Program-made: the position numbers and the translations under genes | Part shown: positions 1 through 64,000 of the stretch, in pieces | Layout: every line of letters starts with the position of its first letter | Position numbering within the stretch: the first letter of the stretch is position 1 | From: Bacteroidales bacterium | GTDB taxonomy: Bacteria; Bacteroidota; Bacteroidia; Bacteroidales; JAIOZK01 | Assembly (NCBI GenBank): GCA_021738625.1 | Contig: JAIPBS010000004.1 | Coordinates: forward strand, 1 to 64,000 | Direction: 5' to 3' | DNA length: 64,000 nucleotides | Notes under the pieces: generated by a model | Seen by the model: the letters and a program-made list of their open reading frames with translations, nothing else | The model's database searches: none | Told to the model about the DNA's origin: nothing

Positions 1-300
1 GACCACTTTCACACTGCAAATTAATAGAGCTTAACAGTGAACCGATCACTTGAAAGGACATTTTGTCGATGAAACGGCGCTTGATGAGTGATCGGGTCAC
101 TTTCCAGAAATTTGCCGGTGATTCGATTACTTGGGAATGTCATTTGATCAATGAAACGGCGCTTGATGAGTGATCGGGTCACTTTCCAGAAATTTGCCGG
201 TGATTCGATTACTTGGGAATGTCATTTGATCAATGAAACAGCAGTTGCTGAGTAATCGGACCACTTTTCCAAATTGGTTTAAGTGATCGGGTCACTTTCC
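1..300. repeat. 82-bp tandem repeat array (two identical units 71-152 and 153-234, degenerate units on both sides)
   Basis: gaaacggcgcttgatgagtgatcgggtcactttccagaaatttgccggtgattcgattacttgggaatgtcatttgatcaat is read twice exactly. A diverged third unit starts at 235 and a diverged unit precedes 71. Confidence 0.9.
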
Positions 301-302
301 CA

Positions 303-1607
303 TCAATCCCTTCCCCGCTCCGTCTTCACCATTTTCCTCAGCTCTGTCCTCAATACCTGCCAGTCGTCTTTGCCGGGCAAGAACTCTTTTCCTTTTGCCC
401 CTGACATTTTTACAAACAGGATCAGATGATAGATCATAGAAGCCAGGTAGGCGGCAGAAGCGGCCAGGCCTGCGCCAATGATGCCCAGCCAGGGGATCAG
501 GATGAAAACGCCGGGAATGGTGATGAGCAATCCCCAGGCCGAAGAATACATATTGTATTTGGGCTTGCCCATGCCGCTGAAATAATGGGCAAAGATCATG
601 GAGGCTGAAATGGCCATCAGCCCGATGCTGAGGCTAAGGATGACCGGTTTCAATCCACCGAAATCTTCCCCGAAAACATAAGTGAAAACAGAGGAGGGGA
701 TGGCCAGGATCACCAGCAGGGCGATCAAAGTTACGAACAGGGTGAATTTTAAAAGTTGTATGCTTATGCGTTTGGCGTATTCCGGATCGCGGGTGTTGGA
801 AATCCTCGAGAATTGCACTAGTGAAATGCTTTGCCCGATGATGCGCAAACCCTCCGTTAGTTGAACCCCGGCGGAATAAACACCCAGCGCACCCACATTC
901 AGGTGGGATTTGATCACGAAAAAGCTGAAGCGCTTGTTCATCAGCTGAATGATGTTGGCGAACTGCCCCATGCTGCCAAAAGCAAGGATCTCTTTGATCA
1001 TGGCCCCCGGTTTTTCGGGTCTGGCCACTTTGATGTTTTTGAACAGCATCCCGAAACTTGTCAGGATGGAAAGCCCCAATGCAACGTAAAGGGCGATCAC
1101 ATAAGACATCACTTCATGTTTCCTGAAAACGAAGATCATCAGGGCCAATACAATGGCGGTGGTAACGATCTGCAGAGAAAACACCTGGTTGTATCGTTTG
1201 ATCTTTTCCAGTCCTACCAGGAAATTGTAGTTTGAAAGGCAAAGCGCATTCATAAAGGCCAGCAGCAATATGTGATGCTCATAACCTGTGGCAACTATGT
1301 CGGAATAAATGCCGGGAAAAAGTGCCATCAATCTGAAAATAAAGAAAAACAGCATTAAAACCACTATGGCCCAACTGTAGGAAACCAGCAGCAGTGAAAA
1401 CAGCTTTTTACGGCTGCTGAAATACACCAGTGCGCTGCCTCCCAAAAAATCGTTCAACAACAGGATTATGCTGATGTCGAGGATGATCAGGCTGATGGTG
1501 CCCACGCCCTCCTTACCCAGGTAGTTGGTTGTGATCCACAGGGTCAGCAGGGTGAGCAGGGCATTGAGCAGCCGGGTGCCGGTGGTGCCGAGGATCTTAG
1601 TCAGCAT
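303..1607 (-). CDS. Polysaccharide biosynthesis flippase (Wzx/MATE-like membrane protein)
   Basis: 434 aa, many hydrophobic helices, N-terminus MLTKILGTTGTRLLNALLTLLTLWITTNYLGKEGVGTISLI typical of O-antigen/EPS flippases. Confidence 0.85.
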   Translation of the reverse strand: MLTKILGTTGTRLLNALLTLLTLWITTNYLGKEGVGTISLIILDISIILLLNDFLGGSALVYFSSRKKLFSLLLVSYSWAIVVLMLFFFIFRLMALFPGIYSDIVATGYEHHILLLAFMNALCLSNYNFLVGLEKIKRYNQVFSLQIVTTAIVLALMIFVFRKHEVMSYVIALYVALGLSILTSFGMLFKNIKVARPEKPGAMIKEILAFGSMGQFANIIQLMNKRFSFFVIKSHLNVGALGVYSAGVQLTEGLRIIGQSISLVQFSRISNTRDPEYAKRISIQLLKFTLFVTLIALLVILAIPSSVFTYVFGEDFGGLKPVILSLSIGLMAISASMIFAHYFSGMGKPKYNMYSSAWGLLITIPGVFILIPWLGIIGAGLAASAAYLASMIYHLILFVKMSGAKGKEFLPGKDDWQVLRTELRKMVKTERGRD

Positions 1608-3321
1608 GGCTTTGTTGTTCTGTGTTTAGATGGAGCAATCTTTTGAATTTCCTGCCCAACTGGTACCAGAGGTTTTGCACCAGAAAAGCAAAACGTTTGC
1701 CGTCGATCACCGCCAGATCCCCTGTAAAGTTGAAGGTATGCAACCCACCGTCGAATTTCGTTCCCTGTATGGCTTTAATGCCGGATACTGTGATTTCTTT
1801 AAATTCAAAGGGGCTCAGTTTTTGAACCTGGTTGATCAGGATACGCTTACCATAAGTTTCGGCGCAGTCCTGGGCGGGACGGTAAAGTTGCCCGTTCATT
1901 CTGAAGAAACTTCCCCCAGGCCTTGCCGAGTGGATATCCGTCTTCACAGGGTTGTTGGCATGCGGCAGGTAAGGGCCTTCAAAATTTTCTGCATGGTAAA
2001 TGTAAAGATGAACGCTGGGCAGCCTTCTCTTTGTGAAGAAAAGATAAAACCGCCCGTCCTGTTCAATCAGGGTTGGATCCACGGCATCGATCCCGTCCAG
2101 CAAAACCCTGTCGAAAATAAAAGTCTCCTTTTCCTTATCAAAACGGTAAAGACGGATCTGGTTTTTTTCAAAGGTTTCGGGTATGCAATATATCTGATCC
2201 TTATGCCTGAACACAGAAGGGTAGGCCAGGTGAAAATCTTCACTGATGACGGGTTGGAATTCCGAAAACGATCTTTTGGCCGGATCGTAAGAACCCATAC
2301 TGATCCTTCCTTTTCGTTCCGGGTAGTGATAATCTTCGGCAAGGATAAATGTTTTGTTTTTGTGCTCAAAAATGAAGGGATCGGCCAGGAAGTGCTTTGC
2401 CAAGGATTTGGGATGCCAGGCTGCATCTTTCAATTGTATTTGTCCGTCATCGGAAATATGAGTTTCTGCCATGGCTATGTTCCAGTCTTCCACTTTGAAC
2501 AGCTCTTTTAGATGAAAACGTAATTTGTTTAAAATTAGCTTGCAGCAGAATCCAATGAACTGAAAATTGGAAGGTATGTGGTAAATCGGTGCTTCGCTTT
2601 GGCCCGGCCATGGGCTGAAAATACCGCTTCTGATCTCATTGCACAAAAGCACCGGCCAGGATGTGCTTTCGTAATACGCCTGGTCGATATTGGCCGAATA
2701 GCTGTGAAAGACGGTTTTGAAATAGCCTTTTTTCAGAATGACGCCGGCATCCAGCTTTTCGGTAAGCTTTTGAAGGATAACACCATTCACCGGGTCGTTT
2801 TTATAGATTTCCCAGAATGCCGGCGGACCGCCGCGGTATTTCTGCTCATCGTCGTGATGAAAGCTCCAGATACCGTATTTTGCCGCATCCAGGATTTCCC
2901 CTTTTAAAATATTGAAGCCGAAACGCAAAATAAAATCCAGGCAATGATCTTTGATCCGATCAATGTCTTTCTCTAAAAAGCTGTCGGTATGTTTTGTTTG
3001 TTTTGTCCGGCAGCGGATGGTTTCACATTCTTCGATGAGGGGATGGATCGACACCCGTTTCTTGGCTTTCGGGCGGAGCAGATAGCGGTTATAAAGATTA
3101 TAAAGCAACTTTTCCCAGGGATATGTCCTGAGTTTATTAAGAAAAGAGGTTTTATTGGGGATATTGTCATTCAGGATCAGCAGAGCTGCCTGGTTTCCAT
3201 CCTTGATCAGTTTTTCGATGCACAGGTATTGCCAGTGTTCGACCGTCAGGCTGTTCAGCATCAGCCCGAAGCGAAAGCTTTGTTGCTTCTGAATCTCTTC
3301 TTGTTTATGATTATCCGGCAT
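1597..3321 (-). CDS. Formyltransferase-like domain fused to a beta-propeller (GH43-like / glucosamine inositolphosphorylceramide transferase-like) protein
   Basis: FHHDDEQKYRGGPPAFWEIYKNDPVNGVILQKLTEKLDAGVILKKG resembles the formyltransferase substrate loop. C-terminal half ADPFIFEHKNKTFILAEDY..YPSVFRHKDQIYCIPETFE..DPTLIEQDGRFYLFF is five-bladed-propeller-like. Overlaps the flippase by 11 bp. Confidence 0.7.
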   Translation of the reverse strand: MPDNHKQEEIQKQQSFRFGLMLNSLTVEHWQYLCIEKLIKDGNQAALLILNDNIPNKTSFLNKLRTYPWEKLLYNLYNRYLLRPKAKKRVSIHPLIEECETIRCRTKQTKHTDSFLEKDIDRIKDHCLDFILRFGFNILKGEILDAAKYGIWSFHHDDEQKYRGGPPAFWEIYKNDPVNGVILQKLTEKLDAGVILKKGYFKTVFHSYSANIDQAYYESTSWPVLLCNEIRSGIFSPWPGQSEAPIYHIPSNFQFIGFCCKLILNKLRFHLKELFKVEDWNIAMAETHISDDGQIQLKDAAWHPKSLAKHFLADPFIFEHKNKTFILAEDYHYPERKGRISMGSYDPAKRSFSEFQPVISEDFHLAYPSVFRHKDQIYCIPETFEKNQIRLYRFDKEKETFIFDRVLLDGIDAVDPTLIEQDGRFYLFFTKRRLPSVHLYIYHAENFEGPYLPHANNPVKTDIHSARPGGSFFRMNGQLYRPAQDCAETYGKRILINQVQKLSPFEFKEITVSGIKAIQGTKFDGGLHTFNFTGDLAVIDGKRFAFLVQNLWYQLGRKFKRLLHLNTEQQSHAD

Positions 3322-3555
3322 GCAAGCGCATTTACAGGCAAATGTAAGATAAAATGTCTTTTACCAAAACCCTGCGAGCTTATGTTCATTAAAAAGTTTG
3401 AAGTTTGATCTTGCACTGGATGTTTGTGAATAAAACCCTCGTAGGATTGCCGGGGTGGGCTTTGTCCAAAAATCTGAAATCTGGAATTTAAAACCACGCT
3501 GGGCAATGAAAAGCCAGTTTTGAAATATTTTAATTATTAGCAAAAAAACCATCCA

Positions 3556-3843
3556 ATGGGCTACATGGGCTTCGGCATCCAAAGGTGGATTTACACCATG
3601 CGTCCGCGTAAACCCTTTTCAGGAAGGCGGCAGCGAGGGACGGGCATGGATCAGGATACACCGGCCCGAAATATGAACATTTCAGGCACTGCAATCCGCA
3701 TCCCCCAGCGTTTAAGAGAAAATATAAATCAAAGGATGAATGAAATGGGCCGAAAATGGTTGCTCGACCGAATATTTACCATGGCTTATGCAGCTATACT
3801 GATAGGGGTTGTGGTTTATGTATTGGTGAGATTTGTGTTCTAA
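3556..3843 (+). CDS. Small basic protein with a C-terminal transmembrane helix (start may be 3598, MRPRKPFSGRR)
   Basis: ORF with C-terminal hydrophobic segment IFTMAYAAILIGVVVYVLVRFVF; same strand as and close to the downstream operon. Confidence 0.45.
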   Translation: MGYMGFGIQRWIYTMRPRKPFSGRRQRGTGMDQDTPARNMNISGTAIRIPQRLRENINQRMNEMGRKWLLDRIFTMAYAAILIGVVVYVLVRFVF

Positions 3844-3893
3844 CTTTAGAATGCAAAAAATAAACTACATTTGAAGCTTTATGTTTTAAAGCC

Positions 3894-4961
3894 ATGAAAC
3901 CGGCAAAAGACATTTTGATCGGTCTAAACTTCAAACAAGTGCTTTGGGCTCAGTTTGCGGCCATCACCATTTGGTTCCTGATTTCGATCATTCAATGGGC
4001 CAATAATCCCAAAGGCAACCTGGGCATTTTAATACCAATCATTGTGAGGGGTGTCGAGGGCTTATCCATATGGGTTGCATCGGGTGTATTAGTGATCATA
4101 CTGAACGTCCTCCTTAAACGGGTCAGGCAACTCCTTGCCTTTATGCTGGTTTTCCTGATGATCTATCCGGTTGCTGTACTCGCCAATTTATTGTCAATTG
4201 GCATACGTTCGCTAATTGGATATTCGGCGCCACCCCTTGGAAATTTCTTTTTTGTGCATAGTCTGCATTTTTTTATTCCCTTATTGCTTATTCTTGTATT
4301 TGTTTCAATGCTCCACTTCAGGCACTCACTCCAAACTATGCGTATAAAGGCATTGCAGGCAGAATCCCTTTCCAGGGAGGCAAACTGGTTGATGCTGCGC
4401 TACCAGGTCAATCCCCATTTTTTATTTAACGCCCTGAATTCCATCAGGGGGCTGATCGGCCTGGATGATGAAAAGGCAAGAGAATCAATTACTGAAATGT
4501 CGGATTATTTTCGTTACAGTTTGTTTGTAAATGATAAAAGCTTGGTCAGTATAAAGGAAGAAATACAGGCTGTCAGGAGCTATCTCAATATTCAAAAAAT
4601 GCGATATGGCGAAAGGCTTGAATTCGAAATTTCAGAACAAGACAACATTTCTAAGTTTGTGATCCCGGTATTTGCCATACAAACACTTGTTGAAAATGCG
4701 GTTAAATATGGATTGAAAAGCACTGATGAAAAAGTGGCCGTCGAGCTTATGCTATTGAAATCCGGGGAGGATATAATGGTTGAGGTTATCAACACAGGCA
4801 GGCTGTTTCCTGCAAGCAATGAAGAAGGAACAGGTACCGGTCTGGAGAATTTAAGAAAACGTCTTGAAATAATTGATCCCGGAAATGAACTAAAACTTAA
4901 TCAGGAGGATGGAAAAGTGAAAGCCAGCATGATCATGAAAATCATTCCACCGGGAGTATGA
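3894..4961 (+). CDS. LytS/YpdA-family membrane sensor histidine kinase
   Basis: HisKA_7TM-like membrane part, then RYQVNPHFLFNALNSIRGLIGLD (His_kinase motif) and HATPase GTGTGLENLRKRL. Confidence 0.92.
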   Translation: MKPAKDILIGLNFKQVLWAQFAAITIWFLISIIQWANNPKGNLGILIPIIVRGVEGLSIWVASGVLVIILNVLLKRVRQLLAFMLVFLMIYPVAVLANLLSIGIRSLIGYSAPPLGNFFFVHSLHFFIPLLLILVFVSMLHFRHSLQTMRIKALQAESLSREANWLMLRYQVNPHFLFNALNSIRGLIGLDDEKARESITEMSDYFRYSLFVNDKSLVSIKEEIQAVRSYLNIQKMRYGERLEFEISEQDNISKFVIPVFAIQTLVENAVKYGLKSTDEKVAVELMLLKSGEDIMVEVINTGRLFPASNEEGTGTGLENLRKRLEIIDPGNELKLNQEDGKVKASMIMKIIPPGV

Positions 4962-5680
4962 AGACCTGGGATACCATAATCGTAGATGACGAACCACTGG
5001 CCAGGTGGGAAATGCAACGGTTGCTTGAACCTTTTGGTCAAATTCGGGTTGTTGGTGAAGCTGCTTCGGTAGCGGAAGCAAATGAGCTCATCAATAGATA
5101 CACACCTGACCTTTTATTTCTTGATATTGATCTGGGTACGCAAACCGGATTCGACCTGATTGATCAAATCAATAAAAAATTCCATGTGATCTTCGTCACC
5201 GCTTATGATGAATATGCAATCAGGGCTTTTCAGGTAAACGCCCTTGATTATCTTTTAAAGCCCGTGAATCCTGAACGTCTGAACGAAAGCATTTCCAGGT
5301 TGGGTCATCCTCACCGGGATGATCCGGGTTTTTTATTAAAACCGCAGGACCGGCTTTTGATCAGCCAGAGAAATGCTTCATGTTTTATTCGGGTTGCGGA
5401 TATCTCGATTATTGAGGCGAGGGGGGATTATACATTCGTTTATACCCAAGATGGGAAAACAGGATTGACTCATCAGACAATGAAAAGGTGGATGGAACGC
5501 CTGCCTGCCGATTTGTTCCTTCAGGTCCACCGCTCTTACATAATTAATCTCGAAATGGTAAGTGAGGTGATAAAAAAGCCAGATGGAAATTCATACATCA
5601 TAATGAAAAAAACGGCAAATGAAATTCCTGTGAGCCGCACACAGCTTAGTAACATTCGAAAACGTTTCCTTCCCGGTTGA
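4958..5680 (+). CDS. LytTR-family response regulator
   Basis: REC domain (IIVDDEPLARWEMQRLL..DLLFLDIDLG..FVTAYDEYAIRAF) plus LytTR DNA-binding domain (ISIIEARGDYTFVYT..VHRSYIINLEMV). ATGA overlap with the kinase. Confidence 0.93.
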   Translation: MKTWDTIIVDDEPLARWEMQRLLEPFGQIRVVGEAASVAEANELINRYTPDLLFLDIDLGTQTGFDLIDQINKKFHVIFVTAYDEYAIRAFQVNALDYLLKPVNPERLNESISRLGHPHRDDPGFLLKPQDRLLISQRNASCFIRVADISIIEARGDYTFVYTQDGKTGLTHQTMKRWMERLPADLFLQVHRSYIINLEMVSEVIKKPDGNSYIIMKKTANEIPVSRTQLSNIRKRFLPG

Positions 5681-5709
5681 TTCGTCGAATATTACCACCA
5701 TTCGTCGAA
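5680..5709 (+). promoter_or_regulatory. Candidate LytTR binding site: direct repeat ATTCGTCGAA x2 at 20-bp spacing
   Basis: attcgtcgaa at 5680-5689 and again at 5700-5709, just after the regulator stop codon and 60-90 bp before the esterase start. Confidence 0.5.
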
Positions 5710-5771
5710 AATATAAGCGAATGATTAAGTTAAAAATGCAAGTTTGCAGGCATGATAAATTTTAGGCACTC

Positions 5772-6791
5772 ATGAAAGTTAACCCTGTTTTTTTTGGCGT
5801 ATTTGTATTGGGGATGCTATTGGTAAATACAAAAGCGAATTCGCAGCAGAATGTCTTTGATAGTTTGTTTGCAAAGGTTGACAGCCTTGCGAAGAATGGA
5901 CTGTATTATGAGGCACTTGGTCTGATCACCGGTCTACAACCCCAATATGCAGACAATTGGTTTGAGCTTTCAAAAGAGAAAATATATCTCAACGAGAAGC
6001 TGGGCCATAATGAAGAAAATCTCACAATTTTCAGGAACGGGCACCAAAAGGGATGGTTTTATTTTATCCATCCTGCATTGGCAAAGTATGATCCTTACAA
6101 AGAACTGCCGGGTTTTGATTCCATAGCATGGAAAGACATGGAGTTAAGGGAAGCGGCTTTAATTGATTCCCGAACCATTTATGAAGTAGAGCAGCCGTGC
6201 AATTGTTGCATGGGCAAAAGTCATCCTGTAATGCTGATTTTCCATGGGGGTGGCAGTAACCTGGCCAGGGTGAAAGAACACTGGCATTCGCCCATTTTGG
6301 ATTCATGCTTTATCAATATTTATTTGCAGTCATACAGGCATTATGATTCACAAACTTATGGGTGGCGCTCCGGCGATCCCCGGGCTGATGAGGACATTAG
6401 GAATATACTAAGAGATGTAATACAGAAATATGATGTTGATACCAATGCCATTTACCTATCGGGGATTTCGGCAGGTGGGACATATGCGCTTGATATTCTG
6501 CTTCGAAATGTAATGCCGGCAAAGGGTGGACTGCTGTTTTGCCCGGGTATGCCCTATCAGTTCGAAGAATTGTATAAAAATGAAAAGCTTAATTTTGACT
6601 TCACGCTATATATGGTGGGCGGTGAATATGATTTTTATCTTGAAAAACAGAAAATGATGCTTCCTGTTTTCAAAGAAGCAAAACTACATTACCTGCATGT
6701 TATCGTGCCAGGTTTGGATCACCGGTACCCACCGGATGAAGACTATTATATTGATGAAGCCTTGAAGTATTTTTTTAATCAATCACCATGA
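5772..6791 (+). CDS. Exported alpha/beta-hydrolase (esterase / phospholipase-carboxylesterase-like)
   Basis: Signal peptide; oxyanion motif LIFHGGGS; nucleophile elbow LSGISAGGTYAL; C-terminal His region VPGLDHRYPPDED. Confidence 0.75.
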   Translation: MKVNPVFFGVFVLGMLLVNTKANSQQNVFDSLFAKVDSLAKNGLYYEALGLITGLQPQYADNWFELSKEKIYLNEKLGHNEENLTIFRNGHQKGWFYFIHPALAKYDPYKELPGFDSIAWKDMELREAALIDSRTIYEVEQPCNCCMGKSHPVMLIFHGGGSNLARVKEHWHSPILDSCFINIYLQSYRHYDSQTYGWRSGDPRADEDIRNILRDVIQKYDVDTNAIYLSGISAGGTYALDILLRNVMPAKGGLLFCPGMPYQFEELYKNEKLNFDFTLYMVGGEYDFYLEKQKMMLPVFKEAKLHYLHVIVPGLDHRYPPDEDYYIDEALKYFFNQSP

Positions 6792-7939
6792 AAGGAAAAT
6801 TATATTTACTGATCGTATTGTCGCTGTTGCTTTTTGCCTGCAATCCCGAGAGCTATATTGATAAAAGAAATAATCTTACAATTTTGCACTTATTTGGGAG
6901 CCCTTATGAACGGGGCTTCGACCATGGCAAATTGTTAAAGCCACAAATTGATTCCATCATCAAAAGATGGATGATTGAAGTTGAGAACACCTACCATCAG
7001 GATTTCGAGGGAGCTATAGAGGTTTTTTCTAACAATACCACTTTCAGAGATACCGTGGGTCGCTATCATCAAGAGATTATAGAGGAAATCGAAGGGATTG
7101 CTGATGGTAGTGGGCAGGCATACGAAACCATGTTGGCTTTTCAGATGAGTGAGGAAATTGAGGCTTTTGCGGAGGAGCTTGCCGAAGGACATTGCACCGC
7201 AATCAGCGTGAACAAAACAGATACGACTCCTACCATACTCGCACAGAATATGGATCCGCCACCATGGATGCATGGAGCCCCAACCTTACTGCACATCTAT
7301 GACGATGATAAGGAATTGTATGTTTATACTGTCCCTGGGTTTATCGGCCTAGACGGAATGAACTCGAAAGGCATTGGGATTGCCTTTAATGGCATTTCCA
7401 TGTTGAGTCACTCCAGGGAGGGATTGCCGGTTTCCTTTATTGTTAGAGGGGTGTTGGATTGCACATCCGAAGCTGCAGCATACAGATATATCGAGCAGGT
7501 ACCGATTGGCGTGCCACAGTGTTTTACTATTGGCGGTCCGAAAGAGGCCCGGTGTTATGAGTGTTCACCGAATGAAAAACAAATTTTTTATCCTTTTGAT
7601 GAAAAGAACATTAGCTTCCATACCAACTTCTCATTAGCCAATCGGGATTTCAACCAATACTATATAGATTTGTTAGCTGAATATGGACGCACGGTGGATG
7701 ACCCCTATTTTTGTCCGCGCTACTTTTTGTTATATGATAAAATTGAGGAATGCGATCGTCAATTAAATGCAGTAATGATTAAGGAATTACTGAGCCTGAC
7801 TGTACCAGAAATTCATCCCATATCCAATAACAATACCTACGGATGTCTTGTTATGGGGCTGTCTGAACACCCTGTACTGCATATCGCGGCGGGAAAACCG
7901 AACGAAACCGAATTTATCAGACTTTCCTTTGATGAATAA
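6788..7939 (+). CDS. C45-family (acyl-CoA:6-APA acyltransferase-like) Ntn hydrolase lipoprotein
   Basis: Lipobox LLLFAC; GSPYERGFDHGKLLKPQI; candidate nucleophile GHCTAISV; MNSKGIGIAFNG. ATGA overlap with the upstream gene. Confidence 0.75.
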   Translation: MKGKLYLLIVLSLLLFACNPESYIDKRNNLTILHLFGSPYERGFDHGKLLKPQIDSIIKRWMIEVENTYHQDFEGAIEVFSNNTTFRDTVGRYHQEIIEEIEGIADGSGQAYETMLAFQMSEEIEAFAEELAEGHCTAISVNKTDTTPTILAQNMDPPPWMHGAPTLLHIYDDDKELYVYTVPGFIGLDGMNSKGIGIAFNGISMLSHSREGLPVSFIVRGVLDCTSEAAAYRYIEQVPIGVPQCFTIGGPKEARCYECSPNEKQIFYPFDEKNISFHTNFSLANRDFNQYYIDLLAEYGRTVDDPYFCPRYFLLYDKIEECDRQLNAVMIKELLSLTVPEIHPISNNNTYGCLVMGLSEHPVLHIAAGKPNETEFIRLSFDE

Positions 7940-7944
7940 TTGTA

Positions 7945-9888
7945 ATGAAATCACATTTTATACATATAGCATGTTTTTGTTTTGTGCTACTGGTTGATCC
8001 TTCCCTGGCTCAAAACAGAGCGAAAAATGATTCTTCCTTTCATGATTTTATCTCAGGTGAAAAATGGTTTTTTTGTGATTCATTGAAGAATTCAGGTATT
8101 GATGCAGAGGTGTTGACTGCATTCTCGGGAGCGGGTCATTTACCTGCCGGAATAAAGATTCTGTTTAGCAATCCAGGTCAAATACCCGAATTTAACTGGC
8201 ACATGGGGGAATTGTTCATTGCTTCAGCTGATCAACCATCCGGGCTATTTTATTTGGCGTACGGACTGTTAAGTATGTCTGCCGGAGGTTATGGCCCGCC
8301 CTTGAGTGGCGTAGCCCTGCCCTGGGAAAGAAATTTTTATGAATATGATGTTGATATGGTGGAGAAATTGATCAACGATGTTATAATTAAGATTGATAAC
8401 CATGACCTGACACAGTGGCGAAAGTTGCCTGATAAGCTGAAAAAATATATTTTACATTTGTTATTCAAGATGCATAGCTGTGCTGAGATGATTGCTGTTT
8501 ACCGGGAACCATTGCAGGATATAATAAGTGAAGTGGTTGAAGATGAAGGATTGTCTTTGATTCAGCGTCTTATGCGACCCTGGACCGAACGGCAGATGAT
8601 ATCATTTGAAAGTCTTGATTTAATAGATAAAGTTGATCAAAAAAAGCTTTCATTTTCAACCAGGTTGTTGATGGATGAATTTTCCCGACTGCCGAAAGAC
8701 CTGTTTATGTCGGTCGACAGTTCTTTTGAAGGCTGTTGTTTCGAAAGTGCTTGCGGCAGGGTTGCAATTACGGGTATTCAGGTTGATACCATACAAGGTG
8801 ATTATTGCCTGGTGTTGGATCTTGGTGGTAATGACCGCTACATTGGCAATATTGCCGCCTCCTCAGCGAACGTTCCTGTTAGCGTTCTAATAGACTTTCA
8901 GGGTGATGATACTTACCAAAGCGAAAATTCTCAGATCGCTTCGGGAATTGCCGGCATTGGAGCTTTACTGGATTTTGACGGAGACGATATATACTACTGC
9001 AGAAGCCATGGACTGGGATTCTCTATATTCGGTAGTTCAATTTTGTATGATTTCAAAGGGAATGATTTTTACAATAGTACTAAGGGTCATTCGCAAGCTT
9101 CGGCCTTTGTCGGGGCTGCGATGCTTATTGATAAATCGGGGGATGATATTTATTCCTGCTGCGCTTATTCTCAGGGTTTCGGTGGTTCATTGGGGGTAGG
9201 CGTATTCCTTGATTTAGAAGGAAATGACCATTACAATTGTGAACAGAGCCGGGGCGATCAACCTGCCTTTATACAGGGAGCCGGCTATGGCCGTTGTGCT
9301 GAAGCAACAGACGGTCACTCTCTGGCAGGTGGTTTTGGGATCTTTATTGAAGCCGATGGCGACGACAGCTATTTTGCAGGAAGTTTCGCACAGGGCGGCG
9401 CTTATTTTTTAGGTGCAGGTCTTTTTTATGAGAGATCAGGTGATGATACATACAACGCCCTGACACATAGCCAGGGGTATGCGGTACACAAGGGCCTGGC
9501 ATGTTTTATTGATCAAAAAGGTGATGATGTATACAATGCAGCCTGTGATCCCAGGAAAATGACCCAGGCCATCGGAGGTGGAAGGGACCATTCCGTGGGA
9601 TGGTTCCTGGAAGGGGCCGGGCAAGATACCTATCATTTCGGTAACAGAAGTGTAGGGGTTGGCGATATGAATGGCCTGGGTTTTTTTTGGGATTTCAGCG
9701 GCAGCGATCTCTATTACCATCATAATAATAACATTTACCGTAATGTTCCATCTATGGGTAAGTCATTTGACATTTTCAACGGAATGAAAACCGGATCCGG
9801 AATATACGGTAGGTTTGGATTAAGAAATCATGGAGTATTTTTGGATCAATCCGGTAACAATGCATTTTTCTCGAAAGATGAACCTTAA
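7945..9888 (+). CDS. Exported GDDxY-repeat (solenoid) protein
   Basis: Signal peptide; about 8-9 repeats of type (L/F)xDxxGDDxYxxxxxSQGxxxxxGxGxLxDxxGDD (e.g. LIDFQGDDTYQS, LLDFDGDDIYYC, LIDKSGDDIYSC, FIDQKGDDVYNA). Confidence 0.75.
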   Translation: MKSHFIHIACFCFVLLVDPSLAQNRAKNDSSFHDFISGEKWFFCDSLKNSGIDAEVLTAFSGAGHLPAGIKILFSNPGQIPEFNWHMGELFIASADQPSGLFYLAYGLLSMSAGGYGPPLSGVALPWERNFYEYDVDMVEKLINDVIIKIDNHDLTQWRKLPDKLKKYILHLLFKMHSCAEMIAVYREPLQDIISEVVEDEGLSLIQRLMRPWTERQMISFESLDLIDKVDQKKLSFSTRLLMDEFSRLPKDLFMSVDSSFEGCCFESACGRVAITGIQVDTIQGDYCLVLDLGGNDRYIGNIAASSANVPVSVLIDFQGDDTYQSENSQIASGIAGIGALLDFDGDDIYYCRSHGLGFSIFGSSILYDFKGNDFYNSTKGHSQASAFVGAAMLIDKSGDDIYSCCAYSQGFGGSLGVGVFLDLEGNDHYNCEQSRGDQPAFIQGAGYGRCAEATDGHSLAGGFGIFIEADGDDSYFAGSFAQGGAYFLGAGLFYERSGDDTYNALTHSQGYAVHKGLACFIDQKGDDVYNAACDPRKMTQAIGGGRDHSVGWFLEGAGQDTYHFGNRSVGVGDMNGLGFFWDFSGSDLYYHHNNNIYRNVPSMGKSFDIFNGMKTGSGIYGRFGLRNHGVFLDQSGNNAFFSKDEP

Positions 9889-10963
9889 ATCAACACTGGT
9901 ATTGTATGTACTTGCATTGCTCTTATGTTGGCATAAAACTCATGCATGCACGGTGTTTTGTCTGTCGGGCAAGCAATGCATTTTGGTGTCAAAGAATCTC
10001 GACTGGTACGCAGACCCAGGTATGATCATGCTGAATCATGCAGGTGTCCGAAAAGAAATTTTCGGTCTGGAGGGTAAAACTTTAAGTTGGGTATCCGATT
10101 ATCGGAGTGTTACATTCAATCATTTTGGAAAAGAATTTCCATTGGGGGGTATAAATCAGAATGGCCTTGTGGTTGAGGAGCTAAATTGCCCGGATTACGG
10201 ATTTAGCTCTGATCCCAGTAGGTTTTTGTCAAATGAATTTCAATTTGTGCAATACTTATTAGACAAATGTAGCAATGTGGAAGAGGTGTGTCAAAAAATC
10301 AATGGAATTCAGATTAAGCCACTGCTGGTTGCTTTGCATTATTTTGTCGCTGACCGGCATGGGAATATTGCTGTGATTGAACCCCGGAAAGATGGTTTTA
10401 TATGCTATAGCGGATCCGACCTTCCTTTAAAAGTACTAAGTAATAATAACTATCTGGAATCAATCCGGTACACCCGTAATTTTGCAGGATTTGGAGGGGA
10501 TTTACCTGTTCAAACAGAACGAAAGGGATCCAATGATCGGTTTGTTTCTGTATCAAGTTTAATAAAAGAAGCTCCTAACAAATGCTCTGTTGATTTTGCT
10601 CTTGCTCTTCTTGATACTGTGAGCCAAGAAGATACACGTTGGAGTATTGTGTATGATATTGTCGGGATGAAGATATATCTGAAATTTTACAATTGCTGTG
10701 ATTTAAAGACATTTGAGCTTGATGGTTTATTTTCAGATTCTTATCCGGATACCACCATCGGTTGCAGATTGGAAGATTGTTTTTGTATAAGATCGGATGA
10801 TTTTAAAATAATCACAACCAAAGAAAACAAAAACCTTATGAATGAAGTAATCAGCTTATTTCGTTCAAAAGCTATGCTTGAAGAAAAGCATCATCTCATG
10901 CGCGCAATGATCTTATTTGGAAACAAATTTTTGCCGACATCAACTGGCAACAACGATCGGTAA
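9878..10963 (+). CDS. Linear amide C-N hydrolase, choloylglycine hydrolase family (exported)
   Basis: Start taken at 9878 (MNLKSTLVLYVLALLLCWHKTHA|CTVFC). Cys follows the predicted signal peptide; LVSKNLDWYADPG and GGINQNGLVVEELN are family motifs. Overlaps the previous stop by 11 bp. Confidence 0.8.
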   Translation: MNLKSTLVLYVLALLLCWHKTHACTVFCLSGKQCILVSKNLDWYADPGMIMLNHAGVRKEIFGLEGKTLSWVSDYRSVTFNHFGKEFPLGGINQNGLVVEELNCPDYGFSSDPSRFLSNEFQFVQYLLDKCSNVEEVCQKINGIQIKPLLVALHYFVADRHGNIAVIEPRKDGFICYSGSDLPLKVLSNNNYLESIRYTRNFAGFGGDLPVQTERKGSNDRFVSVSSLIKEAPNKCSVDFALALLDTVSQEDTRWSIVYDIVGMKIYLKFYNCCDLKTFELDGLFSDSYPDTTIGCRLEDCFCIRSDDFKIITTKENKNLMNEVISLFRSKAMLEEKHHLMRAMILFGNKFLPTSTGNNDR

Positions 10964-11038
10964 TCTCCTTTGCCCTGTTCAGCTTGCTTTTTACATTTGT
11001 TTTGCATTTTTAGTAAGATTCAGTATATACTAAGCAGT

Positions 11039-13210
11039 TTATTTTTCAAAATTGTTCACTCTCTCAATCAGGTCCCGGTTTTGCTGCTGCAGTTCCCGGA
11101 TCATCTCCTGCTGCTCCTGCATGGCCTTCACCAGGTAGGGGATCATTTCGGTGGAGTAAATCCCTTTTTCACCACCTGCATTTTCTCCAACAAGTTCAGG
11201 TATTACAGCTTCCACTTCCTGTGCGATGAAACCAATTCCCTGCTTTCCGCTTTCTTTCCAGTCGAAGGTGACCGGCCTGAGTTGCATTACTTTGTCCAGG
11301 CTGGAGGAGAAGGTAATGATGTTTTCTTTGAGTCGCCTGTCGGAGGGATTGGTGTTGGTCAAAAAGCCCGAATTGGAATAAACTGTTCCGGTTGCAAGGT
11401 TATGCACCTTTACATCCCCGTCCGCCTGAACGGTCATCCTGATCAGGCTGTTGGTTCCAAATTGCAGGTCATTATTGGATTCATGCATAACATATAACGA
11501 ATTTACGTTGGCTCCGGAATAAAGATTATCCGTTTCGCCATTGAATCCGATTGCTCCTTTAAACAGCGTTCCATCCTGGCGAAATTCAAGCCTGGGGTTT
11601 TCATCTTCACCTCCGGTATTGTTATCGGTGTCTGCCTGGATGATCAGCATGGCGTCGGTTGTACTGGAAATATGCAAATGAGCTTCGGGTGAGGTGGTTC
11701 CGATGCCAACATTCCCATCCGGCTTCCATGTCATGCGTATGACTTCATTTCCTATCCATCCTTTTGTCCACAGGTGTAGCTTATTGCTTGAACCTGAATA
11801 CTGGAGTTCATACCCATAGTAATTGTTCGCTTCTTTTTCCAATAGTTGTATTGAAGCATTTTCTTCATCACCACCTGAGATTTTGAGAGATACATCCTCC
11901 GTATCCTGAATATGTAGTTTTTCTAAAGGGTTAGCGGTACCAATTCCCAATCTTTTGTTAAGCAGGTCGCCGTACAATATCTCAGGTCCCCCCAGCACCA
12001 TCTGATAGCTCCCATCGTTAACCGGAAGTTCCTGGTCAAAGCCCAGTACAATATTGTTGTGGCCAGAGCCCCAGATATTCCTGCCGGCGCCATATCCAAC
12101 AAATATGTTGTTGTAGCCCTGATTTTGGTTGTTGCCACCCCCCTGATAACCAGCACCTGAATTGGCTCCGATAGCTGTGTTTTTTATGCCATTGGTGTTG
12201 GAGGTTGAGTTGTTGTAGATTAAAGAATAGTAACCAACAGCAGTATTCAATGCCTGATAAGTAGTTCCGTTGTTTTCAAAATCCAGTTTTGATAATGCGT
12301 TGGTACCTACCGCGCAGTTATTTGAACTATTAGTGTTATTTGTAAGAGCCAGCGTTCCATAAGCTGTATTTCCATCGCCTTTATTGTTTTGTAAAACAAA
12401 TGCTCCGACTCCTGTATTGGCCTGCCCGGTTATTAGTTCATGCAGGCAATAAAAACCGATCCCTGTATTATAGTATCCTGTGGTGAGTTTCTGCAGGCTA
12501 TTGCATCCTAAAGCTGAGTTGTTGTAACCCTTTGTAAGTGAGTAGAGTGATTTTTCGCCAATACCTGTATTGGCAGCTCCTTCATGCATCTGAGTAGATT
12601 GTATGCTAAGATTCCCTGCATTTTTTCCAAGAAATGTGTTTTCGCGCCAAGCTCCATCCGGAACATAATTGTGGATAAACCTGGAAGCACCTTTATAAAT
12701 AACTCCCTCTGCATTAAGCGTATTCGGTATTTTGATTGAACCTGTTATCTCAAGTTGCTGGGTTGGATCATTGGTTCCTATCCCAATACAGCCATTATTT
12801 TCGATGGTTAATCTTTCTGAGTTTTGCGTGAAGAATCTTACATGATCTTCATCCCCGCTGGCCTCTACCTCAACTCTTGTGTCACCGTCGGCGTCGGCCA
12901 GTCGGGTAATGAGGGTGGAACTCAGCCTGATCCATTCCGCACCTGTGAAATAGTAAAAGCCGGCAGGGCTATCGGTTTGGTAAACAAGCAAGCCGGTTGC
13001 CGGGTTTGTGATGTTCCCGCGCTGGGTGGCATCCATACGGGGAATCAACAGTCCTCCGGTGGTGGATTTCACATCCAGCATGGCGGAGGCGTCGGGGGGA
13101 TCGCCGGTTTCATTTACGGCAACACCTTGTGAATACAGGTTAACAGATATGCAAATTAAAATGACTGCAAAAGCTGTATTGATCTTTTGGGGGTAATTCT
13201 GTGTTTTCAT
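11039..13210 (-). CDS. Surface/tail-fibre-like protein with C-terminal chaperone-of-endosialidase (peptidase S74) domain
   Basis: Signal peptide; GDPPDASAMLDVKSTTGGLLIPRMDATQR N-domain; NTGIGxxSL / NTAxGxxAL head-like repeats; SDRRLKENIITFSSSLDKVMQLRPVTFDWK..QGIGFIAQEVEAVIPELV. Confidence 0.85.
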   Translation of the reverse strand: MKTQNYPQKINTAFAVILICISVNLYSQGVAVNETGDPPDASAMLDVKSTTGGLLIPRMDATQRGNITNPATGLLVYQTDSPAGFYYFTGAEWIRLSSTLITRLADADGDTRVEVEASGDEDHVRFFTQNSERLTIENNGCIGIGTNDPTQQLEITGSIKIPNTLNAEGVIYKGASRFIHNYVPDGAWRENTFLGKNAGNLSIQSTQMHEGAANTGIGEKSLYSLTKGYNNSALGCNSLQKLTTGYYNTGIGFYCLHELITGQANTGVGAFVLQNNKGDGNTAYGTLALTNNTNSSNNCAVGTNALSKLDFENNGTTYQALNTAVGYYSLIYNNSTSNTNGIKNTAIGANSGAGYQGGGNNQNQGYNNIFVGYGAGRNIWGSGHNNIVLGFDQELPVNDGSYQMVLGGPEILYGDLLNKRLGIGTANPLEKLHIQDTEDVSLKISGGDEENASIQLLEKEANNYYGYELQYSGSSNKLHLWTKGWIGNEVIRMTWKPDGNVGIGTTSPEAHLHISSTTDAMLIIQADTDNNTGGEDENPRLEFRQDGTLFKGAIGFNGETDNLYSGANVNSLYVMHESNNDLQFGTNSLIRMTVQADGDVKVHNLATGTVYSNSGFLTNTNPSDRRLKENIITFSSSLDKVMQLRPVTFDWKESGKQGIGFIAQEVEAVIPELVGENAGGEKGIYSTEMIPYLVKAMQEQQEMIRELQQQNRDLIERVNNFEK

Positions 13211-13428
13211 CGGTTTGTCTGTTATGAATGTATGATTGGTTTATTCTATAAATTAACTGGCATCTAAAAATAAACGTTTTTTGACTGTATTTCAGGTTTT
13301 TATGGCTTGAGTTAGCAAAAGGTAAAGTTGATAATATAAGAGGTTGATTTAGCGGGATGAGCGGCAATGAAAAAAGCTGTTATCGGAGCCTCCGGTTGTT
13401 TGATTTTAATTGGCTATACTAAAAAAAT

Positions 13429-13623
13429 CACTACTGTCCGGGGAAATTTTGGGAGATTCCTCGCTTCGCTCGGAATGACATGCTATTTGGGAGATACAAA
13501 GGGGGTTGGGGATAGTACGGCGGCAAAGCCGCCGTACTATCCCCAACCCCCTCCCAAGCCTCTGAAAGCACTGTCATTCCGAGCGAAGCGAGGAATCCCG
13601 TTGCGTTTAACCGGACAGTAGTG
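13429..13623. mobile_element. Palindromic MITE-like element, copy 1 (13-bp terminal inverted repeats, perfect 24-bp hairpin core)
   Basis: TIR cactactgtccgg / ccggacagtagtg; inner arms gattcctcgcttcgctcggaatgaca / tgtcattccgagcgaagcgaggaatc; core hairpin 13501-13551. Confidence 0.8.
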
Positions 13624-13822
13624 TAAAAAAATAGTAAAACATTTAACTGCAAGGAGCGTAAAGTCTCACGCAAAAGACGGCAGGATTTACCTTGTGTATT
13701 TATATGTATTTTCCGACGCGCTACATTGGTGAAATTGCTATATCTCTCAGCCTATGTAACATATTTTATAGTTTTTGAAACAATGATGGTTCCAATTCGG
13801 AAGCTTTAATTGTACTTTTATA

Positions 13823-13868
13823 CCGATTTGGAACAGCTTTGCAATGATTGACCTTCTGCTCCAATCGG
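13823..13868. repeat. 46-bp inverted-repeat motif, copy 1
   Basis: ccgatttggaacagctttgcaatgattgaccttctgctccaatcgg; aligns without gaps to 46050-46095. Confidence 0.6.
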
Positions 13869-13898
13869 TAAAATGGATTTAACAAACACGCTAAGAAA

Positions 13899-16151
13899 AT
13901 GAAGAAAATAAAAATTATTCTGACATCAGTGTTGATTATAGCCGGCTTTACCATGCAGGCACAGGTGGCCATCAACACCGACGGCAGCAATGCCGACAGC
14001 TCGGCCATGCTGGATGTAAAAAGCATTGATAAAGGCTTGTTGCCCCCGAGAGTGACAGCAGTTCAACGGGACGCCATCACCAACCCGGCGGCAGGGCTTA
14101 TCATCTATTGTACCGATAGCTCGAAATTGGAAATTTATAATGGCACAGAATGGTTAAACATGAGTGACGACGCCGATAATAATCCCACAAACGAATTGCA
14201 AACCCTTTCAGTAAACGGAGATCAGCTTGAGATCAGCAACGGCAATAATGTCAGTTTACCTGGTGATGATCTGGGCAACCATATGGCAACCCAGAACCTG
14301 AAGATGAACGGCAAATGGATTTCAGGTGATGGAGGAAACGAAGGTATCTGGATGGACAATAGTGGAAAAGTTGGGGTAGGGAGGACCAGTCCTGTTACGG
14401 ATCTGCATATTTATTCCTCCGGTTCATGGTCAAAACCTCATTTTGCTATTCAGGATGTCGATAACGATATAAGTTATTTACTGCAATCATCCGAGGGTTT
14501 GGTGTTCAGGAATCAAAATGCACAGGGTACGGAAAATGCTTTTAGTTTCCGTAGATCTGACAATGGACATTTGTTGGACATGCATTCAAATGGAAATGTC
14601 GGGATAGGAACAAGTTCTCCCGCTTCAAGACTGGAAGTTAATGGTACAGTAACAGCTACCTCTTTTGAGGGCGATGGTTCAGGATTGACCGGGGTTTCGG
14701 GTGACAATCTCGGAGATCACACGGCAACCCAAAACCTTAAAACGAATAATTACTGGATTTCAGGCGATGGAGGCAATGAAGGGATATGGATAAACAATAG
14801 CGGAAACATAGGGATCGGAACCAATAATCCTTCATACATACTTGACGTTACCGGGAATCGTATCCGGATAAAGGAAAACAGTACTGGTGATTGGATGGCT
14901 ATGCGCACGGATGGCAGCGCACTCGACTTTCAGTTCGAAGGCAACAATCTTTATATGCAAAGTACAACCTCAGGCGAACATATTTTGTTGAATCCAGGTA
15001 TCAATAACTATGTAGGGATACGCACAACCACCCCCGAAGCATCGTTGCATATTGGATACGGCAGTCCCGCCTCATTATCTGGTGGTGGCTATCTGATTGC
15101 CGGATCACTTTCTTCAAAAAACATAGGTATGGATAATGATGAGATCCAGGCCAGGAATAATGGCTCATCATCTATACTTTATCTTAACCCCGAAGGGGGA
15201 AACATTGTGTTAAATCAAAATGCAGGCAAAGTAGGTATCGGAACACTGTGGCCGGGAGCTCCGATGGAAATTGCCGCCCAATCCGACCTGCCCACCTTAC
15301 TCCTTGACAGAGCTTCCGGTGAGGCAAGCATCGAAAGTACCGACGATGACTTGATTTTGGAGAGTGGTGGCAATTCAGTCGGGATAAATTATTACTGCAG
15401 TGACGATATTGTATTGGCAAATGGTGGAGGTAAAGTGGGAATTGGAACATCAAGTCCAGGAAACTTGCTGCATGTCCATGGTAATGGAACTTCTACTGGA
15501 GGAGTAGCGGGTTATAATGAAGTAGTCGGAAGGTTTAGGTCATTTTATGGTCATACTGCTTTGTCTATAGATGTTAATGGTTTGACATATGATCCAATAT
15601 TATACTTTTCTCATAGTGGCGGTGCAAAATGGGGCATACGTAGCGATGGCAGTACGGGGGAATTTCAAATTCGCTATCAAGATAATGGGGCTAATTCTAC
15701 CTTATTCAGTCTTGATGGTGTGGGAATATGGCTTGAGGGAAGAATAGAAATGGGTGGCGACATCGAAGTTAGTGAAGATAATAGTCAATGGATAGGTTTT
15801 TTAATGGAAGCTCATGCGATGATACATTCTCATAATTTCTTAGTAACGACTAAGAATATAATTTTAAATAAATCTCATAACCTAAAACAAGGACTATCAG
15901 CCTTGTCAAAACTAACTCCTATTACCTATGAAGTTGAAAATAATGAATATTTCACTTCAAAAATCGGAATTGATCCAGTAGAATTAAAGGAAGCCATACC
16001 CGAGGCTGTGGTTATGCCGGAAAATCCGGGTGAAAATTACGGAATTGATTATAACCAAATTATCCCTGTTCTGATAAAAGGAATACAGGAGCAACAGAAG
16101 ATGATCGATGATCTGACAAAACGCATTGAGGAACTGGAAAATGAATTATAA
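13899..16151 (+). CDS. Surface/tail-fibre-like protein, divergent S74-like C-terminus
   Basis: AINTDGSNADSSAMLDVKSIDKGLLPPRVTAVQR N-domain and repeated NSGxxGIGTxxP stalk; C-terminus LTPITYEVENNEYFTSKIGIDPVELKEAIPEAVV lacks SDRRLKENI. Confidence 0.8.
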   Translation: MKKIKIILTSVLIIAGFTMQAQVAINTDGSNADSSAMLDVKSIDKGLLPPRVTAVQRDAITNPAAGLIIYCTDSSKLEIYNGTEWLNMSDDADNNPTNELQTLSVNGDQLEISNGNNVSLPGDDLGNHMATQNLKMNGKWISGDGGNEGIWMDNSGKVGVGRTSPVTDLHIYSSGSWSKPHFAIQDVDNDISYLLQSSEGLVFRNQNAQGTENAFSFRRSDNGHLLDMHSNGNVGIGTSSPASRLEVNGTVTATSFEGDGSGLTGVSGDNLGDHTATQNLKTNNYWISGDGGNEGIWINNSGNIGIGTNNPSYILDVTGNRIRIKENSTGDWMAMRTDGSALDFQFEGNNLYMQSTTSGEHILLNPGINNYVGIRTTTPEASLHIGYGSPASLSGGGYLIAGSLSSKNIGMDNDEIQARNNGSSSILYLNPEGGNIVLNQNAGKVGIGTLWPGAPMEIAAQSDLPTLLLDRASGEASIESTDDDLILESGGNSVGINYYCSDDIVLANGGGKVGIGTSSPGNLLHVHGNGTSTGGVAGYNEVVGRFRSFYGHTALSIDVNGLTYDPILYFSHSGGAKWGIRSDGSTGEFQIRYQDNGANSTLFSLDGVGIWLEGRIEMGGDIEVSEDNSQWIGFLMEAHAMIHSHNFLVTTKNIILNKSHNLKQGLSALSKLTPITYEVENNEYFTSKIGIDPVELKEAIPEAVVMPENPGENYGIDYNQIIPVLIKGIQEQQKMIDDLTKRIEELENEL

Positions 16152-16243
16152 GCTTATAAAGGCAGCCCTGCACCTGCCCGGTGATGTTCTCACCGAAGGT
16201 GGATGGTAGAAAAGATAGATTCTATTGAGGCTGCTATAAATGA

Positions 16244-18889
16244 TCAATTCCCGCTACCTTCCAATTTCTCCATCCGTTTCAATAACTCCTCATTCATTTG
16301 CTGCATCTGCATTATGCTGTTTTGCTGGCTGTTAATGATCTCCTGCTGTTCCTGCATGGCTTTCACCAGGTAAGGGATCATCTCGGTGGTATATATTCCT
16401 TTGTATCCATCTGGGTTTTCCCCAACGAGTTCCGGTATAACAGCTTCCAGTTCCTGTGCAATAAAACCGATACCATGCTGACCGCCTTCCTTCCAGTTGA
16501 AGGTGACCGGCCTGAGTTGCATTACCTTATCAAGGCTGAGGGAGAAAGGGGTGATGTTTTCTTTGAGTCTTCTGTCGGAGGGGGCGGTGTTAGTCAGAAT
16601 GCCATTTACCGAATAAACCGTGCCCGAACCAAGATTATGTATTTTAACCCACCCGTCATAAGTCACAGTTAGTCTTACCGTATCGTTGGCACCAAGGTGT
16701 AAATTTGAATTATATTCATTCATCAAATATAAAGCATTTCCATTTGTCCCTTCATAAATTGAACCATCCAGACCAGTATATCCCAACGCCCCCTGAACTG
16801 TCCCGCCATCCTGTCTAAGCTCCAATCGTGGGTTGTCATCTTCACCGCTGTTATCAGTGTCAGCTTCCAAAATTAAACCTGCATCCAAAGTGTTTGCAAT
16901 ATGCAGTTGGGCCAGGGGAGTGGTTGTTCCCAGGCCAACATAACCGGTTTTAAGCCAACTCATCCTGATGTCTTCGTTACCGGTATAATTTCTTGACCAA
17001 AGATGAAGTTTGTCATTGCTGCCGTCATATTGAAATTCGAAACCGTAGTCACCGGATTCGAATAGTTTTAAAGAGGATGTGTCCGCACTGCCGGCGATGA
17101 TTTTTGCCGAGACGTTGTCCGTTCCGTGTACATGAAATTTGTCCGATGGAGTATCCGTACCGACCCCCACATATCCATCGTCATCTATTCGAATTCCTTT
17201 ATTCGTGCCACCTTTCACTGATAGTTGTATATAACCGTCGGCAATTAACCAACTTGACCAAGGGCTGTTGTGTCCTGCTTCATTTTTTCCGATATAAATG
17301 GATTTTGTTGAACTGCTGGCGAAAATATTCCCATCGCCGGAGGCAAACTTAATATCTCCATTTATAGTTAGTTCTTCAGTTGGAGCAGAAGTGCCGATTC
17401 CAACTTTAGCGTTCAGGAAGTTGACCTCGTCAGTGGCCTGGTCATCAAATTCGATCCTTCCGGCAGAAGCTCCTAATCCCAACCATTGATTATCGGCGGA
17501 AGCACCTGAGAACACACTTCCGGATGTCATAGAACCGACTGCGGTGATATCTCCTGTACCGCTCCAGCTAAGTACTCCCGAGCCATCTGTTGTCAGTACT
17601 TCACCGCTTGCACCATCATCAACAGGCAAGGTGTAGGTGATATCACCACTTTGATCACCTCCCTGGAATATGGTGTGATAGGTTGGGGAAGCACCGCCTT
17701 CAATGATGCCAAAATCACCGTTTAGGGTGAGTTTTTGGTTGGGGGTTATGGTACCTACTCCCACTCTTTTATTTAGCAGGTCGCCATATATAACATTCTG
17801 GTCACCTAAAACCATTTGGTAATTGCCATCAGCATCAGGCAGGTCTTTGTCATACCCTAATACTATATTGTTGTGAGCGGTCCCTTCAATATTAATCCCT
17901 GCAGCACATCCAAGAAATATATTGTTATATCCCTGATTGTAATATCCTCCGTATCCAGCCATATATCCCAAAGCAGTATTGTTTATTCCGTTGGTATCCG
18001 AATTAGGATCTGTATAAAAAAGGCTGAGTGAACCAATGGCCGTATTACAAGCATGGTAATATTGTTCATTGTTATTGTAACCAAATGCTTTTAATGCACT
18101 CATCCCAAATGCACTATTATAACTACCATAGCTGGCAGATTTCAATGCCCATGCACCACAAGCAGTATTGCCACCTCCTCCTTTAATATTTCTCATACTA
18201 AAAAACCCTAAAGCAGTATTATATGATCCCGATGTAAGCCCCTGCAGGCAATTATATCCAATGCCCGTATTGTGATTTGCTGAAGTCATGGAAAGATTAC
18301 CTGCATTTAATCCCAGAAAAGTATTATTGCCATCTCCAATTGGTGGTTTGAAATTATGCAGAAATACCGAATTATCTTTATAGATTATTCCATTTGAATC
18401 AATTGTTGAACTAAGTGTAATTGAACCAGTTAATTCCAATTGTTTCCTGGGAGATGAGGTTCCGATCCCCACATTACCTGCAGTATCAATAATCATTCGC
18501 AGGGAATCCTTTACCTTAAAACGGATTTTGTCCTCATCAGCATTTTCCTCCACTAACACCTTTGTATCTCCATCTGCGTCTGCCAGTTGAGTGATGAGGG
18601 TAGTGCTGAGCATGATCCAGCCGGAGCCGGTATAATAGTAAAAACCCGCTGTGCCGTCGGTTTGGAATACCAGAAGTCCGGTTGCCGGATTTGAGATGGA
18701 AGCTCGCTGGACGGAATCCATTCGGGGGATCAGCAATCCTTTATTCGTTGAACTTACATCCAGCATGGCGGAAGCGTTAGCGGAATTTCCGCTTTCGTTG
18801 ATGGCCACGCCCTGGGCATTTCCTTCGAATGAATTGCTCATGATAAGCAAAGCCAGTAAGAAAAATCCCAATTGTTCTAATTTTTTCAT
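16244..18889 (-). CDS. Surface/tail-fibre-like protein with S74 domain
   Basis: Same architecture: AINESGNSANASAMLDVSSTNKGLLIPRMDSVQR; NTAxG repeats; SDRRLKENITPFSLSLDKVMQLRPVTFNWKEGGQHGIGFIAQELEAVIPELV. Confidence 0.85.
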   Translation of the reverse strand: MKKLEQLGFFLLALLIMSNSFEGNAQGVAINESGNSANASAMLDVSSTNKGLLIPRMDSVQRASISNPATGLLVFQTDGTAGFYYYTGSGWIMLSTTLITQLADADGDTKVLVEENADEDKIRFKVKDSLRMIIDTAGNVGIGTSSPRKQLELTGSITLSSTIDSNGIIYKDNSVFLHNFKPPIGDGNNTFLGLNAGNLSMTSANHNTGIGYNCLQGLTSGSYNTALGFFSMRNIKGGGGNTACGAWALKSASYGSYNSAFGMSALKAFGYNNNEQYYHACNTAIGSLSLFYTDPNSDTNGINNTALGYMAGYGGYYNQGYNNIFLGCAAGINIEGTAHNNIVLGYDKDLPDADGNYQMVLGDQNVIYGDLLNKRVGVGTITPNQKLTLNGDFGIIEGGASPTYHTIFQGGDQSGDITYTLPVDDGASGEVLTTDGSGVLSWSGTGDITAVGSMTSGSVFSGASADNQWLGLGASAGRIEFDDQATDEVNFLNAKVGIGTSAPTEELTINGDIKFASGDGNIFASSSTKSIYIGKNEAGHNSPWSSWLIADGYIQLSVKGGTNKGIRIDDDGYVGVGTDTPSDKFHVHGTDNVSAKIIAGSADTSSLKLFESGDYGFEFQYDGSNDKLHLWSRNYTGNEDIRMSWLKTGYVGLGTTTPLAQLHIANTLDAGLILEADTDNSGEDDNPRLELRQDGGTVQGALGYTGLDGSIYEGTNGNALYLMNEYNSNLHLGANDTVRLTVTYDGWVKIHNLGSGTVYSVNGILTNTAPSDRRLKENITPFSLSLDKVMQLRPVTFNWKEGGQHGIGFIAQELEAVIPELVGENPDGYKGIYTTEMIPYLVKAMQEQQEIINSQQNSIMQMQQMNEELLKRMEKLEGSGN

Positions 18890-19051
18890 GATCCTGGGTG
18901 TTTATGTTTTATTGAAAAATATTTGGTTTTTGCCTGGGAAAACAGCCCTGCGATGCTTTCAAAGAAAGATTCTTTTGAAGGGGAGTTCATGATGATTGAT
19001 TTTGATGGGTTAAATATAATAAATGAAGCTGCTCTTGTCAATAAATGAAAT

Positions 19052-19243
19052 CACTACTGTCCGGTTAAACGCAATGGGATTCCTCGCTTCGCTCGGAATG
19101 ACATGCTATTTGGGAGATACAAAGGGGGTTGGGGGTAGTACGGCGGCAAAGCCGCCGTACTACCCCCAACCCCCTCCAAAGCCTCTGAAAACACTGTCAT
19201 TCCGAGCGAAACGAGGAATCTCCCCAAATTTCCCCGGTCAGTG
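19052..19243. mobile_element. Palindromic MITE-like element, copy 2
   Basis: Same core as 13429-13623 with swapped outer arms; perfect hairpin 19124-19174; right TIR degenerate (ccggtcagtg). Confidence 0.8.
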
Positions 19244-19301
19244 AAATTAAATCTCATTTTTCTGATTATTATATTTGTAATTGTTTTGTAATGATTGGAA
19301 A

Positions 19302-22300
19302 CTAACGTTTTTCCAAATTGCTCAGTTTCTTCATCAATTCCAGATTTTGTTTTTGCAGCTCACGGATCATCTCCCCTTGCTCTTGTATGTCGGTCTTGTA
19401 TATTTGCAACTCTTTAATGATCTCCTGCTGTTCCTGCATGGCTTTCACCAGGTAAGGGATGATCTCGGTGGTATATATTCCTTTATAACCATCTGAGTTT
19501 TCCCCAACGAGTTCCGGTATAACAGCTTCCAGTTCCTGTGCAATAAAACCGATACCCTGCTGACCGCCTTCCTTCCAGTTGAAGGTGACCGGCCTGAGTT
19601 GCATTACCTTATCCAGGCTGGGGGAGAAGGGGGTGATGTTTTCTTTGAGTCGTCTGTCGGAGGAAGCTGAGTTGGATAAGATACCATTATTGGAATAAAC
19701 TGTATTGGAGCCCAGGTTGTTGATTTTGACATTTCCCCCGTCGTATATGGTTATGCATGGAGAACTGTTGGCGCCAAGGTACAATTCCGAATCGTATTCA
19801 TTCATCACATACATTGCATTGTCGCTGACTCCCGTATAAATGGCGTCATTATCACCACTAAACCCAATTGCACCAGCAACGGCGCCCCCATCCTGTTTAA
19901 ATTCAATTCGGGGATTGTCATTTTCTCCGCTATTGTCTGTGTCCGCCTCCAGAATCAGGCCTGCATCCTGGGAGTTTGCAATATGCATTTGGGCCAGGGG
20001 AGTGCTTGTTCCCAGGCCAACATAACCGGTTTTAAGCCAACTCATCCTGATGTCTTCGTTACCGGTATAATTTCTTGACCAAAGATGAAGTTTGTCATTG
20101 CTGCCGTCATATTGAAATTCGAATCCGTAGTCACCGGATTCGAATAGTTTTATAGAGGATGTGTCGGCACTGCCGGCGATGATTTTTGCCGAGACATTGT
20201 CCGTTCCTTGTACATGAAATTTGTCCGATGGAGTATCCGTACCGACCCCCACATAACCTGCGTCATTTATCCGAATCCCTTTATCGGTTCCGCCATCCAC
20301 GGAAAGCTGCACATAACTGTCGGCTATTAGCCATGATGCATAAGGACTGTCGTGACCGGCATCATTTTTCCCAATAAATATAGATTTAGAAGAACTGCCA
20401 GCGAAAATATTCCCATCACCGGAGGCAAATTTAATATCTCCATTTACAGTTAATTCTTCAGTTGGAGTGGAAGTGCCGATCCCAACCCTGGCATTTAAGA
20501 TGTTGACCTCGTCAGTGGCCTGGTCATCAAATTCGATCCTTCCGGCGGAAACTCCTAATCCCAACCATTGATCATCGGCGGAAGTACCTGAGAACACACT
20601 TCCCGAGGTCATCGATCCGACTGCGGTAATATCTCCTGTGCTGTTCCAGCCAAGTACTCCTGAGCCATCCGTTGTAAGTACCTCTCCGCTTGTTCCATCA
20701 TCTGTGGGCAAGGTGTAGGTGATATCACCACTTTGATCGCCTCCCTGGAATATGGTATGATAGGTTGGGGAAGCACCGCCTTCAATGATCCCAAAATCTC
20801 CGTTGAGGGTAAGTTTTTGATTTGGGGTTGTTGTGCCTATTCCGATATTACCATCTGTATAAATTATCATAGCTTCAGATCCATCCACATCAAAACGGAT
20901 CCTGTCTTCATCCGCACTTTCTTCCACCATTATTTTTGTGTCATGGTCCGTATCATGAATGCTGCTAAGCGTAGTTTGAACAAAGCTGCCATCAAGCGGG
21001 TCAATACTTATATTGTTGTAACAACTTAGTTTGATTATCTTGAGATCATTACTAGTATAACTTCCTACATAGGCATAATTGCCAGAAATGGCTACTGATA
21101 AAGAACTATTTATTCCAATGCTCCCAGAGAGAACTAGGCTTGCCGGATTGTTCACATTAATTACCTTAAGATCATCACTACCGTAATCCACTACATAAGC
21201 ATAATTACCTGAGACGGCTACTGATGAAGGAACCGGCCCTATCCCATAACTGCCTGAAAGAACCGGGCTTGCTGGATTGCTCACATCAATTACCTTAAGA
21301 TCATCGCTGCCCTGATCTACTACATATGCATAATCACCTAGAACAGCAACAGACATGGGAATTGATCCTATTCCCAGGCTGCCTGAAAGAACCGGGCTTG
21401 CCGGGATGCTCACATCAATTACCTTAAGATCATCGCTGCCCTGATCTACTATATATGCATGATTATCCGTAACATCAACAGCATAGGGATTTGATCCTAC
21501 TCCCAGACCACCTGATAGTGAGGGGCTTACAGGATTGCTCACATCAATTACCTTAAGATCATCACTGCTGTAATCAACTATATATGCATAAGTACCCAAT
21601 ACTTTAACAGAATTGGGATGTCCTCCTATTCCCAGGCTGCCGGAAAGGACCGGACTAACCGGATTGCTTATATCAATTATTTTAAGATCATCGCTTCCAG
21701 CGTCAACCACATATGCATAATTACCCGAAACGGTAATAGACCTGGGATGCGTTCCTAATGGCAGGCTACTTGATAGTGCTGGGCTTGCCGGATTGCTCAC
21801 ATCAATTATTTTAAGATCATCGCTCTCAGAATCTACTATATAGGCATAATTATCCGAAACAAAAATTGATCTGGGAAATTCTCCTATCCCCAACTCCCCC
21901 TGAACGGATATGCAGGAGAAATCAGGACCGGGGAGGCTATCTCCAAACAGTGATAAAAGATCAAAATTTTGCCACTGGCCTTTGCCATTGGCATCGGATA
22001 CCAAAAGCCTGCCTTCTTCCTGGTTGCCATCGGAAATTTTTATATTGCCAACTAGATGAAGGGTTTCATCAGGGCTGGTTGTACCAATACCGACATTTCC
22101 GTTTTTAAGCCATGTCATCCGAATATCTTCTTTGCCTAGATATTTTCTGGACCACAAATCAAGTTTGTCATTACTGCCGTCATATTGAAATTCGAATCCA
22201 TAGTCGCCGGCTTCAAATAGTTTTAAAGAGGATGTGTCGGCACTGCCGGCGATGATTTTTGCCGAGACGTTGTCCGTTCCTTGTACATGAAATTTGTCCG

Positions 22301-23462
22301 ATGGTGAATTTGTACCGACCCCAACATAACCAGCGTCATTTATCCGGATTCCTTTATCAGTGCCGCCATCCACGGAAAGCTGTATATAGCTGTCTGCAAT
22401 TAACCAGCTTGAATAGGGACTATCGTGTCCGGCGGTGTTTTTGCCGATGAAGATCGAGTTAGAAGAGCCACTTGCAAAGATGTGGCCATCACCTGATGAT
22501 AATTTGATGTCGCCTGCGATGGTTAGCTCCTCATCCGGGTTTGTTGTACCTATTCCGATATACTTATTGGTCAGATCACCATAAAGAAGATCTGAAGCAC
22601 CTATGATTACCTGGTTGTCACCAGCTGCATTGGGTAAATCCAAATCATAACCAACAACAATATTGTTACTACCCGAAGTTATATTATAACCTGCTTCATG
22701 ACCTATAAAAATATTATTGGTGCCCAGATTTGTTCCAACATAACCATGGCCTGCACTACTACCAATTGCTATATTATTGATGCCATTCGATGAATTTGAC
22801 GAGTTAAGATTTTGTAATGAATGTGAACCAATAGCAATGTTATATCCATAGTATTGTGTTCCGCTATTAGTAAAATCTATCTTGCCAAGTGCATAGGTAC
22901 CTATAGCAATATTATTACCTGAATTGGTGTTGCTTTCTAATGCTGAACTTCCAATGGAAATATTATATGCTCCATTATTGTTATGCAGTAACGATTTGAA
23001 ACCAATAGCAGTATTTCCATAGGCTAAATTATTTTTTAAAGCCAAATAGCCAATAGCTACATTATTCCCTTGTGAGGTTAAACTATTGAGTGCCTGATAA
23101 CCAACTCCTACATTATTAATACCAATAGTACAGGAAGTACCTGCATCCTCCCCTGCAAAAATGTTTGTTCCTGGGGTATTAATTATACCCTCATCAATTA
23201 TTTCTAACCAGTTAGCAGAATGATAAATATAAATAGATTCATTATCCGTATCATAAACCATCAACCCATCCGCAGGAGAGGCTATTGCCGTGCGCTGGGC
23301 TGTTGTCAACCTAGGAATTAACATGCCCTTTGTGTTGGATTTCACATCAAGCATGGCACTTGAATTGGGTGAATAATTGGCGTCATCGGTTATGGCCACG
23401 CTCTGGCCAACTGCGGCTGAACATATCATCAGGGCAGCCAACAAAAAAGTCAGTTTTTTCAT
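19302..23462 (-). CDS. Large mosaic surface/tail-fibre-like protein with internal LVIVP-type seven-repeat propeller and S74 domain
   Basis: ORF track gives start 23522; MKKLTFLLAALMICSAAVGQ signal peptide start is at 23462. Seven copies of (Y)GIGxxPxSVAVxGNYAYVVDxGSDDLKVIDVSNPASPVLSGS; C-terminal SDRRLKENITPFSPSLDKVMQLRPVTFNWK. Confidence 0.85.
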   Translation of the reverse strand: MKKLTFLLAALMICSAAVGQSVAITDDANYSPNSSAMLDVKSNTKGMLIPRLTTAQRTAIASPADGLMVYDTDNESIYIYHSANWLEIIDEGIINTPGTNIFAGEDAGTSCTIGINNVGVGYQALNSLTSQGNNVAIGYLALKNNLAYGNTAIGFKSLLHNNNGAYNISIGSSALESNTNSGNNIAIGTYALGKIDFTNSGTQYYGYNIAIGSHSLQNLNSSNSSNGINNIAIGSSAGHGYVGTNLGTNNIFIGHEAGYNITSGSNNIVVGYDLDLPNAAGDNQVIIGASDLLYGDLTNKYIGIGTTNPDEELTIAGDIKLSSGDGHIFASGSSNSIFIGKNTAGHDSPYSSWLIADSYIQLSVDGGTDKGIRINDAGYVGVGTNSPSDKFHVQGTDNVSAKIIAGSADTSSLKLFEAGDYGFEFQYDGSNDKLDLWSRKYLGKEDIRMTWLKNGNVGIGTTSPDETLHLVGNIKISDGNQEEGRLLVSDANGKGQWQNFDLLSLFGDSLPGPDFSCISVQGELGIGEFPRSIFVSDNYAYIVDSESDDLKIIDVSNPASPALSSSLPLGTHPRSITVSGNYAYVVDAGSDDLKIIDISNPVSPVLSGSLGIGGHPNSVKVLGTYAYIVDYSSDDLKVIDVSNPVSPSLSGGLGVGSNPYAVDVTDNHAYIVDQGSDDLKVIDVSIPASPVLSGSLGIGSIPMSVAVLGDYAYVVDQGSDDLKVIDVSNPASPVLSGSYGIGPVPSSVAVSGNYAYVVDYGSDDLKVINVNNPASLVLSGSIGINSSLSVAISGNYAYVGSYTSNDLKIIKLSCYNNISIDPLDGSFVQTTLSSIHDTDHDTKIMVEESADEDRIRFDVDGSEAMIIYTDGNIGIGTTTPNQKLTLNGDFGIIEGGASPTYHTIFQGGDQSGDITYTLPTDDGTSGEVLTTDGSGVLGWNSTGDITAVGSMTSGSVFSGTSADDQWLGLGVSAGRIEFDDQATDEVNILNARVGIGTSTPTEELTVNGDIKFASGDGNIFAGSSSKSIFIGKNDAGHDSPYASWLIADSYVQLSVDGGTDKGIRINDAGYVGVGTDTPSDKFHVQGTDNVSAKIIAGSADTSSIKLFESGDYGFEFQYDGSNDKLHLWSRNYTGNEDIRMSWLKTGYVGLGTSTPLAQMHIANSQDAGLILEADTDNSGENDNPRIEFKQDGGAVAGAIGFSGDNDAIYTGVSDNAMYVMNEYDSELYLGANSSPCITIYDGGNVKINNLGSNTVYSNNGILSNSASSDRRLKENITPFSPSLDKVMQLRPVTFNWKEGGQQGIGFIAQELEAVIPELVGENSDGYKGIYTTEIIPYLVKAMQEQQEIIKELQIYKTDIQEQGEMIRELQKQNLELMKKLSNLEKR

Positions 23463-23562
23463 ATTGTTTGGTTTTTGGGGTTTTTGGGTTTCGGGTGATA
23501 AATCTACCGCCCCCATCGGCAAAAGCCTGTCAGAAATGTTTCATTTTGTATAAGAAATGTTA

Positions 23563-23796
23563 CATGGATTGTATGGATGTATGATTGTATGATTGTATGA
23601 TTGTATGATTGCATGATTGTATGATTGCATGATTTTATGATTGTATGATTGTATGATTGTATGATTGTATGATTGTATGATTGTATGATTGTATGGTTGT
23701 ATGATTGTATGGTTGTATGATTGTATGGAGGTATGATTGTATGGATGTATGATTGTATGGATGTATGATTGTATGGATGTATGATTGTATGATTGT
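23563..23796. repeat. 8-bp minisatellite (GTATGATT with GTATGGAT/GCATGATT variants), about 29 units
   Basis: Continuous run of gtatgatt-type octamers read directly from the sequence. Confidence 0.95.
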
Positions 23797-23869
23797 CTTC
23801 CCTTATACCCTTATACCTTTATACCCTTATAATTTTGGTATTGGAGTGGTGGATTGGTGGGAGCTTGGC

Positions 23870-26800
23870 TTAATCGCTTTCCGAATACTTTTGGAGGTAT
23901 TCTTTGGGTGAGAGGCCGAATTGTTTCGTGAAGTTGTTGCTGAAATAGGAAGGGCTGCTGAAACCCACATCGTAGGCGATTTCTGCTATGCGGCCCTTTT
24001 TCTGTTTTAAGAGCCGTGCTGCATATCGCAGGCGAATGCTGCGAACGAACTCGGTGGCTGACTGGTCGATGAGCGCCCGGAGCTTGCGGTGCAGCTGCAC
24101 CCGGCTCATGCCGGTTGCACTGGCGAAATCTTCAACGTTGAATCCTGTTTCCGACATGTTTTGCTCTACAATCTTTTTGGCTTTTTCGAGGAAAGCGCGA
24201 TCCATTGGTGGAAATGCAGCAAATTCGGATACCTCTGCCTGGATTACTTCCCGCCTGTACAATGATTTGAGCTTGTTTCGCTGTACGATCAGGTTTTTGA
24301 TGCGCACCTTCAATTCCTGCGGATCGAAGGGTTTGGTGATGAAGTCATCTGCGCCCGTTTCCAGGCCTTCGATCTTGCTTTCCGCTGAGGCCCTCGCTGT
24401 TAAAAGAATGATAGGTATATGGGAGGTGCGCTCATCATTTTTCAATTGGTAGCACAATTGGTTTCCATCCATTTCCGGCATCATAATATCACTGAGAATG
24501 AGATCGGGTATGTATTGTAAAGATTTTTCCAGGCCGTCTTTTCCATTCACGGCCTCAAGCACAGTGTACCCGGTTTCAAGAAAACTCCTGATATAAAAGC
24601 GCAAATCGGAATTGTCTTCAACAATCAGCACAATCGGTAAATCGGAATTTATGTTTTGTTCCTTGAACACCGGGTCTGTTTCCTGTTGTTCAATTTCAGA
24701 AAGCTCTACCTGGTATTTGTCATAAGCCAGAGAAGTTACAACAATCTCATCATCCTTAAAATGCGCTTTGCCTGCAGGTAGGTAAATCCGAAATTCACTT
24801 CCTTTGCCTGCCTCACTGTCAACTTCAATTGTTCCATGGTGCAGCTCCACCAGTTCCTTTACCAGTGCCAGTCCGATGCCGCTTCCTTCATTGTTTTTTG
24901 TAAAAGGATCATTCACCTGGTAAAAGCGCTCAAAAATATGTTCAAGTCTTTCCCGGCTGATCCCGCTTCCTGTATCCCCGACTTCAATTAAAACATAACT
25001 TTTTTCTCCCGAAAGCTTTGAAAATTCTTTTTCAACATTCTTCAGGTTGATGCTGATCTCTCCACCTTCCCCCGTATGCTTAAATGCGTTTGAGATAAGG
25101 TTGTTTACGATCTCCTCGATTTTTCCCCGGTCGAAGTAAAGGGATATATGCTCTTTTTCGGAATTGAATGATAGGTTGATCTGTCTTTGCCTTGCGTAAG
25201 ATTCGAAAGATTGTACAAACAATCTGACCATCGCAACGATATTGCCTTCACTTAGCTGTAATTTCATTTTACCTGCTTCAAGTTTCGACAGGCTCAAAAT
25301 CTGATTTATTAGTTTTTCCAACCTTCTTGCATTGCGTTGCATTATACTTAGGTCCTGCCTGCATTCAGCATCGTTTTTTTTGCTTAGTAATTTTTGAATG
25401 GGCCCCAGGATCAGCGTTAAAGGGGTGCGAAACTCATGAGAAATATTGGCAAAAAAACCGGATTTCATTTTGTCAAGTTCTGCAAGTTTTTTGGTTTGCA
25501 GGTGTTCAATTGCCAGGGCCTGTTTTAATCGCAGTCTCCTAAGGTCGTATCTTCTCCATGCGATAAGCAGGAAAATCAAAAGCAATGCATAAAGCGACCA
25601 TGCCCACCACGAAAGCCACCAGGGCGGACGTATAACAAAATCGTAGGTCAGGGTATCGCTCCATTTTTCTGCTGCTCCTTTTGATTTCAGCATGAAGGTA
25701 TAGCTTCCCGGTCTGAGGTTGGTATAAATTGCCCTGGTTTCGGCGGTTAGCGGACTCCAGTTTTTATCAGCGCCTTTAAGCTTATACCGGTATTTCAGCC
25801 TATGCGGGGCCTGTAGATTAATTGCGGAAAAATTGAATTCAAGGTGATTGATATGATGTGGTATGCTCAGGTTGAGAGGATAGTTGGTAAAAGGAGAAAT
25901 CCCATCAAACCGGATCCCCTTAAGACCGTTGTCGCTATTGGTTCCTTCATCATCCTTATTAAGCTGCGACATCAACTCTCTGAAATCGATGAAAACGCGG
26001 TCGAACTCTATGTTTTGGAGTTGGATGATGGGCGCTTCAACAGGAGGATCAAGATCGTTCAAATCGATATAAGTGATGGCACGGTTATAACCATACCATA
26101 AAATGTTGTTTTGGTCAACCAGGGCTGAATTCAGGATTGCATTATTTCCTTTTAACCCGTCCTCTTCAAAAAAATCAATCATCAGCAAGCTGTCGTATCC
26201 ATCTTTGTTTCTGCTGATCAACCATTGAATGCCATCTTCCGTTCCCAGCCAGAAATTGTTTAAATGACCCTGGGCCAGGAACTTTGTTCGCGAGTATTTC
26301 AGCACATCAAAAGAGTTTTTATGTGCCCCAGATGGGGGCGTGCCTTTTATTCTGAGTTCGGTGAATCTGTTGTTGGAATCCCGTATTTCCGGATTGTAGA
26401 TACCGATCGCATAATTGCCTGTCATTCCAAACCAGATATTTCCCCTGTGGTCTTCCATGAGCGAAACAACCTTATTGCTGTTTAAAACATTTTCTGTAGA
26501 AAAATTTGTGAACCGATGTCCGTCGAAGCGGTCAACCCCATTGCTGTCTGTAGCAAACCAGATATTTCCGTTCCGGTCTTCCAGCATGTCATTTATATAA
26601 TTACCACAAAGACCTTCTTTGTTTGAATATCTTACAAAACGCTGCCCGTCTAATTTATAGGCGCCGTTTTTTGTAGTCCCTATCCAAATATTTCCATTTT
26701 TATCTTCAAGCAAAGTGGTTATGTAATTCTCATTCCGTTGGTCTGGTATGTTGTAATGAAAGAAATAATTCCCGTCAAATTTGCAAATCCCGCTGCCATG

Positions 26801-28357
26801 CGTGGCCACCCAAATATTTCCTCTTTTGTCCTGAATAACCGATGAAACGCTGTCGCCACATAAGCCTTGCTTGCGTGTGTAATAGTAAAAATTTGTGCCG
26901 TCAAACTTGCACAGTCCTCCGCCTCTTTCCTCTCCAAACCAGAGGTTCCCTTGCTTGTCTTTGATCAACGACACTGGGAAGTTGAATTCCATACCCATTT
27001 GGTTTGTGATATGTTTGAATGAATTCGGGTTGTAGCGCATGGTTCCGTTTTCGAACGAACCGAACCACAGACAGCCATCGGCGTCTTCCATGATCGAAAC
27101 AATATGGTTGCTGATTAAATTATCAGGGGATTTAAGGATTTCAATGCTGCCCGAGAGTTTATTTTGATCCTCTAGTGTAAATTTACAAACACCGCTTCCA
27201 TGGGTGGCGATCCAGATATTGTTCCGGCTGTCGATGCAGATGTCATTTATATAGTTGTTGCCTAAGCCCTCCTCTGCTGTGAGATAGTAGAAAGCTTCAC
27301 TGTCGAATACATTCACTCCTCCACCGAAAGTTCCCGCCCATAACCGGTTTTGATCATCAAAAGCAATCGAAGAAACCGTATTGTTGTTTAATCCGTCTTT
27401 GGTGTTATAATGGATAAACCTTCCCTCAGGAAAACGCTCCGAAGCTTTTTCAAACATACACATGCCCGAATCGGCGGTGCCTATCCAGATATTTCCGTCT
27501 TTATCGCTGCTGATGCATTTTATGTTGTTTGAGGGGAGACCTTGTTTCACAGTGTAATGAACAACACGGCCTTCTCCCAGGTCTTTATCGGGTTTTTCAT
27601 ATTTGATTATTCCAACCGAAGTTGTTCCAATCCACAAATTGCCAGTGTTGTCCTCAATTAAGCAATTCATGAAAGGAAGGTGGATCGGTTTATCTTCCCG
27701 GTCAAAAAAGACATTACGGAAAAATTTCCCGCCATCATATTTAATAATCAGAGATTCGTCTTTTTTTCCATAATTCAGAATATACATTTCACCTGTATCA
27801 TCAATGATAAAGGCACGGGTATTCAAAGGAAAGGCACGTTCTTTTAATTGCAGTCTTCGAAAATGTGTGAAAAAAGTACCATCAAAGCAGATCAGTTTAT
27901 TTGCCGCAAACCATATGCGTTTATCCCTATCCTGCAACATTTGGCCTGTGTATCCTCCTGCAAAACCCTGCTCGCTTCCGTAGCATCTGACATCCCGGTT
28001 TGCACCGTCTCTGAATTGTGGACGTAAGGCTTTTACCAGTGGCGGGTAATCGAACTTGAGTTCTTCTTCCATGCTTGTATAAACATCGGGCAACAAATTA
28101 TGATTTTGGCCGGGAATGTTCGTCTGCAAACTGGTATTTGCTTTTTTTAGCCGTGGAGTACCTGATTTGATGATGATATTATTAAAGGGAACAATTCTGG
28201 GATTACCGGCCAATACGACTTTTGAGTATTTGTCGCTGTGGGTGTTTTTTGTATTGTCCTGATTTATGGCCGTGAAAGGCTCCGGAGCCAAACCATATGC
28301 GATTCTTAAACTACAAGCGATCAAAAGGACATTAAATAAATAAATTACCCTGAGCAT
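23870..28357 (-). CDS. Hybrid two-component system sensor/regulator (HTCS): Reg_prop repeats, Y_Y_Y, HisKA, HATPase, REC, AraC HTH
   Basis: Repeated DKxGNIWIGT motifs; FFANISHEFRTPLTLILGP; IVEDNSDLRFYIRSFLE; C-terminal GMSRVQLHRKLRALIDQSATEFVRSIRLRYAARLL. Confidence 0.95.
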   Translation of the reverse strand: MLRVIYLFNVLLIACSLRIAYGLAPEPFTAINQDNTKNTHSDKYSKVVLAGNPRIVPFNNIIIKSGTPRLKKANTSLQTNIPGQNHNLLPDVYTSMEEELKFDYPPLVKALRPQFRDGANRDVRCYGSEQGFAGGYTGQMLQDRDKRIWFAANKLICFDGTFFTHFRRLQLKERAFPLNTRAFIIDDTGEMYILNYGKKDESLIIKYDGGKFFRNVFFDREDKPIHLPFMNCLIEDNTGNLWIGTTSVGIIKYEKPDKDLGEGRVVHYTVKQGLPSNNIKCISSDKDGNIWIGTADSGMCMFEKASERFPEGRFIHYNTKDGLNNNTVSSIAFDDQNRLWAGTFGGGVNVFDSEAFYYLTAEEGLGNNYINDICIDSRNNIWIATHGSGVCKFTLEDQNKLSGSIEILKSPDNLISNHIVSIMEDADGCLWFGSFENGTMRYNPNSFKHITNQMGMEFNFPVSLIKDKQGNLWFGEERGGGLCKFDGTNFYYYTRKQGLCGDSVSSVIQDKRGNIWVATHGSGICKFDGNYFFHYNIPDQRNENYITTLLEDKNGNIWIGTTKNGAYKLDGQRFVRYSNKEGLCGNYINDMLEDRNGNIWFATDSNGVDRFDGHRFTNFSTENVLNSNKVVSLMEDHRGNIWFGMTGNYAIGIYNPEIRDSNNRFTELRIKGTPPSGAHKNSFDVLKYSRTKFLAQGHLNNFWLGTEDGIQWLISRNKDGYDSLLMIDFFEEDGLKGNNAILNSALVDQNNILWYGYNRAITYIDLNDLDPPVEAPIIQLQNIEFDRVFIDFRELMSQLNKDDEGTNSDNGLKGIRFDGISPFTNYPLNLSIPHHINHLEFNFSAINLQAPHRLKYRYKLKGADKNWSPLTAETRAIYTNLRPGSYTFMLKSKGAAEKWSDTLTYDFVIRPPWWLSWWAWSLYALLLIFLLIAWRRYDLRRLRLKQALAIEHLQTKKLAELDKMKSGFFANISHEFRTPLTLILGPIQKLLSKKNDAECRQDLSIMQRNARRLEKLINQILSLSKLEAGKMKLQLSEGNIVAMVRLFVQSFESYARQRQINLSFNSEKEHISLYFDRGKIEEIVNNLISNAFKHTGEGGEISINLKNVEKEFSKLSGEKSYVLIEVGDTGSGISRERLEHIFERFYQVNDPFTKNNEGSGIGLALVKELVELHHGTIEVDSEAGKGSEFRIYLPAGKAHFKDDEIVVTSLAYDKYQVELSEIEQQETDPVFKEQNINSDLPIVLIVEDNSDLRFYIRSFLETGYTVLEAVNGKDGLEKSLQYIPDLILSDIMMPEMDGNQLCYQLKNDERTSHIPIILLTARASAESKIEGLETGADDFITKPFDPQELKVRIKNLIVQRNKLKSLYRREVIQAEVSEFAAFPPMDRAFLEKAKKIVEQNMSETGFNVEDFASATGMSRVQLHRKLRALIDQSATEFVRSIRLRYAARLLKQKKGRIAEIAYDVGFSSPSYFSNNFTKQFGLSPKEYLQKYSESD

Positions 28358-28482
28358 GGCTTCTATTTATAAACACAGTGGGTAAATATACAAAATATAG
28401 ATTGCCAGTAAGAATTTTAAGCAACATACCGGCCCAGTAGAATATTTTCTTCCCTATCTTTATAACATAATTTTGAAGTATT

Positions 28483-30300
28483 ATGCCGGGTATCAATTTA
28501 ATCATCAACAAAGGGCAAAATAGCAGAGGCTGGATGGCGACGACGGAGCAGGCTTTGCAGGACACGAAAACAAGCGATGACTATGAGGTGAATGAATTAT
28601 ATGCCGCCCCCAACTCGCTTTTATCTGTCAGTTTGCTTCCGGATTATCCTTTCTCTAAGTTCGAGAACAATGAATATTTGCTGGTTGTTGAAGGGGACAT
28701 ATACAACAAGCAGGAAGAACGCAGTTTGTTCCTGGAGCTTGTTTCAATTGCACGAAGCCTGTTCCGCTTTGGCAGGGAAGAAGAGGTGTTGTTGAAGCAG
28801 TGGATGCAGGAGGCGAACGGGGATTACCTGATCCTGGCTGTTGAAAAGAAAACAGGCCGCTGTCTGCTGTTCAACGATCCGCTGGGGCGTTTGCCTGTTT
28901 ACCTGCATCAGGGTGTAAACTTTACAGTGGTCAGCAGGAATATTTCGTTGCTTGCCGGCTTGCTCAAACCGGCGCCGGACCGCCTGGGACTGGCAGCTTA
29001 TCTGGCTTCGGGATATAGCTGGGGGAAGAAAACCCTGTTTGAAGGTGTTGAGTATTTTCCTGCCGGCAGCCTGGCTGTTTTCGATCCCGATGGAGGAGTG
29101 GAAGTTGAAAAAATCTATCCATTCAATTTTGATAAGGTAAATGAAACCTACCGATCCGTTGATGAAGCCGCCGATCATCTGCATGAGCTTTTTCTGAATT
29201 CGATCAGACTGCGGTTTTCCAAAAAAAGAAAAAACATTTTGTCCCTCAGTGGCGGACTGGATTCCAGGGCCATACTCGGGGCCTGTCATCAGTTGGGCCT
29301 GGAAATCGACTGCAAAACTTTTATCGACTATGAAAAACAGGTTTTGAAAGATGTGCGGGTGGCCGAAAAGCTGGCTGCGGCCTTCAATGCAAATCTCGAC
29401 CTGATCGAACTGGATGCTCCGCTGGGCGAAAACTATATTCAATTGCTCAGGATGAAATACGGCCTGAATTACCTGGATATGGGATTCATCCTGCCATTCT
29501 TTAAAGAAATAAAAAAGGAAAACCTGGCTTATTTCACCGGTGACGGCGGGGATAAGATATTGCCCTCCCTGCATCCGCATGGAAAACTCTCCGGTCGGTC
29601 CGCACTGATCAATTATATCCTGAAAACACAAAAACAGTTTTCGCTGAAGCAGGTTCGCTGTCTGACCGGTATCAAACCATACCGGATCAGAGAATACCTT
29701 GAGGAAGTCCTGGATTCCTATCCCGAAGAGCGATTGGAAAACAAGCTGGTGCATTTCCTGATTTTTGAACGGGCGGGCAAGTGGTTGTTTGAAGGGGAGG
29801 ACCGCAACCGGCATTTTTTCAGGAATGTAGCGCCTTTTTATTCCCTTCCGTTTTTTGAGACTGCCATGCAGGTGCCGGAGCGCTTGAAAAAAGATTATAA
29901 AATGTTTGGGGCTTTCCTTGAAAAGATCTCACCGGAATTGAAGCGGATCGAGAATGCAAATTGGGGGTTCAGCCTGTACGATAAACGGCTTAAGCGGCTT
30001 ATGTGGCGGCAAAGGATTAAATTCGTTTTGCCGGATTTCATCAGGACACCTAAAATTTGTATTCATAAAAAACATAATTATTTGTCTGCCCAACCCGCAT
30101 CGCAAATATCGGAATGTTTTAAAAAACAGCTAGCTGCATTAAAAGGCACGCCTGTTATCGAAGGATTTAGTCGGGCGGATAAACTTTGTCCGCTCAGCAA
30201 AGACCAGTTATTCTATTTGCTTTCGGTTGCCTCAGCAGTTGAGTTGATGGAGACTGGAAAATCAAGTCTGGAGGATTACCGGTTTGAGGAGATCGGGTGA
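28483..30300 (+). CDS. Asparagine synthetase-like protein (PP-loop ATPase)
   Basis: FNDPLGRLPVY glutaminase-like N-domain; PP-loop ILSLSGGLDSRAILGA. Confidence 0.8.
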   Translation: MPGINLIINKGQNSRGWMATTEQALQDTKTSDDYEVNELYAAPNSLLSVSLLPDYPFSKFENNEYLLVVEGDIYNKQEERSLFLELVSIARSLFRFGREEEVLLKQWMQEANGDYLILAVEKKTGRCLLFNDPLGRLPVYLHQGVNFTVVSRNISLLAGLLKPAPDRLGLAAYLASGYSWGKKTLFEGVEYFPAGSLAVFDPDGGVEVEKIYPFNFDKVNETYRSVDEAADHLHELFLNSIRLRFSKKRKNILSLSGGLDSRAILGACHQLGLEIDCKTFIDYEKQVLKDVRVAEKLAAAFNANLDLIELDAPLGENYIQLLRMKYGLNYLDMGFILPFFKEIKKENLAYFTGDGGDKILPSLHPHGKLSGRSALINYILKTQKQFSLKQVRCLTGIKPYRIREYLEEVLDSYPEERLENKLVHFLIFERAGKWLFEGEDRNRHFFRNVAPFYSLPFFETAMQVPERLKKDYKMFGAFLEKISPELKRIENANWGFSLYDKRLKRLMWRQRIKFVLPDFIRTPKICIHKKHNYLSAQPASQISECFKKQLAALKGTPVIEGFSRADKLCPLSKDQLFYLLSVASAVELMETGKSSLEDYRFEEIG

Positions 30301-30322
30301 TGGAAATTTGATACACTTGCCG

Positions 30323-30346
30323 TGTCATTCCGAAAGCGATGAATCT
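30323..30346. repeat. Possible relic arm of the palindromic element
   Basis: tgtcattccgaaagcgatgaatct resembles the inner arm tgtcattccgagcgaagcgaggaatct. Confidence 0.35.
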
Positions 30347-30397
30347 CATTAAATTTACTGGACACGATTGAATTTGAAATTTGGATTCAATAAGAAA

Positions 30398-31588
30398 TCA
30401 TTTAATATTGTTAATTGTTATCTCATAAATCTCAACGAATCTTCGGCCAACCGCCTCATAGCTAAAATTTTTAATTGCATATTCCCGCAGCTTTTGACTG
30501 TTGAATTCCCTGAAATGGTCCAGCATCGAATTGATTTTTTCTTCCAGATGTTGTTCGTTGCCTTTTTCAACAAGCAAGCCGGTTTGCGGATTGATTACTT
30601 CGGAAATGCCGCCCACATCAGAAGAGATTACGGGGACGCCGCACGAAAGACTTTCGTTGATCACCACCGGCATGTTTTCGTAATTGCTGAACATCAGCAT
30701 AAAGTCCGCTTGCTGAAGGGCTTCTATCAAAGTTTTATTTTCCAGTAGACCGGTAAAACGGATTGTTTTATCTGTCAGACCTTTTTCTGCTGCCAGGGAT
30801 TTCATCTGATCCAGGTTGATGCCTTCGCCTACCAGGATCAGCTCAAAATCGTCCCGCTTTTTCGAGAGCCTTTCAATTACGTTGATAATGCCTGAAATGT
30901 TTTTTGAACGGTCCTCGAAACAGGAAATATGTACAATGCATTTTTTGCCGGTATGTTGCTTTTCTGCAGGAATGAATTTATTGGTATCGACCACATTGGG
31001 CACAACTTCAAAGTTTCTGTTATGTATGCCGTGATTTTGCATGGCTTTTTTGAGGTTGCCGGTAACTGCTGTTATTGCTCCGGCCTTTTTTGCCAGTAGT
31101 TTTGTGATTCGTTTTCTGAATTTCCCGTGATAGGTATTGGTTATGGGCAGATAGCGCGACCAGTGTTCTGTGATGATGTAGGGCGTTCCGCTCAGAAGCT
31201 TCTGAAAATATGCGATGACGCCCAGGCGGGTTAGGATGTTGACATGCAGTAGGTTGGCTTTCCCCTTTTTTCTTTCGATGAGCCTGATGCCTTTTCGGTT
31301 GTATCTAAAGTATTTCCAGCCTTTTATGATTTCATTTAAAAAGGGAATTTTATAATCATGGTTCCTGTAATAGATCTTTATTGTATAAACACCATTTTCT
31401 TCGGTTTCGAATATCTCGTGTTTTTTGTATTTCAGCTGCTTGTCAGGATGGACATACAAAAGGGAAACCTTAGTATACAGTGCCACGGCTTCGGCATGAC
31501 GCTGCACGAAAAGCCCTGGCATGGGATCGTAGCGATGGGGATACCAGCGGCTGAGAAACAGAACGTGTATGTTTTTGTCAGCAGGCAT
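30398..31588 (-). CDS. Glycosyltransferase family 4
   Basis: HVLFLSRWYPHRYDPMPGLFVQRHAEAV; C-terminal MLMFSNYENMPVVINESLSCGVPVISSDVGGISEVI. Confidence 0.9.
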   Translation of the reverse strand: MPADKNIHVLFLSRWYPHRYDPMPGLFVQRHAEAVALYTKVSLLYVHPDKQLKYKKHEIFETEENGVYTIKIYYRNHDYKIPFLNEIIKGWKYFRYNRKGIRLIERKKGKANLLHVNILTRLGVIAYFQKLLSGTPYIITEHWSRYLPITNTYHGKFRKRITKLLAKKAGAITAVTGNLKKAMQNHGIHNRNFEVVPNVVDTNKFIPAEKQHTGKKCIVHISCFEDRSKNISGIINVIERLSKKRDDFELILVGEGINLDQMKSLAAEKGLTDKTIRFTGLLENKTLIEALQQADFMLMFSNYENMPVVINESLSCGVPVISSDVGGISEVINPQTGLLVEKGNEQHLEEKINSMLDHFREFNSQKLREYAIKNFSYEAVGRRFVEIYEITINNIK

Positions 31589-31723
31589 GAAATTGTTAAC
31601 GAAATTAAATGTTTTTAGTTATTCCGTGCTTAATCGAAACATATAAATTGTCATTTCCAGGATCGGTTCACTTGCCAGTTTAAAAAATAACGTCATTATT
31701 AGGTAAAATAACATAGATTATAC

Positions 31724-32060
31724 TTGCCTTACTTTTTCTTTGATGAAAAAGTAACAATCTCGCCTAAGGCGAGACAAGGCTGCGTCCTGAATTGCATGAA
31801 AACTACACCCGGAATTTTTCCGCGCAATTCGAGCCGTTCGCCAGCCAACTTTTTCACTAAGATTATAGTATTTATCGGCTCACTTGCGAATTGCTTACCC
31901 ATGCCTCCGCCAAAGTTCCGGGCTTGTTTTCTAAGCAATTCATCACAAGGCCATTCCCCAAAAGCAGTCAATTATCCTGATGATCGGTCTGGCAAGAATC
32001 ACCCTTATGAAAATGGAACACATGAGCGTCAAAAAATTCATACGCGTGAATTGATTACCT
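31724..32060. repeat. Non-coding dispersed-repeat-like segment
   Basis: ttactttttctttgatgaaaaagtaac ... aaggctgcgtcctgaattgcatgaaaac; no convincing CDS, small hairpin ctcgcctaaggcgag; recalled as a common Bacteroidetes intergenic sequence type. Confidence 0.35.
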
Positions 32061-32514
32061 GCTTGGATGGCACTAGAAATGATTCCTTGTTTATAAATTT
32101 AACTATTTTGGGTCATGCATATTGGATAATTGTTCTATTGTTCGATTGCTCAATTGTTCCAAAAAATGCAAAGTAAGCCGATCACTCGTTAGGTTGGTTG
32201 ATAATGGGTTTGACGATTCTAAGGATCGGATTACTTTCCTGTCAAAATACAATTGACACGATTTTCAGGGCAAGATATTTTGAACCACATAAGCCACATG
32301 TGAGCACATAAGAAAATGTTACTCCAACCGTTACAATACTCCAACACTCCAGTACTCCAGCATTCCAACACTTCCATTTCCCAGCCAACCAGGGTATAGA
32401 GGTATACAGGTATTAGGTTATAAGGGATTTTCTGAGCCAACCCCATTACAATCAATTACAATAAACTACAATCAATTACCATGAATTACCGCTTTGACCC
32501 GTCCTGAATTTTGT

Positions 32515-33066
32515 TCACTTTTTTTGTAAACCTATTTCAGGACAAGACACCCCTCCCAGAAACCCATCAACAATCCGAATGGCATTTTTCAACCGGTTCT
32601 CACCCTGGCCGTTTACCACTTCAAAACGAAACCCTTGCTGATCAAGTTCTTTATAATAGCAGTCGAAGAAAAATTTCCTGAGATGGGGGTGTTCCCGCTG
32701 GGGATCGGGTTGCCAGGGCAGATCGACCTCCATCAACAGATAGAGGTCGTAAACATGTACTTTATACATCTTTTGTATCCAGGGATGGCAGTTGTTGTAT
32801 TTGTGCTCACTCCAGATTTTGGTCACCAGGAATTCGGTATCGCAAAAAAGCAATCCGTCGGTTTTCTTTGCAGCTTCCTCTTCCAGCTCCAGTTGATTTT
32901 TTGCGATCTGAAGGATGTCATCCTGTGTATAAGGTCTGTTTAACTGATCGATATAATCGCGTGCGATTTCAGGTACGAAAACCGTATTGAAATGACGGGC
33001 GAGCTTTTCCGCCATTTGTGATTTTCCAGTTGATTCGGGTCCGGTGATGGCAATGCGTTTAAGCAA
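32515..33066 (-). CDS. NadR-like ATP-binding kinase (ribosylnicotinamide kinase-type)
   Basis: IAITGPESTGKSQMAEKLARHFNTVFVPEIARDYI..LLFCDTEFLVTKIWSEHKY. Confidence 0.8.
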   Translation of the reverse strand: MLKRIAITGPESTGKSQMAEKLARHFNTVFVPEIARDYIDQLNRPYTQDDILQIAKNQLELEEEAAKKTDGLLFCDTEFLVTKIWSEHKYNNCHPWIQKMYKVHVYDLYLLMEVDLPWQPDPQREHPHLRKFFFDCYYKELDQQGFRFEVVNGQGENRLKNAIRIVDGFLGGVSCPEIGLQKK

Positions 33067-33679
33067 ATTTCTGGTTCTCCTTATACATTTTATGCCATTC
33101 GATATAACCCAGAACGGCGATGATCAAAAAAACAAAATATTGAAAGCTGCTAAATACCAACCCTTTGTAAAAATACAAGGGGACACTTATGGCGTCGCCT
33201 ATGATCCAGAATATCCAGTTTTCGGTCCTTTTCAGGGCCATGAGCCACATGCCAACGATAAAGATAGCGGTGGTAAGGGAATCGAGTAAAGGTACATCGC
33301 TGTCGGTGCGTTTGAGCAGAATACTCAATCCGATAAAAAAAAAGACAAACATGATGATATTGAGGATATGATCTTTTCTCCGGCAAAATGAAACCGGCAG
33401 GGTTTCATTATCTCCCGTCTTCCTCGACCACATCACCCAACCATAAACGCTCATCACAAAGTACACCCCGTTAATGCCCATATCTGCATACAGTCTGGCA
33501 TGAAAACAGATGTAAACATAGATCACCACGCTGATGATGCCGGTGGGATAAACCAGGATGTTGGCTTTTTTCGCAAACCAAACACTCAGCAAGCCGAAGA
33601 AAACAGCAATGATCTCAAGCAGGCTGGTGTTGGCGACGTTCTGAAAAAACAGGTCTATGATCTCGTTGATGTTCATCAA
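33059..33679 (-). CDS. PnuC-family vitamin (nicotinamide riboside or thiamine) transporter
   Basis: LLEIIAVFFGLLSVWFAKKANILVYPTGIISVVIYVYI..YGWVMWSRK..NWIFWIIGDAISVPLYFYKGL. Confidence 0.85.
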   Translation of the reverse strand: MMNINEIIDLFFQNVANTSLLEIIAVFFGLLSVWFAKKANILVYPTGIISVVIYVYICFHARLYADMGINGVYFVMSVYGWVMWSRKTGDNETLPVSFCRRKDHILNIIMFVFFFIGLSILLKRTDSDVPLLDSLTTAIFIVGMWLMALKRTENWIFWIIGDAISVPLYFYKGLVFSSFQYFVFLIIAVLGYIEWHKMYKENQKFA

Positions 33680-33927
33680 ACAACCACGTCAAGATCGGCA
33701 TTAACGATTTTTATGATGAAAACGGAATGTGGTACTTCAAAAGATTTTTTGATCTCGCTTTTCAAAATCAGCATCACTTTTTCATACTCACCAAATATCT
33801 TGGTGCTCATGCCGTCGGTCCTGACCGTTATGTCGGCGTGTGTGTTCAATCTGTCAATGAATTCTTTGATGGGGTCAACAAATTCGTCCTTCAAAGGATA
33901 ATAGCTTATTTCAACTGAGGTTTTCAT
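33676..33927 (-). CDS. Thiamine-binding (YkoF/MTH1187)-like small protein
   Basis: MKTSVEISYYPLKDEFVDPIKEFIDRLNTHADITVRTDGMSTKIFGEYEKVM; ATGA overlap with pnuC-like gene. Confidence 0.65.
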   Translation of the reverse strand: MKTSVEISYYPLKDEFVDPIKEFIDRLNTHADITVRTDGMSTKIFGEYEKVMLILKSEIKKSFEVPHSVFIIKIVNADLDVVV

Positions 33928-34013
33928 AATCGGTAAATTTTTAGAACAATTGAGGAGACAAATTTACAACTTACAAAAAAACATGATCATAGTTTTTGAA
34001 TCTTTAATGACAA

Positions 34014-34223
34014 ATTATTACAATTGAACCTGGAAAGCGGGGTGGTAAGCCATGTATTCGTGGAATGCGAATAACTGTTAATGATATTCTTGAATGGTTG
34101 GCTTCAGGAATGACAATTCAGGATATTTTATCTGACTTTGATGAACTCAACGCGAACGACATTTATGCAGCCTTATCGTTTGCTGCTGACAGGGAAAACA
34201 ATACAATTCAGATTGCGGTATGA
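34014..34223 (+). pseudogene. DUF433-type antitoxin remnant (N-terminal start lost to an in-frame stop)
   Basis: Reading frame ending at 34223: QIITIEPGKRGGKPCIRGMRITVNDILEWLASGMTIQDILSDFDELNANDIYAALSFAADRENNTIQIAV*, preceded by TGA and no ATG in frame. Confidence 0.7.
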
Positions 34224-34330
34224 GATTTTTATTTGATCAAAACATTTCACACAAGATATTGAAATTACTAGCTATCTCCCCCTTCCTCTCTTACCTATTT
34301 CTTTCAGCCGCTCAAGCAGCATGCGTTTGA
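34220..34330 (+). pseudogene. DUF5615-type (PIN-like) toxin, truncated to about 17 native residues
   Basis: ATGA overlap with the DUF433 frame; MRFLFDQNISHKILKLL then unrelated residues running into the 3' end of the opposing gene. Confidence 0.65.
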
Positions 34331-34817
34331 ACTCCTGTTCGGTGTTGTAAAGCAATAAAACCTGGACAGGCGTCAGGACTTCTTTTAACTGTTCATGATA
34401 GGCCTTTTTAAGATCAAGCATTTCTTGAGCATGGTGCAGGCGGGCGTCGGCTATTTTTTCAGCCTCGCTGTCGCTGAGAGATTTGATACCAATTCCATTC
34501 AGATATTCTTCCCTGAACTGTTCTTCCATTTGTCGTGCCTGTTTGTGATGCTGGTGGTAAACCGGCCAGAACTGCTGCGCCTGTTCCGGGGTGAGTTCCA
34601 GCTTGTTGGTGATATAGGCTACTTTCTGGGCTTCGATTTTTTCAATCTTATCTTTCGATAAGGGAAGCTCATCCAGCGGGATTTGTGCATATGTGTTTTG
34701 CATACCTGCAAACAAGAGTATGAATAGAGGCATGATCAGGCAAAACGGTACTTGCCTTCTTCTGGCATGCTGAATTTTGTATGTTTTCATTTTGTACTTC
34801 ATTTGTGCGCAATTCAT
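34272..34817 (-). CDS. Exported Spy/CpxP-like helical protein
   Basis: Signal-like N-terminus; KLELTPEQAQQFWPVYHQHHKQARQMEEQFREEY; linked to ECF sigma locus. Confidence 0.6.
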   Translation of the reverse strand: MNCAQMKYKMKTYKIQHARRRQVPFCLIMPLFILLFAGMQNTYAQIPLDELPLSKDKIEKIEAQKVAYITNKLELTPEQAQQFWPVYHQHHKQARQMEEQFREEYLNGIGIKSLSDSEAEKIADARLHHAQEMLDLKKAYHEQLKEVLTPVQVLLLYNTEQEFKRMLLERLKEIGKRGRGR

Positions 34818-34819
34818 AT

Positions 34820-35323
34820 TTAAAAGTAAATGTTTTGGTTTAGATCATCTGTCAGGATGTAATCGATAATGACCTCATCAGTTATTTGTTCATCATTCAA
34901 TATTAAATAGTTTTCTTCTTTAAGCAATCTAAGGTCATCCGGTGAGTCACTTTTCATAACCAGGAGCTTTATCAAATCATCTTCCGACAGATAGGAGAGC
35001 AGGTCGGTTTTTTCAGCGATGATCTCCCGATCACTGAGCTCTGCAAAAATATCTGTATTTTGAATTGATTTGTTTTTCATGAAGAGAAATCCCAGTAGCA
35101 ACAATATTGCAACCGAGGCTGCTGCAAGCATAATGCGGTAAACAGCTTTGATTTTCCCTGGTTGTCTGTTTTCACCTTTCAGGATCTTTTCCGAGATCGA
35201 AGCCGGCAGCTTTTCAAAATAACCGGCTGGTGTGACGAATGGATTTCTTTTCCCATCCGGTATTTTATTGACATTTTTATGTTTTCTGTTTTTGATCATA
35301 TGACTTGTGCTTTTGACGGCCAA
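34820..35323 (-). CDS. Small membrane protein, possible anti-sigma-type partner
   Basis: Single TM (IMLAAASVAILLLLGFLFM) and immediate position downstream of the sigma factor gene. Confidence 0.5.
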   Translation of the reverse strand: MAVKSTSHMIKNRKHKNVNKIPDGKRNPFVTPAGYFEKLPASISEKILKGENRQPGKIKAVYRIMLAAASVAILLLLGFLFMKNKSIQNTDIFAELSDREIIAEKTDLLSYLSEDDLIKLLVMKSDSPDDLRLLKEENYLILNDEQITDEVIIDYILTDDLNQNIYF

Positions 35324-35336
35324 ATCTTATCAAAGT

Positions 35337-35876
35337 TTAATTTTCTGTTAAGAAATTCTCGATTTTCTTTCTTGCCAGATGAAAGGATGCTTTAAGCGCA
35401 CCCACTGATGTGCTAAGTATTTCCGACATATCCTCATATTTCATTTCATCAAAATATTTCATGTTGAAAACGATGCGTTGTTTTTCAGGCAATTTAACGA
35501 GCGCCTGATAAAATCTCCCTTCAATATCCTCCCCTTTAAACCAGTTGTCGTCCTGCAGGGCATTCAGGAGTTTTTCGTTGGGATCGGAGATGAATTTTTT
35601 ACGTTTCTGTTTTTTTAGGAAAGTCAGTGTCTCGTTTGTGGCTATGCGGTATAGCCAGGTGAACAATGCAGAATCCTTCCTGAAGCGATGAATGTTCAAC
35701 CACACTTTAACAAAAACTTCCTGCACCAGGTCGTCGGCGTCTTCATGCACCATCACCATTCGCCTAATCAGCCAGTATATCTTCTCCTGGTACTTTTGTA
35801 CCAGCAGCTCAAATCCCTGCTTTTTATCACGGCCCAGGATCAGCTCGATGATCGTGTTGTCTTCGGGGGATATCAA
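35337..35876 (-). CDS. ECF RNA polymerase sigma factor
   Basis: Sigma70 r2 (HEDADDLVQEVFVKVWLNIHRFRKDSALFTWLYRIATNETLTFLKKQ) and r4 (LPEKQRIVFNMKYFDEMKYEDMSEILSTSVGALKASFHLARKKI). Confidence 0.95.
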   Translation of the reverse strand: MISPEDNTIIELILGRDKKQGFELLVQKYQEKIYWLIRRMVMVHEDADDLVQEVFVKVWLNIHRFRKDSALFTWLYRIATNETLTFLKKQKRKKFISDPNEKLLNALQDDNWFKGEDIEGRFYQALVKLPEKQRIVFNMKYFDEMKYEDMSEILSTSVGALKASFHLARKKIENFLTEN

Positions 35877-35928
35877 TTCACAGATGTTTTCAACTTTAGA
35901 CGGGCAAAGGCCGGCAAGGTTTAAAGTC

Positions 35929-36582
35929 TTAGCGCATGTCGATCACATCCACATCCGGATATTCTTCTTCTTCAAATGTGAATGCGTTTTCCGGCAAATC
36001 GATATTGGGCTCAAAGTTGATAATTTCATAGGAGTAAACCGAACCGTTCTTGTCAAATATGGTAAAGTCGTGTATGATGTTTTCTTCCTGATCAATGGCT
36101 ACTTCTATCTTTGAATAGGTTTTGCCTTCCTCTGGCTTCAGCTCGATAACATGAACATTCTTATCGCTGCGTACTTCAGATCCAACATACTTTGATTTAT
36201 ACTTTTCGTTGTATTTGTTAAGTAGGTTGGATGGTGTGACGGACTCGTCGCTCTCCTCCAGTTTGTTTACCATCACTTCCTGGTCGTCTGCGATATAGGT
36301 CCAGATATTTTCACCGTCGCAGATTACCATCTGGCCGATGAGTTCCAGCACATACTGGTCGCCCTTAACGAGTATCTTCCCCTCTTTGCTTTCATTAAGG
36401 CCCGCTTCTTCATTCACCATGGTATATACAAATTCGGCTTTAAAATTCTCGAAACTGTTGGTGTTTTCAACGACTGCGTCGAGTATTTCCGTGGCTTTTT
36501 TGTCTCTGCTCTGAGCAAAGCCTACCGACAGGCTTATCATCAGAAAAGCGGTTAACAATACTTTGATTTTACTTGTATTCAT
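35929..36582 (-). CDS. LolA-like outer-membrane lipoprotein carrier
   Basis: Signal peptide; NSFENFKAEFVYTMVNEEAGLNESKEGKILVKGDQYVLELIGQMVICDGENIWTYI. Confidence 0.8.
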   Translation of the reverse strand: MNTSKIKVLLTAFLMISLSVGFAQSRDKKATEILDAVVENTNSFENFKAEFVYTMVNEEAGLNESKEGKILVKGDQYVLELIGQMVICDGENIWTYIADDQEVMVNKLEESDESVTPSNLLNKYNEKYKSKYVGSEVRSDKNVHVIELKPEEGKTYSKIEVAIDQEENIIHDFTIFDKNGSVYSYEIINFEPNIDLPENAFTFEEEEYPDVDVIDMR

Positions 36583-36598
36583 ATTTGTTATTCTATTA

Positions 36599-39004
36599 TC
36601 AACTATTCAGATCCTTCAAATGTTGTTCCAAAGCGAATTCATTTGCAACTTTTACTTCTCTTGCCTTGCTACCCTCGAATGGTCCTACGATTCCGGCGGC
36701 TTCCAGTTGATCGATGATCCTTCCGGCCCGGTTATATCCGAGCTTAAGCTTTCTTTGGAGCAAGGAGGTGGAACCCTGCTGGGTTTGCACGATCAGACGT
36801 GCGGCTTCCTCAAACAATTCATCCCTTTCGTTCGGGTCGTATTCGCCTGTGCTTTCCGATTCTTCATCCTCGTATTCAGGAAGGTTGTAGGCGTCGGGGT
36901 ATGCGCGCTGTGAGCCGATAAAATCAGTTACTTTCTCGACTTCTTCCGTATCCACAAAAGCACATTGCAGCCTGATCAGATCACTACCGGTTGATAGAAG
37001 CATATCCCCACGGCCGATAAGCTGATCGGCTCCTGAAAAATCCAGAATGGTTCTGGAGTCGATCTTGGAGATCACACGATAGGCTACCCTGGCCGGGAAG
37101 TTGGCTTTGATGGTTCCGGTAATAATATTGACCGAGGGTCTTTGCGTGGCGATGATCAGGTGGATGCCGATGGCCCGGGCAAGCTGTGCCAGTCGGGTGA
37201 GCGGATTTTCGATTTCCTTGCCTGCCGTCATAATCAGATCGGCAAATTCATCAATCACCAGGATCAGATAAGGCAGGAAACGATGTCCTTCGTGGGGGTT
37301 CAGCTTACGGGCGATGAATTTTCTGTTGTATTCTTTTATGTTTCTAACCTGCGCGTCTTTCAGCAAGTCATAGCGGTTGTCCATCTCAATGTTCAATGAA
37401 TTCAGGGTTCTGACCACCTGCCGGGTATCTGTAATGATGGCTTCTTCTGAATCGGGAAGTCGCGCCAGGAAGTGTCTTTCGATTTTGGAGAACAAAGTGA
37501 GTTCAACTTTTTTCGGGTCAACCATAACAAATTTAACCTGGGCAGGATGCTTTTTGTAGAGCAATGAAGTGATAATGGCATTCAGACCGACTGATTTTCC
37601 CTGGCCGGTTGCCCCTGCCATAAGAATGTGCGGCATCTTTGTCAGGTCCACTATGAAAGGTTCGTTGGATATGGTCTTGCCAAGTCCAAGCGGAAGTTCC
37701 GCTTTATTTGAGGTGAAATTCTCGGAACTGAAAATGGACCGTAGCGAAACAATTTCTGGGTTTTTGTTGGGAACTTCAATACCTATTGTACCTCTTCCGG
37801 GTATTGGGGCGATAATACGTATGCCAAGAGCGGAAAGGCTGAGCGCGATGTCGTCTTCCAGGTTTTTGATTTTTGATATCCGGATGCCGGGCGCCGGAAT
37901 AATTTCGTACAAAGTTACCGCTGGCCCGATGGTTGCCCTGATCTTTTCAATTTTGATGGAATAATGATTGAGGGTTTCAACGATGCGTTTCTTGTTTTCT
38001 TCAAGCTCTTTCTTATCCACGTTTATCTCGCCATCATCATAATATTCCAGCAAATTTAAAGGAGGATATTGGTAATGTGGAAGATCCAGTGTGGGGTCGT
38101 ATTCGGTGTCGGTAGTTTTGTGATCGATCTCTTCCACCTCGCTGTTGTCTTCTGTTTTTGCTTTCTCAATGGTGAATTCAACTCCATCATCCTGATTTGC
38201 CTCAGCTTTATCCTCTGCAGAAATTTCGGCTTTTTCCCCGCTTGCTTCCGTTTCTTCCGGCTGATCTTCAGTTTTTTCAATGCCTTCGTCTTCCTCAACA
38301 CTGAATTCAGTAGTATTGTATTTGTCTTCTTTCGGACCGGGTTTTTCCTGATCGCCATCTTCAACTACATCGCTGGCATCTTTCCTTTTTTTAAAATAAG
38401 AAGGAAAATTAAAACTAATGATGAGAATGCTAAGCAGGAAAAAGAATAAAAGGAATCCTGTGCCGATCTTTCCCAGCAGTCCTTCAAGCCAGATCACGCC
38501 TTCATAGCCGAACACGCCGCCCAGTATCGCCACTGGTGAATCTTTGAAAATAAAGGCCAGGGTTAGTGAGAGCCATACCATTAGCACCAGGGAATATTTT
38601 AGGGTTTTCCATTGCGGGAGCATCTTAATGTTCAGTGCCAGTTTGAAGCCGAAATTGAATATGATCAACAGCAATAAAAATGATGCTGCCCCAAATCCCC
38701 TGCTAATAAATAGATAGGAGAGGAATGCGCCCAATCTGCCTGTCCAGTTTTTTACTTCCGACTGACTAAAAAGGATGTCCCATATGCTTTCCAGGTTTTT
38801 GTCCAGATCAATTTTCCAGGTGGAGAAGTAAGAGATGAAGGCAAACAATAGATAAACCGACAGAAAAATAAGGGAAAATCCAATTATTTTCCTGATCTGT
38901 TCGTTGCGTCTGGATCTGGTTTCAGGGGATATCGTTTTTTTTCTGCGGGTTTTCTTTCTACCCGTTTTCTTTTGGTCCCTGAATTTGTTTGACTTTTTAA
39001 CCAT
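36599..39004 (-). CDS. ftsK: DNA translocase FtsK/SpoIIIE
   Basis: Four N-terminal TM helices; PHILMAGATGQGKSVGLNAIITSLLYKKHP; FtsK gamma tail TSLLQRKLKLGYNRAGRIIDQLEAAGIVGP. Confidence 0.96.
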   Translation of the reverse strand: MVKKSNKFRDQKKTGRKKTRRKKTISPETRSRRNEQIRKIIGFSLIFLSVYLLFAFISYFSTWKIDLDKNLESIWDILFSQSEVKNWTGRLGAFLSYLFISRGFGAASFLLLLIIFNFGFKLALNIKMLPQWKTLKYSLVLMVWLSLTLAFIFKDSPVAILGGVFGYEGVIWLEGLLGKIGTGFLLFFFLLSILIISFNFPSYFKKRKDASDVVEDGDQEKPGPKEDKYNTTEFSVEEDEGIEKTEDQPEETEASGEKAEISAEDKAEANQDDGVEFTIEKAKTEDNSEVEEIDHKTTDTEYDPTLDLPHYQYPPLNLLEYYDDGEINVDKKELEENKKRIVETLNHYSIKIEKIRATIGPAVTLYEIIPAPGIRISKIKNLEDDIALSLSALGIRIIAPIPGRGTIGIEVPNKNPEIVSLRSIFSSENFTSNKAELPLGLGKTISNEPFIVDLTKMPHILMAGATGQGKSVGLNAIITSLLYKKHPAQVKFVMVDPKKVELTLFSKIERHFLARLPDSEEAIITDTRQVVRTLNSLNIEMDNRYDLLKDAQVRNIKEYNRKFIARKLNPHEGHRFLPYLILVIDEFADLIMTAGKEIENPLTRLAQLARAIGIHLIIATQRPSVNIITGTIKANFPARVAYRVISKIDSRTILDFSGADQLIGRGDMLLSTGSDLIRLQCAFVDTEEVEKVTDFIGSQRAYPDAYNLPEYEDEESESTGEYDPNERDELFEEAARLIVQTQQGSTSLLQRKLKLGYNRAGRIIDQLEAAGIVGPFEGSKAREVKVANEFALEQHLKDLNS

Positions 39005-39068
39005 TAAATTCCAAGTGCTTAACCGGCTGCAAAAATAGTAAAAAACATAGGATTTACGTAAGCATTAA

Positions 39069-39110
39069 AAAATCCCCTGCCCATGAATGAACAGGGGATT
39101 CATTAAAAAA
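39069..39110 (-). terminator. Hairpin terminator downstream of the 39120-39797 gene
   Basis: aatcccctg-cccatgaatgaa-caggggatt flanked by A/T runs. Confidence 0.7.
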
Positions 39111-39119
39111 TTGTTCAAC

Positions 39120-39797
39120 TTACATACCGAAATTGCTTCTTAATTCTTCTTCGGTTGTAAGGGTATAACCTTCAGGGATTTCAAATTCATCATCAGAAAT
39201 CCTTTTCTTGTTTACATCGCTTGTGGTAAAAAACATAGTAAATCCCTGGTTTTTTATTTCATATTCCATGAGCATGCCCGGGATATCTTTAAAAATAGGT
39301 TTTGTAAGGTTGCTACCGGGAGACTTGATCTCCTCCGTATAAAATACGCTATAGGTGAATGTTTCCCCAGTTTCCTTGTTGCTTCCTTTAACGATTGCTT
39401 TCTTGCAATCATAACCGGCAATTTCCTTGCTTTCATCCAGGAATTCCACTTCGGTTTCGATGTTGTTGAGTTCTTTTTCAAAATCTTCTTTGCTTTGCTT
39501 CATGGCAAATTTCTGCCCCATCATGTCCATGAGTACGGTACCTGTCATTTCTTCCGTGTTCACAATGGTTTGCGTGGCGCCAAAACCGGTATTCACCTTC
39601 ACCTTTACAAAATTGCCTTTCACGTACATGGTGGCCACCTTTGGCAGGGCAGCCATGGTTTGTGCATCAAAATCCGAGTCGGGATAACTGATTTTATATG
39701 TGATGATCCCCTCGAAGGGTTTGTCCGCATAGCTGCTTCCTGTTATGACAAAAGCAAATGCGAGCGTTAACAATGTGAATTTGATTAGATTTTTCAT
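39120..39797 (-). CDS. Exported DUF4412-like protein
   Basis: Signal peptide; FEGIITYKISYPDSDFDAQTMAALPKVATMYVKGNFVKVKV; C-terminal EIPEGYTL. Confidence 0.6.
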   Translation of the reverse strand: MKNLIKFTLLTLAFAFVITGSSYADKPFEGIITYKISYPDSDFDAQTMAALPKVATMYVKGNFVKVKVNTGFGATQTIVNTEEMTGTVLMDMMGQKFAMKQSKEDFEKELNNIETEVEFLDESKEIAGYDCKKAIVKGSNKETGETFTYSVFYTEEIKSPGSNLTKPIFKDIPGMLMEYEIKNQGFTMFFTTSDVNKKRISDDEFEIPEGYTLTTEEELRSNFGM

Positions 39798-39848
39798 GCT
39801 GTTTCTATTTACGGTTTCAAAATTAAATAATTTTCCAAAGTACTGATT

Positions 39849-41417
39849 TTACCTGACAAAGCGGAACATTTTATCCCAGCGAATTTTACCCCTGAAAAGG
39901 GATTTGTTTTTATCAAGCGAAAGCCAGACGAAGACGGCTTTGCCAACAATGTGGTCTTCAGGTACAAAACCCCAGAAACGCGAATCCTGCGAGTTGTGCC
40001 TGTTGTCGCCCATCATCCAGTAATAATTCATTTGTACCACGTATTCATTGGTTTCTTTTCCATTGATATAGATTTTTCCATCCCGGATATCCAGCTCATT
40101 GTTTTCATAAGCATGGATGACCCTCTCATACAGGGCGATGTTTTTCATGTTGAGTTCAAGGGTGTCTCCTTCTTTGGGGATATAGATCGGTCCATACCAA
40201 TCCGGATTCCAGGGGAAAGCGGTATCCTGCGGATAGATTTCCGTATAAAAATAGTTTTCAGGATAAACATATTTCATCACTTTGATCACATTGGGCAGTT
40301 GCTTGATTTTTTCAGCTGATTTGTCCGTCAGGTTAAAATCGAAAAGCATGGGATTGGCCCCTTTGAACTCGCTACGGTCAACACCCATATAATCGAGCAT
40401 GCGCAGGTTCAGCGGGTTGCCGTCCGATTGGATGTTCATATTCTGCAACCTAACCGGGTTGATCCTGCTTCCGTTGGTTTGTACAATATATTGGTATTGC
40501 TTTTTGCCCGGGTTGTTATTTGGCTGCCCGTCAATATATACAACCTGGTTTTTTATTTGAAGCGTGTCACCCGGCAGTCCGATACATCTCTTAATGTAGT
40601 TTTCTCTTTTGTCAACAGGCCGGGTAATTATTTTACCAAACTGGTAGGGATTTGTGTGTACCGACTTTCTTCCAAAAGTTCTGACCAATTCATAGTAGTT
40701 TCTTTCACTCTGAAAAGCCGTCGACAGGGTGTCTCCTGCCGGATAATTAAAAACCACGGCATCATTTCTTTCTACCTGTCCAAATCCGGGGAACCTGTAA
40801 TAAGGAAATTTGACCCATTCCAGATAAGATTTCCTGTCTTTGGAGAGGGGCATGGTATGATGCACAAACGGAAAAGAAAGCGGGGTTAGTGGCAGGCGGG
40901 GTCCGTAGCTTAGCTTGCTCACAAAAAGATAATCACCAACAAGCAGCGATTTTTCCATTGAAGAAGTTGGAATGGTATATGCCTCAAGCAGGAAAGTACG
41001 GATGATGGTAGCTGCGATTACTGCAAACAAAATGGCGTCGACCCACTCGCGCACAATGCCTTTCTTCCTTTTTGGCCGTTTGTCGGGGTCGAGATATTTT
41101 TCCTTTTCGGTCAACCCCAGCCAGGGTAAATAAACAAAAGGAAATAAAACGGCAAGGGCTTGTTGTCCCAGGCTGAATTTATTGAAACATTTCAGCATCT
41201 CAACAATCATCAACAGGTAAACAAAAACATTGATGAAAGGAATGATTAGAAAAAAATACCACCAAATGGGTTTTTTTATGATCCGCAACCAAACATATAG
41301 GTTGTAAAAAGGGATGGCGGTTTTCCAACCGGGCTCTCCGGCTTTTTCAAAAACCTTCCAGGCAAACAATGTTGGGATGGTAAATGAAAGTGGTATTAAA
41401 ATGATTAGCTGAAGCAT
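39849..41417 (-). CDS. lepB: Signal peptidase I (long Bacteroidetes form)
   Basis: TIPTSSMEKSLLVGDYLFVSKLSYGPR; ENYIKRCIGLPGDTLQIKN; MMGDNRHNSQDSRFWGFVPEDHIVGKA. Confidence 0.95.
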   Translation of the reverse strand: MLQLIILIPLSFTIPTLFAWKVFEKAGEPGWKTAIPFYNLYVWLRIIKKPIWWYFFLIIPFINVFVYLLMIVEMLKCFNKFSLGQQALAVLFPFVYLPWLGLTEKEKYLDPDKRPKRKKGIVREWVDAILFAVIAATIIRTFLLEAYTIPTSSMEKSLLVGDYLFVSKLSYGPRLPLTPLSFPFVHHTMPLSKDRKSYLEWVKFPYYRFPGFGQVERNDAVVFNYPAGDTLSTAFQSERNYYELVRTFGRKSVHTNPYQFGKIITRPVDKRENYIKRCIGLPGDTLQIKNQVVYIDGQPNNNPGKKQYQYIVQTNGSRINPVRLQNMNIQSDGNPLNLRMLDYMGVDRSEFKGANPMLFDFNLTDKSAEKIKQLPNVIKVMKYVYPENYFYTEIYPQDTAFPWNPDWYGPIYIPKEGDTLELNMKNIALYERVIHAYENNELDIRDGKIYINGKETNEYVVQMNYYWMMGDNRHNSQDSRFWGFVPEDHIVGKAVFVWLSLDKNKSLFRGKIRWDKMFRFVR

Positions 41418-41508
41418 GTTCTAAGGTTTAAAAATACATTTGGGCGAAATTACAAAAGTCCTGATATTAACAGTGTTAAAAATTGTTAATCGCCTGAATA
41501 TTAGCTTT

Positions 41509-42792
41509 TTACAATTTAATGATCCTTTTGGTTGTCTTTGAATTTCCATTGGATATCTCCAACAGATACAATCCGGGTTTCAGTTTTGCAATACTGTTTA
41601 AATGCTTGCTTGCTTCCAACAGGTTATTCTCTGTATCCGGGTTTTTCAATAGGCTGCTTTCGATTTGTGTTCCATTCAATGTATAAAGCGAGAGCCGGCA
41701 ACCGGCATTGTTTTTTAATTGAACAGAAATCAAAAGTTTCTCCTGAAACGGATTTGGGTAAACGCTTGCGTTCAGATTTCCTTGCCCATATTCATCGATC
41801 CCGATTTCACCACCTCCGTTGTCTGTAAACAAAATGGTGCCGTTGCTACCAACGATCCAGCCATAATCTGCGGAGCTGAAATAAATTTCGCGCAGGTTTT
41901 CGGCAGGGGCCTGGTATATTTGCCAGCTATTGCCTCCGTTTTGAGTGTAGTGTAAACGGCCATTGGCAGAACTCGCCCAACCGACCATTTGACTTTTAAA
42001 ATAGATGTCCTGGAAATAATCCTGCGGGCTGAACTGTAAACTGTCCCAACTGTTGCCACCGTTGTTCGTGAAAAACATCCTTCCGAGGGAACCGCCGGCC
42101 CAGCCATTGTTTTCATCCAGGAAAAAAACAGAGGAAAAGGAAGAATAGGCTGGGATATCGGTCAGGCCGTCCCAGCTCAGACCTGCGTTGGTTGTTTTGA
42201 GCAAGGTGGTTTGATCACCTGCAATGTATCCGACCGAATCGCTCACGAAGAAAATGTCTCTGAGCAGCGGAGCCAATTGCAGGGTGTCGGTCCAGCTTTC
42301 GCCACCATCAGTACTCCTCAGAATGAATCCATCAGAACCGATTAAAAATCCATGCAGCGTGTCACTAAAAATGATCTTGTTGACCAGGTATCCCGAAATC
42401 CTGAATTTCTCTTCCCAGCTATTGCCACCGTCCTTGCTTTTCCTGATCATTGTGATGCTTTCAGTGTTGCCAAGCGTATCCAGTATGGTGTCTTTTTGGA
42501 GGATGGTCCAGAGTTGGTCTTTATAATCGATATGTAAATTCCTGTAGCGGCTCATCGGATCTTCAAGGCTGTCTTTCATGATCCAATCGGCGCCGGCATT
42601 GCCGGTGCTGAGCAAGGTTTTCTCACCTGCGATCCAGCCTTTCGATTCATCAATGAACCGGACGCTGTGAAGGTTGTCATTGGTACCGGAGTTTTGCTGG
42701 GTCCACATGCTGTCGGGCAGCATCCTTTGCGCCTCTGTTTGAAATGAGAATAATAAAATTGCAAGGATGGGAAAGATGCTGATGTGTTTCAT
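41509..42792 (-). CDS. Ycf48/BNR-repeat exported protein with T9SS type A C-terminal domain
   Basis: Repeated KSxDGGNSWExxF/STDGGESWTDTL/TNNGGNSWDSLQ; C-terminus NLNASVYPNPFQEKLLISVQL..LYLLEISNGNSKTTKRIIKL. Confidence 0.85.
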   Translation of the reverse strand: MKHISIFPILAILLFSFQTEAQRMLPDSMWTQQNSGTNDNLHSVRFIDESKGWIAGEKTLLSTGNAGADWIMKDSLEDPMSRYRNLHIDYKDQLWTILQKDTILDTLGNTESITMIRKSKDGGNSWEEKFRISGYLVNKIIFSDTLHGFLIGSDGFILRSTDGGESWTDTLQLAPLLRDIFFVSDSVGYIAGDQTTLLKTTNAGLSWDGLTDIPAYSSFSSVFFLDENNGWAGGSLGRMFFTNNGGNSWDSLQFSPQDYFQDIYFKSQMVGWASSANGRLHYTQNGGNSWQIYQAPAENLREIYFSSADYGWIVGSNGTILFTDNGGGEIGIDEYGQGNLNASVYPNPFQEKLLISVQLKNNAGCRLSLYTLNGTQIESSLLKNPDTENNLLEASKHLNSIAKLKPGLYLLEISNGNSKTTKRIIKL

Positions 42793-42851
42793 TATAAGTT
42801 TTGTTTTTATCGGTTGGCAAATTTAGTAAATGATTGCCAGATAAGCGGCCT

Positions 42852-43499
42852 TCATTTGCCAATCCTGTATGTGAGTGTTAGCCCCGGGCTAAAATGTGGC
42901 ATGTCAAGCGGATCATTCACGGCAGGGCTGAACTTTATGCTGAGGTCGTCACTGATGTCGTAATCAAACAGATGGGCGTCCACGGTAGCGTCCACAATAT
43001 TTAAAATATACCAGAGTCCTGCAAGGATATAATTAAATTCAAGATTTCTCAGATAAAAATCGCGTCCGCTGATCAACTGGTCTTCGGTATATTTGTTTAC
43101 ATAATCATTATCGATCGGGAAAAGGGTGTCTCCCCGTGTTTTATAATCGTAGGCATCCCGGTATTTTACATATTCATTTCTGTAGGTAATGATGAAATAG
43201 GTGAATACTGCAAAGCCGGTGTATACGATAGGTATTTTCCAGTACTTTTTGTTATAGGCCTGCCCTAGTCCGGGAAGCACCATGCTGTACAGGGTGGCTT
43301 TTTGCGGCGAATGCGGCGCCTTGTACGATGTGTCAAAGCGGTTAACCACACCTTCCTCCACCTGGGCAGTGGTTTGATGAGGGATGCAAACAAAGATAAG
43401 AAGCACGACAAGCAAAATCATGCTCATGTTCAAGCCTGTTTTTGTAAAAGGATGAATTTCTCTGTTTTTTTCTTTATGATCAGTTGTTTTCTCCACCAA
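42852..43499 (-). CDS. DUF5683-like membrane protein
   Basis: PQKATLYSMVLPGLGQAYNKKYWKIPIVYTGFAVFTYFI; adjacent to parB. Confidence 0.8.
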   Translation of the reverse strand: MVEKTTDHKEKNREIHPFTKTGLNMSMILLVVLLIFVCIPHQTTAQVEEGVVNRFDTSYKAPHSPQKATLYSMVLPGLGQAYNKKYWKIPIVYTGFAVFTYFIITYRNEYVKYRDAYDYKTRGDTLFPIDNDYVNKYTEDQLISGRDFYLRNLEFNYILAGLWYILNIVDATVDAHLFDYDISDDLSIKFSPAVNDPLDMPHFSPGLTLTYRIGK

Positions 43500-44379
43500 G
43501 CAAATCTAAGATTCTTCTGAAATCCTCGTCGGATTTGAAGGGGATAACGATGCGGCCGCTTCCTTTAGTATTTCGTTTCAGGTCGATTTCCGAATCGAGT
43601 TTTTTACTGAGCTCTTCCCGGGCTTTTTGAAAATTTTCCGGCAAAGGCTTATGGGTTGATGAGGGTTTTTCTTTTTTTCCCTTTTCCGCATGATCCTTTA
43701 CCAGCTTTTCTATCTGTCTGACCGAGAGGTCCTCCTTAATGATTCGGTCGATGATCTTCGATTGGGCGTCTTCATCATCCAGGTTGATGACGGCCCTGGC
43801 ATGCCCCATGGTGATCTGCTCTTCTTTCAGGGCCAACTGAATGGCGGGGGGAAGCTTCAGCAGACGTAGGTAATTGGTAATGGTACTCCTGTTTTTACCT
43901 ATGCGTTCACTGAGTTTTTCGTGTGTAAGCTGGCATTCTTCAACCAGTCGTTGATAGCTGATGGCTATTTCAATTGCGTTGAGATTTTCGCGGTGAATGT
44001 TTTCCACCAAGGCCATTTCGAGCATCTGCTCGTCATTTGCCACACGGATGTAGCAGGGGACCTGTTCCATGCCTGCTATCTTGCTGGCTTTCAGTCGCCT
44101 TTCGCCGCTGATTAGTTGGTAATGATCATACCCGAGTTTTCTAACGGTAAGGGGCTGGATGATGCCCTGTTCTTCAATGGAGTTGGCCAGTTCGCGCAAA
44201 GATTCTTCATCAAATTGATCCCTTGGCTGAAAAGGATTGGCTTCGATCTTGCCAATTTCAATGTCGGCAATGGCGCCAACCACGTAGTTGCCCGAAATAT
44301 CCTTGGAGGTGATGTCCGTTTCGGGGCTCGATAGAATCGCAGCAAGTCCTTTTCCAAGTGCTTTTTTCTTATTCGTCAT
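43480..44379 (-). CDS. parB: ParB chromosome partitioning protein
   Basis: KALGKGLAAILSS; IEANPFQPRDQFDEESLRELANSIEEQGIIQPLTVRK; ISGERRLKASK. Confidence 0.95.
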   Translation of the reverse strand: MTNKKKALGKGLAAILSSPETDITSKDISGNYVVGAIADIEIGKIEANPFQPRDQFDEESLRELANSIEEQGIIQPLTVRKLGYDHYQLISGERRLKASKIAGMEQVPCYIRVANDEQMLEMALVENIHRENLNAIEIAISYQRLVEECQLTHEKLSERIGKNRSTITNYLRLLKLPPAIQLALKEEQITMGHARAVINLDDEDAQSKIIDRIIKEDLSVRQIEKLVKDHAEKGKKEKPSSTHKPLPENFQKAREELSKKLDSEIDLKRNTKGSGRIVIPFKSDEDFRRILDLLGGENN

Positions 44380-45184
44380 CCGATACGTTTATTTGTTTTT
44401 CAGCTTGATTAACATTCGTCATATTGTTGTTCTGTAGTATTTCACGGGTCAGGTTCAGGTAATTGATCGCTCCGGTGCTTTCCGCATCGTGCATAATGAT
44501 GGTTTCGCCGAAGCTCGGCGCCTCGCTCAACCTGATATTCCGGTTGATGATGGTTTCAAAAACAATTTGCTGAAAATGTGTTTTGACTTCTTCGACAACT
44601 TGTTTCGACAGGCGGAGCCGCTGGTCATGCATGGTAAGCAGAATGCCTTCTATATCCAGCTCGGGGTTCAGTCTTGATTGAACGATCTTGATGGTGTTCA
44701 GCAACTTGCCCAGGCCTTCCAAAGCGAAATATTCACATTGCACGGGTATGATAACAGAGTCCGATGCAGTTAAAGCATTAACTGTGATCAATCCGAGTGA
44801 AGGAGAACAGTCGATGATGATGAAATCGTAATCGTCTTTGATCTTATTGGTTACCTTACGCATCATCTTTTCCCTGTTTGGCATATTGATGATCTCAATC
44901 TCAGCGCCTACCAGGTCGATATGGGCAGGAAGAATATCCAGGTTCGGGGTTTTGGTTTGCAGGATGATGTTTCGAGGTTCGATGTCATCAATAACACATT
45001 CGTAAATGCTGGTTTTAATGTTTTTGGGATCAAAGCCCACACCTGCGGTTGCATTGGCCTGAGGGTCTGCATCAATGATAAGCGTTTTGTGTTCGAGAAC
45101 AGCAAAACTGGCTCCTAGATTAATGGCGGTGGTTGTTTTGCCGACACCTCCTTTTTGGTTTGCGATCGAAATAATTTTCCCCAT
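44369..45184 (-). CDS. parA: ParA/Soj chromosome partitioning ATPase
   Basis: IISIANQKGGVGKTTTAINLGASFA; DADPQANATAGVG. Confidence 0.97.
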   Translation of the reverse strand: MGKIISIANQKGGVGKTTTAINLGASFAVLEHKTLIIDADPQANATAGVGFDPKNIKTSIYECVIDDIEPRNIILQTKTPNLDILPAHIDLVGAEIEIINMPNREKMMRKVTNKIKDDYDFIIIDCSPSLGLITVNALTASDSVIIPVQCEYFALEGLGKLLNTIKIVQSRLNPELDIEGILLTMHDQRLRLSKQVVEEVKTHFQQIVFETIINRNIRLSEAPSFGETIIMHDAESTGAINYLNLTREILQNNNMTNVNQAEKQINVSDDE

Positions 45185-45368
45185 AAACTTGATATTCTGA
45201 TGTTTTACCTGATTTCTTACAGCGCTTTATTCCTACAAAAATATAACAATTGAAATAATATCAGGCAGGGGTGCAGGCTAAGTTATTAACTGATGTTTAT
45301 AAAATGTTGATAAAAAAAATCAGCCTGGCATCCGTTGTTTTAATGATAGAATATGGACCGGTTTAAGA

Positions 45369-45839
45369 CTATTGCTTTTCTCCTTCGCCTTCTTGTTGGT
45401 CCGAACTTTGGTCAACGCTATCGGGCTGCTCCCTGGCTTGGGAATCAATATCTTTTTCTTCCTTCTTTTCCGTTTCCTCTTTACCCAGATCTTCAAACTC
45501 AACCTGCGAAACCGGGTTTTCGGCCGAAACCTCCGGTTTTGCTTTTTCCTGCGGTTGCTCAGCGGGAGATTCGGGTTCATTGCCGGCTTCAATAAACTCT
45601 ATGGTGTCTTTCAACCCACTGATGAACTTTTGAAAGTCTTCCTTGTAAAGGAAAACTTTGTGTTTTTCATAATAGAATTTCCCCTGTTCGTTGTTGAACC
45701 GCCGCTTACTCTCGGTAATGGTAAGGTAGTACTCATTCGACCTGGTTGCCTTAACATCAAAAAAATAGGTTCTTTTTCCCGCTCTCACCGTTCTTGAGAA
45801 AATTTCTTCTCTTCTCGGTTTTTTTTCAAACTCTGCCAT
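45369..45839 (-). CDS. DUF3276 (PUR-alpha-like) nucleic-acid-binding protein
   Basis: EEIFSRTVRAGKRTYFFDVKATRSNEYYLTITESKRRFNNEQGKFYYEKHKVFLYKEDF; acidic Glu/Gln tail. Confidence 0.85.
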   Translation of the reverse strand: MAEFEKKPRREEIFSRTVRAGKRTYFFDVKATRSNEYYLTITESKRRFNNEQGKFYYEKHKVFLYKEDFQKFISGLKDTIEFIEAGNEPESPAEQPQEKAKPEVSAENPVSQVEFEDLGKEETEKKEEKDIDSQAREQPDSVDQSSDQQEGEGEKQ

Positions 45840-46049
45840 ATTGATTGATATTGATTAATAATCCTCACTTCCCTTATCGCAAAAATAAAGATATTATTGA
45901 AAAATCAAAGGTCGGTAGTAATAATATAAAAAAACTCGTTTGTCCCAGCTACAAATCATTCCCTGTTAATCACTTATGGTTTACTCCCATAAGACAAAAA
46001 AGAATGAACTAAGGTTGCATTTTTTTAGGAGTTAATTTTCAAAAGTATT

Positions 46050-46095
46050 CCGATTTAGAACAGATGTACAATGTTTGAGTTTACCCTCCAATCGG
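46050..46095. repeat. 46-bp inverted-repeat motif, copy 2
   Basis: ccgatttagaacagatgtacaatgtttgagtttaccctccaatcgg; see 13823-13868. Confidence 0.6.
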
Positions 46096-46234
46096 CATAA
46101 TTGCATCCAACAGAAAAAGGCTCGTATTTTTGTAATGTTCAGTATAATACATCTTTTGCGATCCTACATGGGATTTGTTTTGAAAAGAAGATTACCTTTG
46201 CAGCAGTTTAATTACATCATTGTTCATTTTATTC

Positions 46235-47194
46235 ATGTTAAGCAGAAGGTTTTTACGTATCAAGGTGTTGCAGGCAGTTTATGCCTTTTTTCAGTCGAAA
46301 AATGATGATTTGGGCTCGGGCGAAAAACAGCTCTTGCTCGGCATCAACAAACTGTATGAACAATATATACATATCCTCAGTTTCCTGGTTGAGATTTTTG
46401 ATTTTGCCGAAGTGAGGCAGGAAGAAGGTAAGAAAAAGTATTTCCCAACCAAAGAAGACCTTGATCCCAATACCCGTTTTACAGACAATACATTTATAGC
46501 GCAGCTACGAGAAAATAAGGACTTCAGAAGGAAGGTAGACGCCTATAAAATCAACTGGTCGGAAGATGTGGAATATGTCAGAAAGATATACAATGCAATC
46601 AGACAGGGGGATCAATATAAGCATTACATGAGCAGCCCCGAAACCAGCTATAAGGCTGATAAGAAAATGGTTGAAGATATTCTGCAGGTATATATTTCAG
46701 AATCCGAATCATTGGAAAGCTATTTTGAAGACAGAAATATTTTCTGGGCGTCGGATTATTTTATTGCTATATGGATGGCTCTTAAAACGGTGAAAATGTT
46801 CAAAAAAGATTGGTCGCAAAGTAAGTCTTTGCCTGGTGTTTTTCAAACATCTGCCGAAGAGGACAATGAAGATCGTGCGTTCGTGATCGATCTCTTTAGA
46901 AAAACCATCATTCACAATGCAGATTTTGAGCAAATGATTAAAGAACGGGCGACAAACTGGGAGATCGACCGCATCGCCGCAATGGATAAGATGATCCTGA
47001 AGATGGCCATTGCAGAACTAACTGAATTTTCCAGTATTCCGATAAAGGTTAGCCTGAATGAATACATCGACATCGCCAAGATATTCAGTACGCATAAAAG
47101 CCGTGTTTTTATCAATGGCATCCTGGATAAACTCATCAACGACCTGGAGAAAGAAAATAAGATCAAAAAATCAGGAAGAGGCCTGATGAAGTGA
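46235..47194 (+). CDS. nusB: Transcription antitermination factor NusB
   Basis: MLSRRFLRIKVLQAVYAFFQS; C-terminal MAIAELTEFSSIPIKVSLNEYIDIAKIFSTHKSRVFINGILDKL. Confidence 0.9.
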   Translation: MLSRRFLRIKVLQAVYAFFQSKNDDLGSGEKQLLLGINKLYEQYIHILSFLVEIFDFAEVRQEEGKKKYFPTKEDLDPNTRFTDNTFIAQLRENKDFRRKVDAYKINWSEDVEYVRKIYNAIRQGDQYKHYMSSPETSYKADKKMVEDILQVYISESESLESYFEDRNIFWASDYFIAIWMALKTVKMFKKDWSQSKSLPGVFQTSAEEDNEDRAFVIDLFRKTIIHNADFEQMIKERATNWEIDRIAAMDKMILKMAIAELTEFSSIPIKVSLNEYIDIAKIFSTHKSRVFINGILDKLINDLEKENKIKKSGRGLMK

Positions 47195-47222
47195 GATTCA
47201 CTTTTATATTTTACGTATCCCG

Positions 47223-49688
47223 ATGTTAACATTGTTGTTTGATTCGAGTAAGAAAAGATTGAACTGTTTTCGGCAACTGATAATGTTTTTGCTGATTGGC
47301 TTTCATTTATTTTCTGATGCCCAACCCATTATTGATACCGTTTGGACCGAAACAGACACGGTTGACCGTTATAAAAGTTTTACACTTTCGCTCGGCATCA
47401 CAACCCAGGTATCCAATGTCTTCAACTACGATAAGTTTCATCTAAGGGGTGTTTTCCAATCTCCCTCAGGAAAGCTGGATACCATTGATGGTTTTTTTTA
47501 TCAGGATTACCAAATGACGGAACCCGATGTTTTGGTGCCGCTTGGGGCGCCTTTCTGGAAAATGCGAATCGCTCCCGATGAAACAGGCGTATGGAAAGTC
47601 CATTTAATATGCTCTGATAGCACCGGTACAGTTGAGATTGCCGGTCCCGATTTTTATTGTGTTCCTTCAGGGGAAAAAGGTTTTCTAAAACTGGATGGGA
47701 ACTTTCTGAGATATGACGACGGGGAGTACTTTTTCCCGGTAGGGGAAAACCTTTGTTGGTCGGATTTTCAAAATGGATTTTACAATTACAAAAGGTGGAC
47801 AGACAGCCTGAGTCTTCACGGCGCCAATCATGTTAAGATCATATTCGCTCCCTGGTCGTTTGAGATGGAATGGGGAGAGAACAGGCTGGGAAACTACACC
47901 CATAAAATGAACCAGGCCTGGGCGCTCGACTGGGTGATGGATATGCTTGAGGAAAAAGGTATCTACTGCACCCTGGTTCCTATGATACATGATGAAGTGA
48001 GGATACAGCAACAAGGTGGCCCTTATCACTGGCAGCAAAATCCTTATAATGCCCAAAACGGAGGGCCCTGTGAAAATCCCTGGGATTTTTTCACCAATCA
48101 GGAAGCCCGGAAACTATTTAAAAGAAAGTTGAAATATATGATTTCTCGCTGGGGCTATTCTCCAAGGTTGATGACCTGGGAGCTTTTCACCGAAATCGAT
48201 AATTTTCCTTATTACGAAGAGCATTCGGCCGACATCAGGGCGTGGGTGCTTGAAATGGGAGCCTATCTTGAGCAGAACGATATCCGGCCCAGACCTTTTT
48301 CTGTTAGTTATGCCGTGAAACAGCACGACAGCCTGACCTGGCTCGACGAGCGAATAGATTACACGCAATTGCATTTATATAATGTGCCTGAAGGAGACCA
48401 GGAGCTTAACCTGTTTATAAATTCCAGGGAATACCTGAAAGCTTTTGGTAAAACGCACATAGTTGGTGAGACCGGTGCTTTTTCCTCTCCCTCGGAATTG
48501 ATTGAACTGGATCCGCGGGGACTGGCCTTTCACAATGCCCTCTGGTCATCATCCTTTACCGGTAGCTTTGCCGGCATGCTGATGTGGAACTGGGACAGTT
48601 ACATCGACACCCTTGGATTGTACCATCATTTCAATCCATTGACCGGGTTTATGAAAGCCACGGATTTGGGGCTGTACAATGAATTTGCATTGACGCCATT
48701 CACCTTCAGTGATTCCAATTTGAATATTTCCGTAAAACCCAAATACTTCAGCCTTTCCGAAAAGGCCCCTGTTGATACTTTTATTGTCGAACGGAACGGC
48801 AATTTTTATCCTGCAGAAAACCAGCTGGGTTCTGTTTTGTATGGGAAGGATATGATCGGGCAGAGCTTACGAAATCCGCCGGTTTTTCAATTGAATCAAA
48901 CACAACATGGAGAGCTGATCATTGAAACTGGTGATGTTGTGGTTTCGGGCAATCTGCTGGTAAAACTCGACGGTGAGTTAACTTTTTCAGGAGCTGTTGC
49001 GCCAAATACTGTTTATGAAATATCAATACCCGAAGGAACCCAATATATCCGGGTTGAAAATACAGGAACCGCCTTTGCCAGCTCGATTGAAATTAAATCC
49101 TATACTTTTGAAAATTATGCTCCGGTATTGAGAGCCTTTGCGATGAAAGGTGGTGATCATATGACCGGCTGGTTGCAAAACCGTTTGTATAGCTGGAAAC
49201 ATTTTTACGAAAGCACTGCAGATCCCGCTCCGGTCAGTGGATATATGCTGGCAAAGGGTCTTAGCCCCGGAAATTATGAGGTAAAATGGTGGAACCCTTC
49301 AACGGGTATGTTGGATTCGGTGAGCACCTATACAGCCGGCAGCTCGGGTTTGCAGTTGAATATTCCGGCTTTACTATGGGATGTAGCGTTTACCATCGAC
49401 AGAGTGGTTGGCATCAGCGAACAGACGGGGCAGGGATCAAATGATATCGGGATTTTTCCACTTCCCGCAAGAGACCTTTTTTATGTTGAATATGCATTGG
49501 ATGAAGCCGGGGATGTTTGTTTTGAGTTGTTTGACTTGAGTGGAAAACTACATCATTCTGAATTGATACAGCATGACTCCCGTGGAAATTATTGCCGGTC
49601 CTTCCAGGCAGAATACCCGGTAGGGATTTATTATCTTCGTGTAAGTACAAGCAGGTATACCTTATCTGAAAAGCTGATCCTCCTTTAG
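47223..49688 (+). CDS. DUF5060-containing glycoside-hydrolase-like exported protein with T9SS C-terminus
   Basis: FTLSLGITTQVSNVFNYDKFHLRGVFQSPSG; catalytic-barrel-like LMTWELFTEIDNF; C-terminal IGIFPLPARDLFYVEYALDEAG..GIYYLRVSTSRYTLSEKLILL. Confidence 0.8.
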   Translation: MLTLLFDSSKKRLNCFRQLIMFLLIGFHLFSDAQPIIDTVWTETDTVDRYKSFTLSLGITTQVSNVFNYDKFHLRGVFQSPSGKLDTIDGFFYQDYQMTEPDVLVPLGAPFWKMRIAPDETGVWKVHLICSDSTGTVEIAGPDFYCVPSGEKGFLKLDGNFLRYDDGEYFFPVGENLCWSDFQNGFYNYKRWTDSLSLHGANHVKIIFAPWSFEMEWGENRLGNYTHKMNQAWALDWVMDMLEEKGIYCTLVPMIHDEVRIQQQGGPYHWQQNPYNAQNGGPCENPWDFFTNQEARKLFKRKLKYMISRWGYSPRLMTWELFTEIDNFPYYEEHSADIRAWVLEMGAYLEQNDIRPRPFSVSYAVKQHDSLTWLDERIDYTQLHLYNVPEGDQELNLFINSREYLKAFGKTHIVGETGAFSSPSELIELDPRGLAFHNALWSSSFTGSFAGMLMWNWDSYIDTLGLYHHFNPLTGFMKATDLGLYNEFALTPFTFSDSNLNISVKPKYFSLSEKAPVDTFIVERNGNFYPAENQLGSVLYGKDMIGQSLRNPPVFQLNQTQHGELIIETGDVVVSGNLLVKLDGELTFSGAVAPNTVYEISIPEGTQYIRVENTGTAFASSIEIKSYTFENYAPVLRAFAMKGGDHMTGWLQNRLYSWKHFYESTADPAPVSGYMLAKGLSPGNYEVKWWNPSTGMLDSVSTYTAGSSGLQLNIPALLWDVAFTIDRVVGISEQTGQGSNDIGIFPLPARDLFYVEYALDEAGDVCFELFDLSGKLHHSELIQHDSRGNYCRSFQAEYPVGIYYLRVSTSRYTLSEKLILL

Positions 49689-49793
49689 GAACCACCGGTT
49701 TAAAACATATGTTAACATCTATTTATATTGCATTTTTTTGTAATTTTGAACCAATTGCATGAAAATTGGTTTATCAGATAAAATCTTTTAATT

Positions 49794-52061
49794 ATGATAT
49801 TTGATCTCGAAATGATAAAAGGGGTGTATGCCACAATACCTCAAAAAATCAAGGAATTCAGAAGACAGGTAGGCAAACCCCTCAGCCTGACCGAAAAAAT
49901 ACTTTATACCCATCTGAGTGAGAAAATGCCACAAGAGCCTTTTGTGAGGGGCAAGAGCTATGTCAACTTCAAACCGGATCGAGTTGCTATGCAGGATGCA
50001 ACGGCCCAGATGGCATTGCTTCAGTTTATGATGGCAGGTAAAGACAATGTTGCCGTGCCTTCCACGGTGCATTGCGATCACCTGATCCAGGCCAAAGTGG
50101 GCGCTGAGGAAGATTTAGAAACCGCCAACAAGGCCAATAAAGAGGTTTTTGATTTTTTGTCTTCCGTATCCAACAAATATGGGATAGGCTTTTGGAAACC
50201 GGGAGCCGGTATCATTCACCAGGTGGTGCTTGAAAATTACGCATTCCCGGGTGGTATGATGATCGGCACCGACTCGCATACAGTAAATGCAGGCGGCCTC
50301 GGAATGGTTGCTATTGGGGTGGGTGGCGCCGATGCCGTTGATGTTATGGCCGGTATGCCATGGGAACTGAAATTTCCCAGATTGATCGGCGTAAAATTGA
50401 CCGGAGAGCTGAGCGGCTGGACTTCACCAAAAGATGTTATCCTGAAAGTTGCCGGTATCTTATCCGTAAAAGGTGGTACCGGTTCCATCCTGGAGTATTT
50501 CGGACCAGGAGCCAGGTCTATTTCCTGTACCGGCAAAGGAACGATCTGCAACATGGGGGCCGAAATCGGGGCCACAACTTCATTGTTTGGTTATGATGAA
50601 CAAATGGCCGAATATCTGAAAGCAACCGATCGGCACGAAGTAGTGGAAGAGGCCGATAAGATCGCTCAGCACCTACAGGGTGACCCTGAGGTTTACGAAG
50701 ATCCGGAAAAGTATTTCGACCAGGTTATAGAGATCAATTTATCAGAACTTGAACCGCATATCAATGGCCCGTTCACACCCGACCTGGCAACACCGGTTTC
50801 AAAGTTCGCTGAAACCGCCAGAAAGAATGCTTGGCCGATGAAACTGGAGGTTGGTTTGATCGGCTCCTGCACCAATTCGTCCTATGAAGATATCACAAGG
50901 GCGGCATCCGTGGCCAAACAGGCCATCGACAAAAAATTGAAGGTGAAATCCGAATATACGGTTACACCGGGCTCTGAGCAGGTACGCTATACCGTTGAAC
51001 GCGACGGCTACCTTCAGTTGTTCGAAGATATGGGCGGAGTGTTGCTTGCCAATGCGTGCGGACCATGCATCGGACAGTGGGCAAGACATAATGCCGATAA
51101 ACAGGAGAAGAACTCTATCATGACTTCTTTCAACAGGAATTTTGCAAAAAGAAATGACGGAAATCCCAACACGCATGGTTTTGTTACTTCTCCTGAAATT
51201 GTTACGGCTTATGCAATTGCGGGAACGCTCGATTTCAACCCCTTGACCGATTACCTGGAAAACGAGAACGGAGAAAAGGTAAAACTTGACGAACCCAGCG
51301 GGATCATGTTCCCGCCCAAAGGCTTTGCGGTTAAAGAAAAAGGTTACCAGGCTCCCGCTAAAGACGGAAGTCAGGTTAAAGTGGAAGTTGATCCCAAATC
51401 AATTCGCTTGCAAAAGCTAACACCTTTTGACCCTTGGGATGGAAATGACCTGCATAAATTGAAGTTGTTGATCAAGGCGAAAGGAAAATGTACCACCGAC
51501 CACATTTCCATGGCCGGACCCTGGCTGAGGTACCGGGGACATCTCGATAATATCTCTGACAATCTCTTGATCGGAGCCGTAAATGCTTTTAATGATGAGA
51601 CCAACCTGGTGAAAAATCAGATTACAGGAGAATACGACCCGGTGCCCGATGTGGCACGTACCTATAAAAAACTTGGAATTGATTCGGTGATCATTGGAGA
51701 TGAAAACTACGGAGAAGGCTCATCCCGTGAACACGCGGCCATGGAACCAAGATATATGGGTGTTCGGGTTGTTCTTGTCAGAAGTTTTGCCAGGATACAT
51801 GAAACCAACCTGAAGAAACAGGGTGTGCTCGCACTTACTTTCGTAGATACGTCGGATTATGACAAGGTCAGGGAAGATGATGAATTTGATATTTTGGGAT
51901 TGAGTGAATTTGCTCCCGAAAAGAACTTTAAAGTTGTTCTGCATCATAAGGATGGAAGCACCGATGAATTTGAAGTAAATCATAGCTTCAACGAAAACCA
52001 GATCAAGTGGTTTAAAGCCGGAAGCGCATTGAATCTGATAAGAAAGCTAAACAAGGAATAG
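49794..52061 (+). CDS. acn: Aconitate hydratase (mitochondrial type)
   Basis: [75 protein letters not shown]. Confidence 0.97.
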
Positions 52062-52202
52062 ATTCTTTAGATCTTTCCTTATACTGAATGGAACATAAGA
52101 GCAATCATTGCAAACCTGTTTCGAATTGGTATAAAGATTGAAATACCGTGCAGCTTGTGGAGATTTCTCCTTTTGTATATCTTTACTGAAAAAAAATCCG
52201 AT

Positions 52203-52916
52203 ATGAAAATCAAAACCATTTTAAACACTCTGATCTTGGGCCTCCTGGTATTCGGCTTTGCGGCATGCAACTGCATTGAAGGTGAAGGACCGGTGACGGA
52301 AGAAATGCGCGATCTGAAACCGTTTAACGAAATAGAACTGGACATACAGGCCAATGTTTACCTGTATCAGGATACTGGCTTTGCCTTTAAAATGAGTGCC
52401 CAGCAAAACTTGCATGACCACATAGAAACACGTGTTTCGGGTGATAAGCTCAATATCGGAATAAGAGAATCCTGCTACCGCAGCGAAGATGAAGTGCGTA
52501 TCGAAATCAGCATACCCGAACTTGAAAAAGTAGAATTGAATGGATCCGGTAATATTAAAGGCATGACGCGTTTTGAGATTGAAGACCTTGAAATTGATAT
52601 CAATGGTTCGGGAGATATCCGTTTTGATTTGATTGGTGAGGAAATTGATGTGGATATCTCAGGCTCGGGTGATGTTCAACTGAAAGGTACAACACAAAAG
52701 TTTAAGGGCGATATTACCGGTTCGGGAAATATTAACGCCGAAAACCTGACCACTTATAAATCTGATATTGGTATTACCGGTTCAGGTAATTGCAGTGTGT
52801 ATGTACATGATTATCTGAAAATATCAATTACCGGGAGCGGAGATGTTATATATGGAGGTACTCCCGAGCTCAAATCGCATATCACCGGATCAGGTTCGGT
52901 AAAAAAACTGGATTAA
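52203..52916 (+). CDS. DUF2807 (head GIN domain) lipoprotein
   Basis: Lipobox LVFGFAAC; EIELDIQANVYLYQ; repeated ITGSGNIN/DISGSGDVQ/ITGSGDVIYGG. Confidence 0.9.
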   Translation: MKIKTILNTLILGLLVFGFAACNCIEGEGPVTEEMRDLKPFNEIELDIQANVYLYQDTGFAFKMSAQQNLHDHIETRVSGDKLNIGIRESCYRSEDEVRIEISIPELEKVELNGSGNIKGMTRFEIEDLEIDINGSGDIRFDLIGEEIDVDISGSGDVQLKGTTQKFKGDITGSGNINAENLTTYKSDIGITGSGNCSVYVHDYLKISITGSGDVIYGGTPELKSHITGSGSVKKLD

Positions 52917-55900
52917 TCCTGTGTTCTTTTCTCGTTCTTCTTTTTCTTCAGCATGTCAAGCACACTGTCCAGTTTGTTGTTGTTGATGGGTTTGGGAATA
53001 AAGTCATCCATGCCTACCTCAATGAATTTATAGCGGTCTTCTTCAAAAGCATAAGCAGTTACGGCAACAATGGGAATTTGCGGATCAAAATCACCGGTCT
53101 CATCTTTTCTTATTTTTTCTGTGGCTTCAACACCGTCCATCACAGGCATTTGAATATCCATAAAAACAGCGTCGAACTGTTCCTCCCTGAGTTTTTGAAC
53201 AGCTTCTTTTCCATTCTCAACCAATATGCAGCTATGTCCGCGATTTCCAAGCAATCTTACGATAAGTCTTTGATTCAGATCGTTGTCCTCGGCGATGAGT
53301 AGCTTTAAATTGTCATGGCATTGCTTGCCGGTTAATTTATCATCGGGGCCTGCTACATCTATTTTGATAGCAGCGCTTCTCTTCGGCAGATCGAAAGTCA
53401 GGGTAAAGTAAAACACCGAGCCGGCATTTGGTTCACTTTCAACCCAGATTTTCCCTCCCATTCGTTCAATAAGTTTTTGGGTGATGGAAAGTCCCAATCC
53501 TGTGCCGCCGTATTTTCTTTTGGTTTCGGTATGGGCCTGTGAAAAGTTGTCGAAAATAACGTCTATGCTTTCTTGTGAGATACCGATGCCGGTATCCTCC
53601 ACCGAAAATTGAATCTTGGTTTTTCCTGAAGCCGTTTTCAAATGTTTTAGCCTAACCAAACACCCACCTTCATCCGTAAATTTGATGGCATTGCTGATGA
53701 GGTTGTAAAGTATCTGTCGCAAATGGATTTCATCCCCCTGTACCTCATCGGGTACATTTTTATCAATATGAAAATCGAGCTGCAGGTTCTTCTTTTCTGC
53801 ATTGCTTCGCAGCGATAGTATGATTTCTTCAATAAATCTCTTTATGTTGAATTTTCTGAGCTCGAATTGTACCTTGCCGGCCTCAATTTTTGAAAGGTCG
53901 AGAATATCATTAATAATATCCAGCAAATGTGTTGAGGATGATTTGATGATATCGATATATTCTTGCTGTTCTTCATCCAGTGGTGTTTCCAGGGTCAGGT
54001 CTGTCATACCGATAATGGTATTCATAGGCGTTCGGATCTCATGGCTCATGCTTGCCAGGAAATCGCTTTTGGCTTCATTGGCGTTTTCGGCGTGTTGCCG
54101 GGCTTTGACCAGTCTCGTCTCCAGCTCTTTCCGTTCGGTAATATCCCGAACCACCAGTACGACCAAACGTTTGCCATTCTTCGTGATATCCAGATTGGCC
54201 GAGATACCTTCAAACCATTTTTTGCCCGCAGGAACATCCAGTTGATATACATATTTTTGCGAAGCGTTTTTCTCAATGGTTTTTCTGATAACTTTAATGG
54301 CGTTGAGGGCTACATCATGGGGGACAACTTCGCTTATATTTTTACCGGATATCTCCTTTGCCGGTTTATACAGGTAGCTCGGATTGCTGGCAAAAACCTT
54401 TAGGATGTGCCCTTCTTCATCAAAAAGAAAACCCATATCCGGTATGGCATTGGAGAGTGCGCTGAGTAATTCTTCACTTTCGTGGAGGGCATTGCGTATA
54501 TTTTTATTCTCGGTTATGTCGATAACCACACCGGTCATGCGAACGGGCTTACCCCTGTTGTCGCGTTCAACTACACGTCCCTTGTCAAGTACCCAAATGG
54601 TACGTCCGTTTTTTTGTTTCACCCGGTATTCGACTTTATAAGATCGTGTTTCCCCTCTCAGGTGCTTTTCGATCTCCTGCCGTGCCTTTTCAGCGTCTTC
54701 TTTCACAACCCTTGTTTCCCATATTTTGTCAATGGGAATATCCTGCTTGCTTTGTAAATCGAAGATATCTATGAAGCGTTCTGATAGAAAGTATTCACCG
54801 GTGATAAAATTCCGGTCCCAGGTTCCTTCCCTGGCTGATTCGATGGCCAGACGGAGGCGTTCTTCATTGATTTCAAGTTCTTTCTGTGCTTTGATTTGTT
54901 CGGTGATCTCCAGGGCGACTCCACCTATCAGGCTTGTGATATTTTTACTATGGATTGGGAACTTAAGAAGTTTATAATAGTTTTCATTGCCAACTTTATC
55001 TCTTCCTTTGGCAATTTTTGTTATCAGGCCTTTTTCAAGTACCTGTTGATCTTCCTCTACATCTTTATCAGCATCTTCTTTACGGAAAAGGTCATGGGGC
55101 GTTTTGCCAACGATTTCCGTTGTTTCGGCTTTTTCTTTTAAATAATTGTTCGCGAAGATAAATCTGGAGTTTTTATCCTTAATGAAAACGGAACCGGGTA
55201 TTTTATCCATAAAGGTTAAAAACCGGTTTTTGGTTTCTTTCAGCTCGTCATCAACTTTTCGCTGCTGGCTAATATCGCGGCACATGACCAACAACTCAAC
55301 CGGTTTTAATTTTTCGTTGAGTACAAGGTGAACTTTTTCATGGACCCATATTACGGAATTGTCTTTTCTTACTTTCCTGAAAGTGAGCTCGCTTTTTTCT
55401 GTTTTACTGCTGAAAATTCCTGTGATTTGCTCTTTGATGTCTTTCAGGTCATCAGGATGCACGACTTTCCAGACAGATTCTCCAATCAACTCCTCTTTTT
55501 GGTATCCCAGGTTTTGTGCGCCGAATTCGTTAACATCCAGTATGATGGCACTCGGGTCAACAGAAAAATACATATCAGGAGCTTTTTCGAATAGGTTCTG
55601 ATATTTTTTTTCGCTTTCAAGCAATTTCCTTTCTGTTTTAAAATTGCTGATAGCCATGTCAATGGTAGTAATCAATTCTCCTTCATGAGGAGGTGATAAT
55701 ATGTAGCCGGCTGCTTTAACTGTATGCGCTTCAACAATCAGATTGAGTTCGCTTTCAGGGATCAACAGTATAACAGGAATGTTATCGTCATGATGTACCC
55801 GGTTGGCGAGGGACAGGCTCTTTGTTTTATCTTTAAAAAGTACATCAAGCAGCAGGATATCGATACTTTCGTTTGCAAGTAACTGTTGCAAAGCCGTTTC

Positions 55901-56008
55901 TTCTTCAGCAACGAATACTCGATAATTGTGTTTCGACAGAAGAGATTTTGTGATTTCCCTTGTGCTTTGCTTCTTGTCAGCTATTAGAACCGTATTCTGT
56001 TTCATCAT
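52913..56008 (-). CDS. PAS-rich hybrid sensor histidine kinase with N- and C-terminal receiver domains
   Basis: Several PAS/PAC segments; FLASMSHEIRTPMNTIIGMTDLTLE; GTGLGLSITQKLIERMGGKIW; LLIAEDNDLNQRLIVRLL..AVFMDIQMPVMDGVEAT. Confidence 0.95.
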   Translation of the reverse strand: MMKQNTVLIADKKQSTREITKSLLSKHNYRVFVAEEETALQQLLANESIDILLLDVLFKDKTKSLSLANRVHHDDNIPVILLIPESELNLIVEAHTVKAAGYILSPPHEGELITTIDMAISNFKTERKLLESEKKYQNLFEKAPDMYFSVDPSAIILDVNEFGAQNLGYQKEELIGESVWKVVHPDDLKDIKEQITGIFSSKTEKSELTFRKVRKDNSVIWVHEKVHLVLNEKLKPVELLVMCRDISQQRKVDDELKETKNRFLTFMDKIPGSVFIKDKNSRFIFANNYLKEKAETTEIVGKTPHDLFRKEDADKDVEEDQQVLEKGLITKIAKGRDKVGNENYYKLLKFPIHSKNITSLIGGVALEITEQIKAQKELEINEERLRLAIESAREGTWDRNFITGEYFLSERFIDIFDLQSKQDIPIDKIWETRVVKEDAEKARQEIEKHLRGETRSYKVEYRVKQKNGRTIWVLDKGRVVERDNRGKPVRMTGVVIDITENKNIRNALHESEELLSALSNAIPDMGFLFDEEGHILKVFASNPSYLYKPAKEISGKNISEVVPHDVALNAIKVIRKTIEKNASQKYVYQLDVPAGKKWFEGISANLDITKNGKRLVVLVVRDITERKELETRLVKARQHAENANEAKSDFLASMSHEIRTPMNTIIGMTDLTLETPLDEEQQEYIDIIKSSSTHLLDIINDILDLSKIEAGKVQFELRKFNIKRFIEEIILSLRSNAEKKNLQLDFHIDKNVPDEVQGDEIHLRQILYNLISNAIKFTDEGGCLVRLKHLKTASGKTKIQFSVEDTGIGISQESIDVIFDNFSQAHTETKRKYGGTGLGLSITQKLIERMGGKIWVESEPNAGSVFYFTLTFDLPKRSAAIKIDVAGPDDKLTGKQCHDNLKLLIAEDNDLNQRLIVRLLGNRGHSCILVENGKEAVQKLREEQFDAVFMDIQMPVMDGVEATEKIRKDETGDFDPQIPIVAVTAYAFEEDRYKFIEVGMDDFIPKPINNNKLDSVLDMLKKKKNEKRTQD

Positions 56009-56176
56009 ACATCTGGCTTGACAACATCAAAAGGGTGGTTTAGATCAAATAAAGTATCAAAAATAGTAAAAAATACCGACTACGTAAATGTCATTTATTT
56101 TGTGCTGTAAATCATAATTGCCGGTTTTCTTCGTTGATAAGTTAATTTAGTTTGAGAATTACAAAACCTGCAGCTC

Positions 56177-57232
56177 GTGAAGAAATTATCATTCGTTTTG
56201 CTTTCATCATTTATTCTTTCCCTGAATATGTCCATCTTCGCACAAACGGGAGGGAACAGCACCTACGAGTTTCTGAATCTGTCCAACTCTGCCAGGATCG
56301 CCTCCATGGGGGGTAACTTCCTGGCCATTAGAGATCATGATATTGCACTTGCGGTGGCTAATCCATCGCTGATCAGCTCCGAAATGCACAACAACCTGGG
56401 ATTGAGTTTTGTGGATTATTTCGATGATGTGAGTTACGGTTTTGTAACTTACGGTCGCGATTTCGGGCGCATTGGAACCTACGCCGCCTCCCTGCAGTTT
56501 ATTGATTATGGAAGGTTTAAATGGGCGGATGAGACCGGGCAGGTGCTTGGTGAATTCAATGCCAACGAGCTGGCGTTTACATTGGGGTGGGGCAGGAGCC
56601 TGGATTCGAATTTTTCGATAGGCGCCAATTTCAAAATGATCTATTCGGCCCTGGAAAGCTATAATTCATTTGGGGTGGCTGTGGATGTCGCCGGGAGTTA
56701 TCACAATCCGGAAACCCGGTTTACAGCCTCTCTCATTGCCAGGAATATTGGATATCAGATCGTATCTTATTACGGCAGCAATCATGAACCATTGCCCTTT
56801 GAAATTCAGCTCGGCTTATCGAAACGTTTGCAGCACATGCCCTTCAGGTATTCAATTGTTTTTACCAATCTTCAGAAATGGGATCTGACTTACTCTGAGC
56901 CCGGTGCAGGAACCAATGGCAACGGATTTGGGGAAAGCAGCAATGAGCAATCGGATGTTGCTGATTTTGCAGATAAAGTTATGCGGCATGTTGTGCTGGG
57001 CGGTGAGTTTTTTATAGGTAATAATCTGAGCCTTCGCCTGGGGTACAATTACCAGCGACGACAGGAACTTAAAGTCGATACCAGGGTTTCTACCGTTGGT
57101 TTCTCCTGGGGATTTGGTATCAGAGTATCCAAATTCCATTTCAGTTATGCCCGTTCCACCTATCACCTGGTGGGGTCTCCCAACTACATCACCATCACTA
57201 CAAACCTGGGTGATTTCTATAAAAAGAAGTAA
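56177..57232 (+). CDS. porQ: Type IX secretion system protein PorQ (GTG start)
   Basis: GGNSTYEFLNLSNSARIASMGGNFLAIRDHDIALAVANPSLIS. Confidence 0.88.
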   Translation: MKKLSFVLLSSFILSLNMSIFAQTGGNSTYEFLNLSNSARIASMGGNFLAIRDHDIALAVANPSLISSEMHNNLGLSFVDYFDDVSYGFVTYGRDFGRIGTYAASLQFIDYGRFKWADETGQVLGEFNANELAFTLGWGRSLDSNFSIGANFKMIYSALESYNSFGVAVDVAGSYHNPETRFTASLIARNIGYQIVSYYGSNHEPLPFEIQLGLSKRLQHMPFRYSIVFTNLQKWDLTYSEPGAGTNGNGFGESSNEQSDVADFADKVMRHVVLGGEFFIGNNLSLRLGYNYQRRQELKVDTRVSTVGFSWGFGIRVSKFHFSYARSTYHLVGSPNYITITTNLGDFYKKK

Positions 57233-57295
57233 AGCTGAATTGGGACGATTTTACTTTTTCGGGCTTACATACTTTTGTTAATTTTACCTGCGCTT

Positions 57296-58171
57296 ATGCA
57301 AAAGGTAAAGGTTGAAATAGAAAGCGGTTCGGGATTTTGCCCGGGTGTTGTAAATGCCATCAAACAGGCAGAACAATTGCTATCGGAATCGGATAAACTA
57401 TACTGTCTGGGTGAGTTGGTGCACAATGAAGCTGAGCTAAAAAGGCTGAAGCTTATGGGTATGAAGGTGATCGACAGGACCGATTTTAAGAAGCTCTCTA
57501 ATGAGCGGGTGCTTGTCCGGGCGCATGGTGAAGCTCCCGAAACCTATCAGATTGCCCGCGAGAACAACATTGAACTGGTGGACGCCACCTGCGGAATTGT
57601 GAAAAATCTTCAGAAGAAAATTAAGCATCAATCCCGGCAAATATATGACAGCAAAGGGCAGCTGATGATCTATGGTAAAAAGGGACATCCGGAGGTTATT
57701 GGACTGAATGGTAATATTGAAGGCCAGGCCATTGTTGTGGAGAAACCGGAAGATATTGATGCAGTTGATTTCTCCAGACCTGTTCGCTTGTTTTCCCAAA
57801 CCACAATGGATCCCGAAGGCTATGAAACCATTATTGAACTTTGCAGCAATAAAGCAATGGAAAAGGGAACCGATTTCGATTATCAGCCTTCGGTTTGCGG
57901 CTGGATGACAAAAAGGGTGGACGGTTTAAAAGATTTTGCAGGCAGGATGGATATGGTCGTTTTTGTTGCCGGCAGGCAAAGCTCCAATGGAAGGTTTCTG
58001 TTCGGCAAGATTACGGAAGTCAATAAAAATGCTTTTAAAATATCGGAAGCCGATGAGCTTGATCCTGAATGGTTCGCTGATGCAGACCGGATCGGAGTGT
58101 CGGGTGCAACTTCCACTCCGCGTTGGCTGCTTAAAAAGGTTGCAGAAAAAATCAAGGAGATGACAGGATGA
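57296..58171 (+). CDS. ispH: 4-hydroxy-3-methylbut-2-enyl diphosphate reductase
   Basis: GFCPGVVNAIKQAE; GELVHNEAEL; VRAHGEAPETYQ; DATCGIVKNLQ; GVSGATSTPRWLLKKV. Confidence 0.92.
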   Translation: MQKVKVEIESGSGFCPGVVNAIKQAEQLLSESDKLYCLGELVHNEAELKRLKLMGMKVIDRTDFKKLSNERVLVRAHGEAPETYQIARENNIELVDATCGIVKNLQKKIKHQSRQIYDSKGQLMIYGKKGHPEVIGLNGNIEGQAIVVEKPEDIDAVDFSRPVRLFSQTTMDPEGYETIIELCSNKAMEKGTDFDYQPSVCGWMTKRVDGLKDFAGRMDMVVFVAGRQSSNGRFLFGKITEVNKNAFKISEADELDPEWFADADRIGVSGATSTPRWLLKKVAEKIKEMTG

Positions 58172-59295
58172 ATTTGAAAAGCCTGATACTGACAAATTTT
58201 AAAAACTATAGCCAGCAAGAGCTGCAGTTTTCCGATAAGATCAATTGTTTTATCGGAGATAATGGGGCCGGGAAGACCAATATCCTTGACGCCATATATT
58301 ACCTTTCATTTTGTAAAAGTTATTTTAATCCCATTGATAGTCAGAATATAAGGCATGAAGAAGGCTTTTTTGCGTTACATGGCACCTATCTCACCAGTTC
58401 GGAGAAACCCGATCGGGTTAGCTGCATACAGAAACGAAACAGCAAGAAAAAGTTTAGCCTGAACAAAAAGGAATACGACCGGCTGGCCGATCATATCGGG
58501 TTGTTGCCACTTGTGATGATCTCACCATACGACCGGGATCTGATCAATGAAGGGAGTGAGTTGAGGAGAAAATACATCGACGGGGTGATCTCCCAGTTCG
58601 ACAGCCTGTATCTCAATAACCTGATTCATTACAACAAAGCTTTGCAACAGCGAAATGCCTTGCTGAAAAGGTTTTGGGAAGAGCATTATTTTGATCAAAG
58701 CAGTCTGGAGATTTGGGACGGGCAATTGATCAAATACGGTGAAAATATTTATGAGAAACGCAAAGATTTCCTTCGGAATTTTATCCCGGTCTTTCAGCAT
58801 TATTTTGATTTCATTTCTTCCGGTAATGAGCGGGTTACCATTATGTACGACTCTCAATTGCTTGAAGCCCCTATGCCGGAACTGATCAGCAAAGCCGTTG
58901 AAAAGGACCGTCTGGCCCGCTACAGTACAACGGGTATTCACAAAGATGATCTGCTTTTTGTGATCGACGGACATCCCGTGAAAAAATTCGGATCGCAGGG
59001 GCAACAAAAATCTTTTGTGATCGCCATTCGCCTGGCACAGTTTGAATACATAAAAAACATCAAAGGATATAAGCCCATTCTTTTACTGGATGATATATTT
59101 GATAAATTGGATGACAAGCGCGTACAGAAGATCATCCAATTGGTGAGCGACAACAATTTCGGACAGGTCTTCATCACCGATACCCAGCAGAAACGCATCG
59201 AAAACCTGTTTGAGAAAGTGAAAATCGATCATATGATTTACAGGATTGAGGATGGCAACGCTAAAGAAATAAAAAACAACAACCTGAACAAATGA
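58168..59295 (+). CDS. recF: DNA replication and repair protein RecF
   Basis: LKSLILTNFKNYSQQELQFSDKINCFIGDNGAGKTNILDAIYYLSFCKSYF; GSQGQQKSFVIAIRLAQ; PILLLDDIFDKLDDKR. Confidence 0.97.
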   Translation: MNLKSLILTNFKNYSQQELQFSDKINCFIGDNGAGKTNILDAIYYLSFCKSYFNPIDSQNIRHEEGFFALHGTYLTSSEKPDRVSCIQKRNSKKKFSLNKKEYDRLADHIGLLPLVMISPYDRDLINEGSELRRKYIDGVISQFDSLYLNNLIHYNKALQQRNALLKRFWEEHYFDQSSLEIWDGQLIKYGENIYEKRKDFLRNFIPVFQHYFDFISSGNERVTIMYDSQLLEAPMPELISKAVEKDRLARYSTTGIHKDDLLFVIDGHPVKKFGSQGQQKSFVIAIRLAQFEYIKNIKGYKPILLLDDIFDKLDDKRVQKIIQLVSDNNFGQVFITDTQQKRIENLFEKVKIDHMIYRIEDGNAKEIKNNNLNK

Positions 59296-59588
59296 TCAGA
59301 TCCAACGAACAATCATTGGGTGACGCCATCAAGGCGTTTTTGAAGGAACACCGCCTCGAAAAAAAACTGGATGAAACCCGGCTCATTCATTCGTGGGAAA
59401 ATATCGTTGGAGATATGATCGCCCGGCACACCCGGAGCATTTACATCAGGAATAAAACACTGTTTGTAAAATTGGATTCTCCCGCCCTGGCCAATGAGCT
59501 TTCTTATGCCAGAGAAAAGATCGTTAAATCACTCAACAAAGAAATTGGGAAAGAGGTGATTGCAGATGTGAAATTTTCCGGCCTTTAA
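59292..59588 (+). CDS. DUF721 (DciA-like) protein
   Basis: SLGDAIKAFLKEHRLEKKLDETRLIHSWENIVGDMIARHTRSIYIRNKTLFVKLDSPALANELSYAREKI; follows recF. Confidence 0.9.
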   Translation: MIRSNEQSLGDAIKAFLKEHRLEKKLDETRLIHSWENIVGDMIARHTRSIYIRNKTLFVKLDSPALANELSYAREKIVKSLNKEIGKEVIADVKFSGL

Positions 59589-59709
59589 AAATTCTTTATT
59601 TTTTTCTTGCCCCTCTGTAATTTATTAAATATGTTTACATACTGAAATTATATTATTTATTTAATATAAATAAACTTGAACCAATTAGCCTTTTGTTTAC
59701 CAGCCAAAT

Positions 59710-60996
59710 ATGTTTGTTATGAGAAGTCTTATTAGATTCATCCTGCTGGCAATGTTGTTGCCAATTTCATTTTTACTGTCAGCTCAGAATTTTGTTCCGG
59801 GCTACATTGTGGATAGAGAGGGAGATACATCCCGGGTGCTCATCCGCCATCAAAACAAACTGTCAACCCCTGAGCATATTCATATCAGGCAATCGCCAAA
59901 CAGCGAATCCCAAAAGGTGGGTGTAGAAAATATTTCCGCTTTTGGTTTGGAAGGTGATGTGTTTATCAGGGCCGTTGTTGAGCGCGATACCAGATTCAGG
60001 AATGTGAAGAACCTGGATCACAACAAAGATCCGAAACTTGTGACCGACACGGTTTTTCTGCAGCTTCTGGTGAATGGTGAAAAAAGCCTGTACCTGTATC
60101 GTGATCAGCAAAAACAAGATAATTATTATATCTGGCAGGCCGGCAGGCCGGTTCTTCTCATTTATACACAGTATTTATATGAAGATGAAACAGCCACATA
60201 CCAACGAGAAAATCAGACTTATAAAGGTCAGCTCATCAATTATATGAAAGATTGCCGGGCTGTTTTTGAAGAGATAAATAAGGCCGATTATGAAACATCC
60301 AGTTTGATCAGTGTTTTCGATTATTATTACGATAACTGCACAGAACAAAATGCTCTTGAATATGTCATTGATAAAAATAAACTTAAGCTCAAATTCCGTT
60401 ATGGGATTTTCGCTGGTTATGCCATGAGTAAGGTTCACTTTGAAGGCAACAGCGTTGGGTATTACAATCTGATCGATGCAGATTTCCCGAATTCCCATGA
60501 TTTTACGGCAGGCGGATTTATCGATTTGGTTTTTCCGTGGGGTAAGGGAAACTTTTCCCTGAACAACGAGTTGGAATTCACTCAATTTAACACCTCGGTG
60601 TATTATCTGGATTATAGAAGTGAAAATCAGCAGTATGCCTTCGACACGGATTTTGAATATGGTTTTATACGGATCAACAGCATGTTGCGTTATGCCATTC
60701 CAATCAGAAAGATCACCGTTTATGCAAATGCCGGATTATCAAATCAATTTGTGACTGAAAAACTAAATCAAACTTATTTTGTGAAAACAATAACCGGTAA
60801 CGAATACGATGAATGGCGCACCGGTATTGATACGGAACCTTATATCCAGGGTTTGCTCTTGGGGATGGATGTGAGGTATTCCGGGATTTTTGCCGAATTT
60901 CGTTACAACAGCAGTGATCAGTTAACCAGGATTACAAGTATAACGTTCAATTGGAATCAATACACATTTACAATAGGCTATATGTTTAACCATTAA
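59710..60996 (+). CDS. Exported outer-membrane-beta-barrel-like protein, paralog A
   Basis: Signal peptide; NFVPGYIVDREGDTSRVLIRHQNK..; C-terminal alternating-hydrophobic strands. Confidence 0.7.
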   Translation: MFVMRSLIRFILLAMLLPISFLLSAQNFVPGYIVDREGDTSRVLIRHQNKLSTPEHIHIRQSPNSESQKVGVENISAFGLEGDVFIRAVVERDTRFRNVKNLDHNKDPKLVTDTVFLQLLVNGEKSLYLYRDQQKQDNYYIWQAGRPVLLIYTQYLYEDETATYQRENQTYKGQLINYMKDCRAVFEEINKADYETSSLISVFDYYYDNCTEQNALEYVIDKNKLKLKFRYGIFAGYAMSKVHFEGNSVGYYNLIDADFPNSHDFTAGGFIDLVFPWGKGNFSLNNELEFTQFNTSVYYLDYRSENQQYAFDTDFEYGFIRINSMLRYAIPIRKITVYANAGLSNQFVTEKLNQTYFVKTITGNEYDEWRTGIDTEPYIQGLLLGMDVRYSGIFAEFRYNSSDQLTRITSITFNWNQYTFTIGYMFNH

Positions 60997-61006
60997 TCTT
61001 ATCCCA

Positions 61007-62304
61007 ATGAATGAAAAGATTCAAAAAAATCCGTTAAAAAAACTTTTGCTTTGTGGGTTCGTTTTTATAAGCATGTTTGTCTTTTCTCAGGAGGAATATC
61101 TTCCGGGTTACACAATGACCGGAATGGGGATACTGCAAATGTCCTTATTAAAAATCCTTACTGGAGCTCAAGCCCCGAATTTATTCATGTGAAATCAAAT
61201 CGTCAGGGAACTGAAAATAGGCTGGGAGTGGAGGATATCCGGGGATTTGGCGTGGATGATAAGATTTATTTCTCCGCAGTTGTCGACCGCGATGTAAAGC
61301 CGCGTGAGGTAGGTTTCCTGGATAATTCCAATAAGCCGGTTCTGGTGAAAGACACTGTTTTTCTTTTGGTATTGGTCAGGGGTGAGAAAAGTCTTTATCA
61401 ATATCAAAGTGTGATTGAGAATAACAATTTTTATATCGGTAGCCGGGAAGATCCGCAATTGCTTGTCTATACCAAATATATCCGCGAAGAATACGACGGG
61501 AATTACAAACGCGAAAACGAAAAGTATAAAGGACAGCTGATTTACTACATGAATGATTGCATGGAGATGATCGAACGCATCAATAAAGTGGATTACTTTG
61601 CGCTGGATCTTTTGGAAGTTTTCGAGGATTATTATAAATATTGCGGGAGTGAAGAACGCAAGGATCAGCTTAAGGCTTCCTATCCCAATCGAAAAACAGT
61701 TGCAGGATTATTGGGTGGTTTGACTTTAGCAGCAATTGACTATCAAGGCTATGGCCTCAATTATCCTGAACTTACCAATGATCTGCCATTAACCTTTGAT
61801 TGGACCCTGGGTTTGTTTGTAGATTTTAAATTTAATCCTGATCAGGACCATCTGAGCTTTTATAATGAGCTTTCCTACACCCAGTTTTCATTTAAGGAGT
61901 ATAAGCTTGATAAGTCGGATGGAGAATACGAATACTATATCAACAGACACATTGAGAATAAATATGTTCGTTTCAATATGATGTTGCGATATTGTTTTCT
62001 GAGGGAAGCCTACGATCTTTATGTGGGAGCAGGAATATCAAACAATCTTTTAGTAGGTAAAAAGAACATCAACGAATATCAAAAAGTAGGCTTAAATCGT
62101 CAGGTACTGTATGAGGTGCGCCCAAATACCAGGGTGTATGTTCCTGGGATTACCGTGGGACTGGGGGCTAACTTCAATAAACTTGGCTTTGAGTTTCGAT
62201 TTGTCAGGACTTCTCCTCATAAGGATGTCAGATATGAAAATGTGAAAACCTTTATGAATCAATATAATTTATTGATATCCTACAAACTGGGTAAAGGAAA
62301 TTAG
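61007..62304 (+). pseudogene. Paralog B of the 59710-60996 protein, split by one frameshift near 61114
   Basis: Frame 1 gives MNEKIQKNPLKK..FSQEEYLPGYT; frame 2 continues NDRNGDTANVLIKNPYWSSSPEFIHV to 62304. Adding one A near 61114 joins them and matches paralog A. Confidence 0.75.
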
Positions 62305-62325
62305 CAAAACCAGAATTGTCTGTTG

Positions 62326-62937
62326 TCATTTCACCTTAAAATCCAGCAACAATTCATTTTCTATATATGCCTTTAGTTGATCGCCTTTTTGCACGGGGCC
62401 AACCCCAGCTGGCGTTCCGGTATAGATCAGGTCGCCCGTTTTCAGGGTGAGGAATTGCGAAATATAGGCAATGATCTCATCAAAGGAAAAGATCATATCT
62501 TTCGAGTTTCCTTCCTGACGTTTTTCTTCATTTACCAAAAGACTGAAGTTGATGTTGTTGATATCCTTAAATTGACTGACAGCTCTGAATTTTCCTAAAG
62601 GCGCTGAAAAATCAAAAGCTTTGGCAATCTCCCAGGGCAATCCTTTCTTTTTGCATTCGGCTTGCAAATCCCGCGCAGTAAAGTCAATGCCGATCCCGAT
62701 CTCATTGTAAAAACTGTTTGCCAGCCGTTTGGGGATGTGCCGTCCAAGCTTGCAGATTTTTAATACCAATTCGGTTTCGAAATGGATCTCATTGGAAAAA
62801 TCCGGGTAGAAAAAAGGCTGATTTCTTCTGAGGATGGCCGAATCGGGCTTTAAGAAAAATACCGGTTTTTCCGGCAAAGGATTTTTTAGCTCTTTGGCGT
62901 GGTCGACATAATTGCGGCCTATGCAAATGATTTTCAT
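62326..62937 (-). CDS. Fumarylacetoacetate hydrolase family protein
   Basis: MKIICIGRNYVDHAKELKNPLPEKPVFFLKP; LKTGDLIYTGTPAGVGPVQKGD. Confidence 0.93.
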   Translation of the reverse strand: MKIICIGRNYVDHAKELKNPLPEKPVFFLKPDSAILRRNQPFFYPDFSNEIHFETELVLKICKLGRHIPKRLANSFYNEIGIGIDFTARDLQAECKKKGLPWEIAKAFDFSAPLGKFRAVSQFKDINNINFSLLVNEEKRQEGNSKDMIFSFDEIIAYISQFLTLKTGDLIYTGTPAGVGPVQKGDQLKAYIENELLLDFKVK

Positions 62938-63027
62938 AACAGATTAGATTGACGTTAGAAGTTAGAAGCCGGAAGTTAGAGATTAGAAAGTTGCTTAATC
63001 TTCAGACTTCTGACTTCAAACCGGAAA

Positions 63028-63849
63028 CTATCTGACTAAATTCCCCTGGTTGAAGTTTCTAAGCTTGATGGCCGTGATCACCCGCTTGGTGGAACGGGGA
63101 AACTTGGCCTTCATCATCCAGTCGTAATATTGAGGCTCTTTTGAGAAAACCTCTTCAACGGGTTTACCCTTATATTTTCCAAAATTAAAACATTCGATCT
63201 GTTTTTCGTTGAAAACGACATGTCCGACCAAATCCACATTGCGTGTGTTATACGAAAACTCATGCAGGGCTTGCATGTCGTTTTGTACGGGTTTTGAAAC
63301 TATCCCGTCGAAATCCTCATATTCCTCTTCCTTGTATCTGTCGAGTTGAGCTTTTAGTATTTCAAAGGTAGCCAATGTGTCGGCCTCTGCAGTGTGGGCA
63401 TTGGGCAGGTCTTTCTTGCAATAGAATTTGTAGGCAGCTTTCAGGGTTCTGGGCTCCATCTTGTGAAAGATGTTCTGCACGTCGATGAAACGCCGGTTCC
63501 GCAGGTCAAATTCGATATCTGCTCTCAGAAACTCCTCAACCAGTAAAGGAATGTCAAACTTGTTTGAATTGTAACCTGCCAGATCGCAATTCTCGAACAG
63601 TTGGTTCAACTCGGGCGCCAGCTCCTTAAAAGTCGGTTCGTTTTCAACATCCGCATTGGTGATCCCATGAATGGATGTGGATTCGGCCGAGATAGGAATG
63701 GTTGGGTTGATCCTGTATGTTTTCAGTTGCGAATTGCCATCCGAATGCAATTTGTAAATGCTTATTTCGACAATACGGTCGCTGCCGATATTCAAACCGG
63801 TGGTTTCCAGGTCGAAAAAGGCAATGGGTCTGGTCAGGTTTAGTTCCAT
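63028..63849 (-). CDS. DnaQ-like 3'-5' exonuclease
   Basis: RPIAFFDLETTGLNIGSDRIVEISIYKL; HGITNADVENEPTF; AHTAEADTLATFEIL. Confidence 0.92.
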   Translation of the reverse strand: MELNLTRPIAFFDLETTGLNIGSDRIVEISIYKLHSDGNSQLKTYRINPTIPISAESTSIHGITNADVENEPTFKELAPELNQLFENCDLAGYNSNKFDIPLLVEEFLRADIEFDLRNRRFIDVQNIFHKMEPRTLKAAYKFYCKKDLPNAHTAEADTLATFEILKAQLDRYKEEEYEDFDGIVSKPVQNDMQALHEFSYNTRNVDLVGHVVFNEKQIECFNFGKYKGKPVEEVFSKEPQYYDWMMKAKFPRSTKRVITAIKLRNFNQGNLVR

Positions 63850-63940
63850 ATGTTAACAGGTGTTTATTAAGTGCAAAAGCAATCCGGGTCAAGTTGATCA
63901 GGATTGCTTCAAAAAAGTATGAATTTCTTACAAAAATAGT

Positions 63941-64000
63941 TTAAATGCTTTGATTGACGTCAAAGTTTTCCAGAACTTCTTTCAATCTCCTCAGGTACAT
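63941..64000 (-). CDS. C-terminal end of an unidentified CDS (cut by window edge)
   Basis: Minus-strand frame ...MYLRRLKEVLENFDVNQSI* with TAA at 63943-63941. Confidence 0.4.
   Translation of the reverse strand: MYLRRLKEVLENFDVNQSI

Follow-up and report, generated by a model that had tools for sequence, protein, structure and literature searches.

A LytS/LytTR two-component system with a candidate operator beside an operon of exported hydrolases in a Bacteroidales bacterium

LytTR response regulators recognise two repeats of 9–11 nt that are spaced 11–13 nt apart and lack a common consensus (PMC4847170); the spacing is 12 bp in most sites (PMC6193735). In Escherichia coli, the YpdA/YpdB system pairs a kinase with a LytTR regulator, and two ∼10-nt direct repeats, 11–13 nt apart, precede its target yhjX (PMC4847170). 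In the LRS of Streptococcus mutans, tandem repeats lie beside the LytTR regulator gene and the target promoter, and a membrane inhibitor protein is used (PMC6193735). We analysed a 64,000-nt stretch of a Bacteroidales bacterium genome (contig JAIPBS010000004.1, positions 1–64,000, forward strand; hereafter the window), in which the locus at 3894–10963 resembles both. As in YpdA/YpdB, a kinase and a LytTR regulator are accompanied by two direct repeats of this size ahead of the target, but here the spacer measures 10 nt, the target operon encodes exported hydrolases and the operator is a candidate based on sequence. As in the LRS, the repeats lie beside the regulator gene and the target promoter, whereas the window locus pairs a histidine kinase with a receiver domain.

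The locus comprises six ORFs on one strand, and an ORF check returned the positions and strand given in the preliminary description, bearing out its picture of a same-strand cluster with tight junctions (Table 1). The kinase and regulator genes share a 4-nt ATGA overlap (4958–4961), the hydrolase and C45 genes overlap by 4 nt (6788–6791), the C45 and GDDxY genes are 5 nt apart (7939/7945), and the GDDxY and amidase genes overlap by 11 nt (9878–9888) when the amidase is started at the ATG opening its signal peptide (9878); the mechanical ORF begins at 9830. A 91-bp gap between regulator and hydrolase (5681–5771) was absent from the preliminary description. The same description had called the first two genes a coupled LytS/LytTR pair, and this is upheld by their Pfam domains and phosphotransfer residues. 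The kinase contains His_kinase (2.6e-26, 92 bits) with the phospho-acceptor His175 retained in NPHFLFN, and the regulator contains the LytTR DNA-binding domain (3.7e-23, 82 bits) and a receiver domain, Response_reg (1.9e-22), with Asp56 in LFLDID. The candidate −7 box upstream of the kinase gene is weak evidence alone, because TAnnTTTG matches the window 68 times against 60 expected. A pattern search found no perfect TAnnTTTG box in the regulator–hydrolase gap, and an Rfam search of the window gave no match.

Table 1. Features of the LytS/LytTR locus (window coordinates)
Feature	Position	Strand	Basis
Bacteroidota-type −7 box candidate TACATTTG	3866..3873	+	pattern TAnnTTTG; 20 bp 5′ of kinase gene
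LytS-type membrane histidine kinase, 355 aa	3894..4961	+	Pfam His_kinase PF06580
LytTR response regulator, 240 aa	4958..5680	+	Pfam LytTR and Response_reg
Candidate LytTR operator ATTCGTCGAA-N10-ATTCGTCGAA	5680..5709	+	perfect 10-bp direct repeat, 20-bp period
Exported putative alpha/beta hydrolase (esterase-like), 339 aa	5772..6791	+	weak Pfam, PDB match, motifs
C45 autoproteolytic acyltransferase/hydrolase, lipoprotein	6788..7939	+	NF040521
GDDxY-repeat exported protein, 647 aa	7945..9888	+	motifs, AlphaFold2; family-less
Choloylglycine-hydrolase-family amidase, 361 aa	9878..10963	+	PF02275

Other features of the window lie outside the locus. Upstream, at 1597–3321, is a GINT1_N domain protein (glucosamine inositolphosphorylceramide transferase 1; 131 bits) that adjoins a polysaccharide flippase. 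Downstream, at 11039–23522, 'GIGTxxP' repeats characterise four long exported proteins. A Peptidase_S74 chaperone domain ends at least two of them, and the one at 19302–23522 carries six LVIVD repeats besides Peptidase_S74. Within this region, a MITE-like element at 13429–13623 has 52-nt inverted arms (83% complementary) with ends CACTACTGTCCGG/CCGGACAGTAGTG, and encloses a 25-nt perfect hairpin (13500–13552); the element has no Rfam match. Three copies of it (72–77%) are present in a same-genus genome (G001).

The candidate operator consists of two direct repeats within the 9–11 nt range close to a target gene, at a period within the expected ∼20–22 bp, although its 10-nt spacer is slightly shorter than published. 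At 0 mismatches the arrangement occurs once in the 4.1-Mb genome, and the chance expectation with up to three mismatches is 0.02 matches per 64 kb. A related locus with the same gene order was found in G1082, a genome from another family of the same order, where the same gap contains CTTATCGAA twice at a lag of 20 bp, just 3′ of the regulator stop codon. Such a repeat arose in 9 of 200,000 mononucleotide shuffles of the window gap and in 59 of 200,000 of the G1082 gap, these shuffles preserving base composition only. An alignment of the two loci on TCGAA shows differences at three core positions, each identical in both copies of the repeat, which is the pattern expected were a single regulator to read both copies. 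Together, the sequences strongly indicate a LytTR-type operator at 5680–5709 that would be bound by the adjacent regulator. In the literature searched, we found no proposed operator for any Bacteroidota LytTR regulator.

We surveyed 28 LytTR genes for repeats in the window genome and one same-genus genome. Two others in the window genome (L180 and L194) are directly followed by near-identical 15-nt repeats at a lag of 21, each obtained in 0 of 1000 dinucleotide shuffles. The same-genus orthologue of L180, L175, retains its repeat. The L180/L175 operator candidate, TGCCGT[A/T]AACTGATT twice at lag 21 (L180:1797–1870; L175, reverse strand), is thus kept in two species, 5′ of genes encoding a small membrane protein and a carboxypeptidase-regulatory/receptor-like product. 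The L194 repeat (reverse strand), ACCA[T/C]TCGTAACAAA twice at lag 21, precedes an exported protein with beta-helix-like repeats. We also considered a general LytTR box based on the TTCGTCGA repeat, which a phylum-wide search recovered in 43 of 398 genomes; its matches resemble scattered coding sequence and a reversed-pattern control gave similar counts, and the idea was rejected.

The first gene after the operator encodes a putative alpha/beta hydrolase with a weak match to Pfam Abhydrolase_6/BD-FAE (∼24 bits, under the cut-off) and a match to PDB 5f2h (5e-11); Ser233 (GISAGG), Asp287 and His317 were assigned by motif. For two further products, the calls of C45-type Ntn acylase lipoprotein and choloylglycine-hydrolase-type amidase in the preliminary description are confirmed by NF040521 and PF02275. 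Like other C45 members (NF040521; isopenicillin N acyltransferase, 2x1d), the acylase scores above the curated cut-off (1.6e-46; 159 bits against 85), matches 2x1d (3.7e-08) and keeps the predicted nucleophile Cys136 and Asp156, both invariant across 7 aligned members. It differs in being a lipoprotein (lipobox LFAC with Cys18, read by eye) and in having a His before the Cys.

In common with choloylglycine hydrolases (CBAH), the amidase has a signal peptide followed by the catalytic Cys, with Asp, Asn and Arg positions kept (Cys24, Asp42, Asn189 and Arg221); by alignment to 8bls, the Asn is BSH-type. Across 8 aligned members, Cys24, Asn189 and Arg221 are invariant and Asp42 is present in most. 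Catalytic positions are kept in the C45 protein and mostly kept in the amidase, which departs from choloylglycine hydrolases in its score of only 38.9 bits to PF02275 (1.1e-09, cut-off 20.4; PDB 3hbc, 3e-07), in Lys39 at the Arg18 position and in its regulated operon context. Bile salt hydrolases and penicillin V acylases use the catalytic set Cys2, Arg18, Asp21, Asn175 and Arg228 (PMC8066178). The amidase matches the other four, but since Arg18 is replaced by Lys39 we name it a CBAH-family protein and not a bile salt hydrolase, and bile-salt-hydrolase activity is doubtful. Among its relatives this position is Lys in L114, Arg in L204–L208 and Phe in L209/L210.

The GDDxY protein has a helical N-terminal part followed by 11 coils of ∼26 aa with the motif [DE]-x2-G-x-D-x-Y, and nothing in Pfam, NCBIfam or PHROGs matches it above cut-off. 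AlphaFold2, run on 10 sequences only, predicted a beta-solenoid (pLDDT 70.6, pTM 0.78) with a low-confidence N-terminal part, and a Foldseek comparison with the PDB found nothing significant. In the model, G-x-D turns recur along the solenoid as in RTX-type Ca2+-bound beta-solenoids (antifreeze protein, 3p4g), but there is no significant sequence or fold match to these. Assignment as RTX was rejected, as RTX has a GGxGxDxUx nonapeptide whereas the repeat here is D-x2-G-x-D-x-Y with a period of ∼26 residues. By profile search, 29 of the 398 Bacteroidota genomes sampled encode relatives, with the window genome as the sole representative of its class; order-level searches later added a few more. 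Beyond Bacteroidota, relatives occur in WOR-3, Cloacimonadota, Caldisericota, Planctomycetota and Lentisphaerae, and plasmids and phages gave no match. In the other Bacteroidota neighbourhoods read, no C45, CBAH or hydrolase gene lies beside GDDxY; its neighbours are vertical, housekeeping-type genes such as guanylate-kinase-like and YicC-like genes. In L024/L026, a T9SS C45-like protein with a Por_Secre_tail is encoded a few genes downstream of GDDxY. We rejected this as a recurrence, with an oxidoreductase and a nadD-like gene standing between the two. We tentatively suggest that the solenoid is a metal-bound structural or binding partner, a role we regard as possible.

The preliminary description had proposed that the four exported genes be sought together elsewhere, counting a lack of recurrence as refutation, and by this criterion the outcome was negative: no other sampled genome holds all four. 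A concatenated hydrolase, C45 and CBAH query found only single, stand-alone relatives in 392 genomes of the class. In 394 genomes of the order, it found C45 relatives of 56% and 50%, a CBAH relative of 43% and one close hydrolase of 47%, in G1082. The C45 and CBAH relatives (26–56%) stand alone in every neighbourhood read. The searches covered a phylum sample and the concatenated ones scored few candidates per genome, so loci may have been missed. These results bear on whether the four genes form a fixed pathway for extracellular N-acyl/O-acyl remodelling of one substrate, such as an N-acyl amino acid, AHL or bile-salt-like amide. One operon does combine an esterase-like protein with two Ntn enzymes that belong to amide-cleaving families with Cys nucleophiles, and AHL cleavage is known for some penicillin V acylases (PMC8066178). 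However, the sampled genomes yielded no second copy of the set, a serine hydrolase replaces C45 in G1082, searches revealed neither a T9SS domain nor another surface signal, and the CBAH protein has Lys at the Arg18 position; we consider this pathway quite unlikely.

The G1082 locus is the one other occurrence of the core that we found; none of the 8 genomes of its family or 170 G1082 relatives yielded a third, and the same-genus genome G001 has no synteny with window positions 1–16000. The G1082 kinase and regulator (L243) are 49% and 47% identical to those of the window. Contig C149 carries both and ends inside the hydrolase gene, and the reverse strand of contig C244 opens with the remainder. 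The ends have 13 bases in common and the hydrolase frame is continuous, but the genome is fragmented (350 contigs, 3% contamination) and the locus depends on this inferred join. The hydrolase homologue (L243/L256) is 44–47% identical. A 469-aa lipoprotein, a PF00144 serine hydrolase with a beta-lactamase fold (82.5 bits), occupies the C45 slot and is followed by GDDxY (L256; 42% over the full length), and in a tree of 23 GDDxY proteins the window and G1082 form a clade (support 100/99). The amidase slot holds a small membrane protein whose gene overlaps GDDxY. Just upstream of the G1082 kinase are two adjacent PF00144 beta-lactamase-family genes (L243:4705–7364).

No C45 or CBAH match was found in G1082, and two Ntn amidases therefore do not define the module, contrary to the preliminary proposal. 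Since other proteins fill those slots, we define the conserved core without them: as read from the two loci, it is kinase–regulator–operator–hydrolase–[exchangeable lipoprotein hydrolase]–GDDxY, with the two Ntn enzymes as variable cargo. The absence of both from G1082, and the solitary state of their relatives, would also fit a partly chance assembly, in which the LytTR pair controls the hydrolase and GDDxY genes while the C45 and CBAH genes are unrelated insertions, co-transcribed without joint function. We think this unlikely: the junctions are tight (4, 5 and 11 nt), the C45 slot in G1082 contains another lipoprotein hydrolase, and the G1082 membrane protein is 47% identical to one following the 43% CBAH relative in G1023, which hints at linked swaps. 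A more specific version of the regulated module, in which a LytTR switch and hydrolase/GDDxY core take C45, PF00144 and CBAH enzymes in fixed positions with the solenoid as enzyme scaffold, is a minority possibility that we entertain.

The claimed coupling of the pair to the downstream genes gains support from the candidate operator and from the core order recurring in G1082, and on this sequence evidence regulatory coupling is well supported. We conclude that the LytS/LytTR system probably has its own dedicated output operon. In the model, the membrane kinase would sense an envelope cue and phosphorylate the regulator, which would bind the tandem repeat and presumably activate the operon. The predicted destination of the products is the periplasm or outer membrane. 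Of the proposed surface module, export is indicated by one lipoprotein and three ordinary signal peptides (read by eye with the lipobox), but surface display gains no support, as none of the four exported proteins has a T9SS cargo domain (C-terminal Por_Secre_tail); periplasm is the default location. The putative alpha/beta hydrolase and GDDxY solenoid would form the output core. The second gene would supply an exchangeable lipoprotein acyl-hydrolase (the C45 Ntn acylase in the window locus and, in G1082, a serine hydrolase with a beta-lactamase fold), and the choloylglycine-type amidase would be a further optional enzyme.

N-acyl/O-acyl chemistry is what family membership would predict for these enzymes. 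The likeliest role, which we hold with about even confidence, is induced cleavage of acyl bonds (ester, amide or lactam-like) within a small molecule or a component of the envelope. The families of all three variable enzymes include lactam-acting members: C45, CBAH and PF00144 are kin of penicillin acyltransferase, penicillin V acylase and beta-lactamase, respectively. With the two further PF00144 genes upstream of the G1082 kinase, this could suggest beta-lactam/beta-lactone detoxification or an envelope-stress module, the enzymes being alternative inactivators of acylated lactams. However, each of the three families is broad, with most members acting on non-lactam substrates, and we judge such a function very unlikely.

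For the regulated output operon, binding and induction are directly testable, because regulator, operator and targets sit within one 7-kb stretch. Our results suggest a controlled enzyme module that was previously undescribed. As far as the literature searched shows, this is the first operator proposal for a Bacteroidota LytTR regulator, and an uncharacterised, widespread beta-solenoid family gains a testable context.
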